Shown one piece after another: positions 1-64,000 of a stretch of DNA of 64,000 nt (the stretch's first letter is position 1; every line of letters starts with the position of its first letter). The notes beneath the pieces are model-generated. The model made no database searches and was not told the DNA's origin. It worked only from the letters and a program-made list of their open reading frames with translations. The stretch comes from Hellea sp. (GTDB taxonomy: Bacteria > Pseudomonadota > Alphaproteobacteria > Caulobacterales > Maricaulaceae), in assembly GCA_020631215.1 (NCBI GenBank), contig JAHDHS010000004.1:59166-123165 (forward strand), in the 5' to 3' direction. The translations under genes and the position numbers were made by a program.

Positions 1-2541
1 AAATTTGTCAATGACAACAACCGCTATAAAAAAGCAGCTACAGATGCCTTCCAATCTGAAATGGCAAGCTCGGCCACAAATGTTGCGCGAACTCTGGACG
101 CAGAAATAGCCTGGATTGATACGGCTTTGTCTCTGCAAGGCAGCCCAAAGCAAATCATCAATTTTGTTGCCCGCGGCCCGCGAGTTGTCGGCGCAGCCAT
201 TATCGACTCAGCAGGACAAGTCGTAAGCGCAACCCCCGGAGCCGGCGATCCGCTTGCCTCCGTCGATCGCCGGGATTTCCCGAAAAGTGGCGTCTCAATC
301 TCTTCGTTGGTCAATGACAGCGGGACGGTGACACCTGTCATCACGCGCAAGAAAGGCGATGTATTCCTGGTCGTCGCCTTACGTTCAGGCACATTAATCG
401 GGGATCAGAATACCAATCGCGTATTGATTTTAGACGGAGGGCGGGTCGTCGATGGTCAGGCCCAAATAGCCAAAGAAGGCATACTTGGCTATTTTCAAAT
501 GAGCCCAGCCAAACTTAATTATTTAAGCAAGCAATCTTCCGGAGAGACCATAACAGCCCATTCACTCGGCTCTGACAATATATGGTTGGGTGCAGCCAAG
601 GTACCTAATTCTTTTCTGACTGTTATAGACTCATTACCTCGTCAGCTATCTCCCGGACTAAAACAGAACATTTTTCTCTTTGGTCTATTATTCGCTGGAA
701 CCGCATGGCTGATTTGGAGGCTTATGTCCTTATTACTTCGGCAAATTGACTCTGTACGCAATCAACACTTTGCCAATGAAGCCTCTCAGCGCCGGGTTAA
801 TGCCGCGATGTCAGGTTACAATGGTGGATTGTGGGAGATGGACCTAACCAATAACAATGTATTTCTTTCATCCTCATTCGCTAAATTATTTGGTATGGCT
901 GAGAAAGAGACAACCATCACTCTGCCACAATTTTTAGGCCTTTTCGTCGCCGGTGACCGCGATAAACTTTACAACGCAATCAGGCGCAGCCATGTTTCCG
1001 GCCCGTTCGAGCTTGATCTTGGAATTGCACATCTGCCGATTATCATCATGGCAACAGGTAAGCCTTCATTCAACGAAGCCGATCAGGCCAAGATTATCAC
1101 GGGCATGGCGATGGATGTAACAGAGGCAAAAGGCGCGAGTATGCGCCTGCAAGCGGCCGAAGCCAGATTGCATGATGCACTCGGCTCCATGAGCGACAGT
1201 TTTGTTATCTGGGACCAGATGGATCGTTTGGTTCTATGGAACGCAAAATTTGAAGACTTTTTTGGTTTCCAGCCCGGGCAGCTTCAGCAAGGCATCGAAC
1301 ATAGTGTTGTCGAATATCACGCCAATCAAGCCATAGAGCAGATCTATGCTCTAGAGGATGGAACCGGAAATGAAATATATCTGAAGGATGGGCGATGGCT
1401 GCGCTATCTGGAGACCCACACAGTCGATGGCGGACGCGTGAGTATCGGAACAGATGTGACTGCAATCAGGACCCGTGAATATCAATTACAAGTCAATCAA
1501 GAGGCGTTGGAGCGCACCATCGCTGTCCTTAAGAAATCTCAAGTCAGGATTGTTGAGCTAGCCGAAAATTATGAGCAGGAAAAAATCCGCGCCGAAGAGG
1601 CCAATCAATCCAAATCTGAATTCCTGGCAAATATGAGCCATGAGCTACGTACGCCATTAAATGCTATCAATGGCTTTTCCGATATTATGCAGAAAGAAAT
1701 GTTCGGCCCTTTAGGCGACACGCGCTACAAAGAATATGTCAATGACATCTTGTTTTCGGGTCAACATTTGCTCAGCCTTATCAATGATATTTTGGATATG
1801 TCCAAAATTGAAGCCGGCAAGATGACTCTCAATGTTGAGCCTATGCTCCTCAATGATATGATCAAACAGGTTATACGGATCGTTCGAGGCCGCGCCGATG
1901 ACAACCGATTAAAGCTTGTTTTCCAAGAAACAGACGTGCCAGAGATCGAGGCCGACCCAAGAGCGGTTAAACAGGTCTTGTTGAATCTGGCCACCAATGC
2001 AATCAAATTTACACCCGAAGGCGGCGTCGTTCGGATTGCGGTTGAGCCCAAATCAGCCGGACTGATTATTCGCGTATCGGATACAGGTATCGGTATCTCC
2101 GAAGAAGATATTCAACGCCTTGCGCAACCCTTCGAGCAAATTGACAGTCAGCACTCCAGAAAACATGAAGGCACAGGTCTTGGGTTGGCACTTTCAAAAT
2201 CACTCGTCGAATTACATGGCGGCAACTTCACGATTGAGAGTCAAGTCGGCCAAGGCACCACGGTCATATTTACACTGCCGAGCCGTCCGCCTGAACAAAA
2301 AGACGCAACGCCTGATACTGAAGTTGGTGACGAGATTTCCCGTCTCGCACAGGATATTGCGGATGTTCTTGCCGAAGGCGGTGTTCATACGGGGGCGTCT
2401 GCGCAGACGGCTCCGGCTCAGCCTTCACCAACACCTCAAGCACCACCCGCTCCTCAAGCATACCAGGCACCGACAAGCCCACAGCAAGGCACCCCAACCC
2501 CTCCGCCTTATATTCCACCTGCGAACAGCTCTGCGGCCTAA
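1..2541 (+). CDS. Sensor histidine kinase (PAS, HisKA, HATPase), 5'-truncated by the window edge
   Basis: Frame is open from base 1 into the 61..2541 ORF. H-box 'FLANMSHELRTPLNAI', N-box 'NLATNAIKFTPEGG', G-boxes 'DTGIGI' and 'GTGLGLAL'. Pro/Gln-rich C-terminal tail. Confidence 0.95.
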   Translation, partial: KFVNDNNRYKKAATDAFQSEMASSATNVARTLDAEIAWIDTALSLQGSPKQIINFVARGPRVVGAAIIDSAGQVVSATPGAGDPLASVDRRDFPKSGVSISSLVNDSGTVTPVITRKKGDVFLVVALRSGTLIGDQNTNRVLILDGGRVVDGQAQIAKEGILGYFQMSPAKLNYLSKQSSGETITAHSLGSDNIWLGAAKVPNSFLTVIDSLPRQLSPGLKQNIFLFGLLFAGTAWLIWRLMSLLLRQIDSVRNQHFANEASQRRVNAAMSGYNGGLWEMDLTNNNVFLSSSFAKLFGMAEKETTITLPQFLGLFVAGDRDKLYNAIRRSHVSGPFELDLGIAHLPIIIMATGKPSFNEADQAKIITGMAMDVTEAKGASMRLQAAEARLHDALGSMSDSFVIWDQMDRLVLWNAKFEDFFGFQPGQLQQGIEHSVVEYHANQAIEQIYALEDGTGNEIYLKDGRWLRYLETHTVDGGRVSIGTDVTAIRTREYQLQVNQEALERTIAVLKKSQVRIVELAENYEQEKIRAEEANQSKSEFLANMSHELRTPLNAINGFSDIMQKEMFGPLGDTRYKEYVNDILFSGQHLLSLINDILDMSKIEAGKMTLNVEPMLLNDMIKQVIRIVRGRADDNRLKLVFQETDVPEIEADPRAVKQVLLNLATNAIKFTPEGGVVRIAVEPKSAGLIIRVSDTGIGISEEDIQRLAQPFEQIDSQHSRKHEGTGLGLALSKSLVELHGGNFTIESQVGQGTTVIFTLPSRPPEQKDATPDTEVGDEISRLAQDIADVLAEGGVHTGASAQTAPAQPSPTPQAPPAPQAYQAPTSPQQGTPTPPPYIPPANSSAA

Positions 2542-4103
2542 GCGTCTCCGCGAGGCTCAGTGGATTGATTTTTACGGCGTGGGAAAATCAGACTTGATTT
2601 TAAACCCGGAGCATCCGGTTCATCACCCAGCCCGTCATCCATTTTAAATTCCGCTCTGTGTAAATCTGCAACGGCATCGACCAAGGCCAGTCCCAAACCA
2701 CTGCCGGGTAACGTCCGGCTTTTGTCCAGACGCACAAAACGTTCTTTAACACGCTCCCGGTCCCATGATGGAATCCCGGGGCCATTATCGGATACAGAAA
2801 TTTCAACGCGGCCTTGTCGCCCTCTGCGGCTTTCCAAATGTATACGTCCGCCTTTGGGTGTATATTTAATGGCGTTTTCCAGCAAGTTAGACACGGCTTG
2901 TGACAGCAGCCCGCGATCCGCCAATATTTTGGTTTTATCTGATATCTTGGCTGTGAAGCCCAGTCCCGCCTCTTCACAGGCTGGCTCATAAAGTTCTGCC
3001 AAATCATCTAATAAGGGTTTCGGATCTATAGATTTTAGCAGCTCCCGCCTCTCTCCGGCCTCCAGCCGCGCAATGCGAAGAACACTGTCAAAGGTTGATA
3101 AAAGCTCTCCGGCATCGCCCGCAGCGGCAAATAAAATTTCGGCTTCTTTGGTATCGCCCAGCTCAACAGCCGCGCTTTCCAGCCGCGTGCGCAGACGGGT
3201 TAAAGGCGTGCGTAAATCATGAGCCACACTGTCTCCGGCATAACGCATGGCTTTCATCAGGCGGTCAATATGATCCAGCATGGCATTCAAATGCTCGGCC
3301 AGCATATCCATCTCGTCTTCGGAGTAATTACGCGGGGCGCGGCGGTCTAGATGCCCAGCCCGCACATCCGTCGCCAAGCGGTTAAAAGCCTCTACGCGGC
3401 GTGCAAAACGGCGTGAGACATACCATGATGAAATCAAACCCAGCAGCAAGGCGATAGCCGAAGATGTCAAAATTGCTGTGCGAACTCTTGCCCCGGTGCG
3501 CATCGTTGCTTCCACATCCCGAGCAACAACAATGCCGCCTAAACGATCTGTACTCTTGGACTTAAAATAACCGGCTATACCACGGCCTCGCCGTTCCGAT
3601 TCGCCTTCATCCTGCGTGCGAGGATCGCGATAGAAAAATTCGATCTTGGAAAAGCTTGTGCCGTTTCCAGTCAAAAAACCTTCCTGACGCTCGGTTGTTT
3701 GAACAACCTGCTCTGCCAGGTTTCCAACGGTGCTGAGCGGCGTTTGGAAAATATAAAGCCCTTCATAGTTTGCTCCGCGCAGGAACACCGCGCGGCTGAC
3801 CTCTTCTATACCGCCCAGATCATATGTCCGCTGATAGGCGGGATCGCTCTCTTTATAATCAGCGGGTAAATTACCCAGCTCGACTTCTCGCACCACTCTG
3901 GCAGCACCGCCCCGATCAAAGACGGTTTGAAGCTCTGCAATTTCCTTCGTGATTTCCCGGTCGACCCGGCGAAGTTCTGATGAAATTGTGGCGTAATAAA
4001 TATAGCCTAGCGCGGCGAATAGCGAGACGACAAACAGAAATGCGCCCAACAGAGATAATCTGAAGAGCGTATTTCGAAGTAATTTTTGAAGCGCGGCAAA
4101 CAC
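2538..4103 (-). CDS. HAMP-domain sensor histidine kinase
   Basis: Two TM segments, HAMP, H-box 'DSVAHDLRTPLTRLR', 'NLLENAIKYTPKGG', 'GSGLGLALV'. Next to an OmpR-type regulator. Confidence 0.95.
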   Translation of the reverse strand: MFAALQKLLRNTLFRLSLLGAFLFVVSLFAALGYIYYATISSELRRVDREITKEIAELQTVFDRGGAARVVREVELGNLPADYKESDPAYQRTYDLGGIEEVSRAVFLRGANYEGLYIFQTPLSTVGNLAEQVVQTTERQEGFLTGNGTSFSKIEFFYRDPRTQDEGESERRGRGIAGYFKSKSTDRLGGIVVARDVEATMRTGARVRTAILTSSAIALLLGLISSWYVSRRFARRVEAFNRLATDVRAGHLDRRAPRNYSEDEMDMLAEHLNAMLDHIDRLMKAMRYAGDSVAHDLRTPLTRLRTRLESAAVELGDTKEAEILFAAAGDAGELLSTFDSVLRIARLEAGERRELLKSIDPKPLLDDLAELYEPACEEAGLGFTAKISDKTKILADRGLLSQAVSNLLENAIKYTPKGGRIHLESRRGRQGRVEISVSDNGPGIPSWDRERVKERFVRLDKSRTLPGSGLGLALVDAVADLHRAEFKMDDGLGDEPDAPGLKSSLIFPRRKNQSTEPRGDA

Positions 4104-4127
4104 AGCCTGCTCTTAGGCGGTCAGCGC

Positions 4128-4811
4128 CTATACCTGCAAGCGATAACCCGCACCGCGAACAGTGTGCAGAAGCTGCTCATCGAATTCTTTGTCAATTTTC
4201 CCCCGCAAGCGAGAGATATGAACATCGATAACATTTGTCTGGGGGTCGAAATGATAATCCCAGACTTTTTCCAGCAGCATGGTCCGCGTTACTACGCGTC
4301 CAGCATTACGCATTAAACATTCCAGCAGGCGAAACTCGCGCGGTTGCAACAATATCTTTTGACCGCCCCGGCGCACAGTGCGGGCGAGCAAATCCATTTC
4401 CAAATCACCGACTTTCAGCTTGGTCACAGCCGCAGACGGATCAGACCGGCGGCCAATGGCTTCCACGCGGGCCAATAATTCTGTGAAGGAATAGGGCTTC
4501 GCCAGATAGTCATCACCACCCGCGCGAAGACCTTCGACTTTGTGGTCGACTTCACCCAATGCTGACAAAATCAGAACCGGCGTGGCGTCGCCATCTTCGC
4601 GCAGATTGGCCAGCACTTCGAGCCCGTCCATTTTAGGCAGCATTCGGTCCAAAATAAGCGCGTCATAATCCGCCGCGCGGGCCATCTCTAGACCCAGATC
4701 GCCATCCGCGGCAAGGTCCACAACATGACCGGCTTCCATTAAGCCTTTGCGGACATATTCGGCCGCTACTTCATCGTCTTCTACGACTAAAATTCGCATT
4801 TTTTTCTCCAT
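4128..4811 (-). CDS. OmpR-family response regulator
   Basis: 'MRILVVEDDEVAAEYV' receiver, 'DALILDRMLPKMDGLEVL', winged-helix C-terminus 'VTRTMLLEKVWDYHFDPQTNVIDVHISRLRGKID'. Confidence 0.97.
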   Translation of the reverse strand: MEKKMRILVVEDDEVAAEYVRKGLMEAGHVVDLAADGDLGLEMARAADYDALILDRMLPKMDGLEVLANLREDGDATPVLILSALGEVDHKVEGLRAGGDDYLAKPYSFTELLARVEAIGRRSDPSAAVTKLKVGDLEMDLLARTVRRGGQKILLQPREFRLLECLMRNAGRVVTRTMLLEKVWDYHFDPQTNVIDVHISRLRGKIDKEFDEQLLHTVRGAGYRLQV

Positions 4812-4855
4812 AGGTCCCCACCCATTTTTGGTTAATCTTGATTCCTAATTTGGCA

Positions 4856-6523
4856 TTATAAAGGCAAAGGCAGCACCATATATGTTTCGCGGCCATCTTT
4901 GTGACGCACATTGACGACCAACCCATCCTGCTTGGCCAATTTCGCGTTCAGGACAATGGTCTTGAACGCAGCGACTTCTGCGATTGGCTGAGAGTCAGCT
5001 TCGAGCAAAACCATGCCCATTTTGAATCCGGCGGCTTCCGCATCACTGCCTGGCTCAACGGCTTCGACATAGACACCCACCTGATCGGAGCGCATGCCGA
5101 TGGCCGTGCGGAATTCGGCCGACAAATCCAGCAAATGCAGGCCAGTATCGATATTCACCTTGGCATGCGGAGCTGCTTTGGGCGGGGGTGGCGGTAAGCC
5201 TTGGGAAATCGCATTGGCGCGATCCACTTCGGCTTTTTCAGGACGCTCGCCGATGGACACATCCAGCGCATAGGTCTTTTCCTCGCGCTCATAAATAATT
5301 TTGGCGACGTCTCCAGGGCGCAGCGCCGCAATGGCGCGCGTCGCTTCGACCGAATTTCTGACCGGTGTGTCACCAATACGCAGAATGATGTCATCCACTT
5401 GCAAGCCATAACGTTCTGCCGGGCCGCCCGGTACGACATTATTAACCGTTGCGCCGGCTTTGAAAATACCGGGACGACCTTCCATTTCAAAGGTCGCTGT
5501 GCGCAGACCTGCACCCAGATATCCGCGCCGCACACGCCCATCGGCTCTGATTGCGTTGACCACATCTTCGGCCGTATGATGCGGGATGACAAAAGCGATA
5601 CCAACGCTTGCGCCGGTAGGCGAGTAGATCGCAGAGTTCACGCCGACCACTTCGCCGTCCAGATTAAACAAAGGCCCGCCAGAGTTACCCCGGTTAATCG
5701 TGGCATCGGTCTGAATATAATCGACATAAGACCCGCTTTCCACGCGCTCCCGGCCAATGGCTGAAATTACGCCGAGCGATGTCGATTGACCAATCCCGAA
5801 TGGATTACCAATGGCGACAACCCAATCGCCGATGCGAATATCATTGCCTTTGTGGAATTTGACATGCGGAATTTTCTCCTGCGTTTGTATTTCCAGCAAA
5901 GCCAGATCGGTTTCTTCATCCGTCCCGATAATCTTGGCCGGATATTTACGCCCGTCATTAAACTCGATGTCGATATAGGTGCCGCCATCAATCACATGGT
6001 AATTGGTCACAACTTCCAGCTTGTCAGAAATCACAAAGCCTGAGCCCTGTCCCTCTGATGTTGTCTCGCCGCTTTCGGTCGTGACAACAATATTGACAAC
6101 TGACGGGCTGACTTGTCCGACCAGATCAGCGATAGATGGCAAAGCGCTGACCGGCATATCCATCATACTGCTCGGTTGCGGCGCTATGTATGGCAAGCTC
6201 GCTTCGCTTGCGGGGGGCGGCGTAATGGTTTGCGGCGTTTCAAATATCTCTATAGTTCCAGTGGATGGCGTCGGCGCGGGATCATTTTGCGAAAACTCCC
6301 GCAGCGGAACAAAGCCCTCTGGAATAGCTGGCGCGCTTTGCGGTTCAGAATTTTCCGGTATTGGGTTTTGTGGGACTGGGCTATGTACCGTTTCGGCAGG
6401 CGCATCATTGATCGCCGGCACATATTGCGCAGACGCCATTACCGGCGCAGCACATATGGCAACGCTGAGCAGCAGCGCATGATTTAATCTTTGTTTTTTG
6501 GGGGCTAGCTTTGGCACAAGCAC
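4856..6523 (-). CDS. DegP/HtrA-family periplasmic serine protease with PDZ domains
   Basis: Signal peptide, catalytic 'TNYHVIDG', 'DLALLEI', 'TDATINRGNSGGPLFN', two PDZ-like regions. Confidence 0.95.
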   Translation of the reverse strand: MLVPKLAPKKQRLNHALLLSVAICAAPVMASAQYVPAINDAPAETVHSPVPQNPIPENSEPQSAPAIPEGFVPLREFSQNDPAPTPSTGTIEIFETPQTITPPPASEASLPYIAPQPSSMMDMPVSALPSIADLVGQVSPSVVNIVVTTESGETTSEGQGSGFVISDKLEVVTNYHVIDGGTYIDIEFNDGRKYPAKIIGTDEETDLALLEIQTQEKIPHVKFHKGNDIRIGDWVVAIGNPFGIGQSTSLGVISAIGRERVESGSYVDYIQTDATINRGNSGGPLFNLDGEVVGVNSAIYSPTGASVGIAFVIPHHTAEDVVNAIRADGRVRRGYLGAGLRTATFEMEGRPGIFKAGATVNNVVPGGPAERYGLQVDDIILRIGDTPVRNSVEATRAIAALRPGDVAKIIYEREEKTYALDVSIGERPEKAEVDRANAISQGLPPPPPKAAPHAKVNIDTGLHLLDLSAEFRTAIGMRSDQVGVYVEAVEPGSDAEAAGFKMGMVLLEADSQPIAEVAAFKTIVLNAKLAKQDGLVVNVRHKDGRETYMVLPLPL

Positions 6524-6606
6524 TCCTTAACCTAGATGTCAGAGTGGGGTCTGACAGATAACCTAATTATTACCACAAGATGACGAAATAGTCATATTGG
6601 GTGACG

Positions 6607-7251
6607 TCACCGTGATATCAATAAAAACAGGTTGTTTTTTGGCATTACACGACGGGTCATCTGATTAAACCCATGCTTTGCAAAGATATGCTTAACAGAA
6701 TCTAACTCTCTGACGCCCCAAGCCGGATTGCGGGCCTTTAGGGAGCGGTCAAAGTCGAGATTTGATGGCGCGGTGGAACCGCCTTCCTGAAATGGCCCGT
6801 AAAAACAGACCATGCCGTCATGAGTCAGGCACTGCGAAGCACCGGATGCGATCCCTAATGCGGCTTCCCATGGGGCGATATGAATCATGTTGGCGCAAAA
6901 AATCGCGTCATATGTGCCAAGGCCATCCGTCCAGCCATCCTGCATCGTGTTGATGTCTAAAGGTTGTGGTAAATCAAGCCCCTCGGCGGCTATCCATGCG
7001 GCCTGACTCTCGCGCGATTGAGGGTCCGGATCGGAAAATTGCCACGTCACATCAGGCCTTCGGGAGAGGGTTTCGATACCATGTTCGCCCGTGCCGGATG
7101 CGATTTCCAAAACTGACGCCTGTGCGGATAAAACCTCAGCCAGTACATCCGCGATGACGCCTTTATTGCGGCCCGCTGACGGCGAAAAGAGCCGCCCGTC
7201 CTTCTGACCACGTTCTTCGAGAGCGATCGGCTGCTTGGGTTGATCACTCAT
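6607..7251 (-). CDS. DUF938 SAM-dependent methyltransferase-like protein
   Basis: 'VLEIASGTGEHGIETLSRRPDVTWQFSDPDP' and 'FCANMIHIAPWEAALG' are typical of DUF938. Confidence 0.85.
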   Translation of the reverse strand: MSDQPKQPIALEERGQKDGRLFSPSAGRNKGVIADVLAEVLSAQASVLEIASGTGEHGIETLSRRPDVTWQFSDPDPQSRESQAAWIAAEGLDLPQPLDINTMQDGWTDGLGTYDAIFCANMIHIAPWEAALGIASGASQCLTHDGMVCFYGPFQEGGSTAPSNLDFDRSLKARNPAWGVRELDSVKHIFAKHGFNQMTRRVMPKNNLFLLISR

Positions 7252-8636
7252 ACATTCGGCCTGACGCGCGGCAGAGTCAGGCTGACTTTCAGCCCGCCTA
7301 TATCAGACTTCCCCAATGTGACCTGCCCCTTATAGGCCGTGCAAAGATCATCCACGATGGAAAGCCCCAAGCCGCTGCCGGGCGTAGCCTCATCCAATCT
7401 GGCACCGCGCTTGAGCGCCTCGGCATAATCTTTTTCCGAAAGGCCGGGCCCGTCATCTTCGATTGTAATTTTCATATCAACTTCGGACGATAGAAGTTCC
7501 GTATTGACGATGACACGGCTACCGGTCCATTTCGCCGCATTATCCATCAAATTGCCAACCATTTCTTCTAGATCACGTTTCGCACCCCGAAATATCAAAC
7601 CCGCCTCTCCGCGCCGGACGATTTCAAGTTCTTTATCCCGATAAATACGGGGCAATGTACGTACAAGGCTATCAATCACCTCATCCACCGGCGCCGTGAC
7701 CCCAATGGATTGCCCGCGCGCAGCTGCTCGTGCGCGGCGCAAATGGTGATCCACTTGAGACGCCATGATCTCGGTCTGGCGGTTGACGATTTCGGAAGGT
7801 GTGTCATCTTTCAATCTGGCCTCATTTTGCAAAACGGCAATGGGCGTTTTCAAGGCATGGGCTAAATTTCCAACATGTGTTCGGGCGCGTTCAACGATAT
7901 TTTTATTATGTGATATCAATGAGTTAAGCTCTTGCGCGAGCGGCTCAATTTCCGGCGGATAATCGCCATCCACTTGGGCTTCTCGGCCCTCACGAACATC
8001 CGTCACCCGGTCTGTCAAAGCAAAGAGCGGCCTAAGCCCGACGCGCACCTGCATCCACATCGCGGTCATCAGCCCCACAGTCATAATAATCAAAAGCCCT
8101 AAAGCAATCACCGCAAATTGAGAGATAGACCGGCTCGCCGGGCGGCGGTCAGCCGCAGCCAGCACGATGACGGGATCGTCCATACCCGGCAGGACGACCT
8201 GCCGCGCCAGTGCCCGAAGCGGTTCATTTTCATCCGGCCCCAAAACCGGACTGCGGATAAATTCACCGGCTTTGGCATTTAAATCTGACAAAGCGGTCTC
8301 GGGAATACTGACGCTCTCACCGTAAAGAGACCGCGAAGCCACGAAAATCGAGAGTGGCCCCTCGCCCTCATCTTGTCCAATCAACCAATAACGCCCGGAT
8401 AAAGCCCGCTGATAACGCGGGTCCAAAGGTTCCCGCGTTAAACGCAATTGCCCCTCTTCATCTACTTCGACAGATGCGATCAGAGCTGTCACAGCGCTTT
8501 CCAAAGGATCATCAAAGCTGCGGTAAATCGTGTTACGATATACGAGCGTCAGGATAATGGCAGCAATCAGCAGAGCCGGCACAGCCCATAAAGCTGCGCT
8601 GCGCACCAAAGATGAGACAAGTGAGCGATTCGCCAT
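7248..8636 (-). CDS. Sensor histidine kinase, PhoQ-like
   Basis: Two TM segments, H-box 'VGNLAHALKTPIAVLQNEA', 'NLMDNAAKWTGSRV', 'GSGLGLSIVDDL'. Confidence 0.93.
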   Translation of the reverse strand: MANRSLVSSLVRSAALWAVPALLIAAIILTLVYRNTIYRSFDDPLESAVTALIASVEVDEEGQLRLTREPLDPRYQRALSGRYWLIGQDEGEGPLSIFVASRSLYGESVSIPETALSDLNAKAGEFIRSPVLGPDENEPLRALARQVVLPGMDDPVIVLAAADRRPASRSISQFAVIALGLLIIMTVGLMTAMWMQVRVGLRPLFALTDRVTDVREGREAQVDGDYPPEIEPLAQELNSLISHNKNIVERARTHVGNLAHALKTPIAVLQNEARLKDDTPSEIVNRQTEIMASQVDHHLRRARAAARGQSIGVTAPVDEVIDSLVRTLPRIYRDKELEIVRRGEAGLIFRGAKRDLEEMVGNLMDNAAKWTGSRVIVNTELLSSEVDMKITIEDDGPGLSEKDYAEALKRGARLDEATPGSGLGLSIVDDLCTAYKGQVTLGKSDIGGLKVSLTLPRVRPNV

Positions 8637-8645
8637 AGAGGCTGA

Positions 8646-9320
8646 CTAAGCTTTGCTGTCCTCTGGATCAACGAGTCGGTAGCCGAGGCCGCGCACGGTC
8701 TCGATCCGATCTGTCCCGATTTTGCGGCGTAGACGCCCAACAAAAACTTCAATTGTGTTGGAGTCACGATCGAAATCCTGATCATAGATATGCTCGACCA
8801 ATTCGGTACGTGAAATCACACGGCCCTGATGGGACGCCATATAGGACAGCAGGCGAAATTCATGACTGGTCAATTTGATCGGCGCGCCGCTGACAAAAGC
8901 CCGGGCCGAGCGGTTATCAACGGTCAAATCGCCGAGTTCAATCATATCCGTTGTATGACCCGACGCCCGGCGGATAAGCGCCCGCAGACGCGCCAGAAGT
9001 TCCTCAGTATGGAATGGCTTGGTCAGATAATCATCCGCGCCCGCATCAAATCCTGCCACTTTTTCAGACCATTGATCCCGTGCTGTTAAAATGATCACCG
9101 GGAAGGTTTTCCCGTCCGCGCGCCATTTCTGCAATATGCTGACCCCGTCTATAAGCGGCAGACCCAGATCCAATATCACCGCATCATAAGGTTCCGTATC
9201 ACCCAGAAAGTGACCTTCCTCACCATCGGCGGCCACGTCTACGGCATAGCCGGTATCCTTCAGCGCCTGATGCAACTGGCGGGACAAATCCTGATCATCT
9301 TCAACAACGAGTATACGCAT
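8646..9320 (-). CDS. OmpR-family response regulator, PhoP-like
   Basis: Receiver 'MRILVVEDDQDLSRQL' and winged-helix 'VISRTELVEHIYDQDFDRDSNTIEVFVGRLRRKI'. Confidence 0.95.
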   Translation of the reverse strand: MRILVVEDDQDLSRQLHQALKDTGYAVDVAADGEEGHFLGDTEPYDAVILDLGLPLIDGVSILQKWRADGKTFPVIILTARDQWSEKVAGFDAGADDYLTKPFHTEELLARLRALIRRASGHTTDMIELGDLTVDNRSARAFVSGAPIKLTSHEFRLLSYMASHQGRVISRTELVEHIYDQDFDRDSNTIEVFVGRLRRKIGTDRIETVRGLGYRLVDPEDSKA

Positions 9321-9353
9321 GGGACAGCTCCAACGATAGATTATCGATTTGGA

Positions 9354-9698
9354 TTATCTTTTGACACGTCCCGTTGTCGCGTCAATGTAAACATCAACAA
9401 CGCGGCCATTTTTTGCGATGACGCGCACGCGATATGTGTCACCTTTCCGGGAAATATCGACGACTTCACCGCCGCCAACCTGCGACAAGGCGATTGATTT
9501 TGCTTCGGATGCCGAAACTTTGCGTTCTGCCAGCATTTCACGGGTAATATCAGGGGCCGCAAAATTAGAGATCAAAGTCTCAGTCGAATAGGATGGAAAA
9601 GACACATTCAGAGCCTCATCCGCAAATGCGGACTGATGGCCGCTGGCCATCACCATCACGCCCAAGGCGGCGACAAGATATCGACTTAACTTACACAT
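9354..9698 (-). CDS. PepSY-domain periplasmic protein
   Basis: Signal peptide plus C-terminal 'VSASEAKSIALSQVGGGEVVDISRKGDTYRVRVIAKNGRVVDVYIDATTGRVKR'. Sits directly upstream of the two-component pair. Confidence 0.8.
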   Translation of the reverse strand: MCKLSRYLVAALGVMVMASGHQSAFADEALNVSFPSYSTETLISNFAAPDITREMLAERKVSASEAKSIALSQVGGGEVVDISRKGDTYRVRVIAKNGRVVDVYIDATTGRVKR

Positions 9699-9784
9699 GC
9701 GTCAGAATTAGTACAAATCCCCTGAACCTAATCTGAATAGAATGTTTGGCTTAAGTTCAGCGCAGTGTCACGCGAAAACACCGC

Positions 9785-10693
9785 CTAGATTAAGTTTTTC
9801 CTTAACGCCGCGCCATCCGAAGCCTCAATTGAGCCTAAAATACTGTTTTTACTGGATAATTCATCCTCTGTAAGCGTAATGATCGGCGTCACGACTAGAT
9901 CACCAGCCCCCACACCCTTACCTTTCAGGCGCATTTTCTTGCCGCTATTTGTGCCCGGCGGGATGGAGAGTTGTACCGCTCCGCTCGGCATATCGACTTT
10001 GACCTTGGCGCCATGAAGCGCTTCGGTCAGGGAGATTGGCAAATCCAGATAGAGCGAATCGCCTTTTCGGGTGAGGTTTTTATGCGGTTTGACCGTGATT
10101 TCGATCTTGGCATCGCCGCTGGGCCCGCCATGTTGGCCCGGTTGTCCTTTTCCCTTTAGGCGTAAAACCTGCCCGTCTTTCAGCCCCTTGGGAATTTTGA
10201 CCTTCAGGCCGATATCGAGCGTTTTAGAGCCGCCCTTTAGGGCATCAGCGAGACTGATTTGCATTTTATAGCGCACATCCGCACCTTTGGCCGGGCGCGC
10301 TTGACGACGGTTCATCCCGCCGCGCATACCGCCCATATTCATGCCGAACAAGGATGAGAACAGCTCCGCCATATCGTCCTGACCGCCTATGCCGCCAAAG
10401 CCACCAAAACCGGTCTGGAATTGCGGGCCGCTCCGGCCTCCAAATCCACCGGCAAAGGGGTTTTGCTGCTGACCGCTACTATCCACCTGTCCGGTATCAT
10501 ATTGGCGGCGTAAGTCTTTATTAGAGAGCAGATTATAGGCCGCCGTGATCTCCTTGAACTTAGTCTCGGCGGCAACATCGCCCGGATTGACGTCCGGGTG
10601 ATATTTTTTCGCCAAAGCCCGATAGGCTTTGCGAATTTCCGCCTCTGATGCGGTCTTCTTCACACCCAGCAATGTATAAGGGTTCTTGGCCAT
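9785..10693 (-). CDS. DnaJ/CbpA-like J-domain co-chaperone
   Basis: N-terminal J-domain 'NPYTLLGVKKTASEAEIRKAYRALAKKYHPDVNPGD', Gly/Phe-rich linker, C-terminal substrate-binding domain. Confidence 0.93.
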   Translation of the reverse strand: MAKNPYTLLGVKKTASEAEIRKAYRALAKKYHPDVNPGDVAAETKFKEITAAYNLLSNKDLRRQYDTGQVDSSGQQQNPFAGGFGGRSGPQFQTGFGGFGGIGGQDDMAELFSSLFGMNMGGMRGGMNRRQARPAKGADVRYKMQISLADALKGGSKTLDIGLKVKIPKGLKDGQVLRLKGKGQPGQHGGPSGDAKIEITVKPHKNLTRKGDSLYLDLPISLTEALHGAKVKVDMPSGAVQLSIPPGTNSGKKMRLKGKGVGAGDLVVTPIITLTEDELSSKNSILGSIEASDGAALRKNLI

Positions 10694-10741
10694 GGCCTGT
10701 ATTTAAGAGGAATTCGCTGTTTTAAAAGGGGTTTTGTGATT

Positions 10742-11821
10742 TTAAGGGAGAGTGAATTTTGCCTCCGCCCCCCAGCCATAAAGACCGGAAAATTGGGAAA
10801 TGCGGAGCTCCCCCGATAGAGAAGCGGATAGGGTCAATTGGGGCTGGCTCGTTTCATAAGTCTCTGAAAGTAAGCCCGCCTCAAAACGCCCTATTCGGTA
10901 ACGCTCTTCCGTTTCGCCCAGCGGCACATCTGCGCCTGCCCAGCTGTCACCGCCCTCACGCGTGCGCCTGATCCAGCTGATAATCCGGTCTGGCCCTGAT
11001 AGATATGACCGGATATGTACGGGCGCGAGGGGGCGTAAATGCCGCCCAACATAGGTGAAATCAGAGCTGTCACCCTCCTGCCCTGCCAGTTTCGGCGTCA
11101 CGGTTAGGGTTTCTTCAAGTAATTCAGGTGACAGCGGGAGCGGGGAGAGGCCTTGATCCAGATAAAGAATACGCGCGCCCGCCGGGATATTCGCCGTTAT
11201 ATCGACGTCAGACCCCGCCAGCCCGCGCAAAAGCCGCCTGCCTTCATAGATATTGGGCGCGGTCAGGGTCAGCTCAGCGATTTGGATAATCTCCCAGCCT
11301 GTCTCGGTCTCGACCGCGAATTTGTTTTGCCCAGACAGGATATCCGCTTCCGGTAGTCCGGCCAGAACCGCATCGGGCATGAAGAATTGAAAACTCGCCG
11401 CCTTATCCCATCTGCCCAGCGGGCCGGCAGTCAGGTCAGATAAAGTCGCGCCCATCCATAGCGGGCTGAGGGCCGTAGCGATCTCAGCCCCTACACTGAT
11501 CTCATGCATCTCAAATGGGTCCATCGCCGAGCCCGCCAGCGGCCCATCATAGCCCGGCAGATCAAATCCGAAGCTCGCCGGGCGACTGACCCAACCGATC
11601 TCTGCCGTGACTTGCGGCGTTGAACCTGCCACAAATATCGCCGAATCATCCGTCAATCTGCGGGCTGAGATACTGTGCGTTTTTCCGGCATCTATGCGTT
11701 CAATTTCATAGAGTGGTTCTTCGTCCAAAAGCTTCACACGATCACCGACAGAAAGCTCGATGCCGCTTTGAAATGGCAAGTGGAAATGTAGCTGTTCCAA
11801 GGCGGCGTGATGGTCTTTCAA
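10742..11821 (-). CDS. GTA host-specificity/tail tip protein (gp15-like), C-terminal segment; TTG start
   Basis: Continues the gp15-type sequence. Overlaps the preceding segment's stop (TTGA). Confidence 0.7.
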   Translation of the reverse strand: MKDHHAALEQLHFHLPFQSGIELSVGDRVKLLDEEPLYEIERIDAGKTHSISARRLTDDSAIFVAGSTPQVTAEIGWVSRPASFGFDLPGYDGPLAGSAMDPFEMHEISVGAEIATALSPLWMGATLSDLTAGPLGRWDKAASFQFFMPDAVLAGLPEADILSGQNKFAVETETGWEIIQIAELTLTAPNIYEGRRLLRGLAGSDVDITANIPAGARILYLDQGLSPLPLSPELLEETLTVTPKLAGQEGDSSDFTYVGRHLRPLAPVHIRSYLSGPDRIISWIRRTREGGDSWAGADVPLGETEERYRIGRFEAGLLSETYETSQPQLTLSASLSGELRISQFSGLYGWGAEAKFTLP

Positions 11822-12489
11822 ACGCTGCTCGCGGTATAGTTGGCAAAGGCCCGATCCATGACGATTGGCACGCGCAAATCCAAAACGCGCACTGTCTCCG
11901 CCGTCAGGTCGCGCGCGGCCACAGAGCCAAGCTGGTAGTCATTCCCGATGTCAATAAAATGCAATCGCACATCTTTTAATTTTCTGTCAGGGTCGTGCCG
12001 ATCACTCACCAAGAGCGGGCCGCTGGTTTGCGCAAACTCCAAGGGATTTAATTCATGCAAAGGCGTCTGCCCTTGGCTGCTGAAAACCAAAACACCCTCG
12101 CGTTCCGACAGGGTGATTTTATAGGTTTCAAACAAGGCCTGCAGCGCGGCGCGCCCACTCATGGGCCGGTCAATATGATAGCCCTGCACAAGCCCGGACA
12201 CACCCGAAACATCGTAATTATTTATGCCGCATTGATCGCATAAGTCCGCAATGATCGACGATAGACTGACCAGCCCCATACGCCCGGTCAGCCAATGACC
12301 GCGCCGCCAGTTTTGCCCGTCCGCCCAGACATCGCCCCGCGCGGGGAAATCAGGAAAAGGCCGCGCGTCCCAGGCCCAGACAGACATCATATTTGTATCA
12401 ATCATATGGCCTGAATATACGGAGGATGAGGGATTTAATTGCGGATCATCCCAATAGGCAATCAGCGCGGAAAGATAATGACGCTGCAT
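11818..12489 (-). CDS. GTA host-specificity/tail tip protein (gp15-like), middle segment
   Basis: 'QRHYLSALIAYWDDPQLNPSSSVYSGHMIDTNMMSVWAWDARPFPDFPARGDVWADGQNWRRGHWLTGRMG' resembles gp15 internal sequence. Same frame as the upstream ORF, separated from it by one TAG. Confidence 0.75.
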   Translation of the reverse strand: MQRHYLSALIAYWDDPQLNPSSSVYSGHMIDTNMMSVWAWDARPFPDFPARGDVWADGQNWRRGHWLTGRMGLVSLSSIIADLCDQCGINNYDVSGVSGLVQGYHIDRPMSGRAALQALFETYKITLSEREGVLVFSSQGQTPLHELNPLEFAQTSGPLLVSDRHDPDRKLKDVRLHFIDIGNDYQLGSVAARDLTAETVRVLDLRVPIVMDRAFANYTASSV

Positions 12490-12507
12490 TAAATCATCTC
12501 TATAAAC

Positions 12508-14388
12508 CTATGAATAATATGGGAATTTACTTTCCGTGCTTTTCAGGTCAAAGAATACGTTGGGCTGATGCGCGCCATTATGAATAGCGGGACAGCCAAT
12601 CTCCAACAGCCAGATGGGTTTGGACTCTGCCTGCCAAGCTGTAGTCTGAGCGACCTCACTGCCGCCTATGCGGTTATAATGTGAATGGCTCCACCAGTTG
12701 CGCAAATCTTTATAGCGAAACACCCAGGGTTTTTGCGCGCCGCCATCCTTGATAGGCGTGTGGATTTGGGCGTCACGATCTGCCCGCGAGGCATAGAAAT
12801 AATCATAACCTTCCCCGCCCTCAATTTGCGATTTCAGATAATCCAGATCATAAGGCCCTGCCGCTATTTCCTCATCGGCGTGACCCGGATTTTCCCGCCA
12901 GTCAGAGAGCGGGAAATAGGCATCAATCCCGACAGCGGATATCGCCGGATGCGCCCATAATTCATCCAGATGAAAACACACATCACCGCTGCCATCTTGC
13001 GGGTGATAACCGAAATATTCCGTCCAATCGGCCGCATAGGTGATACCGACATTCGGCCCCATAACCTGCCGAACATCCTCGGCCAGTTCCGCCAGTTTCG
13101 TCACCGCCGGGAAATTATTATGTGCATCTCTGAGCGTCGTCAGACCCCGGAGTTCAGAGCCAATGATAAAGCGAGCCACACCCCCCGCCTGCTGCGCCAA
13201 ATTCGCGTAATGCAGGATGAAATTCCGGTACCCATTAGACCCCTCAAAAAAGCTAATGATCTCTGTGGCGGTTTGCGCGGATTTGTCCACGCTCGCCGTG
13301 ATCCGCCCGCGCCATGGAAAGCCCGGCGCGTCCATCAAAAGGAAGGGATAAAGCGTGACTTCAAAGCCCCGCGATTTCAGGCTGGTAATCGCTTGTATGA
13401 GACTTTCATCAGACGGCGTACCGCCATAATTGGGACGGCTCTGATCGTCTTGTGAAATCAGATAGGCATTGCCGCGCGTGTCCTGCCCAACCTGCCAGCC
13501 ATGGCCCGGCACGACGCGGTCGCGCCTCTCCACGCCCGGGCGGATTTGGCAGGTACCGCAATTCAGATCATCGCCGAACCAGGCCGTGATGACGGACACA
13601 TTCCGGCAATTGGGCAGCTGACTTTGCAGCTGATCCAGCGCCAATTCTATATCCGCCTGCCCCGACAGATTATTCATATTCACCGGACGGGACACGCCGG
13701 GGCGCGGCGTTTCCTCTACAATATCGGTCGCATAGGCATATTCCCCGCTGCCTGGCAGTAAATTGACGCTCTTGATCAAAGTCTCCAGACGCGGCTCATC
13801 GCCCTGCCCCGGCGGGACGCGGATAATCTCGGCATTAATCTGCGGCAGACGCCCGACATGCCCGTCCAGCGGGAAATCCTCAAAGACGATATAGGCCGTG
13901 CCGCGAAAAGCGGGCACATCGCCCTCGGTTGCCGCAATAATCGGGTCAGGCAATTGATCCTCCCCGCCCTTATAAACCCGCATATTCAGGCCAGCCGTCT
14001 GTAAGGGCGCGCCATTGGCCCAAAGCCGATCAACGCCTAAAATTTCACCTTCACACAGGCCAATCGCAAAGCTGACCGAGTAGCTGTAACTTGTTTGACG
14101 CGGCCCGCCGCCCTTACCGCCGCCCACACGGCTGGTTTCTGACGTTTCGCGCAGGCGCGAGGCCCAAATCACCTGCCCCGCCAGTCGCACACGCCCGTAA
14201 ATCCGAGACATAGGCGCCCCGTCCCGTGAGGTTTGAATATGCAGGCTGTCCAGCCTCGGCCCTTCAAATTTGCGGTCATCAAAGAGCGAGGTGATGGCCT
14301 GCGTCGCGGCGGATTGCGCCAACCCCGTGCCGATATTGACCAGTGAATTGCCCAGAAAATTCAGGCCGGAAATGGCTAAAGTCGTCAT
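12508..14388 (-). CDS. GTA host-specificity/tail tip protein (gp15-like, TIM-barrel region), N-terminal segment
   Basis: Phage/GTA tail protein with 'GWQVGQDTRGNAYLISQDDQSRPNYGGTPSDESLIQAI' and a glycoside-hydrolase-like TIM barrel region. Ends at TAG 12508-12510. Confidence 0.85.
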   Translation of the reverse strand: MTTLAISGLNFLGNSLVNIGTGLAQSAATQAITSLFDDRKFEGPRLDSLHIQTSRDGAPMSRIYGRVRLAGQVIWASRLRETSETSRVGGGKGGGPRQTSYSYSVSFAIGLCEGEILGVDRLWANGAPLQTAGLNMRVYKGGEDQLPDPIIAATEGDVPAFRGTAYIVFEDFPLDGHVGRLPQINAEIIRVPPGQGDEPRLETLIKSVNLLPGSGEYAYATDIVEETPRPGVSRPVNMNNLSGQADIELALDQLQSQLPNCRNVSVITAWFGDDLNCGTCQIRPGVERRDRVVPGHGWQVGQDTRGNAYLISQDDQSRPNYGGTPSDESLIQAITSLKSRGFEVTLYPFLLMDAPGFPWRGRITASVDKSAQTATEIISFFEGSNGYRNFILHYANLAQQAGGVARFIIGSELRGLTTLRDAHNNFPAVTKLAELAEDVRQVMGPNVGITYAADWTEYFGYHPQDGSGDVCFHLDELWAHPAISAVGIDAYFPLSDWRENPGHADEEIAAGPYDLDYLKSQIEGGEGYDYFYASRADRDAQIHTPIKDGGAQKPWVFRYKDLRNWWSHSHYNRIGGSEVAQTTAWQAESKPIWLLEIGCPAIHNGAHQPNVFFDLKSTESKFPYYS

Positions 14389-14831
14389 AAATCTCTCTGT
14401 TGAATAGGCGGAAAAGCAAAACTATGTGTCCAGCGGCGCTGCCAATAGGGCACGAGGAAGCTCTCCACGACCGCCTTGCCCCAATAGGCATGGATCAGGC
14501 GGTCAGGCGCGCTCAGAACCCCGATATGTTTGCACGGCCCCGCCGGATGCATGCGAAAGAGCAGCACATCGCCGGGCCTTGCGGCTTTGATGGGTGTGAG
14601 CCAACGCTGCGCAGCCCTCAATAATGGTTCCTCATCGGACATTTCGCCCCAATCGGGCGTATAGCTGGGCGGTGTTTCCGGCTCCTCGCCGTAAATTTCC
14701 CGCCAAATGCCCCGGATCAGCCCCAAACAATCGGTCCCTGCTCCGCGCGAAGAAGCCTGATGTTGGTAAGGCGTATCGATCCAGTCCCGCGCAATGCGCA
14801 GCACCTCAGCGCGCATAGTGTCACTGGGCAT
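14385..14831 (-). CDS. GTA NlpC/P60-type peptidase (gp14-like)
   Basis: 'DWIDTPYQHQASSRGAGTDCLGLIRGIWREIYG' contains the NlpC/P60 catalytic Cys context. Confidence 0.88.
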   Translation of the reverse strand: MPSDTMRAEVLRIARDWIDTPYQHQASSRGAGTDCLGLIRGIWREIYGEEPETPPSYTPDWGEMSDEEPLLRAAQRWLTPIKAARPGDVLLFRMHPAGPCKHIGVLSAPDRLIHAYWGKAVVESFLVPYWQRRWTHSFAFPPIQQRDL

Positions 14832-15477
14832 GGAGCTTTAAATGCGCGTAGCGGGAGCCGCCATCGCGGCGCTCCCCGTCTTGCGGGGCAGCCTGCAAAG
14901 CATCATCACCCAGCAAAAATGGAAAGCCGCGAAAGTTAGCTGTGTTGGAAAATTGATCGCGGCAGGCCGCAAAGCTGCGCGGGCAAATCGTGCCTTCGGG
15001 ATAAAGGCCCGCATCGACGCCGCAGCGGGCATCGCCGAAACTCGCGTCACAGATCTTGCCAAAGACACGGCCCGTGCCGCGTTCCAGCAAGGTTGCATGG
15101 CCGAGCCATTCTGCCTGAAATCCATCGCCGCTGATCTTGACCCGCCCGATGCGCCCCGAAGAGGTTAATTTGTATTCAGACGGGTTCTGCCAATTGACGG
15201 TAAAGCGTTCCAATATGGCGTTATCCAACACGCCCTCTTTCACCGCCTCTTCGGTCAAATCCGGCAGGTCAAAAACCGTCTCAATCTCTCCGCCGTCGGC
15301 GGCGAAATTAATTCGGTGATCGCGGTCAGTTTCATTGAGGCTTTGGCTGGGGTGATAGGTCGTACCGTCCAGTTCGAAGCTTTGGTCATGATCGGTCAGG
15401 CCACGTACCGAACCGTCCTTTAGGCGCAAACGCCAAGCAGAGCAGAGCGTCGTCGCAATGCCGGAAAACTCAGACAT
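14821..15477 (-). CDS. GTA DUF2163 tail/baseplate protein (gp13-like)
   Basis: 'TTLCSAWRLRLKDGSVRGLTDHDQSFELDGTTYHPS' is typical of DUF2163; canonical GTA gene order. Confidence 0.88.
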   Translation of the reverse strand: MSEFSGIATTLCSAWRLRLKDGSVRGLTDHDQSFELDGTTYHPSQSLNETDRDHRINFAADGGEIETVFDLPDLTEEAVKEGVLDNAILERFTVNWQNPSEYKLTSSGRIGRVKISGDGFQAEWLGHATLLERGTGRVFGKICDASFGDARCGVDAGLYPEGTICPRSFAACRDQFSNTANFRGFPFLLGDDALQAAPQDGERRDGGSRYAHLKLHAQ

Positions 15478-16108
15478 GATCCAGCACCTCGATCAGAGGC
15501 ACATCAGTGATCTGCACAGACTGAAAATCATCCAGAGTGATGTCCAGCCTATCCGTGTCAAAGCGCACCGGCACGTCAAATTCAAATCCGGCAGTCACGA
15601 CCGCACCGGAAGGTGACGGGGAATTAAATATGATCTTTCCGGTCAACGGATCGACACTATAGTTCGAAGTGTCAACAGCCACCCCGTCCAGCGCTAGTAG
15701 AAGCGTGTCAGTCACGGGTTTGGTAATACGGCGGTGATAGTCTCCCGCGCTATCGGCATAGGTTTTGATCAGAGCAAACTCTGTTTGTTGGCCATCGCCT
15801 GTACCAATGATTTGATCCGTGGCTGTGATCTCTTTGTCCGGCATAGCGGTCGTGAAATCCAGCCTGTCCCGAAATCGAAAACTATAAAGCCACCCGCGAC
15901 GCGCTTCGAAAAATGACAATATTTCAATAGCTTGTTGATATGTCTTTATACCTAAGGACGCCTGATAGCGCCTGCGGGAGTTATAATGGCGGCTATTGCG
16001 CCGCTCCGCCCCGCTGCCGAGCTGTGTGATCTCTGTTTGCCGCTCCGGCCCGCCGCTCGCACCAAAGGCCAGATGCCATGGGAAGCTGACATCGTGAAAG
16101 TCTGTCAC
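15470..16108 (-). CDS. GTA DUF2460 tail protein (gp12-like)
   Basis: 'FHDVSFPWHLAFGASGGPERQTEITQLGSGAERRNSRHYNSRRRYQASLGIKT'; canonical order. Confidence 0.88.
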   Translation of the reverse strand: MTDFHDVSFPWHLAFGASGGPERQTEITQLGSGAERRNSRHYNSRRRYQASLGIKTYQQAIEILSFFEARRGWLYSFRFRDRLDFTTAMPDKEITATDQIIGTGDGQQTEFALIKTYADSAGDYHRRITKPVTDTLLLALDGVAVDTSNYSVDPLTGKIIFNSPSPSGAVVTAGFEFDVPVRFDTDRLDITLDDFQSVQITDVPLIEVLDHV

Positions 16109-16143
16109 GATTTCTCCTTTATAAATCTAATTATTTATTTCGC

Positions 16144-16554
16144 TTAAGCGCGGCCCTGTCCGCGCGCCACGGCCTGCGCCAGACGCGCGGCGATCTGCCC
16201 TTCGGACTGTTTAATATCCGCAGATGCGCCGCCCCCATTGACCGTCATATTGACGATCACGGGCGGCTTTGCGCTCTGGCTACTTCCGCCCAAAAGCTTG
16301 CTGCCAAGATTACCAAAGGCAGCCTCCAGCGGGGCGGCGACCAGCTCATTAATCGCCAGCCGCGCTAAATCCCGCGACACAGATTCGGCGAGCCCGGAGA
16401 AGGAAAACTCCCCGCGTATCGCGGCCTGTTCTAATGATTTGGCTATGCGGTCTCCGGCGATTTCAAAGGCTCTCGCAACCTCATCCGCCGCCTCCATGGC
16501 TGGGCCTTTGACAAACTCATCCAGCGCCTTGGCCGCATGTTCTGTTTCATCCAT
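16144..16554 (-). CDS. GTA short tail tape-measure protein (gp11-like)
   Basis: Position between the tail chaperone and gp12; 'FSFSGLAESVSRDLARLAINELVAAPLEAAFGNLG'. Confidence 0.7.
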   Translation of the reverse strand: MDETEHAAKALDEFVKGPAMEAADEVARAFEIAGDRIAKSLEQAAIRGEFSFSGLAESVSRDLARLAINELVAAPLEAAFGNLGSKLLGGSSQSAKPPVIVNMTVNGGGASADIKQSEGQIAARLAQAVARGQGRA

Positions 16555-16747
16555 TTTCTTTTTCCTTATCCGGGTAACAGCGCATTAGTTCCGCCAGATT
16601 TTCAGCGGATAATCCGCCCTGAAATCGGGGCCGTGAGAGCGTCAGCCAATCGCGTAAACTCATGCGCCAGAACTCACTTGGCGCGATCCCAAAGCGCGTG
16701 ACCGCAAGGCGCATCCAATCGTCAAATGGCCACTCATCTTTGCGCAT
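16547..16747 (-). CDS. GTA phage tail assembly chaperone (TAC-like)
   Basis: 'DWMRLAVTRFGIAPSEFWRMSLRDWLTLSR'; overlapping position after gp10. Confidence 0.75.
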   Translation of the reverse strand: MRKDEWPFDDWMRLAVTRFGIAPSEFWRMSLRDWLTLSRPRFQGGLSAENLAELMRCYPDKEKENG

Positions 16748-17045
16748 TTAATTGCTCCTGTAAGACTTCGGACACGCGCATGATCGCCTCGCTGATTTCT
16801 GCATCCGGCAAACTCGCCGCCAGCCTGTCTGCGTCCTGATCCCTTGGTAAGTCAGGACGAAGCAGACAGGCCAGCAACGTGCGGGCCGAACCGGAGGTCA
16901 GATCACGCATTGCCTGCGCCATCCCGGCTGGCCCAAGGGCGCTCATACGCTGCGCCGCTTCAGCTAGCGCCCCCATGGTCAGACGCAGAGCGTAAACCCT
17001 GCCGTTAATTTCCAAATACCCGTCACCGGGCTGATATCCCGCCAT
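16734..17045 (-). CDS. GTA gp10-like protein (gene transfer agent family)
   Basis: 'GYLEINGRVYALRLTMGALAEAAQRMSALGPAGMAQAMRDLTSGSARTLLACLLRP'. Confidence 0.8.
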   Translation of the reverse strand: MAGYQPGDGYLEINGRVYALRLTMGALAEAAQRMSALGPAGMAQAMRDLTSGSARTLLACLLRPDLPRDQDADRLAASLPDAEISEAIMRVSEVLQEQLNAQR

Positions 17046-17456
17046 CTAATCCGCCGTGAAATCGGGCGCGCCGGCGCTGAGCAAAGTCAGTTCAAAATTT
17101 GCTTCGCCCTGATAAGTGCCGGAATAAGACAGGCCCGCAATCAGGAACGGCCCGCTGATCACGCCAAAATCGGGGATGATACATTGCAAATCCTGCGCGC
17201 TTTGATCGAAAAACGCCGCGCGGATAAGCGCATCGGACGCAGCGTCCCTAAAGACGCCCGCCCCGGAAATTTCGGCTGATTTGATACCTGCACCGGGCAA
17301 GAGTTCCTTCCAGCCGCCGGGGGAGCCTGTATCCGTGATGTCCACAGGCCGGGCATTCAGCCGGAAAGTCTTCGTCCGAAGCCCCGCCACCGTTATATAA
17401 GCGCCGGAGCCATCTTTAAGTTTCAGGAGCATGTCGCTCCCACGTTGGGCTGCCAT
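17046..17456 (-). CDS. Phage/GTA major tail protein (gp9-like, TP901-1 family)
   Basis: 'MAAQRGSDMLLKLKDGSGAYITVAGLRTKTFRLNARPVDITDTGSPGGWKELLPGAG'. Confidence 0.88.
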   Translation of the reverse strand: MAAQRGSDMLLKLKDGSGAYITVAGLRTKTFRLNARPVDITDTGSPGGWKELLPGAGIKSAEISGAGVFRDAASDALIRAAFFDQSAQDLQCIIPDFGVISGPFLIAGLSYSGTYQGEANFELTLLSAGAPDFTAD

Positions 17457-17464
17457 AAGGCCTC

Positions 17465-17887
17465 CTATTGTTCAGTATCGAGTGTGAAAGAGACGCGCAG
17501 CAGGCCATGCAGGGTCAGACCGTCAACGGCCCGCAACACATCGGAATAAATGACGGTCACGGCGGTCACATGCGCCTCCCCCGTCGCAGTCAGAGCACTC
17601 CGGCTTAGGGCCCGTTCAATCTGTTTCAAAATCCCAAAGACTTCCGACCGTCCGGCATAGCGTGACCAGACATGCAGCGTCATTTGATGCCGCGTGATCG
17701 CGCCGCCATCGGCGCTGTCATCGGTCGATCTCTGCGGGCCATAGGTCAGATAGGGAAAGACGGGGTCCTCCGGCGCAGCGTCATAAAGCCGGGGCGGCTG
17801 CCCCAATTCGCCCTGCACCCCCGGATCGGTCAGCAAGACCTCATGCACCGCTTTGGCCAGCGCCACGGCATCTGTCGTGACGCTCAT
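17465..17887 (-). CDS. GTA DUF3168 tail completion protein (gp8-like)
   Basis: 'LAKAVHEVLLTDPGVQGELGQPPRLYDAAPEDPVFPYLTYGPQRSTDDSADGG'. Confidence 0.85.
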   Translation of the reverse strand: MSVTTDAVALAKAVHEVLLTDPGVQGELGQPPRLYDAAPEDPVFPYLTYGPQRSTDDSADGGAITRHQMTLHVWSRYAGRSEVFGILKQIERALSRSALTATGEAHVTAVTVIYSDVLRAVDGLTLHGLLRVSFTLDTEQ

Positions 17888-18201
17888 TGCGCTTCCTCCT
17901 CACAGATCAGCTGCAATCGCTCACGCCGATCATCGGGATCAGAGGCCGCAATGACCCGCAATATCCGGCCCTGCCACATCAGGCGGGCGCGTTCGGGGAA
18001 ATTAGCCATGTAACGGATCGTGACCTTATAGGGCTGCAACACTGCCAGACGGCCATTCTCCTTGGCTTCGCTGAGATTATAAGGTTTCACACCCGCCCAG
18101 ATGACTTGGGACAGGCCCCATGTCCGGCTTGCCCCGCCCATATCATCCGGCGTCTCGCTGGGCGTATAAAGCCCGACGCGGCTGCGCATTTGCCGGATCA
18201 T
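17884..18201 (-). CDS. GTA/phage head-tail adaptor (gp7-like)
   Basis: 'GLYTPSETPDDMGGASRTWGLSQVIWAGVKPYN..' head-closure type; position. Confidence 0.82.
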   Translation of the reverse strand: MIRQMRSRVGLYTPSETPDDMGGASRTWGLSQVIWAGVKPYNLSEAKENGRLAVLQPYKVTIRYMANFPERARLMWQGRILRVIAASDPDDRRERLQLICEEEAQ

Positions 18202-18755
18202 AGCCGCAGCCCCTGATAAGGCATCAGCAGCGCATCGACCATCAACGGCTGCGGGATATCCGCCTCACCGCGATATTCATAGCTATGCGCAATCAACAGC
18301 AAAAGCGCCTGCCGAATGGGCATGGGAATGTCGTCCGGCGTGGGTCCATATCCGGCGATGAAATCGACCTGAACCTCTTGCGCTTCTGAGTATGCGGCGC
18401 GCCAATCCTGCCCGGATGACAGGCGAATAGGGGCCGGGCGGGCTTTCAGATTAGCCGTAAAGTCAGACGGTTCCAGCGCCTGCGTTCCTTCATCTGTCAC
18501 AATGCGGATGGCTGTGATTTCAGACGCCGGAAAGCGCGAGAGATAAAGCACCTGACCATCCGGCACAGCGCGGCACATGCGCTGCGCGCGGGTGATCAGG
18601 CTTTGGCCCAAACGGGTTTCTATCTGTCCCTGCGCGGCGACAATCAGATCGCGAATTAAATCATCCTCATCCGGCCCGTCGACACGCAAGAACGTCTTGG
18701 CGCTGTCCAGCGTGACAGGAAGAGAAGGCGGCGGATTAATATCAAAAATATGCAT
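18198..18755 (-). CDS. GTA head-tail connector (gp6-like)
   Basis: 'SLPVTLDSAKTFLRVDGPDEDDLIRDLIVAAQGQIETRLGQSLITR'. Confidence 0.85.
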   Translation of the reverse strand: MHIFDINPPPSLPVTLDSAKTFLRVDGPDEDDLIRDLIVAAQGQIETRLGQSLITRAQRMCRAVPDGQVLYLSRFPASEITAIRIVTDEGTQALEPSDFTANLKARPAPIRLSSGQDWRAAYSEAQEVQVDFIAGYGPTPDDIPMPIRQALLLLIAHSYEYRGEADIPQPLMVDALLMPYQGLRL

Positions 18756-18781
18756 AATGGCCTTTCAAAATTTGCGCATAA

Positions 18782-18806
18782 GAAAAGGCCGCGAAAACGC
18801 GGCCTT
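18782..18806 (-). terminator. Intrinsic terminator-like hairpin between capsid and gp6 genes
   Basis: Minus strand AAGGCCGCG-TTTT-CGCGGCCTT followed by TTCT; 9-bp perfect stem. Confidence 0.6.
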
Positions 18807-18814
18807 GGGGGTGA

Positions 18815-18945
18815 GAGTTTCCTTCTCCCTTGAGGGAGAAGGTGTCACGAAGTGACGGATGAGGGTATGCTAAACTGGCTTGACTACACCCTCACCCACC
18901 GCTTCGCGGTCCCCCCTCTCCCTTAAGGGAGAGGGAAAATTCTTG
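18815..18945. repeat. Palindromic dispersed repeat, family A, copy 1 (divergent, lacks central core)
   Basis: 'ccttctcccttgagggagaaggtgtcacgaagtgacggatgaggg...ccctcacccaccgcttcgcggtcccccctctcccttaagggagaggg'. Confidence 0.8.
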
Positions 18946-18948
18946 GAT

Positions 18949-20175
18949 TTAAGTCGCGGTGCGCAGAACTTTGATGGCGTCGAAATCCTGTACGCCGCCG
19001 CCCACGCGTTTGGTCGTGTAGAACAGCACATAGGGCTTGGCAGAGAATGGGTCGCGCAAGACGCGCACGCCCTGACGGTCGACAATCAGATAGCCCCGGC
19101 GGAAATCCCCAAAGGCCACCGCCGCGCCTTCGCTGGCAATATCGGGCATATCCTCCATCTCGATCAGCGGATAGCCCAGCAGGCTGCTCGGCGCGCCGGC
19201 CTCACTGGCGGGTTGCCAGATATAATTACCGTCGGCGTCTTTGAACTTACGCACCTCATTGATGGTGCGTCGGTTCATGACAAAACTGCCATTCGCGCGG
19301 TAACGCGATTTGGGCGCATAGATCAGGTCAAGCAAATCATCGACCGGATTGGCCGGATCAAAGCCGCCCGCCGTGCCCGTATTGATCGCGCCGATTTCGC
19401 CCCAATCCTGCAGGTCATTATCGGCCAGCGTATAGGAGAGAAAGCCCTTGGGTTTGTTTACTCCGTCGCCGGAGACAAAGGCCGCTGTTTCCTGCGCGGC
19501 AAAAACGTCCCGAACCTCATCCGCCAGCCAGGCATCGACATCGGCCACGCCGTCATCCAGTAAAGCCTGGGTCGCGGCGGGCATGGCGTAAAGCTCGCCG
19601 ACCGGGAAATCCAGCAGCTGTAAATCCGGCGCATCGGTTTCCAGCCGCGCCTCGGTTTCGCCCGCCCAGCCAGAGGCCGCGCCGTCTGCGCTGACGGGTT
19701 TCTTGAACAGGCCAGTCCCGATATTGCGAAGGGTCGCCAGACGCCGCATGGGCGAGCTGTCCTTTAGCGCGCTGTCAATCGTGGACTGCGTTTCCACGGG
19801 CGCGATATAGCTGCCATCGCCATCGACCGAAGAGAGTGACTTGCCTTCCAGCGCCATCAGGTCGGCCGTATCTCCGCCGCGAATATAGCTGTCCCAGGCG
19901 GATTTGGCTTCGCTGTGACCGCCCGTTTCAAGGCCCGGCTGTGACAAGGACATTGACAGATTGTCGATTTTCTTCGTCTGCGCCTCCAGCGCCGCGTTTA
20001 GCCGCGCAACCTTGTCATCCAGCAGCGTATCGGCCGAGGATTTCTGCTCGATTTCGGCCAGACGGGCGTCATTGGCCTCTTTAAAGGCGGCAAATGTTGC
20101 AGCGAAATCGGCCTTTACCTCTTTCATATCCGGGCCTATTTTGGTTTCTAATTTGATGTCTTTACTCACGCGCAA
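18949..20175 (-). CDS. HK97-family major capsid protein (GTA gp5-like)
   Basis: N-terminal coiled-coil delta domain, 'SYIAPVETQSTIDSALKDSSPMRRLATLRNIGTG', 'WQPASEAGAPSSLLGYPLIEMEDMPDIA', 'FGDFRRGYLIVDRQGVRVLRDPFS'. Confidence 0.95.
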   Translation of the reverse strand: MRVSKDIKLETKIGPDMKEVKADFAATFAAFKEANDARLAEIEQKSSADTLLDDKVARLNAALEAQTKKIDNLSMSLSQPGLETGGHSEAKSAWDSYIRGGDTADLMALEGKSLSSVDGDGSYIAPVETQSTIDSALKDSSPMRRLATLRNIGTGLFKKPVSADGAASGWAGETEARLETDAPDLQLLDFPVGELYAMPAATQALLDDGVADVDAWLADEVRDVFAAQETAAFVSGDGVNKPKGFLSYTLADNDLQDWGEIGAINTGTAGGFDPANPVDDLLDLIYAPKSRYRANGSFVMNRRTINEVRKFKDADGNYIWQPASEAGAPSSLLGYPLIEMEDMPDIASEGAAVAFGDFRRGYLIVDRQGVRVLRDPFSAKPYVLFYTTKRVGGGVQDFDAIKVLRTAT

Positions 20176-20633
20176 TACTCCTTTGTGATGTCGTGATGAG
20201 TGGGTCTGTCACCGATTTGAGTGATCCGCGCAGAGCGCAGCATCGGGAAGGCGGTGACAGAGACCTCCCAAAGATCGAGTTCCAATAGATTGCGACCGCC
20301 CTTTGTTCGGCCGGAGCGCCGCACGCGGTAGCCAATGGACAGGCCGGACACTGCGCCAGAGCGCACCAAGCGCGCGGCGCGGTCCGCTTCGGGCGCGCCC
20401 GCTATAATCCGGCCTGAGACAAACAGCCCCGTGCGGTCTTCAAACAACCGATCCCAAACGCCGATGGGCGTGTCTGTCTGGTGGCTGAACAGCATGGGCA
20501 GCGTGCCGCCCGGGAGGGACAGCAGGCTGCCCGCAAAGGCCCCGCGCGAGACACTATCGCCGGATAAATCACGCTGTCCGAACAGGCTGGCATAGCCGCT
20601 GATCCGCAGATCAGCGGGGATAATTTCCGTCAT
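20166..20633 (-). CDS. HK97-family prohead protease (GTA gp4-like)
   Basis: 'ISGYASLFGQRDLSGDSVSRGAF', 'MLFSHQTDTPIGVWDRLFED', 'SGLSIGYRV'. Confidence 0.92.
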   Translation of the reverse strand: MTEIIPADLRISGYASLFGQRDLSGDSVSRGAFAGSLLSLPGGTLPMLFSHQTDTPIGVWDRLFEDRTGLFVSGRIIAGAPEADRAARLVRSGAVSGLSIGYRVRRSGRTKGGRNLLELDLWEVSVTAFPMLRSARITQIGDRPTHHDITKEYCA

Positions 20634-20648
20634 AATGATGTCCTGTGG

Positions 20649-20894
20649 TTAGCGGCGTTCGTCGAGCTTGCGCTCTATGCGGGTCAGGCTTTGCGACATA
20701 ACCGTTGTCTGGCCTTCGACGCGGGCCAGGCGCTGCGCGACGCCCGGCGCCATGGCCATTTGCGTCTCTAGCGCTTTCAGCCGCGCATCCGCCGCCCCCG
20801 CCCAGATCAGCGCGCCCGCCGTTTGCAGCATGACCGAAAACAACAGGCCGTAAGTCACCGTCCGGTCGAAATTATGTTTGCTCATATCACTCAT
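20649..20894 (-). CDS. Small GTA head-region protein between portal and protease
   Basis: Short ORF with one TM and a coiled coil (MSDMSKHNFDRTVTYG...RLARVEGQTTVMSQSLTRIERKLDERR). The track ORF extends to 20939; internal ATG preferred to limit overlap with the portal gene. Confidence 0.7.
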   Translation of the reverse strand: MSDMSKHNFDRTVTYGLLFSVMLQTAGALIWAGAADARLKALETQMAMAPGVAQRLARVEGQTTVMSQSLTRIERKLDERR

Positions 20895-22053
20895 GGCGAC
20901 CTCCTGTTTCCAGTCCCGCCAAGACGCGGCGCTCCGCATCCGTGATGAAACTGGCGGCGGAGAGTCGCGCCCAAAGCTGCGCGCGTTCCTCCGACAAGGC
21001 CGGTATATGCTCCAGATCCGGCGTCAGGGTCAGCGCGTCGCCGTAAAAGGGCCGCAGCCAGCCTTGCAGCCCGCGCGCGGTTTTACTGACCAGCGGAATA
21101 ATCGTCTGCCGCCAAAAGGCCTGATTAGCCTCATGATAATTGGCATAAGTATTATCCCCGGGCAGACCCAGCAACATGGGCGGCACCCCAAAGGCCAGAG
21201 CGATGTCGCGTGCGGCCTCCCGCCGTGTCTGGATGAAATCCATGTCAGAGGGCGACAGGCTCATGCTTTTCCAGTCCAGCCCGCCTTCCAGCACCATGGG
21301 CCGCCCGGCCCGCTTCGCGCCGGTAAAATTGGTCTCCAGTTCTGTTTTCAGACGATCAAACTGATCATCGGTCAGTTGATCCCCGGCCCGACCCTGATAG
21401 ATCAGCGCCCCGCTGGGCCGCGCGGAATTATCCAGCAGGCCCTTGGCCCATTCTCCGCCCTGATTGTGAATATCCACCGCCTGCGCCGCAGCCTGCATGG
21501 GGGGCTGTCCGAAACAATCATCCGCTGGATTAAATAGGCGTATATGAAAGATGGCGCAGCGATTTGTTGCCATGTCCCGCCGAAAGCTGCGCGTCCGCCC
21601 GCCGGTCTTATGCGCCCAGCCCATGGCGCGCCCGGCCTTATCGGTCAGCAGGCTCATCCGGTCGGGGCGCAGCGCGCGCAGCATGACAGGCCGCTCCCCG
21701 TCCAGCACGGCCTCCAGATAGGCATTCCCGCTTAGCTGTAGATAGCCGTAAAAGCTTTCCAACACTTCGGTCAGAGAGCCCTGGGTATGGCTGCGCCTCA
21801 TCATCTCGGCGGCCGGCCCTTCCGGCGCGGTGATAGTGACTGAGGCCGCCGCCTCTGAAATCATGCGGATGCAGCGATAAGCCACCGGATTGCGGCCATA
21901 GCCCTCCCGCGACAGGGCATTAAAATCAGATGGCGTCCAGCGCGCATCGCCCGTGAGCTGCAAGGCCGCCAGATGCTGGCCATATGGCGGCGGAGCTGAT
22001 TTCATGGCAGGCGGAGACGCCGCCTTGGAGGGGCGGGCAAAGGGGTTTTTCAT
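20887..22053 (-). CDS. Phage/GTA portal protein (gp3-like, HK97 family)
   Basis: 'NPVAYRCIRMISEAAASV', 'GNAYLEAVLDGERPVMLRALRPDRM', 'DIALAFGVPPMLLGLPGDNTYANYHEANQAFWRQTIIPL'. Confidence 0.95.
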   Translation of the reverse strand: MKNPFARPSKAASPPAMKSAPPPYGQHLAALQLTGDARWTPSDFNALSREGYGRNPVAYRCIRMISEAAASVTITAPEGPAAEMMRRSHTQGSLTEVLESFYGYLQLSGNAYLEAVLDGERPVMLRALRPDRMSLLTDKAGRAMGWAHKTGGRTRSFRRDMATNRCAIFHIRLFNPADDCFGQPPMQAAAQAVDIHNQGGEWAKGLLDNSARPSGALIYQGRAGDQLTDDQFDRLKTELETNFTGAKRAGRPMVLEGGLDWKSMSLSPSDMDFIQTRREAARDIALAFGVPPMLLGLPGDNTYANYHEANQAFWRQTIIPLVSKTARGLQGWLRPFYGDALTLTPDLEHIPALSEERAQLWARLSAASFITDAERRVLAGLETGGRHE

Positions 22054-22183
22054 AAGGGTTATCCTGTCACTGTCACGGCCCGAAATTTCAGGCCCAATTC
22101 CGACTATGACTGAGTTATAACCCGCTTCCCAAGAGTGAGGATTGAAACGGCGTTTTTTTTATAAGCCCTTGAAAGACTTAGGT

Positions 22184-22618
22184 TTACGCAACCTTAAACA
22201 GGGATCTAGATTGCTTGGTCTGTCCCAATAGCGCCAAAGTCAGGCGGTAATTGCTGCGCAAATCTTCGCGCATGGCCTCATCGCCCAGCATAGAGGCCAA
22301 TGTGATCGCGCCGCGATAGGCGTCTTTGGCTTTCTCGAGGGATTCCTTATCGCCTTGTTGCTTGCCCAGCATCAGCAGCGTATCGGCCATGGCTTGCTGA
22401 ATTTCTGCATGTTCGCGGGGGCAGCGTTCAAAAGAATAATAGGTACGGGCAGAGCGCAGCGCCTTGACCGCCTCACGCAGCGGCTCAAGCTCTCCGGTCT
22501 GGCGGGCGAGCGTGATCATCTGCACCGCCAAAGCGCGGTTCAGCTCGCCCAATTCCTCATTGGTCTCGGCGAGTTTTTGCGTCAGCTCGGCTTTTTTATG
22601 CTTGCGCGATTGGCGCAT
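22184..22618 (-). CDS. TPR-like helical protein inside the GTA cluster
   Basis: Helical repeats 'ALAVQMITLARQTGELEPLREAVKALRSARTYYSFERCPREHAEIQQAMADTLLMLGKQQGDKESLEKAKDAYRGAI'. Start at 22618 chosen for the GGGAGAGGG RBS upstream (track ORF starts 22657). Confidence 0.7.
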   Translation of the reverse strand: MRQSRKHKKAELTQKLAETNEELGELNRALAVQMITLARQTGELEPLREAVKALRSARTYYSFERCPREHAEIQQAMADTLLMLGKQQGDKESLEKAKDAYRGAITLASMLGDEAMREDLRSNYRLTLALLGQTKQSRSLFKVA

Positions 22619-22662
22619 AATAAACCCTCTCCCAGTTAAGCCATTATGATGAGTCATCTTGG

Positions 22663-22677
22663 TTAACCAGGTGTTAA
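22663..22677. promoter_or_regulatory. Perfect TTAA-N7-TTAA CtrA-type box, with a GANTC (GAGTC) nearby
   Basis: ttaaccaggtgttaa at 22663-22677, with gagtc at 22651-22655, upstream of the 22618 start. Confidence 0.6.
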
Positions 22678-22866
22678 ATTCAAGCAGATTGTGGCCGCAT
22701 TAGGGCGGGTGTGGGGGCGAAAGTGGAATACCCACGATGGAAGCGAGATACTCTTCATTCTTCCTGAAACGAGGCTTACGAACCCTTCCTTCCGTTCACC
22801 CCCTACCTTCACTCTTCGCTCACCCCCGCGCAGGCCAAGGATAAGGCGGAGACCGAATGATTCAGT

Positions 22867-23027
22867 ACTTCCCCCTCTCCCATAGGGAGAGGGTGCCCGA
22901 AGGGCGGGTGAGGGGATCTGATCCCGAGAGTCATTACTCCCTATAGAGGCTCGGAACCCCTCATCCGTCGCCCGCTCATCCCTGCGCAGGCAGGGACGCG
23001 ACACCTTCTCACTATGGGAGAAGGAAG
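22867..23027. repeat. Palindromic dispersed repeat, family A, copy 2
   Basis: 'ccctctcccatagggagaggg...gtgaggggatctgatcccgagagtcattactccctatagaggctcggaacccctcatccg...ccttctcactatgggagaagg'. Confidence 0.88.
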
Positions 23028-23039
23028 TATCACGCACCC

Positions 23040-24269
23040 TCACAATACCCTGATCCTTGGCATTGACCTTTGCCCGAGTAGGAGGTGGTGCACGGCCCAG
23101 ACCAGGGCGTCGGTGCGGTCGGGGCTGTGTTTTTGGGCGGGGGTTCCGAAGAGGGCCATTTCATCTTCCAGCGCATCAAAGCAGCCCGCATGTTTGACCC
23201 GGCCCTGTTCATAGAGCGCGGCGACGGGCATGGCACGGGCGGATTTGCTGCGGCTGGCATGGACGGTGCGCAGGGGGATATCCGGATCGATCTGGCCGAT
23301 GATAGCGCGGATCATCTCCCCGCCCTGATTGGTTTCCGCCAGCAGGCAATCTGCGTCCCATTTATAAAACAGATCAATCGCACGCCGCGCCCAGGCTTCG
23401 GGTGAGTAGCCCTGCACGCTGGCGTCCTGAAGGATATAGGCGCAAGCCTCTCTCCCCTGCCCGCTTTGCCCGGCCACAATCAGCCCGCAGCGATCTGACT
23501 TTGGGCCGGAGGTCGTGGGCGGATCAATCGAGATAATGATCTTTGACAGCGGCGGAGCCGTCTCCACCCGCGCGCGGTCAATTAGATCACGCGGCCAGAG
23601 CGCGCCTTCGAAATCTTCGATCAGCTCCCCGCCCAATTCCTGCCGCCCCAAAGCCGTGCCGCCATAAATATTTTTCACGGCCTGCATGAAAGCGGCGGAG
23701 AGATGCAAACTATTATCAGAGGTTTTAGCGTGAGTGACCACGGTGTTGGGCATTTCCATCAGGGCCCGCAAAGCCGGAATGGGGCGCGGCGTGGTGGTAA
23801 TGACCATGCGTGAGCCCTGCCCTAATCTCAGCGCCAATCTGAGATTGGACAGCGTATCGGCGGGATGCGCCCAAGCGCAAAATTCATCACACCAGGCGGC
23901 GTCAAATTGCGGCCCGCGCAGGCTGTCCGGGTCTTCGGCGGAGAAGATATGGCCGACCGCCCCGTTTGGCCATTTGACCATGCGGCGCGAAGGGAGGAAT
24001 TCCGGCCGCTCCGTCGGATAGCCTATGTGCAGTAACCCGCTCGCGCCTTCGAGCATTACCTCGCGCGCATCCTGCAAAGTCGGCGCGACCAGCGCAATGC
24101 GTTTGCATCCCGCATAGCGGACTTGCTCTCTAATCCATTCGGCCCCGCTGCGGGTCTTGCCACAGCCGCGCCCGCCCATAATCAGCCATGAGTGCCAATC
24201 AGGATGAGCCGTCTTCGGATCCCTCTGATCCGGACGCGACCATAGGCTCCAAGTGTGGAGCATCATCAT
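23040..24269 (-). CDS. GTA terminase large subunit (gp2-like)
   Basis: Walker A 'IMGGRGCGKTRSGAEW', 'SLRGPQFDAAWCDEFCAW', nuclease region 'IISIDPPTTSGPKSDRCGLIVAGQ', 'LLAETNQGG'. Start near MMMLHTWSLW; track ORF extends to 24401. Confidence 0.95.
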   Translation of the reverse strand: MMMLHTWSLWSRPDQRDPKTAHPDWHSWLIMGGRGCGKTRSGAEWIREQVRYAGCKRIALVAPTLQDAREVMLEGASGLLHIGYPTERPEFLPSRRMVKWPNGAVGHIFSAEDPDSLRGPQFDAAWCDEFCAWAHPADTLSNLRLALRLGQGSRMVITTTPRPIPALRALMEMPNTVVTHAKTSDNSLHLSAAFMQAVKNIYGGTALGRQELGGELIEDFEGALWPRDLIDRARVETAPPLSKIIISIDPPTTSGPKSDRCGLIVAGQSGQGREACAYILQDASVQGYSPEAWARRAIDLFYKWDADCLLAETNQGGEMIRAIIGQIDPDIPLRTVHASRSKSARAMPVAALYEQGRVKHAGCFDALEDEMALFGTPAQKHSPDRTDALVWAVHHLLLGQRSMPRIRVL

Positions 24270-24648
24270 TAAATCTTCGGACGGCCTCCTCGACAATAGC
24301 GTGGATTGGGTTTCGGGGGTCTCCGAGAGGAGGGAGCAAAGATTGAATGCGGGCAATAAATCTTTCACGATCTTCAAGAGACGGGGGTGGGTAATCAGCA
24401 TAAGGCGTGTAAAGGCTTTCTTTGATTTCGGCGTCGCGCTGCTCGGCGTCGCGTTTGTAATCTTCTATGGCTTTCAGGCAGGTCGAGATCGTCCGCATGA
24501 TCCGGTCAATCGTGGCGGGGTCGGTTTCATCTTCCAATTGCTTTTCCAGCACTTTGATGGATTTGCGGATCTTTTGGACACGCTTGGTCTCTGTCGTATA
24601 GCCCTCGCGCTGGAGCTTGGTCAGGCGTTTCTTAGGTTCATCTGTCAT
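24199..24648 (-). CDS. Candidate GTA small terminase (gp1-like)
   Basis: Immediately upstream of and overlapping the large terminase. 'MTDEPKKRLTKLQREGYTTETKRVQKIRKSIKVLEKQLEDETDPATIDRIMRTISTCLKAIEDYKRDAEQRD' basic/coiled-coil. ATG overlaps the stop of the upstream ORF (ATGA). Confidence 0.6.
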   Translation of the reverse strand: MTDEPKKRLTKLQREGYTTETKRVQKIRKSIKVLEKQLEDETDPATIDRIMRTISTCLKAIEDYKRDAEQRDAEIKESLYTPYADYPPPSLEDRERFIARIQSLLPPLGDPRNPIHAIVEEAVRRFNDDAPHLEPMVASGSEGSEDGSS

Positions 24649-25373
24649 ATTCCGGCCTCCGTGCCGTAAAGCTTGACCAGACGGCCCAGCCCGATTTTCA
24701 GGATTGTGATGCCGGAATTGCGCGCCCATCTTTCGGCGCGCTCGACCAGTTCCAGAGACTCGTCGCGGCAGCAGACGCAGATCACGCCCCGCTCTATGCC
24801 CGGCCCCATGGCCTCCCTCGCGGCCAGCAAGCGGGTTTTGGCCGTCATATGGGCGAGCATTTTACGTTCCTGTGCATCGACCCGCCGCCCGCCATCCACC
24901 ATGGGCGTGTCGTAATTCTGTGTGCTGACATACCCAGCCCCGGCCATGATGTAGTCGCGGGCCAAATGACGGCCGGCTTCGACCTCTGCCGCCGTCAGGA
25001 TAAATTCGCCATTGCGATCTTTACGCCGCGCCAGCCGCTCTAAGATCAGGCTGCGCCGATTGACCGAGGCTTTGCGGATCACCCCGCTGGGCACAAAGAC
25101 ATCGCGCTCTTCCGTCTCAGCCTGCGGGCCGCCGGGCCCGGACAGCCGCCGCACAACGCTCCCCCGAATGACATAGCCCTTTTTCGTCAGCTTGACCGCA
25201 TCTTCGCAAATTAAGCGCTCGACATCACTTTGCGTCACCCAGAACACATCTTTGCGGCGCCGCCGATTGCCATAGGGAAAGACCTGCACTTCGCTGGCCG
25301 TGCGGTTATGGTCAATAACACCCGCCACAGCCACGATACGGCGCACGAGTTTCATGTCGCCTTGCGCCAACAT
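24645..25373 (-). CDS. DUF6456-like HTH protein; candidate GafZ/GafA C-terminal-type GTA regulator
   Basis: C-terminal 'LTAAEVEAGRHLARDYIMAG...MLAHMTAKTRLLAAREAMGPGIERGVICVCCRDESLELVERAERWARNSGITILKIGLGRLVKLYG' follows the DUF6456 pattern as I recall it. Confidence 0.65.
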   Translation of the reverse strand: MLAQGDMKLVRRIVAVAGVIDHNRTASEVQVFPYGNRRRRKDVFWVTQSDVERLICEDAVKLTKKGYVIRGSVVRRLSGPGGPQAETEERDVFVPSGVIRKASVNRRSLILERLARRKDRNGEFILTAAEVEAGRHLARDYIMAGAGYVSTQNYDTPMVDGGRRVDAQERKMLAHMTAKTRLLAAREAMGPGIERGVICVCCRDESLELVERAERWARNSGITILKIGLGRLVKLYGTEAGI

Positions 25374-25709
25374 CTAGGCGGCCACCGGCATGGGTGCCTG
25401 ATGGAGAAAACTTTCCAGACGGGAAATTTTCACATCAAAGATCGGATCATCCCGATGTTCCTCCACAATCTTGCAGGCATGATAAATGGTTGAGCGGTCA
25501 CGGCGGAAAATTCCGGCGGTGCGCGATTGCGTCAGATGAAAAACCGTTATGGTCAAATACATGGCGACTTGCCGCGCCAGAACCATTTGCGGACTGCCCC
25601 GGCCCGGCTTGGTTAAATCCATATCCCGCACATGAAACTCCAGCGCCACCGCCGCCATGATCAGGCGCACACGCAGAATATCATCAGGGCTGTTTTTTTG
25701 TCGTCGCAT
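25374..25709 (-). CDS. Stand-alone DnaA domain-IV-like HTH protein; candidate GafY-type GTA activator
   Basis: 'VRDMDLTKPGRGSPQMVLARQVAMYLTITVFHLTQSRTAGIFRRDRSTIYHACKIVEEHRDDPIFDVKISRLE' matches the DnaA C-terminal HTH pattern ('R..VLARQ.AMYL', 'RDRSTI.HAC'). Confidence 0.8.
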   Translation of the reverse strand: MRRQKNSPDDILRVRLIMAAVALEFHVRDMDLTKPGRGSPQMVLARQVAMYLTITVFHLTQSRTAGIFRRDRSTIYHACKIVEEHRDDPIFDVKISRLESFLHQAPMPVAA

Positions 25710-25989
25710 GAGAATCCTCTTTTCGCTATTTGGCCAGCACTATAGCCGCATATACGAATGTGAGGATTATATTCCTATTTTATTTTTACGAAGTCAAGCG
25801 GGCTCAAGCGGTATTGATACCAAAACTACGTCTAAGCTCTTGATCATAGGCCAAAAATTATTCGGCCGGCACGCTGTGATTTTTCGAAAAAATAAAAAAG
25901 GTTTTCGCGAAAAGTGAGGAAACAAATGACTGACACTATATTCGCGAGGGCTGAAATCATTAGCCCAGCCTGCGCCAAGCATGAATAGG

Positions 25990-26412
25990 CTACGGCTTGG
26001 TCACAGCCGAGTCGCTTTTCCACCAGTTGCTGCGCGATGGCCAACGCAGCGGCGCGTAGCCGGCCAGGACGAGCAGGCCGCTCATGATACCGAGATTTTT
26101 AAAGAAGTTCTGGGCTTCACCCGGGATGATCCAAAATGGATGGATCAAGACATTGACCAAGAGCACATAAATCACAAAGCCGTAAGCGGCGAGTTTGACA
26201 TAACGCCCGGTCATCAAGGCCGCAGCCCCTAACAGGCTGGAGATCCCCGCAAATATCAAAAGCGGATGCGCCAGCGGTATCCCCTGCGCCTGCATCAACT
26301 CCAATTGAGCGCCCGGCGCGATAAGCTTGCCGATCCCGGGCAAAAGAAAATAAACACCCAATAAAACCCGGCCGATTAAGACGCTAATGGATGACATATA
26401 ATAACTCCCCAC
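25990..26412 (-). CDS. DoxX-family membrane protein
   Basis: 'IGRVLLGVYFLLPGIGKLIAP', 'ISSLLGAAALMTGRYVKLAAYGFVIYVLLVNVLIHPFW'. Confidence 0.88.
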   Translation of the reverse strand: MGSYYMSSISVLIGRVLLGVYFLLPGIGKLIAPGAQLELMQAQGIPLAHPLLIFAGISSLLGAAALMTGRYVKLAAYGFVIYVLLVNVLIHPFWIIPGEAQNFFKNLGIMSGLLVLAGYAPLRWPSRSNWWKSDSAVTKP

Positions 26413-26489
26413 CCCGAAGGCCCCAAGACGAATGAGATGATATCATGCCCGAAAAGCACGCCGAGGTCGAGAGAGCCCTTAAGTAAATA

Positions 26490-26612
26490 CTTTTCCTGGG
26501 TGGGGTTTGCGGTTATTATGTCGGAGAGGTTGATGAGGTGATCATTGCCTAGGATAAGGTTTATATCGCGACCATTGTCAAACAGCAGCAAGCGGATCCA
26601 GAATTGAGCCAT
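26490..26612 (-). pseudogene. Displaced 3'-end fragment of the PAS gene at 30312..30824
   Basis: 'MAQFWIRLLLFDNGRDINLILGNDHLINLSDIITANPTQEK' versus 'MAQFWVRLPLSDNGRDINLILGYDHLIKLSDIKTANPMQEK'; clear nucleotide homology over about 120 bp, same strand, no upstream part. Confidence 0.8.
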
Positions 26613-27031
26613 TACCCGCGCAGTTCAAAATCAAGGGCTAAGATTTTCGCCAGATCAGCTGCCAAGAATACTGGCCTCACCCCTAGATAATACCGCGATT
26701 TATACCCATACCGGACGTTAGCGAAGTAGCGATAAATGCCCAAAATAGGACGTCGCAGAAATATGAACTCCCTCACTGCCCCCATGCAATGATTGAAACA
26801 CAACGCGCCTATAATCTTGTACTGTGGGAGAGTCATCACAAGCAGAAATGGGGCAAGCATATCAAGAGACGTGTCCTAAGTGGCGGGTGTATTGATTGAG
26901 ATAACGCGAGCAGCCGAGGGATTAGGCGTTGAGGATAATGGGTTCAAGATGCGTTGCTTGCTATTTTCAAAGAAAAAAGCTTTAATAACCCCTAATTAGT
27001 GACGTCTAACCAAGTGGTTGAGTTACATTAA

Positions 27032-27904
27032 TTGGCGGGTCTGATGGCTAAGACAAAAAATTTGGGGAAAGTTTTTCAATCCCCCTTTCGATACCCGGGC
27101 GGCAAAGGTTTCCTTTCAGAGTATCTAGAGAATGAGCTTCTCAAAATTGATGTAGATATACCTGACTATGCAGAACCATATGCTGGTGGAGCTGGGGCGG
27201 CCATAAAATTACTTTCAGCAGGTAAGGTTAGGCGCATTCGTATTAATGATGCTGACCAGAGGATATTTTCTGCGTGGTCAGCTATTCTGAACGACAACGA
27301 ACGTTTTATTCATTCCATCGACGAAGTTCGAGTGGATATTAAAAATTGGAACAAATACGCAGAAATTGTAAAAAATCCTGCATTAGCACAAGATCCTTTC
27401 CAGCTAGGATTTGCCACTTTCTTTTTGAATCGGACGAACCGCTCCGGCATTATCTTAAAGGCTGGCCCGATTGGCGGACATAAACAAGCAGGGGACTGGA
27501 AATTAGACGCTAGGTTTAATAAAGATAGTTTAATTAAGAGAATTAAATGGATTGGTGAAAAATCTGACCACATCACTTTAAGCAATCATGATGGCCTTGC
27601 ATACCTTAAGAGAGCGGGAAAAGCAGCGTATAGCAGAAAGACGCTTTTTTTTGTTGATCCGCCTTATGTCAAAGCGGGCGGTAGGCTCTATTTAAACCTG
27701 ATGACAGAGCGCAAACACAAACAACTGGGCGAATACCTAGAAGGTGGCCATATCCCTCATTGGGTGGTGACTTATGACCATTGTCCATTGATTGAAGACA
27801 TTTACTCTAGATCACACCAGTCTGACCTAACTGTTGTCTATTCTCTTCAAAAGAAAAGAAACCAAAGGGAGTTGCTTATAAAATCCCCTTCATTGGCCGC
27901 TTGA
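27032..27904 (+). CDS. D12-class N6-adenine DNA methyltransferase (Dam-like)
   Basis: Motif I 'FRYPGGKGFL', 'EPYAGGAGAAI', motif IV 'FFVDPPYVKAG', 'VVTYDHCPLI'. Confidence 0.92.
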   Translation: MAGLMAKTKNLGKVFQSPFRYPGGKGFLSEYLENELLKIDVDIPDYAEPYAGGAGAAIKLLSAGKVRRIRINDADQRIFSAWSAILNDNERFIHSIDEVRVDIKNWNKYAEIVKNPALAQDPFQLGFATFFLNRTNRSGIILKAGPIGGHKQAGDWKLDARFNKDSLIKRIKWIGEKSDHITLSNHDGLAYLKRAGKAAYSRKTLFFVDPPYVKAGGRLYLNLMTERKHKQLGEYLEGGHIPHWVVTYDHCPLIEDIYSRSHQSDLTVVYSLQKKRNQRELLIKSPSLAA

Positions 27905-27906
27905 CG

Positions 27907-28953
27907 TTATGAAAACCTCTGTATGTTTATACCTTGCTCCAAATGACGGTATGACGCGATAAATTCTTGCCCGATAATTTCAAAATTATCATTTGCTTCA
28001 ACAAGCCCTAGATACTCAAAGATGCGACCAAGGTGCATATACACGCAGTTTGCAGAACCACATTCGCTTTGATGCAAAGGGTTATTAACATGAGGTACAA
28101 TTAATATGCCGCTTTTCGCATACTCAATTTGCTCAAGAAAAAAATCATTGAAAAAATCAATGTCATCGCGGCGAACCACTTTTGATTTTAAATCTTTTTT
28201 TTGAATAGTCGCTTGGGTCAAATAAAGCTCTGAGTCCGCCTGAAAGTCGCCATCAGGCATAGTTATTGTAACCATATCAGTTCTACCGTCATTAGTTACG
28301 CGTTGATTTCGCCGCAGGTTGTCGTGAGCCTTTGGTCGACCGTGACCAATGCTGTCGCATACATCACCAAGAATTTCCAAATAGTCTTGCGCACTACGTG
28401 ACTTTGACGTCATCCAAGTTTTACCTTTATACCTGCCCGAAACCGCAAAGGCTGAAAGGTACTCAAAAACTTTCGTAAAAAGACTATGAAAAACTTTGCT
28501 TTCCTTCTCAACTTCAGCAACGGCGGAGTCATCAAATTGTAGATAGTTATTCACCGAGACGGACAGCATATATAATCTCAGCCAAATATAAGCTATCCCG
28601 ACGGGGCTAACATCATCCTTAAGGGTAATTACCTGAGAGTTTCGGCCTGAAACCGTGAAGGGGTAATGATCGTTTAAAATCGATGCAAACTCCTCCAACT
28701 CTAAAGCTACCTCACGCTCTACTAGAGCGCGGCCCTCTTGATAACAAGCTTCTGGCTCGGCAATGTAATAATCTGGACTATCCCATTCTGACCCGTTTTC
28801 TCTGACGTGCTCAATGAAAGAAGCTGAAAGGTTTTCCCTGTCGAATGGCAATTCAGGGATTCGGAATTCGCCTTTGAGAAAACATTGTATTTCTGCAATT
28901 ATGGATGCATCTTCAATATGTTTAACGGATGCTATGGAATAAAATTGGGCCAA
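27907..28953 (-). CDS. Uncharacterised protein, putative PD-(D/E)XK-like nuclease
   Basis: No recognised full-length family. 'NDGRTDMVTITMPDGDFQADSELYLTQATIQKKDLKSKV' resembles the D-G-x-x-D-x-V...P-D-G...L-x-Q-x-A/T...K pattern of restriction-endonuclease-like proteins. Confidence 0.45.
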   Translation of the reverse strand: MAQFYSIASVKHIEDASIIAEIQCFLKGEFRIPELPFDRENLSASFIEHVRENGSEWDSPDYYIAEPEACYQEGRALVEREVALELEEFASILNDHYPFTVSGRNSQVITLKDDVSPVGIAYIWLRLYMLSVSVNNYLQFDDSAVAEVEKESKVFHSLFTKVFEYLSAFAVSGRYKGKTWMTSKSRSAQDYLEILGDVCDSIGHGRPKAHDNLRRNQRVTNDGRTDMVTITMPDGDFQADSELYLTQATIQKKDLKSKVVRRDDIDFFNDFFLEQIEYAKSGILIVPHVNNPLHQSECGSANCVYMHLGRIFEYLGLVEANDNFEIIGQEFIASYRHLEQGINIQRFS

Positions 28954-28965
28954 TTCGTTCAGCCT

Positions 28966-30069
28966 CTAAGACAACAACTTTAATAAATTTTGTAATTTGG
29001 AAATATCATCCTTCAAACTGCTTCCGGCTTTATGCTTCTCTTCGATAGATAGTGTAGCTATAACATCTGAGGAGCTATCCCATACTTTTTTAACGCGACT
29101 TTCAAGAGCAAAAACAGAGACTAGCCAATCCTCGATGTCTATCCCTGCAATACGTTTTGCGTCATCAAAATCACCTGTTCTTTCAAGTCGGTATAAAGCA
29201 TCTGTCGAAGCTATTACTTTTTGTAGTGCCGGCCGATCTTGCCCTTGACGTTTGATGATTGAGGGGGTTGTCCCATCTGGGGAGCCAAACAGCCAAGTCA
29301 TCAAATGCCCAAGTTTTTTGAAATGGGTTTCTGGAATGGGGTCATCCTGAATTTGTTCAGCCTTCAAAGCACTTGTTCCTAAACCTATGTACTCCCTTGT
29401 TTCCGGATTACTTAAAATGGAATACAAATGCGAAAAGTCATTTTTCGTCTTTTCTAGAAAGTTATCTTGTAAAAGGCTCAAACGCATCGCCTGTTCGAGC
29501 ACTTTGTACGAAAATAGGTTTCGCGTAATTTGAGTTGGTTGATCGCCAATTTGTCGTGCAAGAATTTCGACACGTTCCTTATCAGAGAGCGCTGAATTTC
29601 TCCTCAACTTAGTAAGAAGTTTTAGTCCAAACCTAGCTTTCGCCAAAGGCTCCCAATTTCTTGAACCATTAACATGACGATAGCCAATGTATTCGTCAGC
29701 ATCATCACGAGTGCTAATTACCGTCACAGGTAGATGCGTCAACGAAGCTTGATGCTTCGCCGGAATAGTTGGTACAATAGTTTTAGAGAAGTCTCGAATT
29801 AGCTCAGGGTTCAACAGAGTTTTTACTGCTGCGAGCCTACGATTTCCTTCAACTACGACGTAGTTGGTCGTGCCTGGAACTTGATATGCGACTAAAGGCT
29901 CAAATGGTAAAAACCCATTTTCAACTATAGAGTTCCACAACTCTTTAAGGTCACTGTTGTCAAATAGGAATCTAAGAGCCTCTGACTGATTTGAGCTTTC
30001 AGATAATCCAAATCTTGGATTTTCTACATCTAGAAGAAGCTGCTCTGGCGATATGTTTTCTACTGCCAA
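28966..30069 (-). CDS. ParB/Srx-fold domain protein
   Basis: N-terminal 'ISPEQLLLDVENPRFG...ELWNSIVENGFLPFEPLVAYQV...YVVVEGNRRLAAVKTLLNP', the ParB/Srx EGNRR motif. Confidence 0.82.
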   Translation of the reverse strand: MAVENISPEQLLLDVENPRFGLSESSNQSEALRFLFDNSDLKELWNSIVENGFLPFEPLVAYQVPGTTNYVVVEGNRRLAAVKTLLNPELIRDFSKTIVPTIPAKHQASLTHLPVTVISTRDDADEYIGYRHVNGSRNWEPLAKARFGLKLLTKLRRNSALSDKERVEILARQIGDQPTQITRNLFSYKVLEQAMRLSLLQDNFLEKTKNDFSHLYSILSNPETREYIGLGTSALKAEQIQDDPIPETHFKKLGHLMTWLFGSPDGTTPSIIKRQGQDRPALQKVIASTDALYRLERTGDFDDAKRIAGIDIEDWLVSVFALESRVKKVWDSSSDVIATLSIEEKHKAGSSLKDDISKLQNLLKLLS

Positions 30070-30311
30070 GTGGCGCTCCTTTTTTGCGTCTGGGTATCAT
30101 ATATGATTGAAGCCATTTCGCAATGGCATTGATTACTTGAAAGTGTGAGCCGTTTTTGGGAAATGCCAGCGCCATTATACTGACTTCACTAGAAGTGATA
30201 AGCATTGCGTGGAATGGTCTAGAGTCAACTATTTTCTGTCCGCTCATGGGGATTTCGAGGCATCAATTTCAAGCCATCCTGATGTCCGCTATGCCCCCTA
30301 AGCTGACTCCC

Positions 30312-30824
30312 CTACGCAAACACCTTTTCCTGCATGGGGTTTGCGGTTTTTATGTCGGAGAGTTTGATGAGGTGGTCGTAGCCTAGGATGAGGTTGATGT
30401 CGCGGCCATTATCAGACAGCGGCAGGCGGACCCAAAACTGGGCCATATGCGACCCGTTGGGTGTGTTGGGTTTGGTGACGCCGACATAGGGCTTACGGGT
30501 TTCGATGATTTGATCCAGTACGCGGTGCCAATATTCGACGCGGCAGCCGATGGGCAACTCGTCCAGATGCATGCCTTGAATTTCCTGATGATAGAGATTC
30601 CAAAATCCGGTTCCGGCCAGGCGCACGCGGTAACGATGTCCGGTGGCGGAGGGACGGCGCTCGACCATGGTCGTCATCGGCAATTGCGCGGCGATGTCTT
30701 CGGGTAGGATATCATGACGGGAGGGCAGTTTATTCTCTCGGCAGCGAGAGCGCCAATAATCGTAAAAGGCCTGCTGCTCCGGCAGTATAATTTGATGACG
30801 TAATGCATTCCCTGACAACATCAT
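30312..30824 (-). CDS. PAS-domain protein (PAS_5-like)
   Basis: 'FYDYWRSRCRENKLPSRHDILPEDIAAQLPMTTMVERRPSATGHRYRVRLAGTGFWNLYHQEIQGMHLDEL'. Confidence 0.8.
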   Translation of the reverse strand: MMLSGNALRHQIILPEQQAFYDYWRSRCRENKLPSRHDILPEDIAAQLPMTTMVERRPSATGHRYRVRLAGTGFWNLYHQEIQGMHLDELPIGCRVEYWHRVLDQIIETRKPYVGVTKPNTPNGSHMAQFWVRLPLSDNGRDINLILGYDHLIKLSDIKTANPMQEKVFA

Positions 30825-30940
30825 TTTCCCCTTTTCCCACTTTCCCGGTTTTCACCGGGCGGTCCCACATGAAGGGCATTCCGGTCTGTGAAAGCGCCCT
30901 TAACGTCAGGTTTTCAGGCGTTCGGGCGGAGCATCAAGAC

Positions 30941-30967
30941 TTTGTTAACCATAAATGCATCGAAAAT
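30941..30967 (-). promoter_or_regulatory. Recurrent promoter-like motif, copy 1 (upstream of the PAS gene)
   Basis: tttgttaaccataaatgcatcgaaaat; a 27-nt exact inverse match exists at 63971-63997. Confidence 0.6.
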
Positions 30968-31033
30968 GGCCAAAAATAGGGGTTTTTAGTTTCGCATCCG
31001 ATTCAATGAATGCCGCAAGCGGGACTTTTCGAA

Positions 31034-31465
31034 TCAACGTCGCTTTTTGCCGAGTCCCGTGCGCTTGGCGAGCGCCGAGCGGCGTTTGGCATAATCGGGG
31101 GCGACCATGGGATAGTCCGGCGGCAAGCCCCATTTCTTACGATAGGCCTCTGGCGTGAGGTTATATTTCACGCGCAGATGCCGCTTAAGGGATTGGAAGG
31201 GTAGACCGTCCTCCAGACAGATCAGGACTTTGTCGGTCAGTGAATCCTCTATGGGGACGGCCGGCTCGGGCCGGGGGGTGTTATCCGTTTCCCCGCTTTG
31301 ATAGGCAGCCTTTTGCAGGCTGTCATAGACGGTCGCGATCAAATCCGGGATGGCCGATTGGGGGACATCCTGTTTGGCGACATAGGCGGCGACAATCGAA
31401 GCGGTGTGCGCGAGCAGCTCTGACGTTTGCGGGTCGCGGGCTTGCGTTTCGCTCAGATCGCTCAT
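31034..31465 (-). CDS. MucR/Ros-family transcriptional regulator
   Basis: 'TDKVLICLEDGLPFQSLKRHLRVKYNLTPEAYRKKWGLPPDYPMVAPDYAKRRSALAKRTGLGKKRR'. Confidence 0.93.
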   Translation of the reverse strand: MSDLSETQARDPQTSELLAHTASIVAAYVAKQDVPQSAIPDLIATVYDSLQKAAYQSGETDNTPRPEPAVPIEDSLTDKVLICLEDGLPFQSLKRHLRVKYNLTPEAYRKKWGLPPDYPMVAPDYAKRRSALAKRTGLGKKRR

Positions 31466-33201
31466 GTACCCGCCATATAGGCGATGGCCAGCACGATGAC
31501 GAGCACGCCCGCCGTCAGCACAGCCGGCAGGCCGGAGGGCGTGCCTTCGGACATGGTGCCGGCGGGGCTAAAGGCTTGATATAGCTTGCGTCCCAGCGCG
31601 TCTGTGGTGGAGCGGCGGAGCCTGTTGGTGTGGGCGCCCAGCCGCGTCCACATGGCCGAGATCCATGTCACGATGTTCAGGCCAAGCTTACGGTATAGCC
31701 AGTCTGCGTCGATGATCTCCGCTCTACGCTCGGCGGGGTAGAGCTTGAACCGCTTTAAAAGCGTGAAGGCGAAGATCGCGGCGAAGAGCAATTGCAGCTG
31801 GAACACGACATGGTCGACCGTATAGGGCTTGTAGTCGGCCTCATAGGGCATCAGGTCATAAAGCATCTGATATCCGCCCCACGGCCAAGCCAGCAGGATA
31901 CAGAGCGCGGCGGCTATCCCCATCGCGGCGAGCATGTTCCAGGGCGCTTCCTTGACGCGGCGGCCGCTGTCATGTGCAAAAAATGTGAAATGCGGGACTT
32001 TAATCCCTGAATGCTCCATCACGCCCGCTGAGGCGAACAGCATCATCAGGAACGGGATATAGAGATGCTCTTCAATCGCGGCGGACAGGATCATGGCCTT
32101 GGTGACAAATGCCGCCAGCAGCGGGAACGCCGCAATCGATCCGGCTCCAATCAAACAAAATACGGTTGTATAAGGCATCGATCGAAACAATCCCCCCAAC
32201 TCCGATGCCTTCGCCGTCCCCGTTCTGTACATCACAGCGCCGATCGACATGAATAAAAGACTCTTAAAAATCACATGTACGAAAACCTGACCGACGACTC
32301 CATTTAGGGCCATGGTCGTACCGATGCCTATTCCAGCCACCATAAAACCCAGCTGGTTATTGAGAGAATAAGCTAAGACGCGGCGCAGGTCATTTTCAAT
32401 GACTGCAAAAAAGACCGGGAACAAGGTCATCACACATCCGATCCAGATCAGAATATCCGTACCGGGGAAGGCGCGCGCCAGCGCATAGATTGCGAATTTT
32501 GTGGTAAAAGCCGAAAGAATAACGGTGCCCGTAATTGATGCCTTAGGGTAAGCATCCTGCATCCACATATGCAGCATGGGAAAACCGCATTTAATTCCCA
32601 TAGCAAGTAAGAGTAGCCAGCCACCGGGGGCATCCAGGCCTATATAATTAAATGAGAAGTCTCCGCCATTCGCGCCCGCATATATGATGGCTCCGGCCAA
32701 CAACATTACACCAGATAAAACATGAATGGCTAGATAGCGTATACCCGCAGCGTATGAACGATCTCCACCTTTCCAGATCAGGAATACAGAGGATATAGCT
32801 GTCAGTTCCCAGAAGATGAAAAGCGATATCATATCGCCAGACAACACACCGGCAATTGCCGCACCAGTATAGACGAGCGCCGAGCTATCGGTAATACGGC
32901 ATTTCTCATGCAGTCCGTAAATTCCGTTTATGAGACCAGCCAAACAAAATAAATAACCCCACACGACTGATAAATTATCAATGCGAAGCGTTGTCAGTTC
33001 TATGCCGGAAAAACTCAGTTTTCCCCCCAACACCTCACTTGAATCATATATTTGGAAGATCAACCATGCCGCAAAAACAGGCGCTGCAATTATCAAAAAT
33101 TTACGAATGTAACTTGTCGCACTCGTCTTTGGAATTAGAGCACAGACCAGACCTGCAGCGATCACCCAAAGTCCGGGATTTATTTGCATAAGATCAAACA
33201 T
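31462..33201 (-). CDS. MrpD/NuoM-like antiporter subunit (third D-like paralogue)
   Basis: 'SGDMISLFIFWELTAISSVFLIWKGG', 'GIKCGFPMLHMWMQDAYPKASITGTVILSAFTTKFAIYALAR', 'NDLRRVLAYSLNNQLGFMVAGIGIG'. Confidence 0.9.
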   Translation of the reverse strand: MFDLMQINPGLWVIAAGLVCALIPKTSATSYIRKFLIIAAPVFAAWLIFQIYDSSEVLGGKLSFSGIELTTLRIDNLSVVWGYLFCLAGLINGIYGLHEKCRITDSSALVYTGAAIAGVLSGDMISLFIFWELTAISSVFLIWKGGDRSYAAGIRYLAIHVLSGVMLLAGAIIYAGANGGDFSFNYIGLDAPGGWLLLLAMGIKCGFPMLHMWMQDAYPKASITGTVILSAFTTKFAIYALARAFPGTDILIWIGCVMTLFPVFFAVIENDLRRVLAYSLNNQLGFMVAGIGIGTTMALNGVVGQVFVHVIFKSLLFMSIGAVMYRTGTAKASELGGLFRSMPYTTVFCLIGAGSIAAFPLLAAFVTKAMILSAAIEEHLYIPFLMMLFASAGVMEHSGIKVPHFTFFAHDSGRRVKEAPWNMLAAMGIAAALCILLAWPWGGYQMLYDLMPYEADYKPYTVDHVVFQLQLLFAAIFAFTLLKRFKLYPAERRAEIIDADWLYRKLGLNIVTWISAMWTRLGAHTNRLRRSTTDALGRKLYQAFSPAGTMSEGTPSGLPAVLTAGVLVIVLAIAYMAGT

Positions 33202-33551
33202 CAGTGATCCTCCTCATGCAAATGCTCCGTTGAATAATCAGGATCAGGTAAGCCGCCCTCCCCGTAATAACTTTCATCCCGCCCGAGTAATTTAAACAGA
33301 ACTGGCGCGCAGAAAACGATAAAACTATAGGCAAGAAAACCATAGACCGCCCATGAGCCGGGGATATATTTCTCGATCGGCAAAGGATGTTTTTGAGGGT
33401 AAAGCATACCCAATACGATACAAATCAGCATACCGATTAGTGGTATCCATATGAAACGTCTTTTGACGTTTTCATTGCCAAGAAACAAAAATGGCTTAGC
33501 CGCAGGATGCACGCCCTCGGCGCTATGATCTACAGATGAACGATCGGTCAT
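33201..33551 (-). CDS. Small two-TM membrane protein in the Mrp operon
   Basis: Tightly spaced ORF with two hydrophobic segments and an acidic/His-rich C-terminus 'DYSTEHLHEEDH'. Confidence 0.7.
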   Translation of the reverse strand: MTDRSSVDHSAEGVHPAAKPFLFLGNENVKRRFIWIPLIGMLICIVLGMLYPQKHPLPIEKYIPGSWAVYGFLAYSFIVFCAPVLFKLLGRDESYYGEGGLPDPDYSTEHLHEEDH

Positions 33552-35041
33552 GGCATCAGCCCCCCCGGCAATATGGGCTCGAGAAAGTTAGCGATACCTC
33601 CCGCATAGAAGAACAAGATAAGTGACCCCAAGGCCGTGATGACAGGCGGGATAATTACCCAACGATGTTTCCTGCGAAGCGATGCAATATGCGCATCGTC
33701 CTCAGGATTTGCAGCAGGCTTCATAAATCCCCGAATGGCGATGGGCACGAGATAAATGATGTTCAAGATGGATGACACTATCAGAGCCGCAATTAATATG
33801 GCTTTGCCACTATCCAATGCACCCGCCATTAGGAAGAATTTAGGCCATGAGCCGCCCATTGGCGGAATACCAATAATTGAAAGTGCGCCCACGAGAAACG
33901 CCCCAAACACCCATGGCATAGTGCGTCCCAGGCCGTCCAACTGGCTGATATTCGTGCGATGCGTGACTGTGTAAATGGCGCCCGCACACATAAAGAGTGT
34001 GATTTTACCCCAGGCATGCATAACTATCTGCAAGGCCCCGCCCATAATCGCAAAAGGTGCGGCCAACATGGCGCCCAATGTGACATATGAAAGTTGGGAG
34101 ACTGTCGAATAAGCCAACCTGGCTTTGAGGTTATCCTGGCGTAGCGCAATTACGGACGCCAGAACAATAGAGATTGCTGCTATCCACGAAAGCGTTGTAC
34201 TGGCTGGTGTTGCGGCGGTTAGAGACGGACCAAATGAAAAAACCACGACTTTTAACATGGCAAAAACGCCAGCCTTCACAACTGCAACAGCATGCAGCAA
34301 TGCCGAAACCGGTGTAGGTGCCACCATAGCATTGGGCAGCCATGGATGAACCGGCATAAGCGCAGCCTTGCCTATACCAAATGCAAACAAAAATAAGAGT
34401 ATAGATGTCGCCAGTAAGCTGGTGCCTTCCGGGAACACGCCGCCGACTTGAAAGTCGGTTGTGCCCGCAATAACTTGCACGCCAATAATCGCCGGAAGGA
34501 GCAGCGCGAGTGATGTCCCCATCAAGATCAACGCGTAGATTGTGCCGCCTTTTTTTGCCTTATCGTCACCCTTATGTGTAACCAATGGGAAGGTTGAAAT
34601 CGTCAAAGCTTCGTAGAAGATAAATAGGGTAATTAAATTTGCGGATGCGGCAATGCCCATAGCCGCAAAGATTGCGATGGCGACAAAAGTAAAAAACCTA
34701 GTTTGGTTTTTCTCATTATTACCTCGCATGTAGCCAAGCGTGAAAAGTGAATTGACGATCCAAAGGGAGCTGGCAATCGCGGCGAAAGTCAACCCTAGTG
34801 GTTCCAGTTTTAAGCGTACATCAAAATTGCCGGCGAATGTCCCCAAATGCAAATCAGGGCGCACGCCATTCGATACCTGGACACCCAAATACCCAACGAC
34901 GCATAACAATAAAACGCCTGCCACAAGTGTGATACCTTCGCGCATATTCGGAGACTTAGCGCCAACCAAAGGAATCAACGCGGCCGCTGCCAGCGGTATT
35001 AGAAGCAATAAAGCCAGAGCCATTTGAGGATCGAAACTCAT
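33548..35041 (-). CDS. MrpD-like proton-conducting membrane subunit
   Basis: 'SANLITLFIFYEALTISTFPLVTHKG', 'KAALMPVHPWLPNAMVAPTPVSALLHAVAVVKAGVFAMLKVV'. Confidence 0.92.
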   Translation of the reverse strand: MSFDPQMALALLLLIPLAAAALIPLVGAKSPNMREGITLVAGVLLLCVVGYLGVQVSNGVRPDLHLGTFAGNFDVRLKLEPLGLTFAAIASSLWIVNSLFTLGYMRGNNEKNQTRFFTFVAIAIFAAMGIAASANLITLFIFYEALTISTFPLVTHKGDDKAKKGGTIYALILMGTSLALLLPAIIGVQVIAGTTDFQVGGVFPEGTSLLATSILLFLFAFGIGKAALMPVHPWLPNAMVAPTPVSALLHAVAVVKAGVFAMLKVVVFSFGPSLTAATPASTTLSWIAAISIVLASVIALRQDNLKARLAYSTVSQLSYVTLGAMLAAPFAIMGGALQIVMHAWGKITLFMCAGAIYTVTHRTNISQLDGLGRTMPWVFGAFLVGALSIIGIPPMGGSWPKFFLMAGALDSGKAILIAALIVSSILNIIYLVPIAIRGFMKPAANPEDDAHIASLRRKHRWVIIPPVITALGSLILFFYAGGIANFLEPILPGGLMP

Positions 35042-35042
35042 T

Positions 35043-36584
35043 CTAGCCTCCTAACCCAAGCAATAAATTGGCGGCACGTTCAGATGCCCCAACAACTAGA
35101 TCACTCGCACCCAAAATATTCGTTCCGATCAAGACCGACGCTATGGCCATGGCCCACATCGGTATAAGCATTAAAAGAGGAGCCTCGTTACGCGTGCAGA
35201 CCTGCCCATCTTCCATAACCGGCGCATCTTGAAAATAAGCTGCCAGCAAGAGACGGCCAATATAGAAAATAGCCAAAACTGATGTGAGGACGATGACGAA
35301 CACCGCCCACCACCAGCCATTCGCGGCAGCGGCCGTCGCCAATTGATATTTAGAGACAAATCCCGCTGTGAATGGCACACCGATCAGTGACAAGCCGGAC
35401 ACGGTAAAGGCCGCAGTTGTCCACGGCATGGTTTTACCCAATCCATTGACATCAGCAGTTCGGGTTATGCCAAAGCGATACCACATTGCACCGACCGCCA
35501 AAAACAAGCCGCCCTTGATGATAGCATGATTGATAAGATGAAGATAACCCGCCGTTACGCTTGCCGCTGTCGCAATACCGACCCCCAACAACATATACCC
35601 GACTTGCGCGACAGATGAAAATGCCAAAAGCCTTCGGGCGTCTGTTTGGAAGATCGCCTGTAAACTCGCGAAAAGCATACCAATGACGCCCAATCCAACC
35701 AATAGGAACTGGAGAACATTCGCCACGTAATCAAAGTCCGGATCAAACACAAAGAATACAAATCTCAGCAGAAGGTACAAAGCCGCTTTCGTCGCGGTGG
35801 ATGCCAGAAACATCGTAATTTGGGTCGGGGCATATGCATAAGCTCCGGGCAACCAATTATGTAACGGGAACATCGCGAGCTTCAGACCTAATCCGACAAC
35901 GATAAATCCAAAGGCCACTTTTGCAACGCGTGATCCGCCGTCCAGATCCGCTAATATGCGGCCCATATCAGCCATATTCAGCGTTCCCGTTTCCATGTAA
36001 AGGAACCCGATACCGATCACAAAGAACGTAGCGCCGATAGAGCCAAGAATAAGATAATTATACGCGGCAGATAAGGCGCGTCTATCCCGTGCAGCGCCCA
36101 TAGCCACTAACACATAGGTCGCAATTGAACTGACTTCCAGAAATACGAAAACATTAAACGCGTCACCTGTCACAACCATGCCCAGTAGGCCCGCGACACA
36201 AAGCAAGAAAGCCGCATAGTATGGGGCGCGTTTTTTCGGCTCCACTTCAGCCAAGGTAGCAGGCAGGGCATAAACCAATGACACGACGGCCATTAGCGTA
36301 ATAAGCACCAGTATAGGCGCGTTGAGCGCGTCAATGAGCAAGGAAATGCCATGCGGTGGATCCCACCCGCCCATAGGATAGACATCCACACCCGTTTTCA
36401 AATTATATATAGCGACCGCAAAAGCCGTCACGGTACAGATGATTGTCACGAGCATTGCAACAAACCAAGCCGGCTTTCGGCCTGGCAAAATTGACGTCAC
36501 AGCCGCCATAATCAAAGGCAGTACAATGATAACCGCCGGGCCGTGAATCAGTAACCATTCCGGAATGTAATCCATGAGCGCCAT
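35043..36584 (-). CDS. MrpD-like proton-conducting membrane subunit
   Basis: 'TGDAFNVFVFLEVSSIATYVLVAMG', 'KLAMFPLHNWLPGAYAYAPTQITMFLASTATKAALYLLLRF'. Confidence 0.92.
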   Translation of the reverse strand: MALMDYIPEWLLIHGPAVIIVLPLIMAAVTSILPGRKPAWFVAMLVTIICTVTAFAVAIYNLKTGVDVYPMGGWDPPHGISLLIDALNAPILVLITLMAVVSLVYALPATLAEVEPKKRAPYYAAFLLCVAGLLGMVVTGDAFNVFVFLEVSSIATYVLVAMGAARDRRALSAAYNYLILGSIGATFFVIGIGFLYMETGTLNMADMGRILADLDGGSRVAKVAFGFIVVGLGLKLAMFPLHNWLPGAYAYAPTQITMFLASTATKAALYLLLRFVFFVFDPDFDYVANVLQFLLVGLGVIGMLFASLQAIFQTDARRLLAFSSVAQVGYMLLGVGIATAASVTAGYLHLINHAIIKGGLFLAVGAMWYRFGITRTADVNGLGKTMPWTTAAFTVSGLSLIGVPFTAGFVSKYQLATAAAANGWWWAVFVIVLTSVLAIFYIGRLLLAAYFQDAPVMEDGQVCTRNEAPLLMLIPMWAMAIASVLIGTNILGASDLVVGASERAANLLLGLGG

Positions 36585-37063
36585 CAGTCAGCCGTGCCTT
36601 CAAGATTATAAATATAATCTGCTTTTTCGATCTGATCTTCTTCGATCGTTCCGTAAACTTCTCGAATACGCACAACAAGCGACAAACCAATCGCCAATGT
36701 GGCCACACCAACCACAATCGCTGTCAGGATCAAGACATGCGGAAGTGGGTTGGAATATGTAATGTCAAGATTATAGCCATGCCCTTTAGCAGCCTTCCCG
36801 GCCCCCTCGGCCGCGGCTATGAGCGTCTCTGGCGCCAATCCAGCGTAATCTTTAGCATAAGCCTTTTCTAGGATTGGCGGCTGTCCACCCGAAACTTTGC
36901 TGATCGTGATATATAATAAGAAGACGGATGTCTGAAACACCGAAAGACCCGCTAGCTTCTTGATAAGGTTTCGCGATGCGAAGACGACATAAAGCCCTGT
37001 CATCATCAAGATGATGACGACAATATAATTATAATCCGCCAAGAACTCTGAGAACATTACCAA
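36584..37063 (-). CDS. mnhC: MrpC/MnhC subunit
   Basis: NuoK-like 'MTGLYVVFASRNLIKKLAGLSVFQTSVFLLYI...DPLPHVLILTAIVVGVATLAIGLSLVVRI' type sequence; operon position. Confidence 0.88.
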   Translation of the reverse strand: MVMFSEFLADYNYIVVIILMMTGLYVVFASRNLIKKLAGLSVFQTSVFLLYITISKVSGGQPPILEKAYAKDYAGLAPETLIAAAEGAGKAAKGHGYNLDITYSNPLPHVLILTAIVVGVATLAIGLSLVVRIREVYGTIEEDQIEKADYIYNLEGTAD

Positions 37064-37497
37064 TCCCGCTCATCAGTTTCCGGTTGGCGAGAGCCGAACG
37101 CGTAGAAAATCGCAATCATCACCGTTGTAACCGTGACTAATACGCCAAGCTCCACCGCCAAAATTCCATAGTGCTGACCGTGGCTGGCCTCATGAGCCAA
37201 AACACTATAATTTAGATATTCGCCACCAAGCAACCAAGTCACGACACCTGTACCGCCGTAAAGCAATACGCCGATTGTCATGCCGATACGTACCCAACTG
37301 GGCGGAAAAGCTTTTTTTGCGGCATCCAGACCAAAAATCAGGGCGTAGAGAATAACGGAGGCGGCCAAAATCACGCCCGCCTGGAACCCTCCGCCTGGTC
37401 CGTAATCACCATGGAACTGCACATATAGAGCGAACAGAGCGATGATCGGTATCAGAAACTTACTGATGACCCGTAACAAAACATGAGGATCATGCAT
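37057..37497 (-). CDS. mnhB: MrpB/MnhB subunit
   Basis: 'FALYVQFHGDYGPGGGFQAGVILAASVILYALIFG'. Confidence 0.9.
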   Translation of the reverse strand: MHDPHVLLRVISKFLIPIIALFALYVQFHGDYGPGGGFQAGVILAASVILYALIFGLDAAKKAFPPSWVRIGMTIGVLLYGGTGVVTWLLGGEYLNYSVLAHEASHGQHYGILAVELGVLVTVTTVMIAIFYAFGSRQPETDERDW

Positions 37498-38228
37498 TAC
37501 TTGTCTCCCCCGTCTGGCGTGGAAGCTTTAGACTTACGAGGTCTGCCGCGGCGCTTTTTGGTTTCATTCGGCTTTGTTTCGTCCGACGTCTTTGAAACGG
37601 CTGCAGCAGGAGCGCTTGGCCTAAAGACCCGGTGCCCATTAGGCTTGGCTCGCCACCGGCCCGCATTTCCATTAAGACCTAGTAACAGCAAAACACCTAG
37701 GCCCGCTGAAAAGATAACCACAGTTTCGCCAAACGTATCATATCCTCGGTAGCTCGCCAGAACCGCCGTCACCACATTCGGGATATCTATATCCTCTGCG
37801 GTTCGGGCAATATAATCCATCCCGACATAGCTATTAGCCGGTGAGTTAGCTGCCCCGTAATTCGGCATGTCTCCTACGGCCAATATCATCGCCGCGCCAG
37901 CTATCAGAACAATCAGCAGAGGCCCCCATTGTCGTTTCATTGGCACAGGCTCAGATTTCCTATCAGCTAAAAGCATCGCCGCCAGCATCAAAACCGTGGA
38001 CACGCCCGCCCCGACTGCCGCTTCGGTAAAGGCGACATCAACAGCATCAAGACTGACAAACCAAGCCGCGCAAACCAGGCTGTAAACACCCTGCAACATG
38101 ACAATCGCGAACAGCGAACGCATACGGACAATGGCGAAAGCAACGACGACCAACAGAGCCATCAACCCGATATCAAGCGCAATTGTTGGGATAGCCACAG
38201 ACGACGCATTTAGACTGACGGCCATCAT
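37497..38228 (-). CDS. DUF4040 / MrpA-C-terminal-like (MbhD/E-like) subunit with basic C-terminal tail
   Basis: 'VVAFAIVRMRSLFAIVMLQGVYSLVCAAWFVSLDAVDVAFTEAAVGAGVSTVLMLAAM', then 'RGYDTFGETVVIFSAGLGVLLLLG' and a Lys/Arg/Pro-rich tail 'KKRRGRPRKSKASTPDGGDK'. Confidence 0.85.
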   Translation of the reverse strand: MMAVSLNASSVAIPTIALDIGLMALLVVVAFAIVRMRSLFAIVMLQGVYSLVCAAWFVSLDAVDVAFTEAAVGAGVSTVLMLAAMLLADRKSEPVPMKRQWGPLLIVLIAGAAMILAVGDMPNYGAANSPANSYVGMDYIARTAEDIDIPNVVTAVLASYRGYDTFGETVVIFSAGLGVLLLLGLNGNAGRWRAKPNGHRVFRPSAPAAAVSKTSDETKPNETKKRRGRPRKSKASTPDGGDK

Positions 38229-38623
38229 GTCCCCTCATCCACTTCGGGGGCTTTATAGGGCCCCAATAGAGGCTTTAAACCTGCCTCATGAGCTGCATGC
38301 GCCACGGCATGGGTTGCCGTCGGGCTCGTGATCAGAAGAAATATAGCGACTAAGACAAGCTTCAAAGTCATCTGCGAAAATCCAGACTGAAACATGAGTG
38401 CAAGCAGAATTAATTCAGCGCCAAGTGTATCTGTCATGCCCGCCGCATGTAGCCGCGTATAAAAATCAGGCAATCTGATAACCCCGATTGTTCCCGCCAA
38501 GACAAAAAACAAACCCGCCGCCAATGAAATCAGACTTCCGGCAAATCTGAAGACACTTAGCCAGTCTATATGTACCGCGCTTTCAGAGGGCGCAGTCGCC
38601 GCCAGAACAAGTTCGATCATCAT
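38225..38623 (-). CDS. mnhG: MrpG/MnhG subunit
   Basis: 'AGLFFVLAGTIGVIRLPDFYTRLHAAGMTDTLGAELILLAL'. Confidence 0.9.
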   Translation of the reverse strand: MMIELVLAATAPSESAVHIDWLSVFRFAGSLISLAAGLFFVLAGTIGVIRLPDFYTRLHAAGMTDTLGAELILLALMFQSGFSQMTLKLVLVAIFLLITSPTATHAVAHAAHEAGLKPLLGPYKAPEVDEGT

Positions 38624-38934
38624 GCGTCCTCTCCTTTTACGGAGACGCGGTTCAAATTCACATCCAGCGCGCGATAATTGAAGAACTTCAACACTGCGAT
38701 TGTCGCGATGAAATTCATGAGCGCATATAAAAGCGCGATATCGACGCCGTCCGGGCGGTCAATAATAAAACAAAAGACACAAAGGAACAGAACGGTCTTT
38801 GTTCCGAAACTGTTTACCGCCAAAAGCCGGTCGTAAAGTGTTGGGCCGCCTATCAAGCGGGCCAGCATAAGCGCCATAGAGACGATCAAGGCAAAGGCCC
38901 CTGCAAGGAACATATATCCAAGTGCCGTTTCCAT
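38620..38934 (-). CDS. mnhF: MrpF/MnhF subunit
   Basis: 'MALMLARLIGGPTLYDRLLAVNSFGTKTVLFLCVFCFIIDRPDGVDIALLYALMNFIATIAVLKF'. Confidence 0.9.
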   Translation of the reverse strand: METALGYMFLAGAFALIVSMALMLARLIGGPTLYDRLLAVNSFGTKTVLFLCVFCFIIDRPDGVDIALLYALMNFIATIAVLKFFNYRALDVNLNRVSVKGEDA

Positions 38935-39437
38935 TATACGTCGCCCATATCTTCACCAACCGCCCAAGCGGAGCGAACGCCCATCTCAGCAAAGTCCGCC
39001 GGATCGCTCATCTCAGAGAGCAATGCATGAACGAGGATATGGTCTGACTCCATATTCACACTGACTGTGCCGGGCGTAAGCGTTATCGAGTTGGCAAACA
39101 TGGATTTCGCTATATCTGTCTTTTGCGGCGCAGGAACTTTGACGACTTTTGGAGACACTTCCATAGACGGACTTAAAACGGCGCGAACAACCGCCATATT
39201 GGCCTTCACGATTTCAACAAAGAGCCAGACGAAATAAGAGAGCGTGCGCGGCAGTGTGCCATAGGCAGCGGTTTCACGGTCCAAAATTCTCATTCTAAAA
39301 CACAGAAAGAGTACAAAGCAGATTGATATCACACCGAGTTTCAAGAGCAAGGGCTTGAAATAGCCTGACAGAGTCAGCCATGTCGCCACCAGCGCTAATA
39401 CTAGGATTAAAGCTGAGCGAAACAAAACACCTCCCAA
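38934..39437 (-). CDS. mnhE: MrpE/MnhE subunit
   Basis: 'LSYFVWLFVEIVKANMAVVRAVLSPSMEVSPKVVKVPAPQKTDIAKSMFANSITLTPGTVSVN'. Confidence 0.9.
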   Translation of the reverse strand: MGGVLFRSALILVLALVATWLTLSGYFKPLLLKLGVISICFVLFLCFRMRILDRETAAYGTLPRTLSYFVWLFVEIVKANMAVVRAVLSPSMEVSPKVVKVPAPQKTDIAKSMFANSITLTPGTVSVNMESDHILVHALLSEMSDPADFAEMGVRSAWAVGEDMGDV

Positions 39438-39543
39438 ACATTGCTCTTATGATCTGCTCTTAGCGGGCAAATATGCAGCTTTAAAGTCTAAAGAAAGCTT
39501 TCAGGGCAATTATTCCACAGAAACAATGCCCTTATAGTTGAAT

Positions 39544-40800
39544 TCATTGCTTATGTGAGAAAACAAGAGCTGCGGTAATCGCCGCCGCGCCGAATTCTTC
39601 TTCGCGCGGTATAACGCCTCGCTTGATATAACGGAGAACATCAGCGTTGAGGGAGGCTGTAAGTGACCAATTCCAATAGCGCAGGATCGTTTGCGCCTTA
39701 TTGGTAGAAATCACATCATAGGTTTCAATCACGGCTGCCAATCTTGGGTGCACGTCGCCATTTTCATCAACACTCGGCCGTTTCATCGCTTTCCAAATTT
39801 TTTCAATGCAAGAGCGGTCCAGACCTGGGGCCTTACACAAGATAGCGATGCCCTGACCACCTTGATCCGTCATAATCTGGGCACCAGTCGCTGGTTTGAT
39901 ACCGGCCATGTAAGAAATTTCTTCCGTCAATTTCCGGTCAAGCCCATGGATCGCTGCGTGATCAATCGCCGCCTCCAGATTTTCATATTCAGAACGTTCT
40001 ATCGCGGCGCGGTTACGCTGGCGGCGTTCTATAAATTGCAGGGCTTTACGTACAGCCGCATCCTGCCAACCATCTGCCGCGGCTTTGGGAAACAAATCGG
40101 CGCAGCTATCCTGTAAAACATCCCTCGTGACTCCGAAGCGATGCAGGATTTTTTTCCGGCTGGGCGCGTCGGCCCACCAAAACATAGTCAGTCCATGGGA
40201 GGGACGTAATTCATCGCGCCTGATCAGCAATTCCACATAGGTCTGATGTGTACGAGAGACTGTCAATATGCGCTGAATAGCCGTCTCTGAAAACTGGGCC
40301 CCTTTATTTTTCAACAAAGTTTCAACGACATCCTCTTCCAGAAACTCCACCAGCGCATCCACAACCGAATCCGTGATTTTTCGGCGCTGTGCCATGACTT
40401 TACGGTGCTCTCCTGAGACTTTTCGGGCGATTTGAATAAGATCAGAATCCGTCAGGCTGAGCGACTCCTCCAAGACATATTTCGCGACTTCAATGTCATC
40501 TTTTGCCAATATCACAAGGATCGTCCGGGGGGCTTCATTGAGCATAACCAAACGTTTCGCCACATTCACTCTGAGGTCTAAATCCGCGTCCCGCAGCAAC
40601 TCAACAAGGATATCCCCTGCCATATGCCGCTCTTGCGGCGTAAGCTGGCTGGCCGGAATGCAAATGACATCAGACAGTCTTTTGGCCAGCTGCCTGCGGA
40701 CATTATGCGTGACCTGGCCGCCATCCGCAATTGCCTCAGCGGGAAGTTCAAGCGGGGCGGGCTGTGCATTCATGCAAAAATCCAAGTCGAAAATCGTCAA
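39544..40800 (-). CDS. DUF2336 domain protein
   Basis: HEAT-like helices 'QERHMAGDILVELLRDADLDLRVNVAKRLVMLNEAPRTILVILAKDDIEVAKYVLEESLSLTDSDLIQIARKVSGEHRKVMAQR' typical of DUF2336. Confidence 0.88.
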   Translation of the reverse strand: MTIFDLDFCMNAQPAPLELPAEAIADGGQVTHNVRRQLAKRLSDVICIPASQLTPQERHMAGDILVELLRDADLDLRVNVAKRLVMLNEAPRTILVILAKDDIEVAKYVLEESLSLTDSDLIQIARKVSGEHRKVMAQRRKITDSVVDALVEFLEEDVVETLLKNKGAQFSETAIQRILTVSRTHQTYVELLIRRDELRPSHGLTMFWWADAPSRKKILHRFGVTRDVLQDSCADLFPKAAADGWQDAAVRKALQFIERRQRNRAAIERSEYENLEAAIDHAAIHGLDRKLTEEISYMAGIKPATGAQIMTDQGGQGIAILCKAPGLDRSCIEKIWKAMKRPSVDENGDVHPRLAAVIETYDVISTNKAQTILRYWNWSLTASLNADVLRYIKRGVIPREEEFGAAAITAALVFSHKQ

Positions 40801-40833
40801 AAAACGGCCAATTTCGGTCCATTTAAGGTTAAT
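40800..40833 (+). promoter_or_regulatory. Recurrent promoter-like motif, copy 2 (upstream of ptrB)
   Basis: aaaaacggccaatttcggtccatttaaggttaa aligns with aaaaacggcgattttcgatgcatttatggttaa at 63961. Confidence 0.55.
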
Positions 40834-40909
40834 TTTTAACGGCGTATAGTTAACTAAAGATGACCAATTTTGCGCTTGTAGAACGCGGCCACGTCCCTAG
40901 ATAGACAGC

Positions 40910-43003
40910 ATGACTCAGTTATCTAAAAACCCCATTCCGCCTTCCGCCCCAAAGCATCCCGTCACACATGAACGCTTCGGCCAAATGTGGACGGATCCGT
41001 ATCTCTGGATGAAGGATGATAACTGGCAGGCCGTCATGCGTGACCCGTCCAAACTCGACCCGGCTATACGGGAGCATCTGGAAGCCGAAAATGCCTATAC
41101 CGAATCCATGATGACAAGTCTGCAAGACCTTAAGGATTCTATTTTTGAGGAAATGAAGAACCGCCTTGAGCCAAACGCCCGCAGCACGCCCCTGCCGGAC
41201 GGACCCCATGAATATCTGCATTTCTACCGCGAAGGCGATCAGCACGGCGTCTATGCGCGGCAGCCCAAAGGCGGCGGAGATGATGACATATTGCTGGACG
41301 CCGATGCGCTGTCCAAAGAACAGGATGGCTATTTCAATCTGGGCACGGTCACTCACAGCCATGATCACAATTGGCTGGCTTATTCCGTAGATCGTCAGGG
41401 CTCGGAAAATTATGCCGTCTTTGTCAAAAATCTGAAAGGCGGAACCGTCACAGAAACAGGCATCGACCGCTCGGCAGGTGGTTTGACATGGGCGGCCGAC
41501 AATCAGACTCTGTTCTGGGTCGAGCGGGATGAAAATCAGCGCCCTTTTGCTGTCAGATACAAAAACGTCTTTGACGAAACCGCTCCGATACAAACCGCCT
41601 ATGAAGAAAGCGATCCGGGCTTTTTCGTCAGCGCCGGACTGTCCGATGACCACCGTTACATTGAAATCAGCGCCCACAACCACACGACCTCTGAGGTTTG
41701 GCGCATCCCGGCCAATGCCCCCGATACGCGGCCCATCTGCTTCGCCCCGCGATTGGAGGGGCAGGAGTACAGCCTAACCGACCAAGGCGGCAAAACCTAT
41801 ATCCTGACCAATGCCCATGGCGCGACCGATTTCGCCGTCATGGTCACGGAAGACGGAGACCGCGATAGCTGGAAGCCTTTCATTCCCCACCGCCCCGGCA
41901 CGCTGATCTTGGGACTCGAAGCCTTTGAGCACCACCTTATCCGGCTGGAGCGCGAAAACGCCCTGCCCCGTATCGTCATCCGGGATATGCGAACCGGAGA
42001 CGAGCACAGCATCGCCATGGAAGAAGAGGCCTATAGCCTCGGCCTGGTCTCGGGCTTTGAATATGACACGGCGCAGATTTTCTTTAGCTACGCGTCCCCG
42101 ACCACCCCCTCTCGCGTCTTTGCCTATGACATGGACAGCCGGGAGCGCCGTCTGGTCAAGGAACAGATCGTCCCATCCGGTCATCAACCAGGCGATTACG
42201 AAACCAAACGCCTGCACATTACCGCCCGGGACGGAGAAACTGTCCCGGTCACCCTGCTCTATCGCAGCGGCACTGTCGCGGATGGCACTGCGCCGCTCCT
42301 GCTCTATGGATATGGGTCCTATGGGATCACCATTCCCGCCGCCTTCAGAACGCGTATCCTCTCGCTCGTCGACCGGGGCTTTGTCTTTGCCATCGCCCAC
42401 ATCCGAGGCTCTATGGCCAAAGGCTATCAATGGTATCTGGACGGCAAGCTGGAAAAGAAGACCAACACCTTTAACGACTATGTCGATGCCGGGCGCGCAC
42501 TGATCGATCTGGGCTGGACGAGCCCGGGTAAAATCATCGCGCATGGCGGCTCGGCGGGCGGGCTGCTCGTGGGCGCGGCGGTCAATCAGGCCCCGGAGAT
42601 TTTTGGCGGCATCATTGCCGCCGTTCCCTTTGTCGATGTGCTCAATACGATGAGCGATGACACCCTGCCCCTGACCCCGCCGGAATGGCCGGAATGGGGC
42701 AACCCCCTGACAGACAAAGACGCCTTTGAACAAATCCGCGCCTATTCTCCCTATGATAATGTGCGCGGCCAGGACTATCCCCCCATGTTTATCACGGGCG
42801 GTCTGACCGACCCCCGCGTGACATATTGGGAGCCCGCCAAATGGGCCGCCATGCTGCGCGACCACCAAACGGGCGGCGCGCCCATCCTGCTGAAAATCAA
42901 CATGACCGCAGGCCACGCCGGAGAGTCCGGCCGTTATGACAGTTTGAAAGAGGCAGCAGAAGAATACGCTTTTGCCGTGGCGGCAGCGAATGGGCAGATG
43001 TGA
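40910..43003 (+). CDS. ptrB: Oligopeptidase B / S9A prolyl oligopeptidase
   Basis: 'RFGQMWTDPYLWMKDDNWQAVMRDPSKLDPAIREHLEAENAY', 'AHGGSAGGLLVGAAVNQAPEIFGGIIAAVPFVDVLNTM', 'FITGGLTDPRVTYWEPAKWAAML'. Confidence 0.95.
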   Translation: MTQLSKNPIPPSAPKHPVTHERFGQMWTDPYLWMKDDNWQAVMRDPSKLDPAIREHLEAENAYTESMMTSLQDLKDSIFEEMKNRLEPNARSTPLPDGPHEYLHFYREGDQHGVYARQPKGGGDDDILLDADALSKEQDGYFNLGTVTHSHDHNWLAYSVDRQGSENYAVFVKNLKGGTVTETGIDRSAGGLTWAADNQTLFWVERDENQRPFAVRYKNVFDETAPIQTAYEESDPGFFVSAGLSDDHRYIEISAHNHTTSEVWRIPANAPDTRPICFAPRLEGQEYSLTDQGGKTYILTNAHGATDFAVMVTEDGDRDSWKPFIPHRPGTLILGLEAFEHHLIRLERENALPRIVIRDMRTGDEHSIAMEEEAYSLGLVSGFEYDTAQIFFSYASPTTPSRVFAYDMDSRERRLVKEQIVPSGHQPGDYETKRLHITARDGETVPVTLLYRSGTVADGTAPLLLYGYGSYGITIPAAFRTRILSLVDRGFVFAIAHIRGSMAKGYQWYLDGKLEKKTNTFNDYVDAGRALIDLGWTSPGKIIAHGGSAGGLLVGAAVNQAPEIFGGIIAAVPFVDVLNTMSDDTLPLTPPEWPEWGNPLTDKDAFEQIRAYSPYDNVRGQDYPPMFITGGLTDPRVTYWEPAKWAAMLRDHQTGGAPILLKINMTAGHAGESGRYDSLKEAAEEYAFAVAAANGQM

Positions 43004-43081
43004 GAGACAGTGAAGCCCATATTGTCTTACAATCACGCCTGAAACAGTCCTGAGTCACAATTTTTCCAAAAGGCATATTCC

Positions 43082-44581
43082 TCACTCCCCGCCTATTGTG
43101 ACCCGAAATTTGCTGTCATATTCGTCCTTGTATTGGGCGCAGGTTTCGGGGTCGTCGAGTTTGAAGTCTCTTGTAAAAATCACGGCGTCATAGGCCTGTT
43201 TGATTTGGTAGAAGCAACGTTCCTTGATGATTCTATCTTTTTCTGCGCATCCGTGGTGAAACGAATCTCGTTCCGCCCCGATAAATTTGATCCATTTTTG
43301 TGCGTTGCGGGCTTGGCGTGACGTGACCGAAATGTTCTGAAAGGCTTCTATCGCGGATTTGCGGGCCAGTGTAATTTCGGCGCGAGCCATTTCACCTTTT
43401 TCCATGTCGCATTTCAGCGGCTCCATCTTTTGCACCTGTTCGTAACGGCATGTGCCGATCAGCATCCAGGATTTACCCGCATCATAGCCGCGCGACATGG
43501 CCGTGCAGAAGACGGTTTCGGATTTATCGCATTGCCCTTCATTATAATAGGCTTCGCCCAAAGCCGCGTGAAGCTTGGCGCCGGATGAGCGCGAAGCCGC
43601 CTCCTCCAATACAGGGATCGCCTTTTTATATTCGCGGGCCTGACGATAGAGGGTGGAGAGCTGTTCAAGCGTTTCATTCGTGCGCGCGATGCGCCCGCCG
43701 CTCATCTCACGCTCCAAAATACGGGCGGCTTGGTAAGGCATGTCATAGAAACTGTAATATTGAACGATTTTCTTTAGGTCTTGTTCCGAGGTGAGCGCCC
43801 CGCCCAGATAGAGCATTTTGGTCACTTCAAAGGCATCACCTTCCCGCCCGCCCGCCGCGAGCATAGATGCCCAGCTATGCCAAAGCGTCTCGTCCTCCGG
43901 CCAGCGGGCAATCATCTGTTTAACGATATCGGCCTGCCGGGCTTGCATGCCGAGTTGGTTGTAAAGGAAGTTCATGAGGTCAAAATGTTTGCGCTCTTTC
44001 GGGCTTGCCTGCTCAAACCAAATTTCCGCCCATGGCAGGGCCTTGGCGTAATTATTGGATTGCACCCAAGCCTGAACCAATAAGTCGATATATGCCGGTT
44101 TGCGCTCGCCGCCGCCATTCAGATAAGCCTCCATCGCCTCTGCGCCTTTGGCATATTGCCCGTCCGCGATGAGCAGCTGCGCGATTTGAACCCTTAGATC
44201 CTCCGCTTCATTGGGCAGAAGCCCGCCCGCTTGAATGGCATTTTGTAGCGCCGCGATGGCCGGATCATATTGCTTTTGTTCATAATGGCTCATGGCCATC
44301 ATTTGATGGATTTGGGAGAGTTCATAAGCCGTCAGATTTTTGACGGCTAAGGCTTTGGCATAGCCTGACAAAGCCTCTGCGTGGCGGTCCTGATTGGTCA
44401 AGGCCAAAGCTTCATTCACGATGGCCCCGGCTTCACTGCCAAATTGGCGGGACGCCTCTTGCTGCGCGTGGGCGGCAGGCCCATAACCATTCCCATAGAA
44501 AGAATTGTCATCAGGCCGGAGAGTGTAATCCGTGCGGCTTTTCGGCGGAGGGCTAAGTTTTCCATGATGTCCTCCCTTCAT
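43082..44581 (-). CDS. TPR protein associated with the TonB system (paralogue of 46637..48121)
   Basis: Extensive identity to 46637..48121, e.g. 'LMNFLYNQLGMQARQADIVKQMIARWPEDETLWHSWASMLAAGGREGDAFEVTKMLYLGGALTSEQDLKKIVQYYSFYDMPYQAARIL'. Confidence 0.88.
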   Translation of the reverse strand: MKGGHHGKLSPPPKSRTDYTLRPDDNSFYGNGYGPAAHAQQEASRQFGSEAGAIVNEALALTNQDRHAEALSGYAKALAVKNLTAYELSQIHQMMAMSHYEQKQYDPAIAALQNAIQAGGLLPNEAEDLRVQIAQLLIADGQYAKGAEAMEAYLNGGGERKPAYIDLLVQAWVQSNNYAKALPWAEIWFEQASPKERKHFDLMNFLYNQLGMQARQADIVKQMIARWPEDETLWHSWASMLAAGGREGDAFEVTKMLYLGGALTSEQDLKKIVQYYSFYDMPYQAARILEREMSGGRIARTNETLEQLSTLYRQAREYKKAIPVLEEAASRSSGAKLHAALGEAYYNEGQCDKSETVFCTAMSRGYDAGKSWMLIGTCRYEQVQKMEPLKCDMEKGEMARAEITLARKSAIEAFQNISVTSRQARNAQKWIKFIGAERDSFHHGCAEKDRIIKERCFYQIKQAYDAVIFTRDFKLDDPETCAQYKDEYDSKFRVTIGGE

Positions 44582-44592
44582 GGTTTGGCGGT

Positions 44593-45309
44593 TTATTCCG
44601 GGATGATTTGCCCGCGTTCATCGGTCAGGTTGAAGCTGATCCGGGTTTTGACATCAGAGACAGACACCGCGAGGCCCTCTTCATATTGGGGGAGATATTT
44701 CCAGCCCTGCACCGCCTTGATTGATGGCCGCTCAAAATGCTTTTCCGTGCAATAGGTCGTCGTCACATTAAAGGGCCGGCCTTCGGGCGAGACGTCGAAC
44801 ATCATTTGGCAATGACCGGATTTGGTCGCGCGCATTGGCATTGGAGGCTCTGTTCGCAAGATAGGTTGATAGTCTTTGGTGATTTTGATCTCATTGACGC
44901 TGGCGACTTTTATCGTGGCCGGATCAAAGGGTGTGCCCCGCCACTCGACTATCACTGGCTCAACTATAACGTTCTCCGCAGCATCCTTTGGGATGGTCGG
45001 AGGCGGTGGAGGGGTTTCGACCTTTTTATAGGAATCGATCTCGGTGCGTTTTGGGCCAATGACAATATCATCCGGCATGGGGTTAATGGCAAACTCGCCG
45101 GTCTCCAAAGCGTCTTGGGCTTTATATTCCACCGCGATTAACGCCGTCATCGTGACCGCCAATCCGGTAGTCACAGCGAAGGCCAACACACCAATCCCCG
45201 GCCATTTCAAACCTCTGAAAAGCTTGCCGTTCTGTGATCCATCCGGGGCGTCCGTTTCATATGTGTGACCGAGGTCATCCCCACCGAAAATTCTATTTTC
45301 ATGGCTCAT
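44593..45309 (-). CDS. TonB family energy transducer
   Basis: TM anchor, Pro-rich segment, C-terminal 'SGHCQMMFDVSPEGRPFNVTTTYCTEKHFERPSIKAVQGWKYLPQYEEGLAVSVSDVKTRISFNL'. Confidence 0.88.
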   Translation of the reverse strand: MSHENRIFGGDDLGHTYETDAPDGSQNGKLFRGLKWPGIGVLAFAVTTGLAVTMTALIAVEYKAQDALETGEFAINPMPDDIVIGPKRTEIDSYKKVETPPPPPTIPKDAAENVIVEPVIVEWRGTPFDPATIKVASVNEIKITKDYQPILRTEPPMPMRATKSGHCQMMFDVSPEGRPFNVTTTYCTEKHFERPSIKAVQGWKYLPQYEEGLAVSVSDVKTRISFNLTDERGQIIPE

Positions 45310-45407
45310 TCTATCCTCCCTTGATTTAAGTTATGTTACAACATAACATAATAATTGATGAAAGTCAATACATCAGCCACTTTGCCTATATTCCACGGCG
45401 TGCATCT

Positions 45408-45572
45408 CCCCTTCTCCCATGGGGAGAAGGTGTCGCGAAGCGACGGATGAGGGGATATGACCTCGAGAGTCATGATAGTCTATCGAGGCTTGGAGCCCCT
45501 CACCCACAGGCACCTGTCGCGTCGCCGTTCCACTGGAACGGCTTTGGCTCCAGTCCCCATGGGAGAGGGGGG
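45408..45572. repeat. Palindromic dispersed repeat, family A, copy 3
   Basis: 'ccccttctcccatggggagaagg...gatgaggggatatgacctcgagagtcatgatagtctatcgaggcttggagcccctcaccca...ccccatgggagagggggg'. Confidence 0.88.
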
Positions 45573-45580
45573 ATTAATTT

Positions 45581-46285
45581 TTAAATCGGCGGGCGCTCTA
45601 TTGGCGGGGAATGGCCCGCAGGGGGATAGCCGGTATCGGACGGCGTAACGTACCCACTGCTCAAGGCAGGTCTGGGACTGATTTCATCCGGTGTGACTTC
45701 GAGCGGTAAGAACCGCATTTCATAGCGGCGGGTGATTTTGGGCTCATTAGAATTTGTGGGTGCCTTGGCTTTGCGCTTAGGCGGGGTTTCCATGGGGCCC
45801 GTCTTGATGGCGGCCAGTCTGTAATGGCCGGAGCGGTCTGTTTTGGGTTGCCATTTACAGGGGGTCTTACGCGGATAGGATTTCGTGGGTTTGGCAAAAT
45901 CCGGCATGGGGATATGGCTGTAAGCGGGTTTCACATTGCGGGCAGACAGCGCGACTTTGGCCTCGCGTCTGCGGCGTTCCCATTTCACCATAGCCATTTT
46001 CCCGCCCAGATCATATCTGACTTGCCTGCGTAAGTCGGGGTTATGTCTCAAAGCCTCCCGCCGTTCATATTGCGCGAAGCGGTAATTGATCCGCACCGTG
46101 CGGCGGATCATGCGCTGCATTTGCATGGCATAGCGCAAAGCCGCCTTCGCATCCCCCGCCGCCCCGTTCATCAGCCGCAAATAAGCCGCCGTGATGACAG
46201 ACAGCAGATGCGACACATATTCCGTCAGGGACGAATGATCCTCCTCTAACGCCCGATCGGGCGTGTTATGTAGCTCATTTTTCAC
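45581..46285 (-). CDS. Uncharacterised basic protein (paralogue of 56159..56836)
   Basis: Shared 'YLRLMN.A..D.K..LRYA.RMQRM.RR..R..Y...QYERRE.LRH.P..RR.V..DLGGKMAMV.WERRRREAK' and 'ARKTPCKWKPKTDR.GHYRLA.IKT'. Confidence 0.75.
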   Translation of the reverse strand: MKNELHNTPDRALEEDHSSLTEYVSHLLSVITAAYLRLMNGAAGDAKAALRYAMQMQRMIRRTVRINYRFAQYERREALRHNPDLRRQVRYDLGGKMAMVKWERRRREAKVALSARNVKPAYSHIPMPDFAKPTKSYPRKTPCKWQPKTDRSGHYRLAAIKTGPMETPPKRKAKAPTNSNEPKITRRYEMRFLPLEVTPDEISPRPALSSGYVTPSDTGYPPAGHSPPIERPPI

Positions 46286-46382
46286 CTCATAACCCTTCCA
46301 TAGAATTTCAGGGTGAGGATTATTAAATGCACAAAGACATGATTTCAGACGGTTAGGGAGGTTAAATACAGGGATTATCCTG

Positions 46383-46528
46383 AACCAATCCTTCGAGTCC
46401 CATGTTCCCTCAATGAGGGAACATGCCTCAGGATGAGGGGATTGAAGAACTAAAATTTAAAGAACTCCTCACCCTGAGGAGCTGCCCATTTGTTTGCTCG
46501 CAAACAATTAGGCGACGTCTCGAAGGGT
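46383..46528. repeat. Dispersed palindromic repeat, family B (cctcaggatgagg / cctcaccctgagg type)
   Basis: 'ccttcgagtcccatgttccctcaatgagggaacatgcctcaggatgagggg...actcctcaccctgaggagctgcc...gcgacgtctcgaaggg'. Confidence 0.75.
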
Positions 46529-46586
46529 CGACGGGTCAATCACATACGGGATTACACCATCACAATTGAGCAAGTCCCAATAGCAA

Positions 46587-46618
46587 ACAGCCCGGCACTG
46601 CGTCCGGGCTGTTTCGTT
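46587..46618. terminator. Terminator-like hairpin
   Basis: aacagcccgg-cactgcgt-ccgggctgtt followed on + by tcgttttt; downstream of the minus-strand TPR gene. Confidence 0.55.
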
Positions 46619-46636
46619 TTTCATATGAAGAGCTAT

Positions 46637-48121
46637 TTATTCTTCGACGATTTTCACGCGGAACTTACTGTCATATTCAGTTTTAAATTGGGCGCATTCT
46701 TCGGGAATGATCAATTTACCAACAAAGACCTCTTCGGCATAAGCACCTTTGATTTTCTGGAAGCAGAGTTCTTTTTCAACCGTTTTCTCAAACTCGCAAC
46801 GACGATCAATAGAGGCGCGCTCTTCGCTGATGAACTTCACCCATTTCTTGGCATTGCGCCCCTCGCGGGAAGATGCCGGAACATTGTTAAAGGCCTCAAC
46901 AGCAGCTTGTCGGCTTTTCGTGATCGGAGCCGCATCTTTCTGCGCTTCGCTCATCTCGCAATTCAGGCGATCCTGCTTTTGCGTCATCTCATAACGACAT
47001 GTTGCAATCAGCATCCATGATTTACCGGCATCATAACCTTTATTGATGGCCTCACGGAACGCCTTCTCTGATTTTTGGCACTGGCCTTCATTGTAAAGCG
47101 CCTCACCCAGATCCGCATAAAGCTTGGCTTGGCCGGAACTACTCGCAGCGCTTTCCAGAATAGGAATAGCTTTTTCATATTCGCGCGCTTGACGATAGAG
47201 TGTTGATAGTTGAACCAGCTTATCTGAGCTGCGGGAGATACGCCCGGCCTTCATTTCACGGTCCAGAATCTGAGCCGCCTGAAATGGCATGTCATAGAAG
47301 CTGTAATATTGCACGACCTTCATCAAATCCTGTTCGGAATTCAATGCGCCGCCCAGATAAAGCATCTTGGTGACTTCAAAGGCTTCCTGTTCACGGCCAC
47401 CATTGGCCAGCATGGACGCCCAGGCATCCCAAAGGGTTTTATCTTCGGGCCAGCGTTTGATCATCTCTTTGACGATATCGGCCTGACGGCCCTTCATGCC
47501 CAGATTGTTGAACAGAAAGTTCATTAGGTCAAAATGCTTACGCTCTTTCGGATTGGCTCGGTTGAACCATTTTTGTGCCCAAGGAAGCGCCTTGCTGTAA
47601 TTTTCGGATTGAACCCAGGCTTGAGTCAACATCTCAACATATTGCGGCTTTTCCTGACCGCCGCGATTGAGGTGATTTTCAAGCATTTGCGCGCCTTGCG
47701 CATATGAACCATTGGCAATCAGAAGCTGCGCGATATTCACCCGCAGGCTATCGGCTTCATTCGGCATAAGACCGCCGGCATTGATCGAGTTTTCAAATGA
47801 GCTGATCGCCTGCCCATATTGATTTTGCTCGTAATAGCTCGCGCCCATCATTTGGTAGATTGTGGAGCGCTCATAGGCATTGAGCTCCGGCAGAGCGATC
47901 GCTTGGTTAAGCTTGCCCAAAGCCGCAGCATGTTGACCGCTATTAATGAACTGTAGCGCCTCATTCACGACCTCACCGGCTTTGGCGCCAAATTGGCGGC
48001 CTTCCTGTGCTTGCGCATGGGCGGTATTGTCAACCAATGGCGTAAAATCCACAGCCGCGAAAGCCAGCAGGCTGGCTCCCATTAAAGTGGCTAATTTCTG
48101 GCTTATGGCAAGTTTAGACAT
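46637..48121 (-). CDS. TPR protein associated with the TonB system
   Basis: Signal-peptide-like N-terminus and TPR repeats; follows tonB/exbD/exbB genes as in TonB2-type clusters. Confidence 0.9.
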   Translation of the reverse strand: MSKLAISQKLATLMGASLLAFAAVDFTPLVDNTAHAQAQEGRQFGAKAGEVVNEALQFINSGQHAAALGKLNQAIALPELNAYERSTIYQMMGASYYEQNQYGQAISSFENSINAGGLMPNEADSLRVNIAQLLIANGSYAQGAQMLENHLNRGGQEKPQYVEMLTQAWVQSENYSKALPWAQKWFNRANPKERKHFDLMNFLFNNLGMKGRQADIVKEMIKRWPEDKTLWDAWASMLANGGREQEAFEVTKMLYLGGALNSEQDLMKVVQYYSFYDMPFQAAQILDREMKAGRISRSSDKLVQLSTLYRQAREYEKAIPILESAASSSGQAKLYADLGEALYNEGQCQKSEKAFREAINKGYDAGKSWMLIATCRYEMTQKQDRLNCEMSEAQKDAAPITKSRQAAVEAFNNVPASSREGRNAKKWVKFISEERASIDRRCEFEKTVEKELCFQKIKGAYAEEVFVGKLIIPEECAQFKTEYDSKFRVKIVEE

Positions 48122-48150
48122 GCTGTCGTCCTTTATAAATTGGCTGTGAC

Positions 48151-48780
48151 CTATTCAGGGATAATTTTACCGCGCTCATCTGTCAGGCGGAATGTGATCT
48201 TGGATTCAACGCCCGTCCGCGAGACAGAGCGGCCATCCACGATCTTTGGGTTATATTTCCACTTTTGAACGGATTTTGTCGCTGCGCGCTCAAACAGTTT
48301 TTGCGTGCAATATGTAGCTGTCACGTTGAAAGGCTGCCCTTCCGGTGACACGTCAAAACGCACACGGCAGTGACCTGATTTTTCAGCGCGGGGCGGCATG
48401 ATCGGCGGGATACGCACCAAAGGCTGCGCATCACGATCAGAGACCGCAATTTTGAAGTTCTGCTTGTCAATCTTGGGCGCTTCAAATTCAGGTATAGCGC
48501 CCTCAAGAGAGGCAATCCGCTCCGTCGGTTTATCGGCCTTCGCGCGTTCAATCATAGGCGGCGGCGGCGGCGTGACAACTTTTTTGACTTTGTCGACTTT
48601 GGTTTCACGCTGGATGACTTTGATGTCTTCCACTTTGGGATTAATCTCAAATGTACCAGTCTCAAGCTTTTCCTGAGGCTTAAATTCATCCGCAATCAAA
48701 AACCGCATCAGCATGAACAGAGCAATTGTTACAGCAGCCGCGACAGCCGCTCCAACAATAATACGTATAATGGAATTCAT
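48151..48780 (-). CDS. TonB family energy transducer
   Basis: TM anchor, 'VVTPPPPPMIERAKADKP', C-terminal 'KSGHCRVRFDVSPEGQPFNVTATYCTQKLFERAATKSVQKWKYNPKIVDG'. Confidence 0.9.
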   Translation of the reverse strand: MNSIIRIIVGAAVAAAVTIALFMLMRFLIADEFKPQEKLETGTFEINPKVEDIKVIQRETKVDKVKKVVTPPPPPMIERAKADKPTERIASLEGAIPEFEAPKIDKQNFKIAVSDRDAQPLVRIPPIMPPRAEKSGHCRVRFDVSPEGQPFNVTATYCTQKLFERAATKSVQKWKYNPKIVDGRSVSRTGVESKITFRLTDERGKIIPE

Positions 48781-48803
48781 TTTATTACTCCTTCTACCTG
48801 CAA

Positions 48804-49199
48804 CTATTCAGTACCAACGCGGGTATTGACGCCCAAATCCTGCATAAGTTCTTGAACCGACATCACGATGCCAACCTCTGCGTCCTTATCCGCTTTGATG
48901 ATCGCTTCCGCCTTTGGGCTTTCATCCAGGATGGACTTCACGATAGGGCGAATTTCCTCGACAGCATAAGGCCGTTTGTCGATCCAAACTTCATTTTGCG
49001 CGTTCACCGCAATCAGAATGGACGGCTTCCAGGCTTTATCCTGTGTGGCCTCTGGCTGGAACGGGTCAATTCCCGGCGTTTTCACGAAAACCGATGTTAC
49101 GATAAAGAAGATAAGCAAAATAAAGACGACATCCAACATAGGTGTCATGTTCAGTTCTGTATCCTCATCAGGAATCGTTGTACGACTACGTCTGGCCAT
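48804..49199 (-). CDS. exbD: ExbD/TolR family protein
   Basis: 'ELNMTPMLDVVFILLIFFIVTSVFVKTPGIDPFQPEA'. Confidence 0.95.
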   Translation of the reverse strand: MARRSRTTIPDEDTELNMTPMLDVVFILLIFFIVTSVFVKTPGIDPFQPEATQDKAWKPSILIAVNAQNEVWIDKRPYAVEEIRPIVKSILDESPKAEAIIKADKDAEVGIVMSVQELMQDLGVNTRVGTE

Positions 49200-49255
49200 A
49201 ATGTTACCTTATCACAATTTTCACAGAAACACAAATAGGAATAGCAGACGCCGCC

Positions 49256-49678
49256 CTAGGATTGCGTGTTTCGCAGAATTTCAATTTTAGAGTTAAGCCC
49301 TGACGAATCTAATCCGTCTTTAAGCTCAACCAATACGTTGTGTTGCGCTTTCTCATCCATTCGCAGGATAACCGCGGCCCCCGGCTTGTCCGCCAAGAGG
49401 CGTTCCACCGCGAGGGTGACACGGTCACAGCCCGTGCTGCGCCCATCTACTGAGCACTGATTGCGCCCATCCACATAGACCGTAATGGCCGGTGTATCAC
49501 TGGGCGGCGTATTCAAATCATCCGGCGGAGGCGGCGGCTGCGTTAAATCAATCGCGACCTCATCTAGGAAAGTTGCCGTGACGATGAAGAAGATGAGCAT
49601 GATAAACACGATGTCGAGCATCGGGGTCATATCAATTTCGGCTTCATCGGCCTGAGAGTTTCTACGTCCACGTCTCAT
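49256..49678 (-). CDS. exbD: ExbD/TolR family protein (second copy)
   Basis: 'EIDMTPMLDIVFIMLIFFIVTATFLDEVAIDLTQPPPPPDD'. Confidence 0.95.
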   Translation of the reverse strand: MRRGRRNSQADEAEIDMTPMLDIVFIMLIFFIVTATFLDEVAIDLTQPPPPPDDLNTPPSDTPAITVYVDGRNQCSVDGRSTGCDRVTLAVERLLADKPGAAVILRMDEKAQHNVLVELKDGLDSSGLNSKIEILRNTQS

Positions 49679-49699
49679 AATCTTACCTCTTTCGCGCTT

Positions 49700-50212
49700 T
49701 TAGTGTTGCAGATCATCCGCGAATCTTTGCGTTTCGCGGGCGCTCCAGCGCGGGAGTACAGTTGAAAAATACAGACCTGACAGCGCAACCAACATTCCGG
49801 CCATGGTCGGAATTGTGGCCCGGAAAACACCTTCCGCCATCAATCTGGCGTTCGATGATCCTGACAAAGCCATCACATCAAAGACCTGAATCATGCCTGT
49901 CACAGTGCCCAGCAGGCCGAGAAGCGGAGCCAAGGCCACCAATGTCTTGATGATGCCGACATTGGAGTCTGTGCGTTCTTTGACCTGGCTGATCATTTCA
50001 TCCCGGATGGCATGTGCCCGCCAGGAGTCTTTGTCTGCGCGGGCGTCCCACTCCGCCACAAGCCGGGCTTTCATCGGCTTGTGAGCAAAGAAATAATAGG
50101 CCAGCCGCTCCAGAATAAAGGTCCAGAGAAAGAATGTCAGAACCATAATTCCGATCAGAACATTTCCGCCTTGCGACAGAAATTCCTGTAGACCGTTAAA
50201 TACATTGGTCAT
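49700..50212 (-). CDS. exbB: ExbB/TolQ/MotA family protein
   Basis: 'IIKTLVALAPLLGLLGTVTGMIQVFDVMALSGSSNARLMAEGVFRATIPTMAGMLVALSGLYF'. Confidence 0.95.
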   Translation of the reverse strand: MTNVFNGLQEFLSQGGNVLIGIMVLTFFLWTFILERLAYYFFAHKPMKARLVAEWDARADKDSWRAHAIRDEMISQVKERTDSNVGIIKTLVALAPLLGLLGTVTGMIQVFDVMALSGSSNARLMAEGVFRATIPTMAGMLVALSGLYFSTVLPRWSARETQRFADDLQH

Positions 50213-50255
50213 CGTGAATTACCTCCTGCAATCAGATTAGCCAGCTCAGGCGTCA

Positions 50256-51674
50256 TTAGACGCCTGTGCCTTTTGTTTCGACGTGGCGTGCCACGATACC
50301 GGCTGATTGCTCTTCCAGCGTGCCCTGAATAGAGCGGGCCAGAGACGAACAGAAGCTGTGCAGGATAAGCAGCGGGATAGCCGCAACCAGACCCAACATT
50401 GTGGTCACCAGAGCTTCGGAAATACCACCGGCCATTAGCTGGGGATCGCCTGTTCCGTAGATCATCATGGCTTGGAAGGTTTTAATCATACCTGTCACTG
50501 TACCCAAGAGACCCAGTAGCGGTGCGATACCAGCCAAGAGTTTCAGTAGGTTCAGACCCAATTCAAATTTCGGAGATTCGCGCAAGATGGCTTCGTCCAG
50601 TTTCAATTCAACTGTATCAGCATCCTTATTAGCCGCGCCTTCATAAGCCATCATCACACGGCCCAGAGGGTTAGACTTGGAAGGTTGTGCTTTACGCTTT
50701 TGACCGCCAACGGCCATCTTCGTCATGAACAAACGGATCAGGTTCAGAACACCTAACAAGATCCCGATACCCGCCAACCACAGAATGATCAGACCGATTG
50801 TACCGCCGTGACCTTTTCTGAATGTCAGAGGGTTACCAAAACGCTCAACCGCTGTCGGGACACGCTCAAATGATTTTAGAAGCTCGCCGCGAGTCGGATC
50901 AATCGGCGCATAAACAATGCCGCCGGAAGATTTTGCAACGCTGCTTGCTGCGCTGGAAATCTGACCACCAGGCTGCTTTGGCAGCTTTGCCAGCAAAATG
51001 CCGCTGCTATTCTCTTCTGATGGGGCGCTATAGCCGAGGAAATCAGCAGAATCCGCTGTGAAAATCGAGAATGGACCGACGCGGGTCACAGATTGCTCCG
51101 CACCGTCATTCACATTGGCAACAGGCGCGCTAAAAGTTGCGACCTGACGCTGGGCTTTGATTTCCTGCAGCATCGTTTGATAGATCGCGCTCAGATCATC
51201 AGAGCTCGGCAGAGCTTTTGATTCTGCAACGCGTCCTAAAACTTCTGTCCGTGTCGGATATTGCGCTGTGATAAGCGAGTTATCCAAAAGCGCCTTAAAT
51301 TCACCGGCCTTTGAACGGGCCAGACCAAACACTTCACCAAAGTCACCTTGTGCTGCGCGCAATTCACCTTCGAGCCGGTCAATGGTCCGGCGATTCGCTG
51401 AGAAAGAGCTCTCAACACTGGAGGCTTTACGCTCAAGCGTCGCCAATTCACCGCGGGCTTGATTTAGCAAACCCTGCTGTTCATTGGCCCGCGCGCGGAA
51501 GCGCGCTTCGCGCTCACGGTTTTCGGCTTCAGTTTTAGCCGCATCCTGACGCACCTTGTTTAAAAGATCCGAGACAGATGTGATTTGTGCACTCGCCGGA
51601 ACGGCAGAGAACATAACAGCTGAGGCGACAACAGCCGTCGCAGCTTTGGTGAAAATTTTCATAGTCTTACTCAT
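50256..51674 (-). CDS. TtpC-like ExbB/TolQ/MotA protein with periplasmic coiled-coil N-terminus
   Basis: Signal peptide and long coiled coil, then 'LKLLAGIAPLLGLLGTVTGMIKTFQAMMIYGTGDPQLMAGGISEALVTTMLGLVAAIPLLILHSF'. Confidence 0.92.
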   Translation of the reverse strand: MSKTMKIFTKAATAVVASAVMFSAVPASAQITSVSDLLNKVRQDAAKTEAENREREARFRARANEQQGLLNQARGELATLERKASSVESSFSANRRTIDRLEGELRAAQGDFGEVFGLARSKAGEFKALLDNSLITAQYPTRTEVLGRVAESKALPSSDDLSAIYQTMLQEIKAQRQVATFSAPVANVNDGAEQSVTRVGPFSIFTADSADFLGYSAPSEENSSGILLAKLPKQPGGQISSAASSVAKSSGGIVYAPIDPTRGELLKSFERVPTAVERFGNPLTFRKGHGGTIGLIILWLAGIGILLGVLNLIRLFMTKMAVGGQKRKAQPSKSNPLGRVMMAYEGAANKDADTVELKLDEAILRESPKFELGLNLLKLLAGIAPLLGLLGTVTGMIKTFQAMMIYGTGDPQLMAGGISEALVTTMLGLVAAIPLLILHSFCSSLARSIQGTLEEQSAGIVARHVETKGTGV

Positions 51675-51692
51675 GATTAATTATCCCTACCT

Positions 51693-52454
51693 TTAATTTC
51701 CAACGCTCACAGGCGCATAGACGATGTCCGGGGCAGCTTCGCCTTTGGCGATACGCGTTGCCTGACGCATTTCAATTGCATCCGCTCCGCTCAGCACATC
51801 CCAAGAATTAGTATCCAGATTATAACGGGCGATTTCCGTCTCATCCTTTGTGACATAGACCAGTGCCGTCCGGCCGAAGCGGATGAAGTTAACGACATTA
51901 CCCGCCTTCGTCGGATGAGATCCTTCATAGCTATCGATACCAAGGCCATATGACACTTCGATTTTATAGGCATTAAGCACCTTACGATACTGCTCTGCCG
52001 GAGAGATGTCCGGATTGGCTAAGACCGCTTTGACGCTTTCAACTCTGGCAAGACGCTCACTCTTATTAAATGGAAGGTCAGAGTTCACACTGTCTTCGAG
52101 TGCCACAGCCATCTTTAGCATCATGGGCGACATACCCTGTTTGATCTGCTCAACTGTGCCGAGTTGGCGGCGCAAACTTGCGATTTCAGAGTCTTGAGAC
52201 GCCTTGAAAATTTCCTGCTGGGCAACAAAAAGCTCGATATTATCTTTCTGTTGCAGCACAGCCCGATATTCCCGGATCGCTGAGTCTGCTTGTTCGTCAA
52301 GGTTTTCCACCGTTTGCTGGGAAGCCGCAGAGGCCGCCGTCGATGACTTGGCTGTGTTAAGCGCGCTGTCCAGCTGGGCAAAAGCCGGCGACGACAACAT
52401 CGCTCCCACGGCCCCCGCCAGCCACAAACGCTTGGCTATTGAAGATTTAAGCAT
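51693..52454 (-). CDS. DUF3450 periplasmic coiled-coil protein
   Basis: 'DLPFNKSERLARVESVKAVLANPDISPAEQYRKVLNAYKIEVSYGLGIDSYEG...FIRFGRTALVYVTKDETEIARYN'. Confidence 0.88.
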   Translation of the reverse strand: MLKSSIAKRLWLAGAVGAMLSSPAFAQLDSALNTAKSSTAASAASQQTVENLDEQADSAIREYRAVLQQKDNIELFVAQQEIFKASQDSEIASLRRQLGTVEQIKQGMSPMMLKMAVALEDSVNSDLPFNKSERLARVESVKAVLANPDISPAEQYRKVLNAYKIEVSYGLGIDSYEGSHPTKAGNVVNFIRFGRTALVYVTKDETEIARYNLDTNSWDVLSGADAIEMRQATRIAKGEAAPDIVYAPVSVGN

Positions 52455-52523
52455 GGTTTCCTTCCAAGTTTACTATCGTTATTATAAGGCCCTTGATCAG
52501 GCTCTTTTCTGAAAATTTCACAG

Positions 52524-53339
52524 CTATTGCGCCGCGTCTGAGACTCGCACAGGCCCGATTAAAGGGCTTGGCGCACTCTCGCCGCGCGAAATACGGACAG
52601 CCTTACGAATGCCCATAAGCTCTCCGCCGGGTAATTTATCCCACTCGGTCGTTTCCGCATTGTAGCGGTAACCTTCTGAACTGTCCTGAGCCAGATAGAC
52701 GAGAGACAGACGTCCGAAATGCAGGTAATTGCCGTCTTTTAGCGAATCTTCTAGATCGGCCAATGTCGCGCCATTTTCCAGCGCCTCTGTCTGATCATCA
52801 GATAAAGCGCATTTAGATGAGCTTTGATTGGCCTCACATGCTGCAAAACGTCCGCCCGGATTGACGGGGTCATTGCCCGGATAGGATGACACTGAGTTTC
52901 CGTAATTTATTTCTACATCGTACAATGTCATGGCGAGACGGAAAAGCTCACTTTCGCCAATCGCGTCATTAGCCAATTTTTCTTTAAGGTTATCTAGGCG
53001 ATTGAACCGCTCCACACGGCGAAATGGCAGATCTTTATTGATCTCTTTTTCGATCTCACTGACCATACTCGCCACCAATGGACGAATTGTTTCCTTGGTC
53101 GCCGGTAAGGCGGCGATTTGAGCTCTTAAGCTACTGATCTGCCCTTCTTGCTGAGCCAGATAGGCCTCTTTCTGGGCGATCGACAGTTTCAGATCGGAGA
53201 TTTGCTGAAGCAGAGCTGTGTAAGTGTCTGCTCTGCTATCTGCGTCTTGTGCATTCGCTACGCTAATATGACCGCAGACTGACACCGCAATTACGGCACA
53301 AGCACTAAGCATTTTACGGGCGATTTTAGAGTTCACCAC
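52524..53339 (-). CDS. DUF3450 periplasmic coiled-coil protein (second copy)
   Basis: 'DLPFRRVERFNRLDNLKEKLANDAIGESELFRLAMTLYDVEINYGNSVSSYPG...HFGRLSLVYLAQDSSEGYRYN'. Confidence 0.88.
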   Translation of the reverse strand: MVNSKIARKMLSACAVIAVSVCGHISVANAQDADSRADTYTALLQQISDLKLSIAQKEAYLAQQEGQISSLRAQIAALPATKETIRPLVASMVSEIEKEINKDLPFRRVERFNRLDNLKEKLANDAIGESELFRLAMTLYDVEINYGNSVSSYPGNDPVNPGGRFAACEANQSSSKCALSDDQTEALENGATLADLEDSLKDGNYLHFGRLSLVYLAQDSSEGYRYNAETTEWDKLPGGELMGIRKAVRISRGESAPSPLIGPVRVSDAAQ

Positions 53340-53539
53340 TCACGTCCTCCTAGTTTCTGTCTGCCTTAAGGCATGTCTTTTCTCGCCGCTTACACGCGAC
53401 CGAGATGTTAATCAATCATTACCGAACATATATCGCAAGGAAAATCCGAAAAAAAATGACAATAACGTAAATTGTTATAATGTAACCGATTGAAATAATC
53501 AACTATGCAGCGCAGCTCTACAAAAAACGTGAAAAATAA

Positions 53540-53613
53540 TGGTTGGGGCGGCTGGATTCGAACCAACGATCACGGGATCAAAACCCGATGCCTTACCGCT
53601 TGGCTACGCCCCA
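53540..53613 (-). tRNA. tRNA-Gln (anticodon TTG), CCA encoded
   Basis: Minus strand TGGGGCGTAGCCAAGCGGTAAGGCATCGGGTTTTGATCCCGTGATCGTTGGTTCGAATCCAGCCGCCCCAACCA: cloverleaf, TTG anticodon, GGTTCGAATCC T-arm. Confidence 0.95.
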
Positions 53614-53815
53614 AAATAAAGAGCTTGTCTTGTGAGCGCGGTCTTTATGCCCTCGCAACCAAAAACGCAATGGGATTTTCGGCATAGTATCACACATTTT
53701 CAGGCAGATTGTCGCAATAGAGCTCTGTAAAAACCATTTGAATCTTAATCAGGATACCCTTATCGTTTATCGGTAAATTAAATTAAGCCCGCACAAACGG
53801 GTTATTGGAGTATCC

Positions 53816-55573
53816 ATGCGTCAGTTTTTCATCACCGTCATCGGCGTCATCGTCGGCATGTTCGCATTCTTCTTTGTATTGTTCCTTCTGTTGATGGGAA
53901 TCGGCGCAATCGGCGCCGCGACCTCTGGTGATGATGCCGGGGACACAGTTCTAACACTCGACCTGCGCAAGCCCATGCAGGATCATGACAGCTCTGCCTC
54001 TTTGTTTAACGCCAAGCCAAATTCGGTGATTACAACGGTCCGGGCTTTGAAGCGGGCCAAAACTGATGACGATGTGAAAGGCGTTTTTATTCGCGCTGAA
54101 AGCTTCGGCATGGCACCGGCCAGCGCCGAAGAGCTTCGACTGGCGCTTTTGGATTTCAAAACCAGCGGCAAATTCGTGATTGCCCACGCCCAAGGTTTTG
54201 AAAGCCCGTCTCTGATTCCCTTTCAAGTCGTCTCCGGCGCGGATGAGATCTGGATGCAGGACACAACCGGTTTTGCCATTTCCGGCATTCGCAGCGAATC
54301 AGAGTTTTACGGCGGCGTGTTTGAGAAAATCGGCGCAAAACCGCAATTCGAACAATTCCACGAATATAAGAACGCGGCCAATACATATACGCAAACAGGC
54401 TATACCGACGCCCACCGGGAAGCCGTGACGTCCTATCTGACGTCTCTTTATGACAACGCCACCGCCCATATCGCCGAAGACCGCGGTTTGGAATTGACAA
54501 CTTTACAGGGCCTGCTCGAATCCGCGCCGCACAGCGCAGAGGATGCTATGGCCGCCAAGCTGGTAGACAAGCTCGGCCATATTGAAACAGCGCGCGCCTA
54601 TGTTAAAAAGAAAGCCGGTGGGGACGACGTGACCTTTAAATCCATTCAGGACTACGGCTATGGTTACAGCAGCGGTAAAGATGCCATCGCCTTTATCGGT
54701 GGCCAGGGCCCGGTCGTGACGGGCGAGAGCAGCGCCGGGAGCCTCTTTAACTCTGCCGTCACCATGGGAGGTGACACGCTCGCGCAATCGATCGACAAAG
54801 CCGTCAAAGACAAATCTGTCAAAGCCATTATCTTGCGCATCAGCACGGGCGGCGGCTCTGCGGCGGCGTCCGATCAAATCCTGGCAGCCGCCGACCGCGC
54901 CCAAGAAGCCGGCAAGCCCGTGATTGTCAGCATGGGCCAATATGCGGCCTCTGGCGGATATTACGCGGCCGCCAAGGCCGACCACATTGTAGCCCTGCCC
55001 CAGACCATCACCGGATCCATCGGCGTGTTGGGCGGTAAGGTAGCCTTTGAGGACAGCTTTGCCAAAATCGGCTATAACATAGACGGCATCACAATTGGCG
55101 GCGATTATGCCGGAGCCTATTCCGTTGATGAGCCGTTCAACCAAAGTCAGCGTGCCGCCTTCCGCCAGCAAATGTCGGACATATATGAAGATTTCACGGC
55201 GCGCGTCGCCGAAGGCCGCAATATGCCGATTGAGCGCGTCAAGGAAATCGCCAAGGGCCGCGTCTGGACCGGCGCCCAAGCTAAGGAAATCGGCCTGGTC
55301 GACGAGCTTGGTGGGTTTGAAACCGCCCTCGCCGCCGCCAAACGCCTGGCTGAGATTGATGAAGACACCAAAGTCAAAGTCAAAATCTTCCCGCGGCCCA
55401 AATCCACCAGCGAGCAATTTGAAGAGCTGCTAAGCGGCAGCGCACAGCTCCAGTCAGACATCGAGGCCTTACGTGAAATCTCACAGCTCCCCGAAGTCCA
55501 AGCCGCCCTCAAAGCTCGCCGCGCCACACGCATTGGCAATGAATTATCCGCTGATATTCCAGAGATAAAATAA
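53816..55573 (+). CDS. sppA: Signal peptide peptidase SppA, 67K type
   Basis: 'RISTGGGSAAASDQILAAADRAQEAGKPVIVSMGQYAASGGYYAAAKADHIVALPQTITGSIGVLGGK'; N-terminal TM. Confidence 0.95.
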   Translation: MRQFFITVIGVIVGMFAFFFVLFLLLMGIGAIGAATSGDDAGDTVLTLDLRKPMQDHDSSASLFNAKPNSVITTVRALKRAKTDDDVKGVFIRAESFGMAPASAEELRLALLDFKTSGKFVIAHAQGFESPSLIPFQVVSGADEIWMQDTTGFAISGIRSESEFYGGVFEKIGAKPQFEQFHEYKNAANTYTQTGYTDAHREAVTSYLTSLYDNATAHIAEDRGLELTTLQGLLESAPHSAEDAMAAKLVDKLGHIETARAYVKKKAGGDDVTFKSIQDYGYGYSSGKDAIAFIGGQGPVVTGESSAGSLFNSAVTMGGDTLAQSIDKAVKDKSVKAIILRISTGGGSAAASDQILAAADRAQEAGKPVIVSMGQYAASGGYYAAAKADHIVALPQTITGSIGVLGGKVAFEDSFAKIGYNIDGITIGGDYAGAYSVDEPFNQSQRAAFRQQMSDIYEDFTARVAEGRNMPIERVKEIAKGRVWTGAQAKEIGLVDELGGFETALAAAKRLAEIDEDTKVKVKIFPRPKSTSEQFEELLSGSAQLQSDIEALREISQLPEVQAALKARRATRIGNELSADIPEIK

Positions 55574-55837
55574 ATTTCCGCTGACAGAGACGGGGGCATC
55601 AAGCCCCCTGGCAACCCTATATCGTCCAAGCGCACGCCGAGATAAATCATCATTGCGCGCTCGCCGGATTGGCTTGAAGAGCGACATCTATCATGGCCTC
55701 TAGGGACAATGAAATCACACGAACAATGTCCAATAACATTCCCTAACCTCTACCCGGGCTCGGCTATGTTACGGCATTACCCTCTTTCTTTGTGACGCAC
55801 TCATGTGAAATCGAGAGAGAACCATAACCTTTCCTTT

Positions 55838-55886
55838 CTTGTCATCCCGGACAAGCCGCAAAGCGGCGCGATCCGGGACTTCTTGA
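55838..55886. repeat. Dispersed palindrome, family C (gtcatcccggacaag...gatccgggac type)
   Basis: 'tcatcccggacaagccgcaaagcggcgcgatccgggactt'. Confidence 0.65.
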
Positions 55887-55990
55887 CTGTTTGTGGGTAA
55901 GAGGTCCGCCCCGCTCATCCCAGCCCCCACCTTCATGAGGATAAACTCCGGCTGGAACGCAGCCGTAAACGACCGATTGTGCGGTATGAC

Positions 55991-56153
55991 TTTTATTCTC
56001 CCTCTCCCAAAGGGAGAGGGTGGCTAGAGCGTTTTGAAAAAAACGCGGGAGTCGGATGAGGGGATATGATCCCGAGAATCATAATATCCAATCGAGGCTT
56101 GGAACCCCTCACCCACGGCTGCGCCGCACCCTCTCCCCATGGGAGAGGGGGAC
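55991..56153. repeat. Palindromic dispersed repeat, family A, copy 4
   Basis: 'ccctctcccaaagggagaggg...ggatgaggggatatgatcccgagaatcataatatccaatcgaggcttggaacccctcaccca...accctctccccatgggagaggggg'. Confidence 0.88.
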
Positions 56154-56158
56154 AATTT

Positions 56159-56836
56159 TTAAATCGGAGGGCGGTCTATCGGAGGAGAGACTCCCCGCGG
56201 GGGCGCACCGCTACTCGGCGGTGGGCTGTAGCCGCCGCTGAATTTATGTGTGGGCCGAAGTTCGTCGGGGGTTACTTCCAGCGGCAGGCAGCGCATAGTG
56301 TATTGGCGCTTTACTTGGGTCTCTTTGCGCTTCGGTTTCTTGGGCGGATTATTCATTTGGCTCGTCTTGATAACCGCCAATCTGTAATGTCCGAAACGAT
56401 CTGTCTTGGGCTTCCATTTGCAGGGTGTCTTGCGCGCATATTGTTTGGCAGGCCGATCAAAGCTTGGCCTTGGGGCTTTGGGGTAAGGGTCAGGACGATT
56501 GCGATTGGAACTGAAAATCTTGGCCTCGCGCCTTCGCCGTTCCCACGAAACCATCGCCATTTTCCCGCCCAGATCATCATGAACGCGCCGGCGGGTATTC
56601 GGGTCATGCCTTAGCAGTTCCCGCCGTTCATATTGCCGCAGCGTATAAATATGCCGCGCCATGCGCCGGGTCATACGTTGCATGCGCTGAGCATATCTAA
56701 GCACAAATTTCATATCCGGCATCGCCCGGTTCATCAGCCGCAGATAGACCATAATCAAAGTGTCCATCAAAGCCGAGGCGTAATCCGCCGTGCTGAGGGA
56801 CGCAGAGTCAGTCGTGATATGTCCGTCACTTTTCAC
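56159..56836 (-). CDS. Uncharacterised basic protein (paralogue of 45581..46285)
   Basis: See 45581..46285; conserved 'DLGGKMAMV.WERRRREAK' core; also abuts a family A repeat at its stop codon. Confidence 0.75.
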   Translation of the reverse strand: MKSDGHITTDSASLSTADYASALMDTLIMVYLRLMNRAMPDMKFVLRYAQRMQRMTRRMARHIYTLRQYERRELLRHDPNTRRRVHDDLGGKMAMVSWERRRREAKIFSSNRNRPDPYPKAPRPSFDRPAKQYARKTPCKWKPKTDRFGHYRLAVIKTSQMNNPPKKPKRKETQVKRQYTMRCLPLEVTPDELRPTHKFSGGYSPPPSSGAPPRGVSPPIDRPPI

Positions 56837-56943
56837 CCTTTAAAGGTGACACAGGATTTCAAAGCGGGGATACAAATTCTTTAAACGCCAGCAAATATGG
56901 GAAAACCACAAAATTTAGCGAGGAATGTAACATTCACGCCCAT

Positions 56944-56971
56944 AAAAAAAACGGGCTCCGAAGAGCCCGTT
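56944..56971 (-). terminator. Rho-independent terminator of the TonB-dependent receptor gene
   Basis: Minus strand AACGGGCTCTTCGGAGCCCGTTTTTTTTATG; perfect stem plus U-tract, 25 bp after the stop. Confidence 0.92.
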
Positions 56972-56995
56972 CTGAAATTAAGATCTGGAAGAAAC

Positions 56996-59900
56996 TTAGT
57001 ACTTGAAGTTCACACCAAGACGCACACGACGACGCGCTTGATATGAAGACTCGCGACCATATGAAGCTAGAGCCAAACCTGATGAGTCCTCGCCAAATTC
57101 TTGGAAGTCATTTTTACCCTGGCTATTCAAGATATTGAATACATCAGCCCGGAAAGTCAGATCACCAAAGTCAATGAAGCTTGGAGAATATGAGAATGAC
57201 ATATCAAATTGGTGAATCCAATCGCTCTCAAATGCTGTTCCACGAGGCACTAACTGACCTTGGCAGAAGTTTGAAGCGGCATCATAAGCCTGCGCGAATA
57301 CGTCTGTTGGGTGAATACCAATACAGCCATATTTACGCGGTGATGTCAGACGATAGTTACCACCAACGGTGATTTCGTCGTTGACATTATAGAAGCCACG
57401 CACCTTCAGCTTGTGAGCACGGTGATTAGGCAGGAGCCCCTTGGCGCCATCCACCAAACCAGGCTGGTCAAAGTCCTGCGTGATACCCGCATCATCTTGA
57501 CCATTATCTGATTTAACAGAACCTTCATAGTTACCACGGCTTTCTGAAAGCGTGTAAGAAATATCCGCCAAGCCCCAATCGAAGTTTTTCTTGGCAGTAA
57601 GTTCTGCGGCAACATAAGTCCGTGTGGCTTTAGGATAATTCAAATCTTCAGCAGAAAGCTCAAAATTGATCAGCTCTGTGATAGGATCACCATTAGAGTC
57701 GGTCAGACCAGCAAGATCAGCCGTTACAGATGTAACACGCATATCTTGGCCCGGATTCGTCAGAACATATTGGTGGAAACCAGTCCAAACACTGTCACAT
57801 CCCTGGATGCCTTCACGATCACAGTAATCAAGGACAGCCGCATCAATCGCAACATCTTCAAGCGTTGAAGCCAAGTCGCGATAGGTAAACGCAAGGGATG
57901 TTTCCCACCCATCGATGAAATCATTTGTGCTCTCGAAGCGATGACGCATGCCCACGATTGTTTCGTCTACATACATCGGATCCAGATCTGCATTCACGAG
58001 TGCTGATGTTTCACCAACTTGCCCACTACCGGTAACGCGACGGCGGAACGAGTTCGGGTTTGTTATGATTGGTGTCAGATCCGCGTTAATACCAGAGATA
58101 TCAAAGAATGACTGAATGAAGGTTTCCGCACCCGCCAAACGAATATTTGTGTTCGCAGCAACGGGCAAGAAATACCGACCCCATGACCCAAAGACGGTCG
58201 AACGATCATCTGGCAAGTCATATGAAGCGCCAAGGCGTGGCGCCCACTGGTTCTTAAGCTTGGTAAACGTCCGGCCATCTGCATCTTTGTTATTAAAGGT
58301 TTCGTTACGAATACCCAAATTCAACGTCAGACGATCTGTGACTTCCCATGCATCTTGCAAGTAAAAAGCAGTCTGAATAGTTTCAAAAGAACCACCTACC
58401 GAATAATCACGGCGACGGACACAGTCGCTACCAGCTGTATGGTTGGCAGGAACCGCATCTGCACTGCCAGCCACACTGTCACACTGCGCCGGGTTAAAGT
58501 ATGCGAAATACACTCCGCCTGAAACAGTTGTTTCATCCAAGGCCGTCAATTTTTCACGATCAACACCAATACGGAAGTGGTGATCCCCAAAGAAATCATC
58601 AAGATAGTAATCCAGATCAGCGCGCATAAGCTCACGCTCATCATTTCCTTTGGAAACCAAGAAGTTCACCCAGTCACCCGCAATGAAAGGCAGGCCTGTA
58701 ACTGAGGCAGCACCACCAAAGTTGACGATAACTGGGTTGTCGTCGGCAGAGGATTGTGCCGTTTGATCAAAAGTCTGATGGCCATATAAAGCTGAGAACG
58801 TCAGGTTTTCACCGAAATTACCAGTATATTTACCGATATGCACGTCACCGCCAGAGCCTGCAACACCGACTCCATCTTCCCAGTCAATCTCATCAACAGA
58901 ACCATCCGAGTCGTATGTCACGTCACCACTTCGTGTGATGGTCTCGTTCTCATCCCGAATGAATGTGTATTCGAATTGATGATCATCATTTAGGAAGAAA
59001 TCCAATTTGGCCCCAAAGAACGGATCGTTATTCTTGGTCAAGGTTGTTTGACCCGTATTCCCAACTGATAGACCAGTATTAGGATTTGATAGGCCCTGGT
59101 TGAAGGTTTGCGCTTCAAAGTCTTGGAAGTTGTAAAGACCAAAGAAGAATAGACGATCTTTAATGATTGGACCTGATGCCCAGATATTACCATCAAGATT
59201 GTCTCTTTCGGTCAAACTACGGTTAGATCGCGTTCTTTGACCAAAGGTGTCAGGCTGGCTGCCATAGAGGAAGTCAGGCTCCCAATATGCATTTGCACCA
59301 AAGTGGAATTCATTACTACCTGACTTGGTTACAGCGTTGACCACGCCGCCTGTAGAACGACCAAATTCTGCGGCATAACCACCCGTTTTTGTCTCGACTT
59401 GCTCATAAAATTCGAATGGAACAGCCGAAGAACCCACAAAGTTACGGAAATCTGTCGTGTTCATACCGTTGATGTAGTAGGCATTTTCCGCAACAGATGA
59501 ACCAGAAATCGATGCCAAGTTACCAAACGCTGAGTCACCGCTAGTTGTACCCGGAGCAAGCAAGGCTACGGATGCAAGGTTACGAGCCAGAGGCTGTGTG
59601 TTAAATGTCTCTTCAACATCTACGACCAAACCCAGTTGGTTAGCCGAAAAGTCTGTCACCAAAGGTGAAGAAGAGATTTGCGCTGTTGCGACAATTTCAT
59701 CCATTGCCGGTACGATATTGTAAGAGCCGATGCTGTTAACCCGAACTCTGACATCTTCGACTGTATTCCCATTAGCGGAAAGGGTGTAGGTTCCAATGCT
59801 AAGACGGCTGAATCTATACTCGCCGTTAGAGTCTGTAACAGCGGTACGCTCAAAACCCCGGTCATTGGAACGCAAAGTAACTGTCGTTCCTGCGGCTGCG

Positions 59901-60058
59901 GTTCCATCGCCATTATAGACAGTACCCTGAACACCACCAGATGTGTAATCTTGCGCAAAAGCCGTTGTGGCGATCATTGCTGGCGCCATACCACCGAACG
60001 CCACTGCGGCGCCGAGCATTGTGGATCGCAACAATCCTTGTTTAGTTGACTTAATCAT
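56996..60058 (-). CDS. Oar-like TonB-dependent receptor with N-terminal carboxypeptidase-regulatory-like domain
   Basis: 'SGGVQGTVYNGDGTAAAGTTVTLRSNDRGFERTAVTDSNGEYRFSRLSIGTYTL', plug 'FRNFVGSSAVPFEFYEQVETKTGGYAAEFGRSTGGVVNAVTKSGSNEFHFGA', C-terminal beta-barrel ending 'RVRLGVNFKY'. Confidence 0.93.
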   Translation of the reverse strand: MIKSTKQGLLRSTMLGAAVAFGGMAPAMIATTAFAQDYTSGGVQGTVYNGDGTAAAGTTVTLRSNDRGFERTAVTDSNGEYRFSRLSIGTYTLSANGNTVEDVRVRVNSIGSYNIVPAMDEIVATAQISSSPLVTDFSANQLGLVVDVEETFNTQPLARNLASVALLAPGTTSGDSAFGNLASISGSSVAENAYYINGMNTTDFRNFVGSSAVPFEFYEQVETKTGGYAAEFGRSTGGVVNAVTKSGSNEFHFGANAYWEPDFLYGSQPDTFGQRTRSNRSLTERDNLDGNIWASGPIIKDRLFFFGLYNFQDFEAQTFNQGLSNPNTGLSVGNTGQTTLTKNNDPFFGAKLDFFLNDDHQFEYTFIRDENETITRSGDVTYDSDGSVDEIDWEDGVGVAGSGGDVHIGKYTGNFGENLTFSALYGHQTFDQTAQSSADDNPVIVNFGGAASVTGLPFIAGDWVNFLVSKGNDERELMRADLDYYLDDFFGDHHFRIGVDREKLTALDETTVSGGVYFAYFNPAQCDSVAGSADAVPANHTAGSDCVRRRDYSVGGSFETIQTAFYLQDAWEVTDRLTLNLGIRNETFNNKDADGRTFTKLKNQWAPRLGASYDLPDDRSTVFGSWGRYFLPVAANTNIRLAGAETFIQSFFDISGINADLTPIITNPNSFRRRVTGSGQVGETSALVNADLDPMYVDETIVGMRHRFESTNDFIDGWETSLAFTYRDLASTLEDVAIDAAVLDYCDREGIQGCDSVWTGFHQYVLTNPGQDMRVTSVTADLAGLTDSNGDPITELINFELSAEDLNYPKATRTYVAAELTAKKNFDWGLADISYTLSESRGNYEGSVKSDNGQDDAGITQDFDQPGLVDGAKGLLPNHRAHKLKVRGFYNVNDEITVGGNYRLTSPRKYGCIGIHPTDVFAQAYDAASNFCQGQLVPRGTAFESDWIHQFDMSFSYSPSFIDFGDLTFRADVFNILNSQGKNDFQEFGEDSSGLALASYGRESSYQARRRVRLGVNFKY

Positions 60059-60210
60059 TAAAAACCCCTTCGAACTGGTTTGTTTAATCTATGAATATAG
60101 CTGTACGCAGACGGAATCCACGCACGATTGTCACCGCCTTTAGACAAATGCCTAACTGGCTTCAAGCTGTATTATAAAGAAAAGTTCATGAAGGCTGACA
60201 TTTATTGTGA

Positions 60211-61212
60211 GTGTTGCATATTTCACACAACAAACATTCTCCGCAAGGTCGCGACTTAAAGCTAGGCAATTTCGGCTATTTTTTCTATGCAGGACTCAAT
60301 GATTTACTGGCACATTCATTCCATATGCTGCCTGTGAGAGACTTCACATGGTCCCCTCGGGGGGTGCGGGTCAAAGAAACCGGTGCTTTTATTCCGTTTT
60401 CATGGGCTTTGGCGTGGGATGTTTGGCGCGGCGGGTCATATATATTGTTTGAGTGGCTGCGGCCCCGGCACAGCCCGCCTCATATCCCGATGACATTCCA
60501 TCCCCGCCCGCCCCGCGCTTGGTATTTGCTCTGGGGCGCACTGCGGCAGGGCGGCGTGGTTGCAGGCAAACACGGCATGCCCGCCTATTTTTACGATGAA
60601 ACCTATGCGGCGCCGGAGCATAGCTTGCCAAAGGGCTTAAATAGCGGCTGCACGGATATCTCCAAAAGCCGCGTTGCAGATATATTTGAACAGGTGTTCG
60701 GCTACAGCCTCTCCATTGATCCCCAGACCCATGAAGGCCCTTATGTCGCCAAATCAGAGATCAATGGCCGACATGACGGACAAATTTGTGACACTCCGCA
60801 AACGCCCCGGCCCGGCTATGTTTATCAACGCCTGATTGACACAAAAACCAAGGATGGCCTGGTCACAGACATACGCTGCCCCACGGTCTACGGACAGATC
60901 CCCCTGATTTTCGTCAAACAGCGCCCGGCGGCCCGGAGATTTGAGAATTTAAACACCCAATGCCGTCTGGCCGATCCGGATGAGCTGTTGAGCGCAGATG
61001 AACGCCGCCAAATTTCACGATTTTGTCAAAAAATAGGGCTAGACTGGGGTGGCTTGGATATTTTACGCGACAACCGGAATGACCGGATATATATTGTCGA
61101 TGTCAATAAAACAGATATGGGACCCCCGCTGGCCTTACCACTAAGACATAAACTCCGCGCCACCAAAGTTCTAGGCCGGGCTCTGCGCGCCGCCTTATTG
61201 GAACGCAGCTAA
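60211..61212 (+). CDS. Uncharacterised ATP-grasp-like protein
   Basis: C-terminal 'LDWGGLDILRDNRNDRIYIVDVNKTDMGPP' resembles the ATP-grasp metal-binding D.N motif. N-terminal start uncertain. Confidence 0.55.
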   Translation: MLHISHNKHSPQGRDLKLGNFGYFFYAGLNDLLAHSFHMLPVRDFTWSPRGVRVKETGAFIPFSWALAWDVWRGGSYILFEWLRPRHSPPHIPMTFHPRPPRAWYLLWGALRQGGVVAGKHGMPAYFYDETYAAPEHSLPKGLNSGCTDISKSRVADIFEQVFGYSLSIDPQTHEGPYVAKSEINGRHDGQICDTPQTPRPGYVYQRLIDTKTKDGLVTDIRCPTVYGQIPLIFVKQRPAARRFENLNTQCRLADPDELLSADERRQISRFCQKIGLDWGGLDILRDNRNDRIYIVDVNKTDMGPPLALPLRHKLRATKVLGRALRAALLERS

Positions 61213-62111
61213 TGGCGATTCCCTTTGTCAGACAGTTTGATTTTGAATATGGGCGTTGCGACCAGCTGAGCCCCTTGGTCAGGCGCGTTATCGCTGACAA
61301 CCCCGGCCCCTTTACCTTTACCGGCACAGGCGTCTTTATCATCGGAAACCAAAATGTCTGCGTGATCGACCCAGGCCCTAATAGCAAAGCCCATAAAGCC
61401 GCGCTGGATAAAGCTCTGGACGGCTGCAACGTGACCCATGTCCTCGTCACCCACCATCATATTGACCATTCTCCGCTCGCCGCGCCCTTAGCCAAAGAGC
61501 ATGGCTGCGAAGTTTACGGTTATGGCCTACAGCCGCGGCCGCCACAGGGCGGCGAGGTGCGGCTGGAGGCCGGGGATGATTTGGCTTTTAAACCCGACGT
61601 CGAAATCCGCGACGGACACATCATACGGGGCGATGGCTGGACGATGGAGGCTATTCACACGCCCGGTCATACCTCCAACCATCTGTGCTACGCGCTGAAA
61701 GAGGAAAACACGCTGTTTTCTGGCGATCATATCATGGGCTGGAGCACCTCTGTGGTTTCACCGCCTGATGGTGATATGGGAGATTATCTGGCATCTTTGG
61801 ACAGAGTGTTAGCCCGCAATTTCGACCTGATACGCCCGACCCACGGCCCGGTCATCACAGAAACCCGTAATTTCGTACAAGCTTATATCGACCACAGGCT
61901 GGCCCGCGAAGCTCAGATCATGGGCGCGCTGGAACGCGGCATGACGCAGATCAGTGACATCGTCGCAGATCTCTATGCCGATGTCGATAAGCGCCTGCAC
62001 CCCGCCGCCGCGCATAGCGTGCTTTCGCATCTCATTCATATGCGCAAGACCGGCCGCGTCACGGCCAAGGGCGAAGATAGCCTGAAACAGGCCTATAAAC
62101 CAGCAGCTTAG
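61212..62111 (+). CDS. MBL-fold metallohydrolase (LACTB2/glyoxalase II-like)
   Basis: 'THHHIDHSPLAAPL', 'HTPGHTSNHLCY', 'LFSGDHIMGWSTSVVSPPDGDMGDYLASLDRVL', 'PTHGPVI'; start overlaps the previous stop. Confidence 0.92.
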   Translation: MAIPFVRQFDFEYGRCDQLSPLVRRVIADNPGPFTFTGTGVFIIGNQNVCVIDPGPNSKAHKAALDKALDGCNVTHVLVTHHHIDHSPLAAPLAKEHGCEVYGYGLQPRPPQGGEVRLEAGDDLAFKPDVEIRDGHIIRGDGWTMEAIHTPGHTSNHLCYALKEENTLFSGDHIMGWSTSVVSPPDGDMGDYLASLDRVLARNFDLIRPTHGPVITETRNFVQAYIDHRLAREAQIMGALERGMTQISDIVADLYADVDKRLHPAAAHSVLSHLIHMRKTGRVTAKGEDSLKQAYKPAA

Positions 62112-62926
62112 CCCTCTTTCAGCTTCGCCATAAAGCTCCGGATACGGTCAGCATTTTTACCCAGATCAGACTGCCCTACGCGGGAGATTGACCGCATATC
62201 GACTACGGTTCCGCCGCCTTCGGACGGGCGAATGCGAATAACGACATCATCTTTGAACCCATACCAGAACGTCGTATCCGTCGCCTCGATCAGCCCCGCT
62301 TCGGCGTCAGCGGTCACGATATCCCACCCCATGGAGCTAGCGGCGGCTTCGGCTTTGCCGTAAACGACTTTCGGTTCCTCAGACAAAACCAGAGAACTGA
62401 TTTCAGGATAGGCGCGGGTTTGCAGCGCCGAGACGAGCTTCTTTTCGCGCAAATCAGTTTTGCCCGCATAGACAACCGGATTAACGCCGTCCGTCTTGGC
62501 CCGCTCGGTTAGAATGGCATCCGTAAATTTCGGAACGTCCTGTGTGTCCGTTGTGATGTCATGAATCAGGGGCAGCTTATCCGCCGTTTTCTTGACGGCC
62601 CCTAACTTCCCTAACCCCAAAACCGGCACTAAAAGCGCAATAATTCCAACAACATAGCCTTTTCTCGGCTGTATCAGGATCGCCATCATCAGAGCAATCG
62701 CCGCGACAGGAATGCTCGCCATCAAGACCTTCGGCCCCAGACCGCGATTCAGCCCAAAGGCCGCGCCCAAATCCATCAGTCCCAATTTATAGCCCAGCGC
62801 CGCCACCGCAAAAATCAAGGGCCCCAAAATCGTCAAACCCAATGTCAAGCGTAGCCACCATTTGCGGATTTCCCGGCGTTTGATGCCGCGATCTTTTTGC
62901 GGCGGAACTGTAATATCTGTTGTCAT
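62108..62926 (-). CDS. DUF1499 membrane protein
   Basis: 'LPLIHDITTDTQDVPKFTDAILTERAKTDGVNPVVYAG...ATDTTFWYGFKDDVVIRIRPSEGGGTVVDMRSISRVGQSDLGKNADRIRSFM'. Confidence 0.92.
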   Translation of the reverse strand: MTTDITVPPQKDRGIKRREIRKWWLRLTLGLTILGPLIFAVAALGYKLGLMDLGAAFGLNRGLGPKVLMASIPVAAIALMMAILIQPRKGYVVGIIALLVPVLGLGKLGAVKKTADKLPLIHDITTDTQDVPKFTDAILTERAKTDGVNPVVYAGKTDLREKKLVSALQTRAYPEISSLVLSEEPKVVYGKAEAAASSMGWDIVTADAEAGLIEATDTTFWYGFKDDVVIRIRPSEGGGTVVDMRSISRVGQSDLGKNADRIRSFMAKLKEG

Positions 62927-62935
62927 ATCAAGCCT

Positions 62936-63670
62936 TTACGGAAATAGTCGCTGTTTTGTCCAGCCCTCATCGGACCGCGCAAACCGAATCCTGTCATGAA
63001 TGCGGTAGGCCCCGTCCTGCCAGAACTCTATCGTCTCGGGGATGACGCGCCAGCCAAACCAATGGGCGGGCCGGGGCACATCTTTGCCTTCAAAAACCCG
63101 CTCCGCCGCCTTGACCATCTTCAGCAAAACCTCGCGGTCTTTGACCGGACAGGACTGATCCGACGCGCGCGCGCCGATCTGGGAATGCCGGGCCCGGCTC
63201 TCCCAATAGGCATCAGATTCGGCCTCACTGACCTTGCTGACTTCGCCGCGAATCCGCACCTGACGCCGCTGACTTTTCCAATGAAAACAAAGGGCTGCCT
63301 TTGGCTGCACCTGCAACTGTTCCCCCTTATCGCTGTGACTATTTGTGTAAAAAACAAAGCCCCGTTCATCGACCTCCTTGAGCAAAACCATACGCACATC
63401 CGGCATATCGGTCTCGTCCACCGTCGCCAGAGCAACCGCATTCGGGTCATTCAGCTCTGTTTTGACAGCCGCAGACAGCCAGTCTTTGAACAGCTCAATC
63501 GGGTTATCGGCCTCGACCCAGCCAAGGTCACGCGGAGCATCAAAGGCATAATCCCCGGATTTGTAATCCTCGGCCGTCGGGCTGGCCGGGATAACATTTT
63601 GTGGTGATTTGGGCATGTTTCCCCTTAAAAAGAAAAAATTAACTATAGTTTTCAGCACCTTATTAACCAA
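62936..63670 (-). CDS. pdxH: Pyridoxamine 5'-phosphate oxidase
   Basis: 'DPNAVALATVDETDMPDVRMVLLKEVDERGFVFYTNSHSDKGEQL', 'FHWKSQRRQVRIRGEVSKVSEAESDAYWESRARHSQIGARAS', 'FWQDGAYRIHDRIRF'. Start probably the internal Met of 'MPKSPQNV'. Confidence 0.95.
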   Translation of the reverse strand: MVNKVLKTIVNFFFLRGNMPKSPQNVIPASPTAEDYKSGDYAFDAPRDLGWVEADNPIELFKDWLSAAVKTELNDPNAVALATVDETDMPDVRMVLLKEVDERGFVFYTNSHSDKGEQLQVQPKAALCFHWKSQRRQVRIRGEVSKVSEAESDAYWESRARHSQIGARASDQSCPVKDREVLLKMVKAAERVFEGKDVPRPAHWFGWRVIPETIEFWQDGAYRIHDRIRFARSDEGWTKQRLFP

Positions 63671-63730
63671 AATATGGCTTTAGTCACCCTTGATTAAACA
63701 TAAAAATTAAGGATGGGGTAATTCCTGAAA

Positions 63731-63946
63731 ATGACACGGCAACAAGCATTGATAACCTTAGGCGTTTCCATGTCCGCAAGAGAGGCGGATATCCGGGCGG
63801 CTTGGCGCAAAAAGGCCAAATTCTTCCACCCGGACAGCCCCTATGCCAATATTAATGCCTTCATGCAGGCCAAGGCGGCGTTTGAAACCCTCATCCCCCC
63901 GGCCCCGCAAGCCTATCGCGTACGCGCAGGATCCCGCATTTTTTAG
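63731..63946 (+). CDS. Mini J-domain (DnaJ-like) protein
   Basis: 71 aa: 'ALITLGVSMSAREADIRAAWRKKAKFFHPDSPYANINAFMQAKAAFETL', with an HPD motif. Confidence 0.75.
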   Translation: MTRQQALITLGVSMSAREADIRAAWRKKAKFFHPDSPYANINAFMQAKAAFETLIPPAPQAYRVRAGSRIF

Positions 63947-63960
63947 AGCGTTTTTGGGCC

Positions 63961-63997
63961 AAAAACGGCGATTTTCGATGCATTTATGGTTAACAAA
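63961..63997 (+). promoter_or_regulatory. Recurrent promoter-like motif, copy 3
   Basis: aaaaacggcgattttcgatgcatttatggttaacaaa; matches copies at 30941 and 40800. Confidence 0.6.
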
Positions 63998-64000
63998 CCG

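Follow-up and report, generated by a model that had tools for sequence, protein, structure and literature searches.

What is encoded where a DNA methyltransferase (MTase) gene meets, end to end, a pair of minus-strand genes that has no evident relation to its surroundings? The question is raised by the window, that is, the whole 64,000-nucleotide stretch of a Hellea sp. contig analysed here. An earlier note, made from the letters of this DNA, had described a Dam-like MTase gene on the plus strand, convergent at a distance of 2 bp with a ParB/Srx-type gene followed by a putative nuclease gene (hereafter gene 2), and had put the three forward as a candidate undescribed restriction or defence module. 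All three ORFs were found in this layout (Table 1), with the stop codons of the MTase gene and gene 2 separated by 2 bp. The arrangement is not a matter of chance, as the same layout is present in more than 150 loci.

Table 1. Positions of the genes, motifs and flanking features of the locus, in window coordinates
Feature	Coordinates	Strand	Evidence or remark
PAS_5 3'-end duplicate, last 41 codons	26490..26612	-	left edge of inserted segment
D12-class (Dam-like) N6-adenine DNA methyltransferase, 290 aa	27032..27904	+	Pfam, PADLOC and PHROG matches
Gene 2, 348-aa predicted PD-(D/E)XK-type nuclease, unnamed family	27907..28953	-	AlphaFold2, Foldseek, conserved core
Q251 (invariant Gln) to K258 (migrated Lys) in the window's clade	28180..28203	-	conservation
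D222-G-x-x-D226 motif, start of core beta strand	28276..28290	-	family conservation
ParB/Srx-fold protein, 367 aa	28966..30069	-	ParB_N, phrog_3694, AlphaFold2, Foldseek
EGNRR nucleotide-binding motif, residues 74-78	29836..29850	-	invariant in 94 homologues
PAS_5, host gene next to the island and outside the system	30312..30824	-	Pfam PAS_5, 1e-12

The site occupied by the trio is variable, and close relatives have nothing inserted there. The interval outlined in the earlier note does hold the trio; its first position, 26490, is where a direct repeat begins and marks the edge of the island. This 123-bp repeat is 85% identical to 30324-30446, and its translation shares 83% amino acid identity with the window's own PAS gene, which 16 of 18 genomes in the genus retain. 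The two short ORFs at 26376-26860 have the look of non-coding or remnant sequence and were excluded from the system.

The MTase could be assigned as the earlier note had proposed, with matches to Pfam MethyltransfD12 (E 9.9e-9), to phrog_56, a DNA methyltransferase family (7.5e-35), and, over residues 15-288 and thus full-length, to the PADLOC family PD-Lambda-5_B (2e-93). Its translation contains the motifs AEPYAGGAG and DPPY; the reading frame opens with TTG, and the in-frame ATG at 27044 may well be used instead. The ParB-like protein combines an N-terminal ParB-type NTPase domain with an all-helical region, within which an HTH-like segment lies at about residues 163-196. Its match to ParB_N (1.9e-5) falls just short of the Pfam cut-off, and phrog_3694 covers its full length (8.9e-65). 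The AlphaFold2 model (pLDDT 92.9) retrieved ParB, Noc, Spo0J, sulfiredoxin and SerK in Foldseek searches (prob 1.00), supporting the ParB/Srx fold that had been deduced from the EGNRR motif; H132, G135, W139 and K144 are also invariant among homologues. Of the hallmarks of ParABS, the ParB-type nucleotide-binding fold is present, and parA is absent both beside the window pair and from the annotated homologous neighbourhoods inspected.

Gene 2 could not be placed in any family of Pfam, NCBIfam or PADLOC, in agreement with its earlier description as having no recognised family, and single-sequence searches of phages, plasmids, IMG/VR, GTDB genomes and 99 related genomes returned no relative. This failure reflects low sequence similarity rather than an absence of relatives: the family was revealed only by a profile (A3) constructed from the positional neighbours of ParB homologues at 8 other loci. 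Its members fall in phrog_3984 and phrog_14650, both of unknown function. The AlphaFold model of gene 2 (pLDDT 89.9) retrieved MspJI (prob 0.96-0.98), HindIII, AspBHI and Ecl18kI from the PDB, and the named top matches in BFVD include Mrr-like proteins and restriction endonucleases, so that restriction endonucleases rank first in two structure libraries. The E-values are weak (best 4.3e-3 in PDB and 1.5e-3 in BFVD) and global TM-scores are low; the fold call therefore rests on the consistency of the matches together with the motif. On this basis, the model supports the PD-(D/E)XK-type fold suggested in the earlier note. Sequence searches of the PDB were uninformative.

The conserved residues of the family corroborate one part of the nuclease-like motif read in the earlier note and displace the other. 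D226 is found in 111 of 111 members and D222 in 110 of 111, in keeping with the D-G-x-x-D part. The Y-L-x-Q-A-T part lies a few residues off: Q247, the supposed catalytic Gln, is not conserved in the closest relatives of gene 2, among which N221, D222, G223, D226, A248, Q251, K258 and also E21 are invariant. Across the family, the core takes the form D-x20-Q-x-K, with the Lys migrated in most members, and exactly one of the two possible Lys is present in 95 of the 98 members that bear the core Gln. Since this exchange corresponds to only 1-2 events on the ParB tree, its Fisher p of 1.4e-17 is not usable as a probability, and the argument is rather that each protein retains exactly one Lys. In the window's clade, all members carry Ala (A248) at the canonical Gln position. 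This active site departs from the family norm, and hence cutting by the window protein is predicted but not assured.

Co-occurrence holds whether the search starts from the ParB-like protein or from gene 2. Searches with the ParB-like protein led to 160 loci, and in 151 of these (~94%; 73 of 80 bacterial, 78 of 80 viral) gene 2 lies directly downstream on the same strand; the two genes usually overlap or are a few bases apart. Starting from gene 2, the ParB gene adjoins in 5 of 5 non-window matches of the class search and in 4 of 4 complete non-window matches of the phylum search. We also looked for a fusion of the two proteins, which would have argued for a direct complex, and found none. An MTase gene touches 139 of 164 ParB–gene 2 pairs (69 D12, 46 C5 and 24 N4/N6), and at least four of the remaining pairs have one nearby (e.g. 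L041, L082, L065 and L175). About 12% of pairs have no MTase nearby, as in the Neorhizobium and Persicobacter plasmid loci L003 and L005, though some of these pairs are at contig ends. On the ParB tree, the pair stays together through at least 10 changes of MTase class, six of them forced by well-supported branches; the window's clade keeps the trio with an adjoining D12 MTase. Such exchange is what a separable module for modification would be expected to show. It also means that the restriction side must change its recognition as well, an unexplained point that counts against a restriction–modification (RM) reading.

Comparison with catalogued systems places the trio close to several of them. 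As in Type II RM, an MTase with intact motifs and a predicted PD-(D/E)XK-type nuclease are encoded by separate genes side by side, but the trio adds a ParB-like NTPase/DNA-binding subunit, whose gene is in tight linkage with that of the nuclease, and its MTase class is exchangeable. The uncharacterised trios of P2-like phages (gp98-gp96-Mth of Wphi and those of phage 12474III and Pseudomonas phage D14A) have the same gene order with a convergent MTase, and their gene 2 is homologous to the window's by profile; they differ in having a C5 cytosine MTase instead of D12 and the canonical Gln in gene 2. In the type IV system GmrSD, a ParB-type N-terminal domain likewise lies within a restriction protein (PMC12373910), whereas its HNH or DUF1524 nuclease is fused in the same protein and there is no MTase; the window's EGNRR protein has no DUF262, HNH or DUF1524 match in Pfam. 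The A protein of the PADLOC candidate PDC-M38 contains a homologous ParB-like region, but it is fused to an AAA_15/AAA_21 (OLD-like) ATPase (L209) and lacks a gene 2-like domain; no AAA match was found by Pfam in the window protein.

The closest named relative is PD-λ-5, for which phage defence was demonstrated experimentally by Vassallo et al. in 2022 (PMC9519451). Like the trio, it includes a D12 MTase of the PD-Lambda-5_B family and it is prophage-borne, and the ParB-type N-terminal domain of its A protein is homologous to that of the window protein (PD-Lambda-5_A, 3.9e-26 over about 150 residues, the N-terminal third). However, PD-λ-5 consists of two proteins only, whereas the trio has a separate nuclease-fold gene. 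The designation 'undescribed' thus needs qualification: no account of the three-part system was found in the open-access literature searched, but the PD-Lambda-5_A and _B parts are catalogued. The trio is accordingly related to a known defence system and only in part undescribed.

We consider it probable that the trio represents an RM cassette, mobile, widespread and so far unnamed, with a ParB-like recognition subunit. In such a cassette, the MTase would mark the recognition sites of host DNA, and the ParB-like protein would bind unmarked sites through its HTH region and stay on, or move along, the invading DNA by nucleotide-dependent clamping, as in ParB. It would then recruit the gene 2 protein, with its predicted nuclease fold, to cut the DNA. 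Sensor, effector and self-protection would in this way be divided among the three proteins, and their joint action may defend against phages. More tentatively, the trio could represent a distinct restriction class, in which unmethylated sites are recognized by a ParB-type nucleotide-dependent clamp and not by the nuclease, a separate PD-(D/E)XK protein that the clamp brings to the DNA; MTases (D12, N4/N6 or C5) would be interchangeable, and PD-λ-5 and PDC-M38 would couple this ParB-like front end to effectors of other kinds.

Other readings assign the trio a different core or a different partner role for gene 2. The MTase and N-terminal matches would suit a diverged PD-λ-5, in which the ParB-like protein and D12 MTase mount an abortive-type response with gene 2 merely as an accessory, and the authors of PD-λ-5 described that system as RM+Abi in a compacted, prophage-borne form (PMC9519451). 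Nevertheless, the window's ParB-like protein aligns to only positions 1-161 of 466 in the best PD-Lambda-5_A model, while true PD-λ-5_A proteins (L207, L208 and that of phage AS1) match over most of the model length. PD-λ-5_A profiles mostly have 430-500 positions, including a C-terminal half of their own, against 367 aa in the window, and the trio ParB has its own full-length family, phrog_3694. We found no support for gene 2 as the C-terminal half of PD-λ-5_A or PDC-M38A in comparisons of low power, with few sequences on one side (hhalign with the C-terminal regions of three PD-λ-5_A proteins, prob 0.1). The presence of gene 2 in nearly all ParB-first loci indicates that it is not optional, and C5 or N4/N6 MTases replace D12 in many trios; a diverged PD-λ-5 is thus unlikely. 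That gene 2 is a dead nuclease relative in the window's clade, acting locally as a DNA-binding or regulatory partner, would be consistent with A248. This seems improbable, as all clade members retain D222, D226, Q251, K258 and E21, the Gln three residues on and the migrated Lys could complete the site, and the clade has retained the trio with its MTase.

The remaining alternatives concern the benefit to the carrier. Known RM systems can behave as addiction modules, and the carriage of the trio by P2-like prophages, plasmids and a small island would suit a stability module whose nuclease kills post-segregationally once methylation is lost, with defence as a by-product. We regard this as quite unlikely: it leaves the ParB-like subunit unexplained and requires the same biochemistry as the RM cassette, from which it differs only in selective benefit. 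It is very unlikely that the MTase instead protects the phage or island against restriction by the host, with the ParB-like pair serving DNA maintenance or partition. The annotation of Wphi Mth as DNA cytosine methylase only and the suggested anti-defence role of phage ParB-fold/methyltransferase fusions (PMC12704722) favour such self-marking, but the lack of parA at the loci inspected, a restriction-endonuclease-like fold that partition does not need, and the occurrence of the cassette in bacterial chromosomes speak against it.

If the RM cassette reading is correct, a system not listed as a three-gene unit in the libraries searched would be spread across many bacterial phyla and P2-like phages, and a nuclease family without a Pfam or NCBIfam name would gain a role. 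It would also provide a working context for ParB-fold proteins outside parAB operons, an open question of PMC12704722, and PD-λ-5 and PDC-M38 would become siblings through their common ParB-like front end. Carriers found here include the P2-like phages Wphi and 12474III, a Pseudomonas phage, plasmids and bacterial chromosomes. Among 5,426 complete E. coli genomes, 140 carry the trio, which is represented there by two versions; the genes are annotated as 'ParB N-terminal domain-containing protein, hypothetical protein, DNA cytosine methyltransferase', and one version is carried by phage Wphi of E. coli W.

The layout described in the earlier note, a Dam-like D12 methyltransferase (MTase) gene convergent, across a 2-bp gap, with a two-gene minus-strand pair, is present as stated. 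The 367-aa ParB-like protein (ParB/Srx fold) matches Pfam ParB_N just below the Pfam cut-off, covers only the first 161 of the 466 profile positions of PD-Lambda-5_A and matches phrog_3694 over its full length. The second gene of the pair (gene 2, 348 aa) was said to have no recognised family, and this is borne out in Pfam, NCBIfam and PADLOC, with no convincing match in PHROG. The observation is confirmed, and its interpretation is mostly upheld, with the corrections given below.

Features of the trio and its insertion site in the window
Feature	Position	Strand	Remarks
DnaA-C-like gene	25374-25709
Duplicate of the final 41 PAS_5 codons	26490-26612		85% DNA identity
Other arm of the 123-bp direct repeat	30324-30446		85%
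D12 methyltransferase	27032-27904 (in trio segment 27032-30069)	+	Pfam MethyltransfD12; PADLOC PD-Lambda-5_B
Gene 2	27907-28953	-	12 bp downstream of ParB-like gene
ParB-like gene	28966-30069	-	ParB_N, PD-Lambda-5_A (part), phrog_3694
PAS_5 gene	30312-30824

Relatives of the ParB-like protein were found in phages and plasmids, with a gene of 300-370 aa directly downstream in most cases inspected. In P2-like phages, the methyltransferase is convergent with this downstream gene, convergent examples being Wphi (gp98-gp96-mth), phage 12474III and Pseudomonas phage D14A; the exception is Marinobacter phage AS1, which carries a pair of the type of PD-λ-5, a catalogued two-protein defence system, instead. 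A locus of Vibrio campbellii has a layout identical to that of the window, D12 MTase included. Gene 2 shares only 14-17% identity with the genes downstream of ParB relatives, with invariant positions common to both. Using a profile built from 8 downstream sequences on 160 new loci found by ParB alignment, we detected gene 2 immediately downstream and in the same orientation in 151 (73 of 80 bacterial and 78 of 80 viral), a figure that holds for this ParB subfamily, as the loci are its closest ParB relatives and some are near-copies. In searches starting from gene 2, a ParB gene was present in all five non-window matches at class level and all four complete ones at phylum level. The pair is thus conserved from both sides of the neighbourhood analysis that the earlier note had proposed. 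The gene 2 family itself is sparse: with the window's genome counted in, it occurs in 6 of 387 genomes sampled from the class and in 6 of 399 from the phylum.

A methyltransferase touches the pair in 139 of 164 cases (69 D12, 46 C5 and 24 N4/N6), placed convergently downstream, or on the same strand downstream or upstream. Among the remaining pairs, at least four more have one close by on inspection, and near some (L003, L005, L078) none is visible. The methyltransferase is the exchangeable part of the trio: a tree built from 99 ParB-like proteins requires at least 10 changes of its class, six of them forced by well-supported branches. Two loci (L068, L085) carry a second ParB-like gene and then a D12 methyltransferase behind the pair, an arrangement of two related systems in tandem. 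In three Actinomycetota loci (L021, L025, L031), a second protein of ~500 aa, whose N-terminus resembles ParB (LDPRNVRL), is encoded upstream of the pair, and no methyltransferase was recognised in these neighbourhoods. Two versions of the trio, both with a C5 methyltransferase, occur in Escherichia coli (Wphi type in 104 and 12474 type in 36 of 5,426 genomes), all chromosomal and with gene 2 annotated as 'hypothetical protein'. In strain JXZ9A32M (NZ_CP193883.1:4598550-4602911), an IS5 element splits a Wphi-type trio, constituting a natural insertion mutant.

Gene 2 is a predicted nuclease; its AlphaFold2 model, built from 111 homologues, has a mean pLDDT of 89.9. Near the top of the Foldseek matches in the PDB were MspJI (prob 0.96-0.98), HindIII, the nicking enzyme Nt.BspD6I, AspBHI, Can2 and Ecl18kI, and Mrr-like and restriction endonucleases were matched among viral predicted structures, with modest E-values (4.3e-3 and 1.5e-3, respectively) and low TM-scores. 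The core of the family reads D-x20-Q-[CV]-x plus a lysine at Q+2, the Mrr-like QCK form (20 members), or at Q+10/11 (75); one member has both and two have neither. Since this exchange represents only one or two events on the tree, the argument lies in the retention of exactly one lysine and not in the counts. D226 is found in 111 of 111 members and D222 in 110. These matches and the D226 core favour the PD-(D/E)XK-like assignment of the earlier note. The clade of the window's gene 2 (Sphingomonas, Rhizobium, Cucumibacter, Thalassococcus and others) has alanine (A248) in place of the canonical glutamine. Q247, part of the motif originally proposed, is not conserved; invariant in this clade are Q251 and K258, together with D226, N221, D222, G223, E21, C298 and C303. 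We regard this variant site as a candidate for DNA cleavage.

In the ParB-like protein (model pLDDT 92.9), the EGNRR motif pointed out previously is present and, like H132, G135, W139 and K144, shows no variation in 94 homologues. Foldseek matched nucleotide-bound ParB, Noc, Spo0J, sulfiredoxin and the serine kinase SerK, all with prob 1.00. Beyond residue 141, the model is all-helical, and these helices, along with a conserved IGDxHxTVxRL pattern, point to an HTH-like segment. According to a 2025 survey, ParB-fold proteins encoded away from parAB operons are frequently tied to mobile elements, and various of them bind CTP, ATP or GTP (PMC12704722). Judging from family and fold, the methyltransferase would most likely mark self DNA and gene 2 would cut DNA, while by analogy with ParB, the ParB-like protein would most likely recognise unmarked sites and clamp the DNA in a nucleotide-dependent way.

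The earlier note knew of no named system with this three-part layout. In PADLOC, gene 2 has no family, but the methyltransferase (PD-Lambda-5_B) and the start of the ParB-like protein (PD-Lambda-5_A) do. PD-λ-5, which gave broad phage protection in experiments (PMC9519451), has its MTase family and ParB N-terminal domain in common with the trio but comprises two proteins rather than three. Gene 2 has no detectable similarity to the C-terminal half of the PD-λ-5 A protein in the few sequences compared. Judged by length and composition, the trio is a sibling of PD-λ-5 and not a member. The ParB-like region of PDC-M38A, from a PADLOC candidate system, is also homologous to that of the trio, but is fused to an OLD-like AAA_15/AAA_21 ATPase (L209-L212), a reuse of the ParB front end with a different effector.

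The trio segment is an island, with a GC content of ~42% vs ~55-60% on both flanks. In same-genus relatives, the DnaA-C-like gene directly follows the PAS_5 gene (e.g. L178, L184, L187, L189, L199, L200); in the window, ~4.6 kb containing the trio, a partial PAS copy and a DoxX gene separates them. The 123-bp direct repeat bracketing the trio duplicates the PAS_5 3' end, which suggests that the island entered by recombination or insertion there. Compared with the PAS genes of relatives, the window's own is the one nearest to the extra copy. The island showed no integrase gene, and no gene 2 homologue was detected among 99 related genomes. Other genus members (L193, L194, L196, L197) differ in gene content at this spot, L193 having two large proteins of >1,000 aa each, which indicates a variable site. 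The island is located at one end of a gene-transfer-agent-type cluster (12508-25709, minus strand) encoding a GTA_TIM protein, baseplate hub protein, DUF2460, connector, capsid, portal and terminase, then DUF6456 and the DnaA-C-like protein; genus relatives retain part of this order (DnaA-C-like, DUF6456, terminase).
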